Under the pieces are notes generated by a model. The model did not search any database. It saw only the letters and a list, made by a program, of their open reading frames with translations, and was not told where the DNA came from. A stretch of DNA of 32,046 bases from Burkholderiaceae bacterium (GTDB taxonomy: Bacteria; Pseudomonadota; Gammaproteobacteria; Burkholderiales; Burkholderiaceae_E), in assembly GCA_024643785.1 (NCBI GenBank), contig JAHEMI010000021.1:1-32046 (forward strand). The letters are read 5' to 3'. This document shows, one piece after another, positions 1-32,046 of the stretch; position 1 is the stretch's first letter; each line of letters opens with the position of its first letter. Made by a program: the position numbers and the translations under genes.

Positions 1-1008
1 ATCGAGCCGGCGGCATCCGAGCCCGAGGAAGTCGAGCTGGCTGCGCTGGTCGATGTGTTCGCGCGTCCCGCTCGCCTGTTCCTGCGCGACGGGGTTGGCG
101 TCAGCCTGCCCTACGAGAGCGCCCGGGCCGACGACGACCCGCCGGTCGATATCCACCCGCAACGGCGCGAGTTCAATCAGGCGTTGCAGGCGTTGCGCGC
201 TGGCGCGGATCCGGACCAGTTGGCGGCCAGCCTGGCCCAGCAGCCATCCTATCCGGCGGCAAGCCTGGGCAAGGCGCGGGCGCGGGAGGTGGTGCGCGAG
301 GCCGCCCGGCTGGCGGCCGACCTGGACCAGGTCGAGGCGGAACTGGAGTCTGCGACCAGGCAGCGCGAACGCCTCACGCTGCGTGTCGAGATCGACGGGG
401 TGATCATCAACGGCGAACTGGAGACGGTTGGCGCGGGCCAATTGCAGCTGATCGAGACCGCCTACGGCTACGGCGTTCGATCGGCGGCCGAGGCCTGGCT
501 GCGGCACCTCTTGTGGCAGTGCGCGCTCGAGCAGGGCCGTATTACCGTCGCCGGGCAGGCGCAAACCATGCTCGCATCGGGCAACGAATTGCGCCGCGTC
601 GTGCCGCCCGCTAGCGCCACCGATTCGATGCGTACCGTGCTCGCCGCCTGGCGCCAGGTGCGTCGCGAACCGCTGGCGCTGTTTCCCAGGACCACCTGGG
701 CTTATCTTGGCAAGGGCGGGGACGACAGGGGGTTCGGGCGGGCTACCGGGCAAGGTCCGGAGCCGCGCGACCAGGAAGCGGTCCAGGCCCATCGCAAGGC
801 AATGGGAGCGGCCCACGCCGCGCTCAATGGCGCCCCCGGCGGTGCCGTCAGCGCCGAGTGCGACGATCTCTGGATCGAAGCACTGTGGCGTGGGGCGCCG
901 CCGCCGCTCGAGGCGATCATCGCCGCCGGGTTGCCGCTCTACGGACCGCTCTTCGCGCGCCTGGAACTGCTGCCCGGCACGGACGGCAAGAAACGGAGGG
1001 CCAGGTGA
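1..1008 (+). CDS. recC: RecC, exodeoxyribonuclease V subunit gamma (3' part)
   Basis: The reading frame is open from base 1, so the gene begins upstream of the window; 335 C-terminal residues are visible. RecC is the non-catalytic scaffold of RecBCD: it splits the duplex, channels the strands and recognises Chi. Recognition rests on C-terminal blocks resembling those I recall from E. coli RecC: an AEAWLRHLLW segment (E. coli has a LWLEHLVY-type segment), an ECDDLWIEALWR block (E. coli GEGDDIWYQRLWR) and a closing LPLYGPLFARLE stretch. Immediate linkage to recB and recD supports the call. The stop TGA overlaps the recB GTG start by four bases (GTGA, 1005-1008), which suggests translational coupling. 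The N-terminal helicase-like domains lie outside the window and cannot be assessed. Confidence 0.9.
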   Translation: MEPAASEPEEVELAALVDVFARPARLFLRDGVGVSLPYESARADDDPPVDIHPQRREFNQALQALRAGADPDQLAASLAQQPSYPAASLGKARAREVVREAARLAADLDQVEAELESATRQRERLTLRVEIDGVIINGELETVGAGQLQLIETAYGYGVRSAAEAWLRHLLWQCALEQGRITVAGQAQTMLASGNELRRVVPPASATDSMRTVLAAWRQVRREPLALFPRTTWAYLGKGGDDRGFGRATGQGPEPRDQEAVQAHRKAMGAAHAALNGAPGGAVSAECDDLWIEALWRGAPPPLEAIIAAGLPLYGPLFARLELLPGTDGKKRRAR

Positions 1009-4000
1009 ATCCCGCCGCTGCCCCCGCGCATCCCGCCCTCGATCCGGAGATTCTGTCCGGCTTTCACCTGATCGAGGCCGACGCCGGGACCGGCAAGACC
1101 TGGACGCTGGTCGGCCTGGTAGTGCGTGCGCTGGTCGAGCGCGGGCTGGGAATCGAGCAGATCCTGATGGTTACTTTCACCCGCGCCGCGGCCGCCGAAT
1201 TGCGCGGCCGGGTCAGGGAGCGCATCGACCTGATCCTGCGTGCCTGCGGGGGGTACCCGGCAGCGGTGCCGGAAGATCCGGTGGCCGCGCTGCTGCTTGC
1301 CAGTCATGAACCAGCCGCGGTGGAACGCTGCCTGCGCCTGGCACTGACGCGCATCGACGAGGCGCCGATCGACACCATTCATGGGTTGTGCCAGCGGGTG
1401 ATTCGCGAGCACGCGTTGAGCGTCGGCACCCCGGCCAGATTCGAGATCGACCAGTGGGGCGAGCGGCTGCTGCGCAGCGAACTGACTCGCTGGTGGAGCG
1501 CGACGATGGCGCAGGCGCCGCTCGAGCTGGTGCAGCTGCTCGGCGCGCGCGGCGGCCCGACCCTGGAAGGGGTGACCGGCTTGCTCGGTCCGCTGCTGGC
1601 CCAGCCCGACCTGGAACTGCGCCCCGACGGCTTCGAATGGCGGCGGCTGGCCGACGAAGTGCGCGTCCAGCGCGCCGCACTGCTCGCGGCTTACCAGGCC
1701 GAGGCCGACGGGTTTGCCGCCTGGTGCCTGGGCAGCGAGGAACTCAATCACCGCAGCTACACCAAGGCCACCGTGCCGAAGTGGCTCGAACAGGTCAGGA
1801 GACTCGCCGCGGAACTGCCCGAGAGCGTCGCCGATGTCGACGCCACGGCGTTCGAGCGTCTGAGCCGGGAAGGTTTCAGTTCCGACCCGGCACCCGCCGG
1901 ACTCGACGCCTTCACGTTGCCGGTCCGGCTCTCGGAACTGCTGGCGACGCTGCGCCGGCGCCAGCTGGTCACTGCCGCCATCTGCCATGAGTTGCGCGCG
2001 CCGTTCGCCGCGCGCCTGCGCGAGCGCCGTGAACTGGCCGAGACGCTCACCTTCGACGACCTGTTGCGCATCACCCGCGATGCCCTGGTCGACCCGGTGC
2101 TGGGCCCCGGTCTGGCAGCGCGACTGCGGCACCGTTACCCGCTGGCGCTGATCGACGAGTGCCAGGATACCGACCCCCTGCAATGGCAGATATTCGGCGC
2201 GATCTATCCCCGCGCCAGCGCCGCTGATGGGGACGGCGAGGGGCCGGCGCTGGTGATGGTGGGCGACCCCAAGCAGGCGATCTACGGTTTTCGCAACGCC
2301 GACGTCTACGCCTACTTCGCCGCCCGCTCGGGAGCGCGTCTGCATCGCATCGCCGAGAACCGGCGCTCCAGCGCCGCGTTGCTCGCGGCCATCGGTGCGC
2401 TGTTCGACTGCCCGGCGCCTTTTCGGATTGACGAGATCGAGATGCCCCGGCCGCAGTTCGGAGCGCGGCCACGTCCCGAACTGCTGGCACCAGGTGGCGC
2501 GGCGGTGCGCGCCGACTTCAACTGGGTCGCGCTCACCGAGCCTGGCGAGGGAAAGATCAACAAGGACGAGGCTCGGGGGCGCGCGGCGCAGGCTTGTGCC
2601 GCCGAAATCGCCCGACTGCTGGGAGAACCACGGACGCTGGTCCGGTGGCCGGCCGACACCGCGGGCGGCGAGATCGGGCAAGTGCAGGGCAGCGAGCCCC
2701 GTGAACTGCCGCTGCAGCCGCGCGACATCGCGGTGCTGGTGGGCACTGCCCATGAGGCCGCGGTCATCAAGGAGGCGCTCGCCCGGCGTGCAGTGGGCGC
2801 GGCGGAGATCAGCCGCCAGAGCGTGTTCGCGAGCCGCGAAGCGCGCGAACTCGGCCGCATCGTCGCCGCGGTGACCAGCCCTTCGTCCAGTTCCACCCTG
2901 CGCGGGGCGCTGGTCACCGGCCTGGTCGGCTGGAGTGCGGAGCGGCTGCGGCAGGCGGAAGGCGACGACCTGGCCTGGGCGCGGGTGGTCGGCGCCTTCG
3001 AGACCTGCGCCCGAACGTGGCCGCGGCGCGGCGCCCAGGCGGCCCTGCGCACGTTGTTGCTCGGCGACCTCGCCAGCGCCGGCCGGGTTGCCGCCAGCGT
3101 CGGCGGCGAGCGCTCCCTGACCAATCTCGCCCATTTGCTGGACCTGATGAGCGACGCGCCGGGCACTGCCGGCTCGCCCGCGGCCGCGCTCGCCTGGCTC
3201 GACGACGCGCGCGCCGCCGGTGAGGGCGGCGAGGCCCACGAGTTGCGGCTCGAGAGCGACGCCAACCTGGTCCAGGTAGTCACCATCCACAAGAGCAAGG
3301 GACTCGAGTTCCCGGTCGTCTTCGTGCCGTTTGCGTGGTCGCAGAGCGAGCCGCGCAAGGAAGCCGGAGCGCTCAAGCTGCTGCGTTACCACGAGAGCAT
3401 CGGCGAGCGGTGGCTGGCAGTTCGCGAACTCGATCACGGCGGCCCGGATTCCGTGGCAGCGCAGGCGGACCGCCGCGAACAGGCCTCGGAAGCGCTGCGC
3501 CTGCTCTACGTCGCGCTGACCCGCGCCCAGGTGCGCCTCTACCTGTTCTGGGGCGAGGTCGCGCGCGCGGACGGGAGCGCGCTGGGCTGGTTGCTGCGCG
3601 AAAGCGCTGAACCTGACGAAGCCGCCGCTGCCGCCGATAAGGTGGGCGGTGATGCTGCAGCGCTGGCCGCCCACGTGGCCCGCGCCGGTGGCGGCGCGCG
3701 CCAGCTCGAGCATCAGGAACTGCTTGGTGGACCCGCGGGGCCGGGGGCGGGTACTGGCGCGTTGCCGGCGCTGGCAGCGCGGACGTTTGGCGCGCAACTG
3801 AGCGCCGGCTGGGTGCGCCGCAGCTTCACCCAACTGGCGCGCAGCTCGGCCGCTGAGGCGCACTCCCGTCCCGACCACGACGAGGCGGTGACTACGGCTG
3901 ATCCCGCAGTTCCTGACGAGGTGCCGTCCCCGCCGTCCGGCCCGGCCGGCGAGCGTCTGCGCTTCTCGTTCGTGCGTGGCGCGCACGCCGGTCACTGCCT

Positions 4001-4679
4001 GCACGCTCTGCTCGAAGCGACCGATTTCAGTGCCGGGGTCGACGCCGGCGAGGCCCGGCGGCACCTCGAACGCAATGCCATCGCCGCCGATGCGCCCGCA
4101 CTGGCGCGCTGGCTCGACGAGGTTCTGGCCACGCCGCTCGATGACGGTCGTGGCGGCCAGCTCGATCTGCGTACGCTTGGCGCTGGTGAGCGCATCGTCG
4201 AGTTGCCGTTCCTGTTGCCGGTCAGCTCCGCGGTCGATGACCAAATCTTCGCCGCGATCGCCGCGCACTATCCGCTCGACCTGCAGCGCGGCCGGGCTGC
4301 CTGGAGCGGGTTTCTCAACGGTTTCATCGATCTCGTCTACCGCCACGACGGGCGCTACTACCTGCTGGACTGGAAGAGCAACTGGTTGGGCGAGGATTTC
4401 GCCGCCTATTGCCCCCAGGCCCTGGATGGGGCGATTCGCCACGGCTCCTACGCGCTGCAGTTCTGCCTCTACGCCGTGGCGCTGCACCGGCTGCTGGGCC
4501 GCAGGGTGGTCGGCTACCGCTTCGAGGAACACTTCGGCGGCGTCCATTACGCCTTCCTGCGCGGCATGGCCGCGGGGGCGCGCGGCCCCGGCGGCAGCCA
4601 GTACGGGGTCTATTTCACGTGTCCGCCGCGCGCGCTGATCGAGCGCATCGATCACCTCCTGGCCGGGAGTCCGCAATGA
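1005..4679 (+). CDS. recB: RecB, exodeoxyribonuclease V subunit beta (helicase-nuclease)
   Basis: The protein is 1224 aa from the GTG at 1005; E. coli RecB is 1180 aa. It is the 3'-5' SF1 helicase and the only nuclease of RecBCD. Visible helicase motifs are Walker A ADAGTGKT (about residues 25-32), the motif II box DECQDTDP from D384, GDPKQAIYGFRNAD, TIHKSKGLEFPVV and LLYVALTRAQ. The C-terminal nuclease domain is intact: GFIDLV with D1109, then LDWKSNWLGED with D1122 and K1124. This is the same spacing as the E. coli catalytic D1067/D1080/K1082, followed by the conserved Q-x3-L-x3-LHR region and EEHFGGVHYAFLRG. The frame stays open upstream to 858, but that part lies over recC; the GTG overlapping the recC stop is the natural start. 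A low-conservation Ala/Glu-rich linker lies around residues 865-990. Confidence 0.97.
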   Translation: MNPAAAPAHPALDPEILSGFHLIEADAGTGKTWTLVGLVVRALVERGLGIEQILMVTFTRAAAAELRGRVRERIDLILRACGGYPAAVPEDPVAALLLASHEPAAVERCLRLALTRIDEAPIDTIHGLCQRVIREHALSVGTPARFEIDQWGERLLRSELTRWWSATMAQAPLELVQLLGARGGPTLEGVTGLLGPLLAQPDLELRPDGFEWRRLADEVRVQRAALLAAYQAEADGFAAWCLGSEELNHRSYTKATVPKWLEQVRRLAAELPESVADVDATAFERLSREGFSSDPAPAGLDAFTLPVRLSELLATLRRRQLVTAAICHELRAPFAARLRERRELAETLTFDDLLRITRDALVDPVLGPGLAARLRHRYPLALIDECQDTDPLQWQIFGAIYPRASAADGDGEGPALVMVGDPKQAIYGFRNADVYAYFAARSGARLHRIAENRRSSAALLAAIGALFDCPAPFRIDEIEMPRPQFGARPRPELLAPGGAAVRADFNWVALTEPGEGKINKDEARGRAAQACAAEIARLLGEPRTLVRWPADTAGGEIGQVQGSEPRELPLQPRDIAVLVGTAHEAAVIKEALARRAVGAAEISRQSVFASREARELGRIVAAVTSPSSSSTLRGALVTGLVGWSAERLRQAEGDDLAWARVVGAFETCARTWPRRGAQAALRTLLLGDLASAGRVAASVGGERSLTNLAHLLDLMSDAPGTAGSPAAALAWLDDARAAGEGGEAHELRLESDANLVQVVTIHKSKGLEFPVVFVPFAWSQSEPRKEAGALKLLRYHESIGERWLAVRELDHGGPDSVAAQADRREQASEALRLLYVALTRAQVRLYLFWGEVARADGSALGWLLRESAEPDEAAAAADKVGGDAAALAAHVARAGGGARQLEHQELLGGPAGPGAGTGALPALAARTFGAQLSAGWVRRSFTQLARSSAAEAHSRPDHDEAVTTADPAVPDEVPSPPSGPAGERLRFSFVRGAHAGHCLHALLEATDFSAGVDAGEARRHLERNAIAADAPALARWLDEVLATPLDDGRGGQLDLRTLGAGERIVELPFLLPVSSAVDDQIFAAIAAHYPLDLQRGRAAWSGFLNGFIDLVYRHDGRYYLLDWKSNWLGEDFAAYCPQALDGAIRHGSYALQFCLYAVALHRLLGRRVVGYRFEEHFGGVHYAFLRGMAAGARGPGGSQYGVYFTCPPRALIERIDHLLAGSPQ

Positions 4680-6412
4680 GCGCGCTCAGGGGTTTCGGTG
4701 ACGTTGCGGTGGCGGCGCGCGAACTGGTCGCGCGACGCTTTGCCAGCGCTGCCGGGCGGCTGCACCACCTCGGCGGCGGTGATCCGGCGACGCGCGCCGC
4801 GGTCGAGTCGTGCGCGGCGCGCTGCTGGCGCTCGGCGCAGGAACACGGCCACAGTTGCATCGCGCTCGGCCCTGATGAACTCGCGGCGCTCGCAGCCAGT
4901 CCGGCGGTGGCGCCGGCGGCGGGCGCCATGGCTGCCGCGGGTTCCGCGCAACGGCGCGACGCCGCTCTGGTGCTCGAAGCCGATCACCTTTTCCTGGAAC
5001 GCCTCTGGCGTGCCGAGTGGCAGCTAGCGAGGCGGCTGCTGGAACTCGCCGCTCCGGCACCCCTGGCGCCGGCCGCGGATGTTGCTGCCATGGTCGCGAC
5101 CGTCTTTGGTGGCGCTGACCCGGACGACGCCCAGCAGCGCGCCGTCACCGTGGCGTTGTCACGGCGCCTGAGCGTGATATCCGGTGGCCCGGGTACCGGC
5201 AAGACCACGACCCTGGCGCGGCTGATCGCCGCCTACTCCCGGCTGAAGCCGGAGGCGCGCATTGCGCTCGCTGCGCCGACCGGCAAGGCGGCGGCGCGGG
5301 TGAGCGAAGCGCTGCACGCGCAACTGCTCGAACTGGCCGCAGCCGATCGCCCGGCGAGCGCCGTGCTGCCCGGGGCAATGACCCTGCACCGGCTGCTGGG
5401 CATTCGCGGCACGGGATCGCGCCCGGCTTTCGGCGCAACCCGGCCGCTGCCCTTCGATCTGATCGTGGTCGACGAGGCCTCGATGGTCGATCTCGAACTG
5501 GCCAGCGCGCTGGTCGCGGCGCTGGGCGGGAATGCGCGCCTGGTGCTCGCGGGCGATCGCGACCAGCTGGCCTCGGTCGAAGCCGGAGCGGTGTTTGCCG
5601 CGCTCTGTGCCGCCCGTGACCCGCGATTGAGCGAGGGCGTGGTAACGCTGGAGCGCAATTATCGCCAGCGCGAGACGCCGGAGATCGTCGCCTGGGCGCA
5701 GGCGGCACGCACCGGAACGATCGCCGACATTGGCTCCGGGCAAGGCGGGGTGCGGCTGCAACGGCTCGCTGGCGCTGGCGGCGGCGAGCAGGCGACGCTG
5801 GCCAGGTCGGTGCTGGCAGGCTACGCCCCGGCGCTCGAGTTGCTCGCTGACGCGGGCGCAGGAGCCGAAGTGGCGCCCGAACTGCTTCGCCGGCTGTCAG
5901 GCTACCGGGTGCTGTGCGCGTTGCGCCGCGGTCCGCTCGGCGTGGCGGCGCTCAACCGGGTGGTGGCGGCAGCGGCGCGGGCCGCGGTCGGCGCCGATCC
6001 CGACGCCACCTGGTATCCCGGTCGCTTCGTGATCGTCAGCCGCAATACCCGGGAACTCGGGCTGTTCAACGGCGACACCGGGGTGTGCCTGAGGCGCGAC
6101 GGAGCGCTGGCGGTGGCATTCCCGCTCGCCGACCGCCTGCACTGGGTCGGGGTGGCGCAGATGCCGGCGTGCGCGGACGCCTTCGCGCTGACGGTGCACC
6201 AGTCGCAGGGCTCGGAGTTCGACCAGGTTGCCCTGGTCGCCGCGCCAGCCGGGCATCGGCTCGCGACCCGCGAACTGATCTATACCGGGATCACGCGCGC
6301 CCGGCTGGGCCTCGAAATCTTTGCTGCCGAGGGCGCGCTGGCGGCAGCCGCCGCTCGCGTGACCGAGCGCACCGGCCTGCTGGGATGGCGCCTGGCGGAG
6401 GGCGCCCGCTGA
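4676..6412 (+). CDS. recD: RecD, exodeoxyribonuclease V subunit alpha (5'-3' helicase)
   Basis: The protein is 578 aa; E. coli RecD is 608. It is the fast 5'-3' SF1B motor of RecBCD. Visible motifs are Walker A GGPGTGKT (residues 170-177), APTGKAAARVSEAL (motif Ia), the motif II box DEAS (266-269), LAGDRDQLASVEAG, the ERNYRQ motif, the C-terminal VHQSQGSEFDQV from V507, and YTGITRAR. The N-terminal ~150 residues are the variable domain that contacts RecB/RecC. The ATG overlaps the recB stop in an ATGA, so recC, recB and recD read as one translationally coupled operon in the order C-B-D. I see no ptrA gene between recC and recB, unlike E. coli. The gene converges on uup with a 19-base gap. Confidence 0.97.
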   Translation: MSALRGFGDVAVAARELVARRFASAAGRLHHLGGGDPATRAAVESCAARCWRSAQEHGHSCIALGPDELAALAASPAVAPAAGAMAAAGSAQRRDAALVLEADHLFLERLWRAEWQLARRLLELAAPAPLAPAADVAAMVATVFGGADPDDAQQRAVTVALSRRLSVISGGPGTGKTTTLARLIAAYSRLKPEARIALAAPTGKAAARVSEALHAQLLELAAADRPASAVLPGAMTLHRLLGIRGTGSRPAFGATRPLPFDLIVVDEASMVDLELASALVAALGGNARLVLAGDRDQLASVEAGAVFAALCAARDPRLSEGVVTLERNYRQRETPEIVAWAQAARTGTIADIGSGQGGVRLQRLAGAGGGEQATLARSVLAGYAPALELLADAGAGAEVAPELLRRLSGYRVLCALRRGPLGVAALNRVVAAAARAAVGADPDATWYPGRFVIVSRNTRELGLFNGDTGVCLRRDGALAVAFPLADRLHWVGVAQMPACADAFALTVHQSQGSEFDQVALVAAPAGHRLATRELIYTGITRARLGLEIFAAEGALAAAAARVTERTGLLGWRLAEGAR

Positions 6413-6426
6413 GGCGCCGCGGCGCC
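6413..6426. terminator. Short GC hairpin between convergent recD and uup
   Basis: GGCGC-CGCG-GCGCC forms a 5-bp perfect stem with a 4-base loop. It fills most of the gap between two convergent stop codons. There is no T-run on either side, so it is at best a weak bidirectional terminator or a barrier to readthrough. The call rests on position and symmetry only. Confidence 0.3.
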
Positions 6427-6431
6427 AGCCA

Positions 6432-8351
<1,920 letters not shown>

Positions 8352-8355
8352 GCGA

Positions 8356-9336
8356 TCAGGATATAGCTTGTGGGGCCGGGCCGTTGGTTGCGGCGATGGC
8401 GTCGAGTGCCTTGCAGATTTCCTGGTGGACGGCCGGCGCGTAGACCAGTTCGACGTGGCCCAGTCCGGCGAAAGCGATGTTATGCGCGCCGGGCAGACTC
8501 TGCGGTTGCGCCGGCACGACGATATTGTCCTGGCGGGTAATTATCACTGTGGCATTGCGATAGCCCTGTGCCGGCTCGGCCGCCGCCAGTTCGCGCAGCC
8601 AGGCGCTGTCGGGGCACATCTGGCTGGCGTTGCGACCGATCGCGTGGCGGGCGCGCAGCGTGCCGCGGTGCGGTGAACCGAGGGTCACCAGTCCCGCCAC
8701 CCGGTCGGCGCCGATCCGGCGCAGCGTGGCCCGAGCCGCCAGCCCGCCCATGCTGTGACCAACGAGCGCCACCCGGTCTGCCCCGCTGTGTGCCAGCAGC
8801 TGATCGATCGCGGCCTCGAGCAGCGGCGCGTAGTCGTCGATCGAGCCGAACACCGGTTCGAGATTTACCGAACCCACCGGATGGCCGCGAGCTGCCAGGA
8901 GGGTGGCCAGCGGTCGCCACAGCGCGCGGTTGCAGAAGTAGCCGTGCACCAGCAGCACCGGGACCCGCCGCGCGACCGTGGCAGTCGGCAACTCGCGGTC
9001 GCCGAACCAGACCTGGGAGTGGAAGAAGGCCCGCAGCGAGGCCGCGACCTCACCCAGCCAGGCGCGCAGCACCGGGTGGTCTTCCCAGCCCGCCGGCGCT
9101 GGCATCACGCTCGTGCCGGCGTCGTCGCCAGGCCCCTCCGGCCGTGCCCGGGCGACCGCGGCGGCAAAGAGGAATTGCCAGCCCAGCACCATGGTATGCG
9201 CGAGCAGCAGCACCGCGACCCCGGCCAGCGCCGCCCACGGCGCCGGCCAGTTGCACCAGGTCGACAACGCCGCGGCGATCAGGGCTGCCCACACGAGCGC
9301 GAGCAGCAACAGCGACTTCAGGATGCGAGCTTGCAT
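8356..9336 (-). CDS. Membrane-anchored alpha/beta-hydrolase, lipase-like
   Basis: The protein is 326 aa from the ATG at 9336; the frame extends further upstream, but there it overlaps the GMC gene and reads as out-of-frame composition. Two hydrophobic segments (about residues 7-25 and 34-60) suggest an N-terminal membrane anchor. An alpha/beta-hydrolase domain follows: the VLLVHGYFCN oxyanion region (127-136), the nucleophile elbow GHSMGG with S195, a probable catalytic acid D270 (TRQDNIV) and H294 (GLGHVEL). Overall it resembles the triacylglycerol-lipase/esterase group; the substrate is unknown. It lies 17 bases after the GMC oxidoreductase and just before uup. The start is moderately uncertain because no clear ribosome binding site precedes it. 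Confidence 0.82.
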   Translation of the reverse strand: MQARILKSLLLLALVWAALIAAALSTWCNWPAPWAALAGVAVLLLAHTMVLGWQFLFAAAVARARPEGPGDDAGTSVMPAPAGWEDHPVLRAWLGEVAASLRAFFHSQVWFGDRELPTATVARRVPVLLVHGYFCNRALWRPLATLLAARGHPVGSVNLEPVFGSIDDYAPLLEAAIDQLLAHSGADRVALVGHSMGGLAARATLRRIGADRVAGLVTLGSPHRGTLRARHAIGRNASQMCPDSAWLRELAAAEPAQGYRNATVIITRQDNIVVPAQPQSLPGAHNIAFAGLGHVELVYAPAVHQEICKALDAIAATNGPAPQAIS

Positions 9337-9353
9337 CGTCGGCGGGCAGGTGC

Positions 9354-10970
9354 TCAGGCGAGCGGGACCGGCGCCCGGCCGGTCAGTTGCTGCGCCAGCC
9401 CGGCGCTGGCCCGAGCGCAGAGCGCGAAGATCGTCAACTGCGGATTGGTGCCGAGCGACGTCGGAAAGATCGAGGCATCGTGGATCGAGACGTTGTCGAG
9501 GTGGTAGTGGCGGGCATCGGGACCGACCAGGCCGGTGCGTTCGTCGGCCGAGAGCGGGCAGCCGCCCATCACATGTGCCGACACTACCCGGGTCAGGTGC
9601 GGCTTCATCGGCAGCGCCATGATCGCCGCCTTGGTCAGGGCCCACGAACTGTAGCCGGTCGCCATTTCATGGATCGGATAGACCGTATGGGCGCCGGCGG
9701 CGAACTGGATTTCGGCCATCGACAGCAGCGCGCGCCGTGCTCCTTCGAACAGGAAGTCGCTGAGCGGGTAGTCCAGCACGGGGCTGCCATCGTCGCGCAG
9801 AGCGACCGTGCCGCCCGGGGATTCCGGGTGAAAACCGTCGCGCAACAGCGCGATCAGCGCATTGGTGTGGGTGAAATTGCTCATCCGCTCAGCGTGCTCG
9901 CGGCCGAATCCCGGCAAGGTGGTGGCGGTGAGCACCGGGTGCAACGGGGGTACCTCGAGCTTGTAGCCCACCGGTCCGTCGATCGGTCCGCGCTCGAGGA
10001 AATGATCGCTGTAGTAGACCTGCGGCGCGCCCTGGTGGCCATCGACGCGTTGCGCGAAGACCGCCGCCGAGACCACCGTCGGATGCAGGAAGGTGCGCCG
10101 GCCGGTGAGACCGTGCGGGTCCGGTGCCTGCGAGCGCAGCAGCAGCGCCGGCGTGTTGATCGCGCCGCCCGAGAGCACGAAATGGCGTGCGCTCACCACC
10201 GAGCGGCGCCCTCCGGGGCGCAGGCCGCTGTCATCGAGCCAGTCGATCTCGAGCGCCTGGGCCTTGGCCCCGGCCATCACCAGCCTGGTGGCCCGCGCCC
10301 TGGTGAGCAGCGTGGCGCCGTTTTCGAGGGCTTCGGGAATAGCGGTGTCGAGCATCGCCGCCTTGCGGTTGGCCGGGCAACCCATCCCGCAGTAACCCAG
10401 GTCGAGGCACTGGCGCACGTTGCGCGGCACGGCGCCGACTGCGATCCCCAGGCGCTGCCCGCCGCGCAGCAGAATGTCATTGTTCTCGTTGGCCGGCATC
10501 ATCCACGGCCCGACCGAGAGGTAGCGTTCGAGCTGTCCGAACCAGGGCGCAAGCTGCTCGACGCCGAAACTCTCCAGCCCGAATTGCCGCTGCCAGTACT
10601 CGAGGGTCGCGCTCGGGGTGCGGAACGACGAAGTCCAGTTGACCGTGGTCGTACCGCCGACGCAACGCCCCTGCAGGATGTTGATCGCCTTGTCCTTGGT
10701 CTTGCGGGCGGCGGATTCCTGGTAGAGCTGCGGGTAGGCCTGCGACTCGAGCATGTTGAAATCTTGCGAGCTGCGCAGCGGCCCTTCCTCGATGATCACG
10801 ACGCGCAGGCCGCTCCCGGCCAGCACCGCGGCGCTGATGGCGCCGCCGGCGCCGCTGCCGACGATCGCGACGTCGCATTCGATGCGCTCCGGCAGCTCGC
10901 TGGCGCCGGCGTCGGTTACCAGCCAGCCGCGCGCCAGTCCCGCCACCACCGGATCCGGATAGTCACTCAT
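9354..10970 (-). CDS. GMC-family FAD-dependent oxidoreductase
   Basis: The protein is 538 aa, an alcohol/sugar/sterol-type flavoprotein. The N-terminal FAD fold has IVGSGAGG (G38-G43) and a distal acidic pair (EEG, 61-63). GMC signature 1 is GRCVGGTTTVNW (101-112) and signature 2 is SGGAINTPALLL (268-278). The C-terminal block has the likely catalytic H466 (SAHVMGGCP), then DASIFPTSLGTNPQLT with N509. A three-cysteine motif, C188-x5-C194-x3-C198 (LGYCGMGCPANRK), resembles the Cys segment of long-chain alcohol oxidases and cholesterol-oxidase-like GMC proteins. No signal peptide is visible. The gene directly before it encodes a small Tat-signal protein, which may carry it across the membrane. 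The substrate cannot be named from sequence. Confidence 0.9.
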   Translation of the reverse strand: MSDYPDPVVAGLARGWLVTDAGASELPERIECDVAIVGSGAGGAISAAVLAGSGLRVVIIEEGPLRSSQDFNMLESQAYPQLYQESAARKTKDKAINILQGRCVGGTTTVNWTSSFRTPSATLEYWQRQFGLESFGVEQLAPWFGQLERYLSVGPWMMPANENNDILLRGGQRLGIAVGAVPRNVRQCLDLGYCGMGCPANRKAAMLDTAIPEALENGATLLTRARATRLVMAGAKAQALEIDWLDDSGLRPGGRRSVVSARHFVLSGGAINTPALLLRSQAPDPHGLTGRRTFLHPTVVSAAVFAQRVDGHQGAPQVYYSDHFLERGPIDGPVGYKLEVPPLHPVLTATTLPGFGREHAERMSNFTHTNALIALLRDGFHPESPGGTVALRDDGSPVLDYPLSDFLFEGARRALLSMAEIQFAAGAHTVYPIHEMATGYSSWALTKAAIMALPMKPHLTRVVSAHVMGGCPLSADERTGLVGPDARHYHLDNVSIHDASIFPTSLGTNPQLTIFALCARASAGLAQQLTGRAPVPLA

Positions 10971-11001
10971 TGCCAGCCCCTGCTTGCGGTTCGTCTTGGG
11001 C

Positions 11002-11490
11002 TCATGGCGGGCCCGGGTAGTCGATCGCTTCCCAATGGGCAGGCTGCGCGTACCACGGTCCGGTGACCAGCTCGTGCAGCCCGTGGTAGCCGCCCTGGAG
11101 CAGCCCGAGACGGTGGGTGCGCCAGCTGCGCAGGAACTCGCTGACCTCGGCGACCGATGCTTTGCTCCAGTCGACCGGGACGCCGGCCAGCACCCGGCGC
11201 AACGGCGCGATCGCGAGCAGCGCGAAGAGCTGCGCCAGTTCGTGCTGGGTCGCCGGCGTCAGGCCATTGAGCGCCGTCAGCGTGTCATTGAGCGCCGCCG
11301 TCACCGCCGCCGAGCGCTGGGGCTCGTCGTGCGGCAGGGCACCGTCGAGAAACGCGGGAATTACCGCCCGCAAGACCTGCTCGCGGTCGCGCACCGGATC
11401 GCGGCCGATCAGCAACGCGGCCGTGCCGCCCAGCGCCAGCAGTACCGTGCCGCCCAGCCCGGCCTTCAATACGGTGCGTCTCGTGACCAT
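11002..11490 (-). CDS. Tat-signal small subunit, gluconate 2-dehydrogenase subunit 3-like, partner of GMC enzyme
   Basis: The protein is 162 aa. The N-terminus has a twin-arginine motif, TRRTVLK (residues 3-9), followed by a Gly/Leu/Ala-rich hydrophobic stretch to about residue 28, as in folded-protein (Tat) export signals. The mature part has a LRAVIPAFLDGALP segment, reminiscent of the gluconate 2-dehydrogenase subunit 3 family, and ends in a Trp/Tyr-rich tail. The stop is 31 bases before the GMC oxidoreductase start. In related two-component GMC dehydrogenases the small subunit supplies the Tat signal for the large one; applying that here is inference. The family assignment is tentative, while the Tat motif is directly visible. 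Confidence 0.75.
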   Translation of the reverse strand: MVTRRTVLKAGLGGTVLLALGGTAALLIGRDPVRDREQVLRAVIPAFLDGALPHDEPQRSAAVTAALNDTLTALNGLTPATQHELAQLFALLAIAPLRRVLAGVPVDWSKASVAEVSEFLRSWRTHRLGLLQGGYHGLHELVTGPWYAQPAHWEAIDYPGPP

Positions 11491-11526
11491 CGCTCAGATC
11501 GCCCTTGTGTCATCGTGGCGCTTGCC

Positions 11527-11922
11527 TCAACCCAGAAACAGCCAGCCTAACACCGCCAGCCAGGTGCCACCAGCAAGGACCAGGGCGACCAGCACGGCGG
11601 CACTGCCGAGGTCCTTGGCGCGGCCGGCCAGTTCATGGTGGCCGGGACTCACCAGGTCGACGACGGCCTCGATGGCCGAATTGAGCAATTCCACCGCCAG
11701 GACCAGGACCAGGCTGGCGATCAGGAGGGCGCGTACGGTCCAGGGAACAGCGAGCAACAGTGCAATGGCAATGCCGCAGAGCAGGATGATCGCTTCGTGG
11801 CGGAAGGCCGCTTCATGGCGCCAGGCATGGGACAGCCCCTGGAGCGAGGCACGGGTGGCCGGGCCGAGGCGCCGGATTGCCTCGGGGAGAATGCTGCTTC
11901 GGTCGTCTTTGCTCTGTTTCAT
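11527..11922 (-). CDS. dgkA: Diacylglycerol kinase (DgkA type)
   Basis: The protein is 131 aa from the ATG at 11922; E. coli DgkA is 122 aa. It is a small integral membrane kinase that recycles diacylglycerol to phosphatidic acid. The diagnostic block is ELLNSAIEAVVD (residues 78-89), followed by HHELAGRAKDLGSAAV (95-110). An amphipathic HEAAFRHE segment (36-43) precedes three hydrophobic helices (about 45-60, 64-84 and 106-127). The frame opens further upstream to 11994, but that extension lies under the rpsF promoter and leader and looks unlike the family, so the inner ATG is preferred. It is divergent from rpsF and may head the same-strand run that continues with the Tat small subunit 36 bases on. 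Confidence 0.93.
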   Translation of the reverse strand: MKQSKDDRSSILPEAIRRLGPATRASLQGLSHAWRHEAAFRHEAIILLCGIAIALLLAVPWTVRALLIASLVLVLAVELLNSAIEAVVDLVSPGHHELAGRAKDLGSAAVLVALVLAGGTWLAVLGWLFLG

Positions 11923-11936
11923 GAACGGGTTATAAT
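11909..11936 (+). promoter_or_regulatory. Sigma-70-type promoter for the rpsF operon
   Basis: A perfect -10 hexamer, TATAAT, lies at 11931-11936. TTGCTC at 11909-11914 (3 of 6 matches to TTGACA) lies 16 bases upstream. Transcription would start near 11943, about 110 bases before the rpsF ATG. The -35 element lies inside the 5' coding end of dgkA. The exact -10 in a GC-rich background makes this the best promoter by eye in the window. Confidence 0.62.
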
Positions 11937-11940
11937 CCTC

Positions 11941-12000
11941 GGTTCCTTGCCGCCAGCCGATGATGACGCGTCGTGCTGCGGCCATTGTCCACAAGGAATC
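11941..12000 (+). promoter_or_regulatory. Structured rpsF leader, candidate S6:S18 autoregulatory element
   Basis: Bases 11941-11949 (GGTTCCTTG) pair with 11992-12000 (CAAGGAATC) in a 9-bp stem with one G-U. Inside it CCG (11950-11952) pairs with CGG (11979-11981) and CAGC (11954-11957) with GCTG (11975-11978), leaving a bulged C. An asymmetric bulge of about ten bases (11982-11991) sits on the 3' side. Predicted transcription starts at the base of this structure. The S6:S18 complex is known to bind a hairpin with a CCG element in rpsF leaders of many bacteria. Assigning this leader to that class is inference. Confidence 0.45.
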
Positions 12001-12053
12001 GGTGAAGCCGCGACCAGGTCCCGGCTCGGCCGAGCTACCAACAAGGAGATTGC

Positions 12054-12425
12054 ATGCGTCACTATGAGATTGTATTCATTGTTCACCCTGACCAGAGTGA
12101 ACAGGTCCCGGCGATGATCGAGCGTTACCGCGGCATCGTCGAATCCCAGCAAGGAAAGGTGCACCGCCTCGAAGATTGGGGCCGGCGCCAACTGGCCTAT
12201 CCGATCGAGAAGATCGCCAAGGCCCATTACGTGCTGTTCAACATCGAGTGCGGTACCGAGGCCCTGGCCGAGCTCGAGCACGCGTTCAAGTTCAATGACG
12301 CCGTGATGCGCCACCTCGTCGTCTCGATGAAGAAGGCCGAAACCGGGCCGTCGCCGATGTGGAAGCAAATCCAGAAGGACGAGGCGAGAAAGGGCGCCGC
12401 CGTCGCCGAGGAAGAGCAGAGCTGA
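12054..12425 (+). CDS. rpsF: 30S ribosomal protein S6
   Basis: The protein is 123 aa. It begins [17 protein letters not shown], the typical S6 N-terminus, and includes the GRRQLAYPI and HYVLFN segments and the [17 protein letters not shown] block. It ends in a charged Lys/Glu-rich tail. S6 binds S18 and 16S rRNA in the platform of the small subunit. A strong Shine-Dalgarno, AAGGAG (12043-12048), precedes the ATG at good spacing. It is the first gene of the rpsF-priB-rpsR-rplI operon, behind a structured leader of about 110 bases. Confidence 0.98.
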
Positions 12426-12481
12426 TTGCGGCGCGATGCTCCGGCCGTTCATCCGTTGCCGCGCTGAACGCATCACGTGAC

Positions 12482-12808
12482 ATGGTTGATCAGATGTCGC
12501 CTGGTGCGGTTGCCAACCGGCTCGAAATCGACGCTGTGCTGTGCGAGCGCGATGCGCTTCGCTTCACTCCAGCGGGGATTGCGATGCTGACGGCGAGTGT
12601 GCGGCACGAATCGCGGCAGATCGAGGCAACGCATGCCAGGTCGGTCGAGTTCGAGTTGCAGGCAGTTTTTGCCGGTGCCGTTGCAGAACGCGCCAATCGC
12701 CTGCCGCTGGGACGCTCGCTGCATCTGGCCGGGTTCATCGCCCCGAGACGGCGCGGCGCCAAGGTGGTCGCGCTACACGTAAACGAATTTCTTGAAATCG
12801 ATAGCTAG
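12482..12808 (+). CDS. priB: PriB, primosomal replication protein N
   Basis: The protein is 108 aa from the ATG at 12482; a second in-frame ATG at 12494 would give 104 aa and neither has a clear ribosome binding site. It is a single-strand DNA-binding OB-fold protein of the replication-restart primosome (PriA-PriB-DnaT pathway in E. coli). Visible features are NRLEIDAVL at the start of the fold, the [18 protein letters not shown] core (E. coli PriB has a VSPSGIPHCQFVLEHRS-type core), a [11 protein letters not shown] strand and the closing [10 protein letters not shown]. Its position between rpsF and rpsR is diagnostic. The frame is open upstream into rpsF, which is a shadow. Confidence 0.93.
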
Positions 12809-12819
12809 AGAGGTATTCC

Positions 12820-13104
12820 ATGGCTGGTTTTCGTCGCGGTTCCAAGGACCGCAAGGATCGCAAGGGTAAACGCCCAGGTCAGGTCGCGCTGTTCAAGCGC
12901 AAGAAGTTTTGCCGGTTCACGGCCGAGAAGGTCGAGTGGATCGACTACAAGGACATCGACGTCCTCAAGGATTTTGTCGCCGAGAACGGCAAGATCATCC
13001 CCGCCCGGCTGACCGGGACCACGGCGCGTTTCCAGCGTCAATTGTCGGTGGCCATCAAGCGGGCACGGTTCCTCGCTCTGGTGCCCTACACCGACTCGCA
13101 TTGA
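12820..13104 (+). CDS. rpsR: 30S ribosomal protein S18
   Basis: The protein is 94 aa; E. coli S18 is 75 aa, so this one has a longer, very basic N-terminal extension ([15 protein letters not shown]). The conserved core includes [21 protein letters not shown], then [19 protein letters not shown] and the [21 protein letters not shown]-terminus. S18 pairs with S6 on the ribosome platform. A purine-rich GAGAGG sequence lies 7-12 bases before the ATG. It starts 11 bases after priB. Confidence 0.98.
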
Positions 13105-13117
13105 GGGGGACACGAAG

Positions 13118-13567
13118 ATGCAAATCATTCTTATCGATAGGGTCGAGGGTCTCGGCCAGCTCGGCGACGTGGTCAAGGTCAAGGACGGCTACGCCCGCAA
13201 TTTCCTGATCCCTTCGGGCAAGGCACGCCGGGCGACCTCGGCGGCGCTGGTGGAGTTCGAGGCACGGCGCGCCGAACTCGAGCGGGTCCAGGCCGAAAAG
13301 ACCGCTGCTGCGCAGGCGCTGGCCGATCGCGTCAACGGGGTGGTGTTGCATATCACCGCCAACGCCGGCCCCGACGGGCGGCTGTTCGGCTCGGTGACCA
13401 ATGCCGACATTGCGGAAGGCCTGGCCAAGTTCGGCGTGGAGATCGAGCGGGGCATGATCCGCATGCCCAACGGCCCCCTGAAGGAAGTTGGCGAAGCCAA
13501 GCTCGAGATCGGCATCTACGCCGACATCACTGCCGAGATCACGGTCACGGTAGCGGGCGAGGAGTAG
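13118..13567 (+). CDS. rplI: 50S ribosomal protein L9
   Basis: The protein is 149 aa, the standard length. The N-terminal domain has the signature GDVVKVKDGYARNFLIPSGKA, followed by the long connecting helix rich in Ala, Glu and Arg (about residues 42-75). The C-terminal rRNA-binding domain has GPDGRLFGSVTNADIAEGL. L9 binds 23S rRNA near the L1 stalk and helps maintain reading frame. It lies 13 bases after rpsR behind a GAGGGGG ribosome binding site, and is the last gene before a terminator-like hairpin. Confidence 0.98.
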   Translation: MQIILIDRVEGLGQLGDVVKVKDGYARNFLIPSGKARRATSAALVEFEARRAELERVQAEKTAAAQALADRVNGVVLHITANAGPDGRLFGSVTNADIAEGLAKFGVEIERGMIRMPNGPLKEVGEAKLEIGIYADITAEITVTVAGEE

Positions 13568-13633
13568 GCGCCGGCGATACTTGACTGCGGCGCTTCCCGT
13601 CGCCGGGAACGCCGGAACATCGAGTCTGGCCAA

Positions 13634-13662
13634 GGGGGGCGCTGCGGCGCCCCTCGTGTTTT
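13634..13662 (+). terminator. Rho-independent terminator-like hairpin after rplI
   Basis: GGGGCGC (13636-13642), loop TGCG, then GCGCCCC (13647-13653) form a 7-bp perfect GC stem. Two further flanking pairs are possible, one of them G-T. A short T-rich run (TCGTGTTTT) follows. It would separate the ribosomal-protein operon from dnaB. The T-run is interrupted, so termination may be partial. Confidence 0.6.
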
Positions 13663-13704
13663 CCGCCGTACCTCGCGGCCCTGATTTCTCCTACACTCAA
13701 GACT

Positions 13705-15096
13705 ATGTCAGCAGCACCGCAAGCATCCCCGAGAACCGATCCCCAGGTCGCAGCACTGCGCCTGCCGCCGCACTCGGTCGAGGCCGAACAGGCGGTTATC
13801 GGCGGGCTGCTGCTCGACAACACCGCGTTCGACCGGATTTCCGACGTCCTGCGCAGCGAAGACTTCTACCGCTACGACCATCGCCTGATCTGGGAACAGG
13901 TGAGCGCGATGATCAGCAAGAACCGGCCGGCGGATGTCGTCACCGTGTTCGAGGCCCTGCAGTCGGCGGGCAAGGCCGAGGAAGTCGGCGGCGGCCTGGT
14001 GTATCTCAATTCGCTCGCCCAGGGCACACCGTCGGCAGCCAACATCCGCCGCTATGCCGAGATCGTCCGCGACCGCTCGGTGCTGCGCCGCCTGATCGCC
14101 ACCTCGGACGAGATTGCCGGCACGGCCCTCAATCCGCAGGGGCGCGAGACCCGGCAGCTGCTCGACGAGGCCGAGGCCAAGATGCTGGCAATCTCGGAGG
14201 ACCGGGCGCGCGGCCAGACCGGTTTCCAGGGCATCTCCGATGTGCTGGCCGAAGTGGTCGAGCGCATCGGCACGCTCTATGACCAGGACAACCACAGCGA
14301 CGTCACCGGGGTGGCGACCGGGTACATCGATCTCGACCGCAAGACCTCGGGGCTGCAGCCCGGCGACCTGGTGATCGTGGCCGGGCGGCCGTCGATGGGC
14401 AAGACCGCCCTGAGCCTCAATATCGCCGAGCACGTGGCGCTGGAGCTGCAGATGCCGGTGGCGGTGTTCAGCATGGAAATGGGCGCCTCCCAGCTCGCGC
14501 ACCGCCTGCTGTGCTCGGTCGGCCGGCTCGACCACCAGCGGCTGCGCACCGGACGGCTGCTCGACGACGACTGGCCGCGGCTGACCAGCGCGATCCAGAA
14601 GATGCAGGACGCGCAACTGTTCATCGACGAGACTCCGGCGCTGACCGCGCTCGAACTGCGCGGCCGCGCGCGGCGCCTGTCGCGCAAGTGCAGCCAGCTC
14701 GGGCTGATCGTCGTCGACTACATCCAGCTGATGTCGGCCAACAGCGCAGGCGAGAACCGGGCCACCGAGATCTCCGAGATCTCGCGTTCGCTCAAGGCGC
14801 TCGCCAAGGAACTGAAGTGCCCGGTGATCGCACTCTCGCAGCTCAACCGCTCGCTCGAGCAGCGTCCCAACAAGCGTCCGGTGATGTCGGACCTGCGCGA
14901 ATCCGGCGCAATCGAACAGGACGCGGACCTGATCCTGTTCATCTACCGCGACGAAGTCTACAACCAGGACTCGCCCGACAAGGGGACGGCCGAACTGATC
15001 ATCGGCAAGCAGCGCAACGGACCGATCGGGACCGTGCGCCTGACCTTCGTCGGCGAACACACCAAGTTCGAGAGTCACTACTCGCCCGGCCAGTAA
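13705..15096 (+). CDS. dnaB: DnaB, replicative DNA helicase
   Basis: The protein is 463 aa; E. coli DnaB is 471. It is the hexameric 5'-3' helicase at the replication fork. The N-terminal DnaG-interacting domain begins LPPHSVEAEQAVIGGLLLDN. The RecA-like C-terminal domain has Walker A GRPSMGKT (227-234), Walker B LIVVDYIQLM with D338, the SEISRSLKALAKEL segment, and SQLNRSLEQR followed by SDLRESGAIEQDAD. The start follows a weak context: no Shine-Dalgarno is visible, and a TACACT -10-like hexamer ends only 8 bases before the ATG. The alr gene that I recall often following dnaB in relatives is absent; phoH converges instead. Confidence 0.98.
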   Translation: MSAAPQASPRTDPQVAALRLPPHSVEAEQAVIGGLLLDNTAFDRISDVLRSEDFYRYDHRLIWEQVSAMISKNRPADVVTVFEALQSAGKAEEVGGGLVYLNSLAQGTPSAANIRRYAEIVRDRSVLRRLIATSDEIAGTALNPQGRETRQLLDEAEAKMLAISEDRARGQTGFQGISDVLAEVVERIGTLYDQDNHSDVTGVATGYIDLDRKTSGLQPGDLVIVAGRPSMGKTALSLNIAEHVALELQMPVAVFSMEMGASQLAHRLLCSVGRLDHQRLRTGRLLDDDWPRLTSAIQKMQDAQLFIDETPALTALELRGRARRLSRKCSQLGLIVVDYIQLMSANSAGENRATEISEISRSLKALAKELKCPVIALSQLNRSLEQRPNKRPVMSDLRESGAIEQDADLILFIYRDEVYNQDSPDKGTAELIIGKQRNGPIGTVRLTFVGEHTKFESHYSPGQ

Positions 15097-15117
15097 GGGC
15101 GCGTCGCGGACTGCGAC

Positions 15118-15136
15118 CGGCGCAGCGCTTGCGCCG
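15118..15136. terminator. Hairpin between convergent dnaB and phoH
   Basis: CGGCGCA (15118-15124), loop GCGCT and TGCGCCG (15130-15136) form a 7-bp perfect stem centred in the 59-base gap between two convergent stops. No T-run follows on either strand. It may be a weak bidirectional terminator. Confidence 0.35.
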
Positions 15137-15155
15137 CTCGCGCGCTACCTGCCGC

Positions 15156-16841
15156 TCAGAGTGCGTCGCCGGCGAAATCGGCCAGCCGCGAGCGCTCGCC
15201 GCGCTGCAGCGTGACATGCCCGGAATGGGCCCAGCCCTTGAAACGTTCGACCACGTAACTCAGGCCCGATGAGCCTTCGGTGAGGTAGGGCGTGTCGATC
15301 TGGGCGATGTTGCCCAGGCACATCACCTTGGTGCCGGGGCCGGCACGGGTGATCAGGGTCTTCATCTGCTTGGGCGTCAGGTTCTGCGCCTCGTCGATGA
15401 TCAGGAACTTGTTGATGAAGGTGCGTCCGCGCATGAACGACAGCGCCTTGACCTTGACCCGGCTGCGGATCAGGTCGTTGGTGGCAGCGCGGCCCCACTC
15501 GCCCGAGCCCGGATCGGTCTTGTTGAGCATCTCGAGATTGTCTTCGAGCGCGCCCATCCAGGGCTGCATCTTCTCTTCCTCGGTGCCCGGCAGGTAGCCG
15601 ATGTCCTCGCCCACCGGCACGGTCGCGCGGGTCATGATGATCTCGGTGTAGCGCTTGCTCTCCAGCACCTGGACCAGGCCGGCGGCCAGCGCCAGCAGGG
15701 TCTTGCCGGTGCCGGCCTGCCCGAGCAGGCTGACGAAATCGATCTCCGGGTTCATCAGCAGGTTGAGCGCGAAGTTCTGCTCGCGATTGCGCGCCGTTAT
15801 CCCCCAGACCGCGTTCTTGACGTGGGCGTAGTCGCGCACCGTCTGCAGCACCGCGGTGCGGCCGGCGATTTCGCGCACGATTGCATTGAGCTGCATCTCG
15901 CCGTCGAAATGGACGAACTGGTTCAGCGTCATCCCGGCCACTGCCGGGCCGGTGATGCGGTAGAACGTGTAGCCGCCCTGTTGCCAGGATTCCATGCCCT
16001 TGGCGTGCCGGTCCCAGAAATCGGGTGGCAGCTCCAGCACCCCGGCATAGAGCAGGTCGGTGTCGGAGAGCACCTGGTCGTTGAAGTAGTCTTCGGCGCG
16101 CAAGCCCAGGGCGCGCGCCTTGATGCGCATGTTGATGTCCTTCGAGACCAGCACCACGTCGCGCTCGGGATGCTGTTCGCTCAACGTGCGCACCACGCCG
16201 AGAATCTGGTTGTCGGCCTTGTCCACCGGCAGGCTCGAGGGCAGCATCACCGCGCTCGCCTGGGTCTGGAAGAACAGCTGCCCACTGGCGTCGCGATTGC
16301 CCAGCGCCGACAGCTTCAGGCCGTCCTCGAGCCGGTCGGGAGCCGAAGCGATCAGCGCGTCGAGCGAGCGGCTGACCTGCCGGGCGTTGCGCGAAACCTC
16401 CGATGCGCCGCGCTTGTGGTTGTCGAGCTCCTCGAGCGTGATCATCGGCAGGTAGATGTCGTGCTCGGCAAAGCGGAACAGGCTCGAGGGATCATGCATC
16501 AGCACGTTGGTGTCGAGCACGAACAGGGTCGCCGCGCGTTCGTCGCGGCGCGAGGGCGATTTCCTGGGCGCCGGATCCGGGGGCAGCTTGGGCTTCTTGG
16601 CGGCACTGCCGAGCGCGCGCACCTTGGTCGCGGCAAGCTTGGCGACCGGCGCCGGCGCCGGTGCGGGCGCGGGAGCTGTCGCGGGCGCTGGCGCGCTCAC
16701 CAGCAGCGCGGGAGCCTTGCGGCTTGCCGCCCGCTTGGTAGCCGGGCGCCTGGCAGTTGGTTTTCGGTTAGGTCGGGCCTCGAGTTCCGGGGTGACGGTG
16801 ACGAGCGTTGCAGGTTTTGCGGGAGCTTTGGGCAGTGGCAT
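15156..16841 (-). CDS. PhoH-family protein with N-terminal PIN domain
   Basis: The protein is 561 aa. A low-complexity Ala/Pro/Lys-rich leader (residues 1-103, with an AP repeat at about 50-66) precedes a PIN ribonuclease-like domain. That domain opens LFVLDTNVLMHDP (D110) and continues LEELDNHKRGASEVSRNARQ. The C-terminal half is the PhoH ATPase: ITARNREQNFALNLLM, Walker A GQAGTGKT (374-381), ATVPVGEDIGYLPG, and the Walker B region FLIIDEAQNLTPKQMK. Family knowledge: PIN-PhoH proteins couple RNA cleavage to ATP-driven unwinding. Its exact role in proteobacteria is not settled. It is a long-form protein, not the short YbeZ type next to ybeY. Confidence 0.93.
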   Translation of the reverse strand: MPLPKAPAKPATLVTVTPELEARPNRKPTARRPATKRAASRKAPALLVSAPAPATAPAPAPAPAPVAKLAATKVRALGSAAKKPKLPPDPAPRKSPSRRDERAATLFVLDTNVLMHDPSSLFRFAEHDIYLPMITLEELDNHKRGASEVSRNARQVSRSLDALIASAPDRLEDGLKLSALGNRDASGQLFFQTQASAVMLPSSLPVDKADNQILGVVRTLSEQHPERDVVLVSKDINMRIKARALGLRAEDYFNDQVLSDTDLLYAGVLELPPDFWDRHAKGMESWQQGGYTFYRITGPAVAGMTLNQFVHFDGEMQLNAIVREIAGRTAVLQTVRDYAHVKNAVWGITARNREQNFALNLLMNPEIDFVSLLGQAGTGKTLLALAAGLVQVLESKRYTEIIMTRATVPVGEDIGYLPGTEEEKMQPWMGALEDNLEMLNKTDPGSGEWGRAATNDLIRSRVKVKALSFMRGRTFINKFLIIDEAQNLTPKQMKTLITRAGPGTKVMCLGNIAQIDTPYLTEGSSGLSYVVERFKGWAHSGHVTLQRGERSRLADFAGDAL

Positions 16842-16895
16842 CGTTTTTGGTCAGCGAGGCGGTTCGGCGCCGGGCGCCGGGCGGTGGTTTCGCGC

Positions 16896-16904
16896 ACCAT
16901 AGCA
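16896..16904 (-). promoter_or_regulatory. Possible extended -10 promoter for phoH
   Basis: On the minus strand TGC-TATGGT reads as an extended -10 element (TGn plus a hexamer matching TATAAT at four of six bases). It lies about 55 bases before the phoH ATG. No -35 hexamer is recognisable. A small CGGCG/CGCCG hairpin (16865-16879) would lie in the 5' leader. This is a weak call by eye. Confidence 0.3.
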
Positions 16905-16955
16905 CACGGCGGCATGGCCGGGGACAGCGAACCCGTCGGGGCGTAAGGCCGGGTT

Positions 16956-17327
16956 TCAGTCGTGCAACAGCAACGCCACGACGCGGCGGTCCTCGACCAT
17001 CAGGAGGTTGTAGGTGCGGCAGGCGGCGGCCGTGTTCATGGTCTCGACGCCGATCCGGCGGGCTGACAGGCTGGCCAGCATGCGGGGATGGACGAAGCGG
17101 TGCCGTTCGCCCGTGCCCAGCAGCACCACTTCCGGTTCTGCCGCCAGCAAGGCTTCGAAATGCGCTGCCTCGAGGGCGTCGAAATTGGCGATGTCGGCGC
17201 GCTGGACCGGGCCGGTCGGCGCGAACACCACTGCCGTGTCGAATCGTTCGTGGTTGATCTCGACGTAGCCGGCGCCGTAGGCGGTCACGGCGTTGACCCC
17301 GGGACGGGTTTCTAGATTCATCTTCAT
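16956..17327 (-). CDS. Mth938-like domain protein (DUF498 family)
   Basis: The protein is 123 aa from the ATG at 17327; a second in-frame ATG at 17321 is equally plausible. The sequence has the compact pattern of the Mth938-like fold: INHERFDTAVVFAP, then EPEVVLLGTGERHRF and IGVETMNTAAACRTYNLLMVEDRRVVALLL. The same fold occurs in human NDUFAF3, a complex I assembly factor, but the bacterial function is unknown. It lies 114 bases upstream of phoH on the same strand and divergent from alaC. Confidence 0.88.
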   Translation of the reverse strand: MKMNLETRPGVNAVTAYGAGYVEINHERFDTAVVFAPTGPVQRADIANFDALEAAHFEALLAAEPEVVLLGTGERHRFVHPRMLASLSARRIGVETMNTAAACRTYNLLMVEDRRVVALLLHD

Positions 17328-17455
17328 AATCAGCTAACTACTTGAAAATGCTACATTATCGCTCACGGGCGGAACGCGGCCCAGGGAACTCAACAGGGGA
17401 ACTGGCGAGGACCGCAATTGCGTATCAATAGTGTCCTAAGGGGAGTATCGCACTG
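17328..17455. promoter_or_regulatory. Divergent intergenic region between the Mth938-like gene and alaC
   Basis: These 128 bases must hold promoters for both divergent genes. The part next to the Mth938-like gene (about 17325-17360) is markedly more AT-rich than its surroundings. On the minus strand it contains a GATAAT hexamer about 30 bases before that ATG. On the plus side an AGGGGAG ribosome binding site lies 10 bases before the alaC ATG. I cannot place confident -35/-10 pairs. Confidence 0.4.
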
Positions 17456-18682
17456 ATGGGTTCCGGGCGAGAGTTTTCGCGCATCAAACGGCTGCCGCCG
17501 TACGTTTTCAACATTACCGGTGAGTTGAAGATGGCCGAGCGCCGACGCGGCGTCGACATCATCGACATGAGCATGGGCAACCCCGACGGGCCGACCCCAC
17601 AGCACATTGTCGACAAGCTGGTCGAAGCCTCGCGCCGGCCCGATACCCACGGCTATTCGGTGTCGCGCGGCATTCCGCGACTGCGCCGCGCGATTGCCGA
17701 CTGGTACCAGCGGCGCTACCAGGTCACCATCGACCCCGAGACCGAGGCCATCGTGACGATCGGCTCCAAGGAGGGACTGGCCCACCTGATGCTGGCGACG
17801 CTCGATCGCGGCGACACGGTGCTGGTGCCCAACCCGAGCTACCCGATCCACATTTATGGTGCGGTAATCGCGGGCGCCGACATTCGCTCGGTGCGCATGA
17901 CCCCGGGGGTCGATTTCTTCGACGAACTCGAGCGCGCCATCCGCGAGTCGATTCCCAAGCCCAAGATGATGATCATCGGGTTTCCGAGCAACCCGACCGC
18001 GATTTGCGTCGACCTGTCGTTCTTCGAGCGGGTGGTGGCACTGGCGCGCCATCACAACATCCTGGTGGTCCACGACCTCGCCTACGCCGACATCGTTTTC
18101 GAGGACTACAAGGCGCCTTCGATCATGCAGGTGCCGGGGGCCCGCGAGGTCGCGGTCGAATTCTTCACCATGAGCAAGAGCTACAACATGGCCGGCTGGC
18201 GGGTCGGCTTCATGGTCGGCAACGCCGATTTGGTGCACGCGCTCGCCCGGCTCAAGAGCTACCACGACTACGGCCTGTTCACGCCGGTGCAGGTGGCGGC
18301 GATCGCCGCGCTCGATGGCCCCCAGGACTGCGTCGAGCAGGTGCGCGCCAACTACCAGTTGCGTCGCGACGTGCTGGTCAATGGCCTGTGCGAGCTGGGC
18401 TGGCCCGTTGAGAGTCCCAGAGCCTCGATGTATGTCTGGGCGAAGATCCCCGAGCCCTACCAGGCGCTCGGGTCTCTGGAGTTCGCGCGCAAGCTGCTGC
18501 TCGAAGCCAGGGTCGCGGTGTCGCCGGGAATCGGTTTCGGCGAGTACGGCGACGATCACGTCCGCTTCGCGCTGATCGAGAACCGCCAGCGCATCCGCCA
18601 GGCACTGCGGGGGATCCGCGAGACCTTCCGCAAGGACGGGTTGATCGCCGCGGCTGCGGAGCCGGCGCCACAACAACAGTAA
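17456..18682 (+). CDS. alaC: Alanine transaminase AlaC, class I/II aminotransferase
   Basis: The protein is 408 aa, a PLP-dependent fold-type I enzyme that makes alanine from pyruvate and glutamate. It begins [19 protein letters not shown] and continues [19 protein letters not shown], both typical of AlaC. Substrate- and cofactor-binding segments are [19 protein letters not shown] and [13 protein letters not shown]. The Schiff-base lysine is K241 in [18 protein letters not shown], and a C-terminal [16 protein letters not shown] carries the carboxylate-binding Arg. The AGGGGAG ribosome binding site supports the chosen ATG. It is followed by a strong hairpin and then hom, the arrangement familiar in betaproteobacteria. 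Confidence 0.95.
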
Positions 18683-18692
18683 GATTGTGGCA

Positions 18693-18720
18693 GCTACCCC
18701 GGCGAGCGCGCCGGGGTAGC
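18693..18720 (+). other. Perfect 12-bp hairpin between alaC and hom
   Basis: GCTACCCCGGCG (18693-18704), loop AGCG and CGCCGGGGTAGC (18709-18720) make a perfect 12-bp stem. It occupies most of the 70-base alaC-hom gap. No T-run follows (ATGGCCGCTTTGG), so it is not a standard intrinsic terminator. It could block 3' exonucleases, partly terminate transcription, or shape the hom leader. It lies 32 bases before the hom ATG. Confidence 0.5.
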
Positions 18721-18752
18721 ATGGCCGCTTTGGCCTGGATACGGGGAACGCA

Positions 18753-20093
18753 ATGGGAGTAGAGAAGTTTGGTCCGGTGCGGGTAGGGTTGCTGGGGATC
18801 GGCACGGTCGGCGGCGGCACTTTCGAAGTGCTGTGGCGCAATCGCCAGGAGATCACGCGCCGGGCTGGCCGGCGCATCGAGATCACCCAGGTCGCCGACC
18901 GCGACGTTGATCACGCGCGCCGGATCGTTGCCGACCGCGCCCGGGTGCTCGACGATGCCGCCGCCGTGGTCGCGGATCCCGCGATCGACATCGTCGTCGA
19001 ACTGATCGGCGGCACCGGCGTCGCGCTGAAACTGGTGCTGGCTGCGATCGAAGCCGGCAAGCATGTCGTCACCGCCAACAAGGCCTTGCTCGCGATGCAC
19101 GGCAACGAGATTTTCGCGGCGGCGTCGCGCCGCGGCGTGATGGTGGCGTTCGAGGCGGCGGTGGCCGGCGGCATTCCGATCATCAAGGCGCTGCGCGAGG
19201 GACTGAGCGCCAACCGCATCGAGTCGATCGCCGGGATCATCAACGGCACCACCAACTTCATCCTCTCGGAGATGCGCGACAAGGGGTTGGCATTCGACGC
19301 GGTGCTGGCCGAGGCCCAGCGCCTGGGCTACGCCGAGGCCGATCCGACCTTCGATATCGAGGGCGTCGACGCGGCCCACAAGGCGACCATCCTGGCAGCG
19401 CTGGCGTTCGGCATCCCGGTGCAGTTCGACAAGTGCTACGTTGAAGGGATCTCGACGCTGCAGTCGACCGACATCAAATTCGCCGAGCAGCTTGGTTACC
19501 GGATCAAGCTGCTGGCGATCACCCGCCGCCGTGAGCGAGGCGAGGGGCCACACGGGATCGAACTGCGCGTGCACCCGACGCTGATCCCGGCGCGCCGCCT
19601 GATCGCCAACGTCGAAGGCGCGATGAATGCCGTCTGGGTCAAGGGCGACGCGGTCGGCGAGACCATGTATTACGGCAAGGGCGCCGGTGCCGAACCCACC
19701 GCCAGCGCGGTCGTAGCCGACCTGATCGACGTCGCGCGGGTGCTGACCGCGGACCCTGAGAACCGCGTGCCCCATCTCGCCTTCCAGGCCGAGTCGATCT
19801 CCGACCTGCCGATCCTGCCGATGGACGACGTCGAAACCGCCTATTACCTGCGTATGCGGGTGGCCGACGAGCCTGGCGTGCTGGCCGATCTGGCGCGCAT
19901 TCTCGCCGATGGCGAGATCTCGATCGACGCGCTGCTGCAGCGCGAGCCGGGCGCGGGCGAAGATCAGACCGACATCGTGCTGCTCACCCACGTGACGTTC
20001 GAGCGTCGGGTAAACCAGGCGATCGCGCGCATCGAGGCGCTCCCGACGGTGCTCTCGAAGGTGGTCCGGATCCGCCTCGAGGAACTGGCATGA
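18753..20093 (+). CDS. hom: Homoserine dehydrogenase
   Basis: The protein is 446 aa, monofunctional. It reduces aspartate semialdehyde to homoserine for threonine and methionine synthesis. The NAD(P)-binding fold opens VGLLGIGTVGGGTFEVL (about residues 11-27). TANKALLAMHG and the catalytic-domain stretch GIINGTTNFILSEMRDKG follow, with EADPTFDIEGVDAAHKA and the AFGIPVQFDKCYVEGI signature. A C-terminal ACT domain (from about residue 364, YYLRMRVADEPGVLADLARI) is the likely site of threonine feedback control. GGGGAA six bases before the ATG is a fair ribosome binding site. Its stop overlaps thrC. Confidence 0.97.
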   Translation: MGVEKFGPVRVGLLGIGTVGGGTFEVLWRNRQEITRRAGRRIEITQVADRDVDHARRIVADRARVLDDAAAVVADPAIDIVVELIGGTGVALKLVLAAIEAGKHVVTANKALLAMHGNEIFAAASRRGVMVAFEAAVAGGIPIIKALREGLSANRIESIAGIINGTTNFILSEMRDKGLAFDAVLAEAQRLGYAEADPTFDIEGVDAAHKATILAALAFGIPVQFDKCYVEGISTLQSTDIKFAEQLGYRIKLLAITRRRERGEGPHGIELRVHPTLIPARRLIANVEGAMNAVWVKGDAVGETMYYGKGAGAEPTASAVVADLIDVARVLTADPENRVPHLAFQAESISDLPILPMDDVETAYYLRMRVADEPGVLADLARILADGEISIDALLQREPGAGEDQTDIVLLTHVTFERRVNQAIARIEALPTVLSKVVRIRLEELA

Positions 20094-21511
20094 ACCTGAG
20101 CTACGTCTCGACCCGTGGGGCGATGGAGTCGGCCAGCTTCAGCGAAATCCTGCTCGGTGGCCTCGCGCCCGACGGCGGGCTGGTCGTTCCCCGTGAATAT
20201 CCGCAGGTCGATGCCGCCACGCTCGAGAGCTGGCGCGGGCTCGACTATCGCGCCCTCGCTTTCGAGGTGCTCAGCCGCTACGCCACCGACATTGATCGCG
20301 CCGACCTGCGCGCGCTCGTTGACCGCACCTACACGGCGCAGGCCTTCGGCTCGGACGAGATCACTCCGGTGGTTGAGCTCGAGCCCGGCCTGCACCTGCT
20401 GCGCCTGTCCAACGGCCCGACGCTGGCCTTCAAGGACATCGCGATGCAGCTGCTCGGCAACCTGTTCGAGTACGTGCTGGCACGCGAGGGACGGCAACTC
20501 AATGTCCTCGGGGCGACCTCGGGGGATACCGGCAGCGCTGCCGAATATGCGCTGCGCGGCAAGCGCAACGTGCGGGTCTTCATGCTCTCGCCAGACGGGC
20601 GCATGAGCCGCTTCCAGCGCGCCCAGATGTATTCGCTGCACGACCCCAACATCTTCAATATCGCCATCGCGGGGGTGTTCGACGACTGCCAGGACCTGGT
20701 CAAGGCGGTCTCGGCTGACCTCGCATTCAAGACCCGCTACTCGATTGGCACCGTCAATTCGATCAACTGGGCCCGGGTGGCAGCCCAGGTGGTCTACTAC
20801 TTCAAGGCCTATTTCGCGGTCACTTCGGAGAACTCCGGCAAGGTGTCCTTCAGCGTGCCCTCGGGCAATTTTGGCGACGTTCTCGCCGGTCATATCGCCC
20901 GGATGATGGGGCTGCCGATCGCCAGGCTGGTGGTCGCGACCAACGAGAACGACGTTCTCGACGAGTTCTTTCGCACCGGCAGTTACCGGGTCCGCGGCGC
21001 GAGCGAAACCTTCGAGACCAGCAGTCCGTCGATGGACATCAGCAAGGCGTCGAATTTCGAGCGCTTCATCTTCGACCTGCTCGATCGCGATCCCGACCGG
21101 CTCGCGTCGCTGTGGCTGCGACTCGAACGCGAAGGGTCGTTTGATCTCGCCGGCAGCGTCGAGTTCACGGCGTTGGCGCGCTTTGGCATGGTGTCGGGAA
21201 CCAGTCGGCATGCCGACCGCATCGCCACCATCCGCGCCGCCAGCGAGCGCTACTCAATCGTGGTGGACACCCATACCGCGGACGGGCTGCATGTCGCCCA
21301 GCAGTATCGTGAACCGGGCGTGCCGATGGTCTGCCTGGAGACGGCCCAGCCGGTCAAGTTCGCCGCAGCAATCCGCGAGGCGCTCGGCGTGGAACCGCCG
21401 CGTCCGGAGGCGGTGGCCGGACTCGAGGAGCGGGCCCAGCTGTTCACCCGCATGCCGGCCGACTTGCGCCTGCTCAAGCGCTTCGTGGCCGAGCGCTGCG
21501 TTGCGGCGTGA
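20090..21511 (+). CDS. thrC: Threonine synthase
   Basis: The protein is 473 aa, the long proteobacterial type. It converts O-phosphohomoserine to threonine with PLP. It begins MNLSYVSTRGAMESASFSEI and has GLAPDGGLVVP. The PLP lysine is K115 in TLAFKDIAMQLLG. LGATSGDTGSAAEYAL is the phosphate/PLP-binding stretch, SINWARVAAQVVYYFKAY matches the family core, and the loop VPSGNFGDVLAGHIARMMGLP is intact. The ATG overlaps the hom stop in an ATGA, so hom and thrC are translationally coupled. The substrate kinase thrB is not in the window. Confidence 0.97.
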   Translation: MNLSYVSTRGAMESASFSEILLGGLAPDGGLVVPREYPQVDAATLESWRGLDYRALAFEVLSRYATDIDRADLRALVDRTYTAQAFGSDEITPVVELEPGLHLLRLSNGPTLAFKDIAMQLLGNLFEYVLAREGRQLNVLGATSGDTGSAAEYALRGKRNVRVFMLSPDGRMSRFQRAQMYSLHDPNIFNIAIAGVFDDCQDLVKAVSADLAFKTRYSIGTVNSINWARVAAQVVYYFKAYFAVTSENSGKVSFSVPSGNFGDVLAGHIARMMGLPIARLVVATNENDVLDEFFRTGSYRVRGASETFETSSPSMDISKASNFERFIFDLLDRDPDRLASLWLRLEREGSFDLAGSVEFTALARFGMVSGTSRHADRIATIRAASERYSIVVDTHTADGLHVAQQYREPGVPMVCLETAQPVKFAAAIREALGVEPPRPEAVAGLEERAQLFTRMPADLRLLKRFVAERCVAA

Positions 21512-21531
21512 CGCCCGCCACGCGGACCTGA

Positions 21532-22125
21532 TCAGTCCTTGCGCTCGCCGCGCTCGATCAGCCTGATCGGGCTGGCAGCGCCCGGCTTGCGGCCCCGGAA
21601 CGGCGCGTAGTAGCGCGCGATCTCGGCCATGGTCTCGGCCGGGGTGGACTCGGTGCCCAGCCGGATGAAGCGCTTGAGAATGATCTGCCTGCTGCCGTAA
21701 TCGATCACTCCGAGACCGATCGGGGCGTCGAGTTCCCGGGCGAGGTGGTAGAAACCGCTGCGCCAGCCGGGAGTGAGGCGGCGCGTGCCCTCGGGTGCGA
21801 TCGCCACCCAGCACGAAGGCTCGGAGCGGATCAGTTCGGCGAGCGCGCCGATTGCGCCCTGCGGGCTGCGCCGGTCGATCGGCATTCCGCCCCAGGCCCT
21901 CATGATGGCACCGAACGGCCAGCGAAAAAGGGTGTGCTTGCCGATGAACTTGACGTCCAGTTCGATCGACCAGATTGCCAGCAGCCCGAACATGAAGTCC
22001 CAGTTGGAAGTGTGCGGATAGGCGACCACCACGCCGCGCGGCGCCGGCCAGCCGTGGAACTCGATTCGCCAGCCGAGCAGGCGCAGAGCGGCCGCGGCCA
22101 TTCGACGTCGGATCGGGTGGGACAT
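21532..22125 (-). CDS. PlsC-type 1-acylglycerol-3-phosphate acyltransferase family protein
   Basis: The protein is 197 aa. It has the acyltransferase catalytic motif H-x4-D as HTSNWD (H38, D43), a KHTLFRWPFGAIMRAWGGMPIDR block and the EGTR motif at 112-115 (APEGTRR). Family knowledge: such enzymes transfer acyl groups to lysophosphatidic acid or related acceptors at the inner membrane. This short form, with little hydrophobic N-terminus, is often annotated only as a lysophospholipid acyltransferase, and its acceptor is unknown. GGGAG lies 8-12 bases before the ATG. It is convergent with thrC (20-base gap) and divergent from mobB. Confidence 0.85.
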   Translation of the reverse strand: MSHPIRRRMAAAALRLLGWRIEFHGWPAPRGVVVAYPHTSNWDFMFGLLAIWSIELDVKFIGKHTLFRWPFGAIMRAWGGMPIDRRSPQGAIGALAELIRSEPSCWVAIAPEGTRRLTPGWRSGFYHLARELDAPIGLGVIDYGSRQIILKRFIRLGTESTPAETMAEIARYYAPFRGRKPGAASPIRLIERGERKD

Positions 22126-22227
22126 CAGGACGCTCCCGCGTGGGTGAATCAGCGCGGCAAGTATGCCATTAGTGGGGATGGTGTTGGTGGTCGTCGGCTA
22201 GAATCCAGCAATCGAACGGGACGGGGC

Positions 22228-22746
22228 ATGCACGTATTCGGATTCGCCGGTTTCTCGGGCTCTGGCAAGACGACGCTGATCGAACAGTTGATCCCGCGGC
22301 TGATTGCCCGCGGACTGCGGGTGGCGCTCATCAAGCACGCCCACCACGAGTTCGACGTCGATACGCCGGGCAAGGACTCTTACCGTCACCGCGAGGCCGG
22401 CGCCAGCGAGGTGCTGATCACCTCGGACCAGCGCTGGGTGCTGATGCATGAACTGCGCGGCGAGACCGAGCCTGGTCTCAAGGACCAGCTCGGTTATCTC
22501 TCGCCTTGCGACCTGGTGCTGGTCGAGGGGTACAAGCGCGCGGAGATTCCCAAGATCGAGGTGCACCGGCGCGAGACCGGCAAACCGCTGCTCTACCCCG
22601 CTGACCCGTTCATCATCGCGGTGGCGAGCGACGAGGAGATCGAGACCGGGTTGCCGCTGCTGGACCTCGACGATCCGGACGCCATCGCCGGCTTTATCGT
22701 CGACTATCTGGAGCGAATCGATGAGACCATCACTGCTGCCGCTTGA
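22228..22746 (+). CDS. mobB: MobB, molybdopterin-guanine dinucleotide biosynthesis GTP-binding protein
   Basis: The protein is 172 aa from the ATG at 22228; the frame extends upstream, but over the divergent acyltransferase. It is a small P-loop GTPase that assists MobA in forming molybdopterin guanine dinucleotide. Walker A is GFSGSGKT (8-15). RVALIKHAHHEFDVDTPGKDSYRHREAGA is the typical MobB block, followed by DLVLVEGYKRAEIPKIEVHR. A GGGACGGGG purine-rich site precedes the start, and a TAGAAT -10-like hexamer lies at 22199-22204. It opens the cofactor operon, and its last 26 bases overlap moeA. Confidence 0.95.
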   Translation: MHVFGFAGFSGSGKTTLIEQLIPRLIARGLRVALIKHAHHEFDVDTPGKDSYRHREAGASEVLITSDQRWVLMHELRGETEPGLKDQLGYLSPCDLVLVEGYKRAEIPKIEVHRRETGKPLLYPADPFIIAVASDEEIETGLPLLDLDDPDAIAGFIVDYLERIDETITAAA

Positions 22747-23938
22747 CGACGCGGTCGCGGCGCTGCTGCAGCGCGCGCAGCCGATCGCCGAAGTCGAGAC
22801 CGTCGCCACTGCCGATGCGCTCGATCGCTTCCTGGCGGCAGATCTGATTTCCACGCTTGATGTCCCGCCGCTCGACAACGCTGAAATGGACGGCTACGCG
22901 GTGCGCTCGGCCGACCTCGGGCCGGGTGTCACGCTGCCCGTGGCGCAGCGGATCGCGGCCGGGCATCCCGGCAACGAGTTGCCGCCCGGAACCTGCGCCC
23001 GGATCTTCACCGGAGCACCAATCCCGGCCGGTGCCGACGCAGTGGTGATGCAGGAGCAGGCGCAGGCCGGCGCCGGCGGTGTGCTCTTCGGGCACGTCCC
23101 GCAGCCTGGCGAATGGGTGCGTCGCCGCGGTGAAGACATCCGTGCGGGCGCCGCGATCCTCGCGGCCGGCACCCGGCTGGCGCCGCAGCACTGCGGGCTG
23201 GCGGCGTCGGTCGGGCTGGCCGCGGTACCGGTGGTGCGGCGACCCCGGGTCGCCTGCTTCTTCACCGGCGACGAGCTGGCGATGCCGGGCGAGGAACTGC
23301 GTCCCGGCGCCATCTACAACAGCAACCGCTTCGTACTCGTCGATCTGCTGCGTCGCCTGGGCTGCGCGGTGACCGACCTCGGCAATGTCGCCGACTCGCT
23401 GCCGGCAACCCGTGCCGCGTTGCGCTCGGCAGCCGCCGAACACGACCTGGTGATCACCTCGGGCGGCGTGTCGGTGGGCGAGGAAGATCACGTGCGCGCA
23501 GCGGTCGCGGCCGAAGGCGAAATCGATCTCTGGCGGGTCGCGATCAAGCCCGGCAAGCCGCTGGCCTGCGGGCGGGTGCTCCGCGCCGACGGCAGCGCGG
23601 CGCAGTTCATCGGGCTCCCCGGCAACCCGGTATCCAGTTTCGTGACGTTCGCGCTGTTCGTGCGGCCCTTCGTGTTGCGGCTGGCTGGCGCCACCGATGT
23701 CGCCGCCAAGGCGATTGCGCTGCGCGCCGACTTTGAATGGCCGCAGGCGGGAACGAGGCGCGAATTCCTGCGCGCTAGAATCAATCGCGATGGCGGCCTC
23801 GATCTGTTCGACCACCAGGGGTCGGGCGTGTTGACCTCCCTGGTCTGGGCCGACGGCCTGGTGGACAATCCGCCGGGGCAGACCATCGCACGCGGCGCCG
23901 TGGTGCGCTTCCTGCCATTTTCGGAGCTGACCCATTGA
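22721..23938 (+). CDS. moeA: MoeA, molybdopterin molybdenumtransferase
   Basis: The protein is 405 aa, close to E. coli MoeA (411). It inserts molybdenum into adenylylated molybdopterin. Visible motifs are LDVPPLDNAEMDGYAVRSAD, RIFTGAPIPAGADAVVMQE, RRRGEDIRAGA, FFTGDELAMPG with AIYNSNRF, TSGGVSVGEEDHV (the MoCF-fold substrate loop), KPGKPLACGR and GLPGNPVSSFVTF. The C-terminal beta-domain follows. The start ATG at 22721 lies 26 bases inside mobB in another frame. The stop is one base before moaD. Confidence 0.97.
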   Translation: MRPSLLPLDDAVAALLQRAQPIAEVETVATADALDRFLAADLISTLDVPPLDNAEMDGYAVRSADLGPGVTLPVAQRIAAGHPGNELPPGTCARIFTGAPIPAGADAVVMQEQAQAGAGGVLFGHVPQPGEWVRRRGEDIRAGAAILAAGTRLAPQHCGLAASVGLAAVPVVRRPRVACFFTGDELAMPGEELRPGAIYNSNRFVLVDLLRRLGCAVTDLGNVADSLPATRAALRSAAAEHDLVITSGGVSVGEEDHVRAAVAAEGEIDLWRVAIKPGKPLACGRVLRADGSAAQFIGLPGNPVSSFVTFALFVRPFVLRLAGATDVAAKAIALRADFEWPQAGTRREFLRARINRDGGLDLFDHQGSGVLTSLVWADGLVDNPPGQTIARGAVVRFLPFSELTH

Positions 23939-23939
23939 G

Positions 23940-24197
23940 ATGAGGATCAAACTGCTCTATTTCGCCAGTCTGCGGGAAACGGTTGGCACCGCCCGGGAAT
24001 CGCTCGAGTTGCCGGCAGCGGTGAGCACCGTCGCGGGGTTGCAGGAGCACCTGCGCGCGCGCGGCTCAACCTGGGCACAGGCATTCGGGGCGGGACGGGC
24101 GGTCAGGGTGGCACTTGACCAGGTCATTGCCGGACCCGACAGTGCGCTCCACGATGGCGCCGAAGTCGCCTTCTTCCCGCCGGTAACCGGCGGTTGA
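23940..24197 (+). CDS. moaD: MoaD, molybdopterin synthase small (sulfur-carrier) subunit
   Basis: The protein is 85 aa with the ubiquitin-like beta-grasp pattern. It begins MRIKLLYFASLRETVG and ends in the obligatory C-terminal Gly-Gly (FFPPVTGG), which is thiocarboxylated to donate sulfur. It starts one base after the moeA stop. The VAFFPPVTGG ending is diagnostic. It forms a heterotetramer with MoaE, encoded next. Confidence 0.96.
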   Translation: MRIKLLYFASLRETVGTARESLELPAAVSTVAGLQEHLRARGSTWAQAFGAGRAVRVALDQVIAGPDSALHDGAEVAFFPPVTGG

Positions 24198-24217
24198 GCG
24201 ACCTGGCCCGGCAACCG

Positions 24218-24664
24218 ATGACGGTGAGAATCCAGCGCGAGGATTTCGACGTCGGCGTGGAGCTGACCGGGTTGCGGGCGCGCAATCCCCAGGTTGGTGC
24301 CGTGGCCGCGTTCGTGGGTGCGGTGCGCGATCTTAACGACGGCCAGCGCGTCGCGCGCATGACGCTCGAGCACTACCCGGGGATGACCGAAAAGGCGATC
24401 ACCGCGATCTGCCGCGAAGCGAGCGAGCGCTGGGAACTGTGCGATACGCTGGTCATCCATCGCATCGGCGAACTTGAACCTTGCGACCAGATCGTGCTGG
24501 TCGCGGTCAGCAGCGCCCATCGCGGGGCGGCCTTCGCGGCCTGCGAATTCATCATGGATTACCTCAAGACCAGGGCGCCGCTGTGGAAGAAGGAAACCGG
24601 CGCCGAGGGCGAGCGCTGGGTCGAAGCGCGCGACTCCGACGACCAGGCGGCGGGGCGATGGTAG
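24218..24664 (+). CDS. moaE: MoaE, molybdopterin synthase catalytic (large) subunit
   Basis: The protein is 148 aa; E. coli MoaE is 150. It converts cyclic pyranopterin monophosphate to molybdopterin with two MoaD thiocarboxylates. Visible motifs are VRIQREDFDVGVE, GAVAAFVGAVRD, LEHYPGMTEKAI, VIHRIGELEPCDQIVLVAVSSAHR and the active-site PLWKKE. An in-frame TTG at 24194 overlapping the moaD stop would add eight residues. The ATG is preferred because the protein then begins as family members do (MTVRIQ). Neither start has a strong ribosome binding site. Confidence 0.95.
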   Translation: MTVRIQREDFDVGVELTGLRARNPQVGAVAAFVGAVRDLNDGQRVARMTLEHYPGMTEKAITAICREASERWELCDTLVIHRIGELEPCDQIVLVAVSSAHRGAAFAACEFIMDYLKTRAPLWKKETGAEGERWVEARDSDDQAAGRW

Positions 24665-24686
24665 CGCTCTGGCGCGGGGAGAGCCG

Positions 24687-25091
24687 GTGAACCCGGTCCA
24701 GGTTCCCCACGGCCTGGGTGGCTACCTCGCGGTGGCCGCCGGCGCCGCGTTGGGAGCGTGGCTGCGAATGCTGCTCGGGGCCTGGCTCAATCCGCTCCAC
24801 CCCTACTTCGCGTTCGGCACCTGGGCGGCCAACCTGCTCGGCGGACTGCTGGTCGGGATGGTGGTCGCGGCTTTTGCCCGCCACCCCGAAATCGACGCTG
24901 CCTGGCGCCTGTTCCTGCTCACCGGGTTCCTCGGCGCCCTGACGACCTTCTCGACCTTCTCATCGGAATCGCTGGCCTTGCTCCAGCACGGCCGCGTCGC
25001 CTGGGCGGTGGCGCACTCCGGCGCCCATCTGTTCGGGGCGCTGGCGATGGCGGCGCTGGGCTTTCGCCTGCTCAGTCAGCCGCTCGCCTGA
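24687..25091 (+). CDS. crcB: CrcB/Fluc fluoride ion channel
   Basis: The protein is 134 aa with four hydrophobic helices. Family knowledge: Fluc dimers export fluoride through the inner membrane. Conserved blocks visible are GAALGAWLRMLLGAWL (usual GxxxRY region), the GTWAANLLGGLLVG helix with the conserved Asn, and GFLGALTTFSTFSSES with the Phe/Thr-Ser pore motif. The start is a GTG at 24687, with GGGGAGA a few bases upstream. It lies 22 bases after moaE, so it probably shares the molybdenum-cofactor transcript. There is no room for, and no sign of, a fluoride riboswitch directly before it. Confidence 0.93.
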   Translation: MNPVQVPHGLGGYLAVAAGAALGAWLRMLLGAWLNPLHPYFAFGTWAANLLGGLLVGMVVAAFARHPEIDAAWRLFLLTGFLGALTTFSTFSSESLALLQHGRVAWAVAHSGAHLFGALAMAALGFRLLSQPLA

Positions 25092-25109
25092 GCGCTGCCC
25101 GGGAACCGC

Positions 25110-26237
25110 TCAGCGCCCCCCCTGGACGATCGGACCGAACGGATTCGGGAGGTTGTGCGGCGCGCTGCGCCAGTATTGCGGCGGCGCCGTCACGCTGGCT
25201 CCCAGTTCAGCCGCCGCCTGCCAGGGCCAGTGGGGGTTGAACAGCATGGCCCGGGCGAGCGCGATCAGGTCGGCCTCCCCGTTGGCGATGATGGCCTCGG
25301 CCTGGCGGGGTTCGGTGATCAGGCCGACCGCCATCACCGGGATCGACACTTCAGCCTTGATGGCAGCGGCAAAGTGGACCTGGTAACCGGGCTTGAGGTC
25401 GATCTTCTGGAACTGCGACAGGCCGCCGCTCGAGACGTCGATCCAGTCGAGACCCAGTTCCGCCGCCCGCTTGGTGAACTCGATCGACTGGGGCAGGTCC
25501 CAGCTCTCGCCGTGCGGCAGATCGTGACGCCAGTCGCTTGCCGAGATCCGCATGCCCATTGGCCGGTCGACTGGCCACGCGGCACGCATCGCGGCCAGGA
25601 TCTCGAGCGGGAAGCGCATCCGGTTCTCGAGACTGCCGCCGTACTGGTCGGTGCGCTGGTTGGCCAGCGGCGAGAGGAACTGGTGCAGCAGGTAGCCGTG
25701 GGCCGCGTGCAGTTCGATCGAATCGAATCCCAGCCGGGCCGCGCGCTGGGCAGCCGCGACGAAGCGTTCGCGCAGGACGGCGAGATCCGCGATCGTGAGC
25801 GCCCGGGGCGCCCGCTCGTCATCGCGCTGGGGGATGGCCGAGGGCGCGACGGTCTCCCAGCCGCCGGCCTCGGGCGCCAGCAACTGGCCGCGTTCCCAGG
25901 GCAGGGCACTCGAGGCCTTGCGCCCCGCGTGTCCGATCTGCAGGCAGATATGGGTCTTTGAAAGCGGCCGGACGACGCCCAGCAGTTCGGCGAAGGCGGC
26001 CTCGCAGTGCTCGTCCCAGAGTCCGAGGCAGCCGGGGGTTATCCGGCCGGCCGGCTCGACGGCGGTCGCTTCGACCATCAGCATCCCGGCCCCCGACATT
26101 GCCAGGCTGCCGAGGTGCACCTTGTGCCAGTCCTGGGCCTTCCCGTCATGGGCCGAGTAGGTGCACATCGGCGAGACCACGATCCGGTTCGCCAGCTTGG
26201 CGTTGCGGATCTCAAGCGGGTTGAACAGTGCGCTCAT
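25110..26237 (-). CDS. NADH:flavin oxidoreductase, Old Yellow Enzyme family (YqjM-like)
   Basis: The protein is 375 aa, a FMN TIM-barrel ene-reductase. Features typical of the thermophilic-like/YqjM class are C25 and Y27 in [11 protein letters not shown] (YqjM C26/Y28), [10 protein letters not shown], the substrate His pair H177/H180 in [16 protein letters not shown], and [23 protein letters not shown] and the FMN-phosphate segment [15 protein letters not shown] follow. Such enzymes reduce activated C=C bonds and electrophilic stress compounds; the physiological substrate is unknown. GAGGAAG precedes the ATG at good spacing. It is divergent from clpB and convergent with crcB. Confidence 0.94.
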
Positions 26238-26282
26238 TGCTGGCTTCCTCGGCTAATAGATAGGGACAATTATGCGATAGCG

Positions 26283-26310
26283 CTTGAAATACCGCCCCCG
26301 ACACCCAAAA
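26283..26310 (+). promoter_or_regulatory. RpoH (sigma-32)-type heat-shock promoter of clpB
   Basis: CTTGAAA (26283-26289) is an exact match to the sigma-32 -35 consensus. Thirteen bases on, ACCCAAAA (26303-26310) partly matches the CCCCATnT -10. Transcription would start near 26317, giving a 5' leader of about 30 bases. ClpB is a classic sigma-32 regulon member, so position and sequence agree. Confidence 0.6.
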
Positions 26311-26345
26311 TCGGCAACAACGAGTTCAATTTTCAAGGCACTGCC

Positions 26346-28952
<2,607 letters not shown>

Positions 28953-29011
28953 GCGGGTCGCGTTTATGTTTTACTAGACACCTTTCTACTGAAAACAGGT
29001 AGGTGGGGCCA

Positions 29012-31276
29012 GTGAAATTCCGCTTTCCGATCGTGATCATCGACGAGGACTGGAAGTCCGATTCCGCCAGCGGGCTAGGCGTGCGGGCTCTTGCCAAGGC
29101 CATCGAAGAGCTGGGCATGGACGTCGTGGGGGGCTTCACCTACGTCGACGTCGCGATGGTCGCGCACCAGGCGGCCAGGGCCGGGGCCTTCATAGTTTCG
29201 ATCGACGACGAGGAAATCGCCGAGGACGGGGCCGAGAGCGAAGCCATCCTCGACCTGCGCAAGTTCATCGAGGAGACGCGGCGGCGCAACGAGCACATCC
29301 CGATCTTCCTGTTCGGCGAGACCCGCACGTCGCAGCACATCCCCAACGACATCCTGCGCGAGCTCCACGGTTTCATCCACATGTTCGAGGACACGCCGGA
29401 GTTCGTGGCCCGCTACATCATCCGCGAGGCCAACAACTACCTCAACGCGCTCGCCCCGCCGTTCTTCCGCGAACTGGTCAATTACGCCCACGACGGTTCC
29501 TATTCGTGGCACTGTCCGGGACACTCCGGCGGTGTGGCGTTCCTCAAGAGCCCGGTCGGGCAGATGTTCCACCAGTTCTTCGGCGAGAACATGCTGCGCG
29601 CCGACGTCTGCAACGCGGTCGACGAGCTCGGCCAGTTGCTCGACCACACCGGACCGGTTGCCGCTTCGGAGCACAACGCGGCCCGCATCTTCGGCTGCGA
29701 CCACCTGTTCTTCGTCACCAACGGCACCTCGACTTCGAACAAGATCGTCTGGCACGCCAACCTCGGCTCGAACGACGTGGTGCTGGTCGACCGCAACTGC
29801 CACAAGTCGATCCTGCACGCGATCATGATGACCGGCACGGTGCCGATCTTCCTCCAGCCGACCCGCAACCATCTCGGGATCATCGGCCCGATTCCGCTCG
29901 AGGAGTTCGATCCCGAGAACATCCGGCGCAAGATCGAGGCCAACCCGCTGATCCGCAACAAGAAAGTGCAGCCGCGGGTGATGACCATTACCCAATCGAC
30001 CTATGACGGCGTGATCTACAACGTCGAGCGCATCAAGCAGACGCTCGGCAACTACATCGAGAACCTGCACTTCGATGAGGCCTGGCTGCCGCACGCCACG
30101 TTCCACGATTTCTATCACGAGTTCCACGCCATCGGGCCCAACCGGCCGCGCAGCAAGGACGCGATGATCTTCGCGACCCAGTCGACCCACAAGCTGCTGG
30201 CCGGACTGTCGCAGGCCTCGCAGATCCTGGTCCAGGACTCGGAAACCAGGCACCTTGACCGCTACCGCTTCAACGAGGCCTACCTGATGCATACCTCGAC
30301 CAGCCCGCAGTACGCGATCATCGCTTCGTGCGACGTCGCCGCGGCGATGATGGAGCCGCCGGGGGGCCGGGCGCTGGTCGAGGAATCGATCTTCGAGTCG
30401 CTCGAGTTCCGCCGTGCGATGCGCAAGGTCGACGCCGAATACGGCGACTCGTGGTGGTTCCAGGTCTGGGGACCGCGCGGTCTCGCCGAGTCGGGCATCG
30501 GCAAGCGCGACAAGTGGTTCCTGAAGTCGAGCGACAAGTGGCACGGCTTCGGCAAGCTGGTCACGAACTTCACCATGCTCGATCCGATCAAGGCGACCAT
30601 CGTCACTCCCGGGCTGGACATCAACGGCCGTTTCTCCTCCTGGGGAATCCCGGCTTCGATCGCCACCAAGTACCTTGCCGAGCACGGCGTCGTGGTCGAG
30701 AAGACCGGGCTGTACTCGTTCTTCGTGATGTTCACGATCGGCATCACCAAGGGACGCTGGAATACCCTGGTGACCGAACTCCAGCAGTTCAAGACCGACT
30801 ACGATTCCAACCAGCCGCTGTGGCGGGTGATGCCGGAATTCGTCCAGGCCCATCCGCAGTACGAGCGCGTCGGCCTGCGCGACCTGGCACAGCAGATCCA
30901 CGAGGAATACCGGCGCTGCGACGTGGCCCGGGTGACCACCGAGATGTATCTCTCGGCCATGGAGCCGGTGATGAGGCCGTCGACAGCCTTCGAATGCCTC
31001 GCCCACCGGCAGGTCGAGCGGGTGCCAATCGACGAGCTCGAGGGCCGGGTGACCACCATGCTGGTGACGCCCTATCCGCCGGGAATCCCGCTGCTGATTC
31101 CGGGCGAGAGGTTCAACCGCACGATCGTCGAATATCTGAAGTTCGCGCGCGGCTTCAACCAGAAATTCCCGGGCTTCGACACCGACGTCCACGGACTGGT
31201 GGTCGAACGCCGCGAGGGCGTCGATCACTATTTCGTCGACTGCGTCTCGGAGTCATACCTCGCCGGGAAGGGCTAG
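29012..31276 (+). CDS. Class-I Orn/Lys/Arg decarboxylase, AdiA-like
   Basis: The protein is 754 aa from the GTG at 29012; another in-frame GTG at 29003 adds three residues. The first ~130 residues form the receiver-like wing domain (FRFPIVIIDEDWKSDSASGLG, SIDDEE). The PLP domain has HCPGHSGGVAFLKSP, GENMLRADV, VTNGTSTSNKI and DRNCHKS, then D355-E-A-W and the Schiff-base lysine K394 in TQSTHKLLAGLSQAS. A C-terminal domain follows, ending in the PYPPGIPLLIPGE segment. DEAW and the GHxGGVAF block resemble arginine decarboxylase AdiA (755 aa) more than lysine or ornithine enzymes, so arginine to agmatine is the leading guess. Substrate is unproven. It starts about 60 bases after clpB. No antiporter gene is adjacent. 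Confidence 0.9.
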   Translation: MKFRFPIVIIDEDWKSDSASGLGVRALAKAIEELGMDVVGGFTYVDVAMVAHQAARAGAFIVSIDDEEIAEDGAESEAILDLRKFIEETRRRNEHIPIFLFGETRTSQHIPNDILRELHGFIHMFEDTPEFVARYIIREANNYLNALAPPFFRELVNYAHDGSYSWHCPGHSGGVAFLKSPVGQMFHQFFGENMLRADVCNAVDELGQLLDHTGPVAASEHNAARIFGCDHLFFVTNGTSTSNKIVWHANLGSNDVVLVDRNCHKSILHAIMMTGTVPIFLQPTRNHLGIIGPIPLEEFDPENIRRKIEANPLIRNKKVQPRVMTITQSTYDGVIYNVERIKQTLGNYIENLHFDEAWLPHATFHDFYHEFHAIGPNRPRSKDAMIFATQSTHKLLAGLSQASQILVQDSETRHLDRYRFNEAYLMHTSTSPQYAIIASCDVAAAMMEPPGGRALVEESIFESLEFRRAMRKVDAEYGDSWWFQVWGPRGLAESGIGKRDKWFLKSSDKWHGFGKLVTNFTMLDPIKATIVTPGLDINGRFSSWGIPASIATKYLAEHGVVVEKTGLYSFFVMFTIGITKGRWNTLVTELQQFKTDYDSNQPLWRVMPEFVQAHPQYERVGLRDLAQQIHEEYRRCDVARVTTEMYLSAMEPVMRPSTAFECLAHRQVERVPIDELEGRVTTMLVTPYPPGIPLLIPGERFNRTIVEYLKFARGFNQKFPGFDTDVHGLVVERREGVDHYFVDCVSESYLAGKG

Positions 31277-31314
31277 CCGGGCGCGTTCTGGCGGCCAGAC
31301 GGACGGGGCGCGCT

Positions 31315-31935
31315 TCAGGGAGCTTCGTCGGGCGGCCAGTAGGGCTCTTGTTCGCCGAGCGGGGTCGCGGCCTGCTTGGCAAGTCCGGTGCGCGCCCCGG
31401 CGTGCTTGGCGGCGGTGTTGCTGGTGCGCCCGCCGATGCGCAGCACCTTGCGCTGCTCCGGGGTCATCGATTCGTAACGTTGCCACTGGCTGACCCGTTC
31501 CTGCGATGGCAGCTGCCGGGCCAGGCGGAAATTGGCGCGAGCCAGCTTGCGCTGCGCCGGAGTCAGCGCGGCCCAGTCGACGATCCGGCTCCTGACCTTG
31601 ACCTGCTGCTCCGGCGTGAGCTTCGGAAACTTTGCCGCCAGTGATACCCAGTTGCGTTTTTCCTGCGGCGACCAGGAATTCCATTGCGCCTCGAAGGGCT
31701 GCAACAGGCTTTGCGCCGGCTCGCCCAGCGCAGCCCAGAGCGGTCCGCCGGTGGCCGCCGGGACCGCCTTTCGTCCGGTCTTGACGGCCGGCGCCGCCTT
31801 GGCCTGGGCGGGGCCGGCGCTAGCGGCAGCGGGAGCGCCAGCCGCCGCCGGCGCGCTCGCCTGGGCGAGCGCCAGGGTAGCCGCTGTCAGCGCGGCTATT
31901 GCCAGCGCCGTGCCGGGCCAGCCGCTGCTCCTCAT
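31315..31935 (-). CDS. DUF3106-like exported protein
   Basis: The protein is 206 aa. A signal peptide is visible: basic start, hydrophobic ALAIAALTAATLALAQASA (about residues 10-28), then an Ala/Pro-rich linker to about residue 60. The conserved part has evenly spaced short motifs around Trp and Arg: AQWNSWSPQEKRNWVSLAAKF, LTPEQQVKVRSRIVDWAALTPAQR and a third MTPEQRK. This repeated L/M-[ST]-P-x-Q-R/Q pattern is typical of DUF3106. The function is unknown; a periplasmic location is inferred. The ATG overlaps the stop of the upstream gene (ATGA, 31932-31935), so the two are co-translated. It converges on the decarboxylase. Confidence 0.82.
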   Translation of the reverse strand: MRSSGWPGTALAIAALTAATLALAQASAPAAAGAPAAASAGPAQAKAAPAVKTGRKAVPAATGGPLWAALGEPAQSLLQPFEAQWNSWSPQEKRNWVSLAAKFPKLTPEQQVKVRSRIVDWAALTPAQRKLARANFRLARQLPSQERVSQWQRYESMTPEQRKVLRIGGRTSNTAAKHAGARTGLAKQAATPLGEQEPYWPPDEAP

Positions 31936-32046
31936 TCCCGGGAGTTCTTCAGGAAGACGCCAAAGCCATTGTCGGCGTAGGCGGAGATCGGCACGTCGTC
32001 GAGCAGCACCGCAGTGTCGAGGTCCGCGACCTCCCTGGTCCGCAGC
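31932..32046 (-). CDS. C-terminal end of a DUF3619-like protein (cut by window)
   Basis: Thirty-seven complete codons precede the TGA at 31934-31932; the gene begins beyond the right edge of the window. The visible tail, with DLDTAVLLDDVPISAYAD and the closing FGVFLKNSRE, resembles the C-terminus of DUF3619 proteins, which I recall being encoded next to DUF3106 and a sigma factor in Burkholderiales. The four-base overlap with the DUF3106 start supports a real coding end. The family call rests on a short tail and on context. Confidence 0.6.
   Translation of the reverse strand, partial: LRTREVADLDTAVLLDDVPISAYADNGFGVFLKNSRE

Follow-up and report, generated by a model that had tools for sequence, protein, structure and literature searches.

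A probable Lao-type long-chain alcohol dehydrogenase locus with an added membrane lipase gene in Burkholderiales

What do a small twin-arginine protein, a flavoenzyme and a membrane-anchored lipase do together? The question is raised by three genes, here called TAT, GMC and LIP, on the minus strand of a 32,046-nt window (the whole stretch of DNA that was analysed). An earlier note on this DNA had described three open reading frames separated by gaps of 31 bases (TAT-GMC) and 17 bases (GMC-LIP), and frames and gaps are as it gave them. The features are as follows, the length of LIP being counted from the ATG at 9336, with a longer GTG frame also present.

11002-11490, minus strand: TAT, LaoB-like small subunit with a Tat signal, 162 aa (RR motif, LaoB-position homology, PF13618 profile match)
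11407-11490, minus strand: Tat signal of TAT, residues 1-28 (n-region RR and hydrophobic helix; model helix 4-28)
9354-10970, minus strand: GMC, LaoA-like flavoenzyme, 538 aa (PF00732, homology, PDB fold matches)
10377-10409, minus strand: C188-x5-C194-x3-C198 of GMC, predicted [3Fe-4S] ligands (alignment with Burkholderia cepacia GDH alpha)
8356-9336, minus strand: LIP, membrane-anchored alpha/beta hydrolase (lipase) with S195/D270/H294, 326 aa (PF00561)
9181-9324, minus strand: hydrophobic segments of LIP, residues 5-23 and 34-52 (Kyte-Doolittle windows, K+R counts)

Conservation of the three genes

The grouping drawn in the earlier note holds in relatives. TAT, GMC and LIP were all adjacent in 25/25 fetched family loci, and in a set of 80 named loci anchored on GMC, mostly from Burkholderiales, GMC was adjoined by TAT in 79 and by LIP in 68, LIP being kept with GMC across many genera; the two sets overlap, with seven genomes in both. 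Protein identity to the window across 16 other loci was 61-90% for GMC, 46-86% for TAT and 36-78% for LIP, and since these identities persist, the trio is more than a chance arrangement. Moreover, 24 of the 51 measured TAT-GMC junctions overlap by 4 nt, and LIP overlaps GMC by 4 nt in 15/68 loci and by 1 nt in 6/68, all of these overlaps being approximate because start codons in the relatives were chosen by rule. Of 250 genomes sampled from the window's order, its own among them, 28 have TAT-like genes.

Betaproteobacterial loci mostly have LIP in place of laoC, often with a fatty-acyl-CoA-reductase-like gene, a phasin and a patatin near. The reductase-like gene (an SDR) lies downstream and convergent in 20/25 family and 11/80 named loci; none of these three genes is found in the 32-kb window. 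The locus L129 unites an aldehyde dehydrogenase gene (ALDH) with TAT, GMC and LIP. Clustering of neighbours, in which antisense ORFs blurred the picture, gave no further gene shared by nearly all of the 80 loci. As parts of the system, dgkA and an ABC-F gene were rejected, being nearby in only 3/25 family loci, all of one genus (relatives counted at >=65% and >=78% identity, respectively), and so was rpsF, whose presence near 22/25 family loci was read as shared synteny. No relative was found on viral contigs, and the plasmid matches (139 records) were every one below 60% identity, the best at about 30%.

Resemblance to the Lao system and proposed export by TAT

The best match to the TAT-GMC pair is the published Lao long-chain alcohol system. 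A relative of the window GMC at E<=1e-80 occurs in 190 of 248 Pseudomonadaceae genomes, and all 20 fetched Pseudomonadaceae regions have ALDH-TAT-GMC on one strand, which is the laoC-laoB-laoA order; 19/20 also have a LaoR-like TetR gene upstream in divergent orientation (6/6 sampled were PF13972 TetR). In published work, P. putida PP_5119-PP_5122 has this same gene order (PMC13291428) and P. aeruginosa PA0364-PA0367 the same gene set (PMC7318663). The window GMC (PF00732 at E 2e-49, PF05199 at E 1e-16) shares 49.9-58.6% identity with 22 GMCs of gammaproteobacteria, of which 20 come from these Pseudomonadaceae loci; TAT, directly upstream, shows 32.5-42.9% identity to LaoB-position proteins of gammaproteobacteria (21 compared, each at E 3e-18 or better), the homology of both resting on Pseudomonadaceae proteins in lao position and not on the PA0364 and PA0365 sequences themselves.

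LaoABCR of P. aeruginosa, with homologues in P. putida and Oleispira, has in common with the window a B-A arrangement of a small Tat/inner-membrane protein and a GMC enzyme, whereas the window has a membrane lipase gene and neither laoC nor laoR. No aldehyde dehydrogenase gene is found in the 32-kb window, and one is nearby in 3/80 named and 0/25 family loci. A LaoR-like gene, likewise absent from the window, lies downstream on the same strand in 18/80 named and 2/25 family loci. LIP, for its part, is missing at the homologous loci in 20/20 Pseudomonadaceae and 5/5 other gammaproteobacterial cases. The small subunits also differ, as a lipobox is present in 14/20 Pseudomonadaceae LaoB-position proteins but in 1/67 betaproteobacterial TAT rows, and the window TAT has none. 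The Lao system is already known from Pseudomonas, and a lipase gene where Pseudomonas has the aldehyde dehydrogenase is the variant feature. On this homology, we consider it probable that the locus encodes a Lao-type long-chain alcohol dehydrogenase with an added lipase gene.

The earlier note had called the substrate unknown while hinting at long-chain alcohols. The hint is backed by the Lao homology, and work on Lao goes part of the way to answering the question (PMC13291428). The same source reports that P. putida KT2440 without its laoAB homologues grows unimpaired on C16 or C20 alcohol, so the use of fatty alcohols does not necessarily require these genes.

The twin-arginine motif noticed earlier in the 162-aa protein is MVTRRTVLK, with R4/R5 invariant in a 67-row TAT alignment. 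An A-x-A motif follows the signal helix in only 8/67 rows, and the signal is probably an uncleaved membrane anchor. GMC begins with MSDYPDP and already reaches its Rossmann motif at residues 38-43; inspection by eye found no N-terminal hydrophobic stretch, in agreement with the earlier claim that this protein carries no signal. Hitchhiker export, also proposed there, gains indirect support from the adjacency and 4-nt overlaps of TAT with GMC given above and from homology to LaoA-LaoB, reported to form a Tat-dependent complex. The LaoB-like TAT would bind the folded, FAD-loaded GMC in the cytoplasm and carry it across the inner membrane, and its hydrophobic N-terminus would afterwards probably keep the complex on the periplasmic face.

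TAT also resembles the Gluconate_2-dh3 (PF13618) small subunits. In hhalign, a TAT profile aligned with PF13618 proteins at a probability of 96.7 in local and 97.9 in global mode, against values below 1 for the controls (shuffled, reversed and lipase); L137 was excluded from this run because its frame contained a GMC domain, and with frames corrected the earlier values were 94 and 96. The G-Y/F-P-G-P tail is common to both, but Pfam gives no PF13618 match above cut-off in the window TAT, its own genome or 17 members. No credible match was found for the TAT sequence among solved sequences, or for a profile from three PF13618 proteins among solved chains; a designed PPR protein matched by the TAT profile (E 1e-4) was taken as compositional, as no stretch passes alone. 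With TAT and GMC each modelled as a single protein, the Foldseek search with TAT gave 90 matches up to E 10, none of them at E<=0.001 and none a hitchhiker subunit, and comparison by VIA-align reached a best Z of 3.6, with no GDH gamma subunit among the fold matches.

The cysteine motif and a proposed route of electrons

The cysteine cluster that the earlier note had picked out in GMC is present, and C188, C194 and C198 are invariant in a 39-row GMC alignment; in a 17-row alignment H466 and N509 are invariant as well. The three cysteines align with Cys212/218/222 of Burkholderia cepacia GDH alpha, its [3Fe-4S] ligands, and we predict that they bind such a cluster too. The idea of a [3Fe-4S] cluster at this site was absent from the earlier note's proposals. 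The motif occurs in 4/4 GMC loci with a TAT partner (the window being one) versus 2/24 without, the 28 loci having been drawn from 31, three of which had no recognised GMC ORF.

The B. cepacia FAD glucose dehydrogenase (GDH) and the Gluconobacter fructose dehydrogenase (FDH) have the GMC fold, the spacing of the [3Fe-4S] cysteines and, by prediction, a Tat hitchhiker partner in common with the window, and catalytic chains of such enzymes are the best nine PDB fold matches of GMC. This could speak for a sugar or polyol dehydrogenase of GDH/FDH type with a distant cytochrome, LIP being an unrelated passenger. We regard this as very improbable: GMC is about 50-59% identical to the GMCs in laoC-laoB-laoA order versus about 19% to the sugar dehydrogenase chains in fold alignments, the multi-haem subunit of the GDH/FDH complexes has no adjacent counterpart, and LIP is conserved across many genera. 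In a profile alignment, Asn111 of GMC stands at the site of the FAD-linked His105 of GDH.

That no cytochrome subunit is adjacent, as first remarked in the earlier note, is true well beyond the window. Across 131 loci, window included, the 4 kb on either side of GMC hold no same-strand ORF with at least two CXXCH motifs (some loci are shorter than the 4-kb flank), and no CXXCH ORF of at least 70 aa occurs at window positions 4500-15000; the window's own genome does have c-type cytochrome domains, with 17 PF13442 matches. The electron acceptor of the Lao-type enzyme is presumably cytochrome c550. As a Lao-type enzyme, GMC would form the aldehyde from a lipophilic primary alcohol at its FAD site (H466/N509), the electrons passing via the [3Fe-4S] cluster to a c-type cytochrome encoded elsewhere, and the aldehyde would be oxidised intracellularly by an ALDH also encoded elsewhere (the adjacent laoC in Pseudomonadaceae).

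The same exported GMC build might act on another lipophilic alcohol, such as a sterol, hopanoid, polyprenol or terpenoid alcohol, the corresponding esters then being cleaved by the lipase. Among NCBIfam models, GMC comes closest to one for cholesterol oxidase, though its score of 61 bits is far from the cut-off of 850, and betaproteobacterial GMCs form a group of their own in a quick, provisional tree (which left out 44 of the 66 named loci labelled purely as LIP; long rows L205, L206 and L158 unsure), so substrates may have shifted. Nevertheless, the acyl-CoA-reductase-like SDR, phasin and patatin in relatives, together with the Lao homology, favour straight-chain lipids, and we think this alternative unlikely.

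The lipase and its predicted side of the membrane

LIP matches PF00561 (E 5e-12), and the solved sequences nearest to it are lipases. Its S195/D270/H294 triad, as read in the earlier note, is present and invariant in a 17-row alignment. The H-S-M-G nucleophile elbow occurs in 68/68 LIPs, the D-N-[IVL]-[VI] Asp motif in 62/68 and the His motif, when searched as G-x-G-H (too strict a pattern), in 30/68. LIP shares the alpha/beta hydrolase core and this elbow with Bacillus subtilis LipA and the Burkholderia and Pseudomonas triacylglycerol lipases but, unlike these, carries a two-helix membrane anchor and is not secreted. Two hydrophobic segments are present in 60/68 LIPs, and the K+R charges of these 60 place both ends inside in 55 and outside in one, with four ties. 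From this hairpin and charge distribution, both ends and the catalytic domain are predicted to be cytoplasmic, opposite the exported oxidase.

This topology bears on the two-step envelope pathway of the earlier note, in which the lipase and then the oxidase act in the periplasm. The constancy with which LIP adjoins GMC, and their overlapping ends, speak for such a sequence, but the predicted cytoplasmic domain and the absence of LIP from all the gammaproteobacterial loci mentioned above do not fit the pathway as drawn, and we think it unlikely. Within a Lao-type system, the lipase would instead probably draw on lipids of the membrane or of storage, for example wax esters, to provide or recycle acyl groups or long-chain alcohol. 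No report of a lipase gene beside laoAB was found in the literature searched, which lies outside most subscription papers; the joint mention of LaoA and lipase in Aspergillus papers presumably concerns another gene.

It is tempting to speculate, and we do so tentatively, that Lao enzymes are overlooked iron-sulphur flavoproteins, and that in Burkholderiales the pair is part of an island for the turnover of fatty alcohols and wax esters. At the periplasmic side of the inner membrane, electrons would then run from FAD through [3Fe-4S] to cytochrome c. In the island, the acyl-CoA reductase would produce alcohol, the cytoplasm-facing membrane lipase would release it from esters, phasin and patatin would act on storage lipid, and LaoBA would feed the electrons of the alcohol into the respiratory chain across the membrane.

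Our analysis assigns a probable function to these three genes; in Pfam and NCBIfam, two of them reach no further than the superfamily names GMC and alpha/beta hydrolase, and TAT has no name at all. Fatty-alcohol oxidation by Lao, described for gammaproteobacteria in the literature consulted, would thereby also take place in betaproteobacteria, where the partner gene is a different one. Finally, a [3Fe-4S] cluster in LaoA-type enzymes, if true, would explain how a GMC enzyme that has no haem subunit of its own reaches the respiratory chain.

The conserved trio and its surroundings

The three genes that the earlier note had proposed as a cluster are all present in the window with the gaps, motifs and catalytic triad it had described:

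8356-9336, minus strand: membrane lipase, an alpha/beta hydrolase (LIP; S195/D270/H294)
9354-10970, minus strand: LaoA-like GMC flavoenzyme (GMC)
11002-11490, minus strand: LaoB-like Tat protein of 162 aa (TAT)

A search from TAT found matches in 26 of the 74 genomes of the window's family, its own included, and GMC and LIP adjoin TAT in all 25 other family loci, every one of which was fetched. A search from GMC in named genomes matched at least 590 stretches; among the best 80 of at least 575 confirmed ones (named as betaproteobacteria or, for some MAGs, at a broader level), TAT adjoins GMC in 79 and LIP adjoins it in 68. The single TAT miss, locus L109, begins 166 bases ahead of the GMC match. 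Of the 12 LIP misses, one is a contig that stops 74 bases past GMC, and in the other 11 a different sequence follows GMC. The two sets are not independent, because seven genomes are common to both. Overlaps of 4 nt join TAT and GMC in 24/51 measured junctions, and GMC and LIP overlap by 4 nt in 15/68 and by 1 nt in 6/68. Since the three genes stand side by side across relatives, gene neighbourhood does not contradict the proposed cluster.

The source genome is incomplete (2.66 Mb in 179 contigs, one being the window), and its nearest named relative among the matches listed is a Burkholderiaceae MAG with 90% GMC identity. The sole other PF00732 match in this genome (G000:C46:21772-22665) is a GMC ORF without the Cys motif, and no TAT-type partner was found within its fetched flanks. 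Other window genes are:

6432-8351, same strand: ABC-F ATPase ORF, starting 4 bases after LIP
11527-11994: dgkA-type diacylglycerol kinase ORF (PF01219), ending 36 bases before TAT
15156-16841: PhoH-PIN protein
18378-19991 and 19964-21211, minus strand: long ORFs with no Pfam match found at E<=1e-8, of which one or both may be antisense frames in GC-rich sequence
22448-23938: MoeA
26007-28952: ClpA/ClpB-type ATPase
29003-31276: Orn/Lys/Arg decarboxylase

Relatives of dgkA and ABC-F lie nearby in 3/25 family loci, all of one genus; the PhoH-PIN, MoeA, ClpA/ClpB-type and decarboxylase genes, assigned by Pfam, are ordinary neighbours.

Kinship with the Lao system

TAT matches are rare in the class (5/369 sampled genomes, own included) and commoner in the order (28/250, own included). 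In one gammaproteobacterial genome (L155), an aldehyde dehydrogenase (ALDH) ORF (PF00171, E 2e-83) shares 1 nt with the start of TAT, an order that pointed to the long-chain alcohol (Lao) system of Pseudomonas, and the literature agreed. The Lao complex reportedly contains flavin, prefers unbranched primary alcohols and reduces an ExaB-type cytochrome c550. LaoA, LaoB, LaoC and LaoR correspond to PA0364-PA0367 in passages of PMC7318663. According to parts of PMC13291428, the order in P. putida is regulator, aldehyde dehydrogenase, laoB homologue and laoA homologue, and deletion of the laoAB homologues left growth on C16 or C20 alcohol unimpaired.

A presumed Pseudomonadaceae set, entered through one genome with an OprF match (PF05736, E 1e-77) that suggested the family name, had window GMC matches at E<=1e-80 in 190/248 genomes. 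All 20 matching regions fetched carry ALDH-TAT-GMC on one strand, 19 have a divergent LaoR-like TetR gene upstream (PF13972 in 6/6 sampled), and none has LIP. Across 22 loci, two of which belong to other gamma families, GMC shares 49.9-58.6% identity with the window protein; for TAT the range is 32.5-42.9% over 21 gamma loci. The motif C-x5-C-x3-C-P is present in 22/22 gamma GMCs compared. Judged by sequence, the window pair is homologous to LaoB-LaoA and is predicted to work like it. However, the LaoABCR operon has laoC and laoR, and the window has neither; because these two features are missing, we call the trio a LaoBA variant with a lipase. The substrate, cofactor and acceptor of the window system, and the role of LIP in it, we infer rather than observe.

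More remotely, Alteromonas macleodii plasmid pKD02 (L205:5288-8868) carries a distant GMC (about 29% identity) with an aldehyde dehydrogenase gene on one side and, on the other, a gene whose annotation reads gluconate 2-dehydrogenase subunit 3, which is the same three-gene logic on a remote branch. Two gammaproteobacterial loci (L156 and L157:2491-10128) pair GMC with a lipobox-bearing TAT; beside the pair are genes for an OPT transporter, FeoB, a TetR regulator and a sulfotransferase-family protein, and neither ALDH nor LIP is present.

Genes accompanying the trio

An ALDH gene is found close to the pair in 3 of the best 80 (of at least 575) named loci and in 0/25 family loci. Downstream of LIP, four genes occur in family loci and in these same best 80 named loci: a two-domain SDR (20/25 and 11/80), a phasin gene (18/25 and 17/80), a patatin gene (17/25 and 8/80) and a LaoR-like TetR gene (2/25 and 18/80). 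None of the four was found in the window or in the two fetched loci most closely related to it (L028, L029). Among loci with at least 3.5 kb downstream, the SDR occurs in 18/20 family loci, 9/68 named loci from the best 80 and 0/20 Pseudomonadaceae loci. It combines PF07993 with adh_short, scores above the cut-off of NF005539, and lies on the opposite strand in all 31 loci that have it. The fatty-acyl-CoA reductases FCR1 (650 aa) and MAQU_2507, as described in part of PMC3522743, are comparable in size, the likeness being read from domains and length. In an uncultured Dechloromonas MAG (L129:4092-13579), the pieces scattered across other loci stand together: ALDH, TAT, GMC, LIP, an acyl-CoA-reductase-like SDR, phasin, patatin and LaoR-like TetR.

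Cofactor, topology and membrane attachment

In the GMC profile, C188, C194 and C198 align with Cys212, Cys218 and Cys222 of the Burkholderia cepacia glucose dehydrogenase alpha subunit, which the crystal structure shows as ligands of a [3Fe-4S] cluster; the gamma subunit of that enzyme is a Tat hitchhiker (both from sections of PMC6719666). Of 31 GMC loci of the order examined, 28 were classifiable, and the Cys motif occurs in 4/4 with a TAT partner (one being the window) versus 2/24 without (Fisher p 0.0007). Of the best nine PDB matches of the GMC model (pLDDT 83), seven are catalytic chains of fructose dehydrogenases and two of glucose dehydrogenases, with choline oxidase close behind; the two lowest-confidence loops of the model, 104-113 and 189-202, are the FAD and Cys loops. 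A [3Fe-4S] cluster in GMC is a good prediction.

The solved sequence closest to the LIP profile is that of B. subtilis lipase A, followed by triacylglycerol lipases. A crude topology predictor, based on hydropathy windows and K+R counts, gives two hydrophobic segments in 60 of 68 LIPs, one in five and three in three. Catalysis is predicted to be cytoplasmic, because charges favour both ends lying inside in 55 of the 60 two-segment proteins (outside in one, tied in four).

No Pfam family above cut-off was found for TAT (window protein and 17 members), and against a profile built from 14 PF13618 proteins it scores a match probability of 96.7 (local) or 97.9 (global); the controls (40 shuffles per mode, the reversed sequence and the lipase) all scored below 1. 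Its model is helical (pLDDT 90), with an unbroken helix at 4-28. The signal is probably an anchor, since an A-x-A motif follows the helix in only 8/67 rows. A lipobox is present in 14/20 Pseudomonadaceae TATs versus 1/67 betaproteobacterial rows, and either an anchor-type signal or a lipobox would tether the complex to the membrane.
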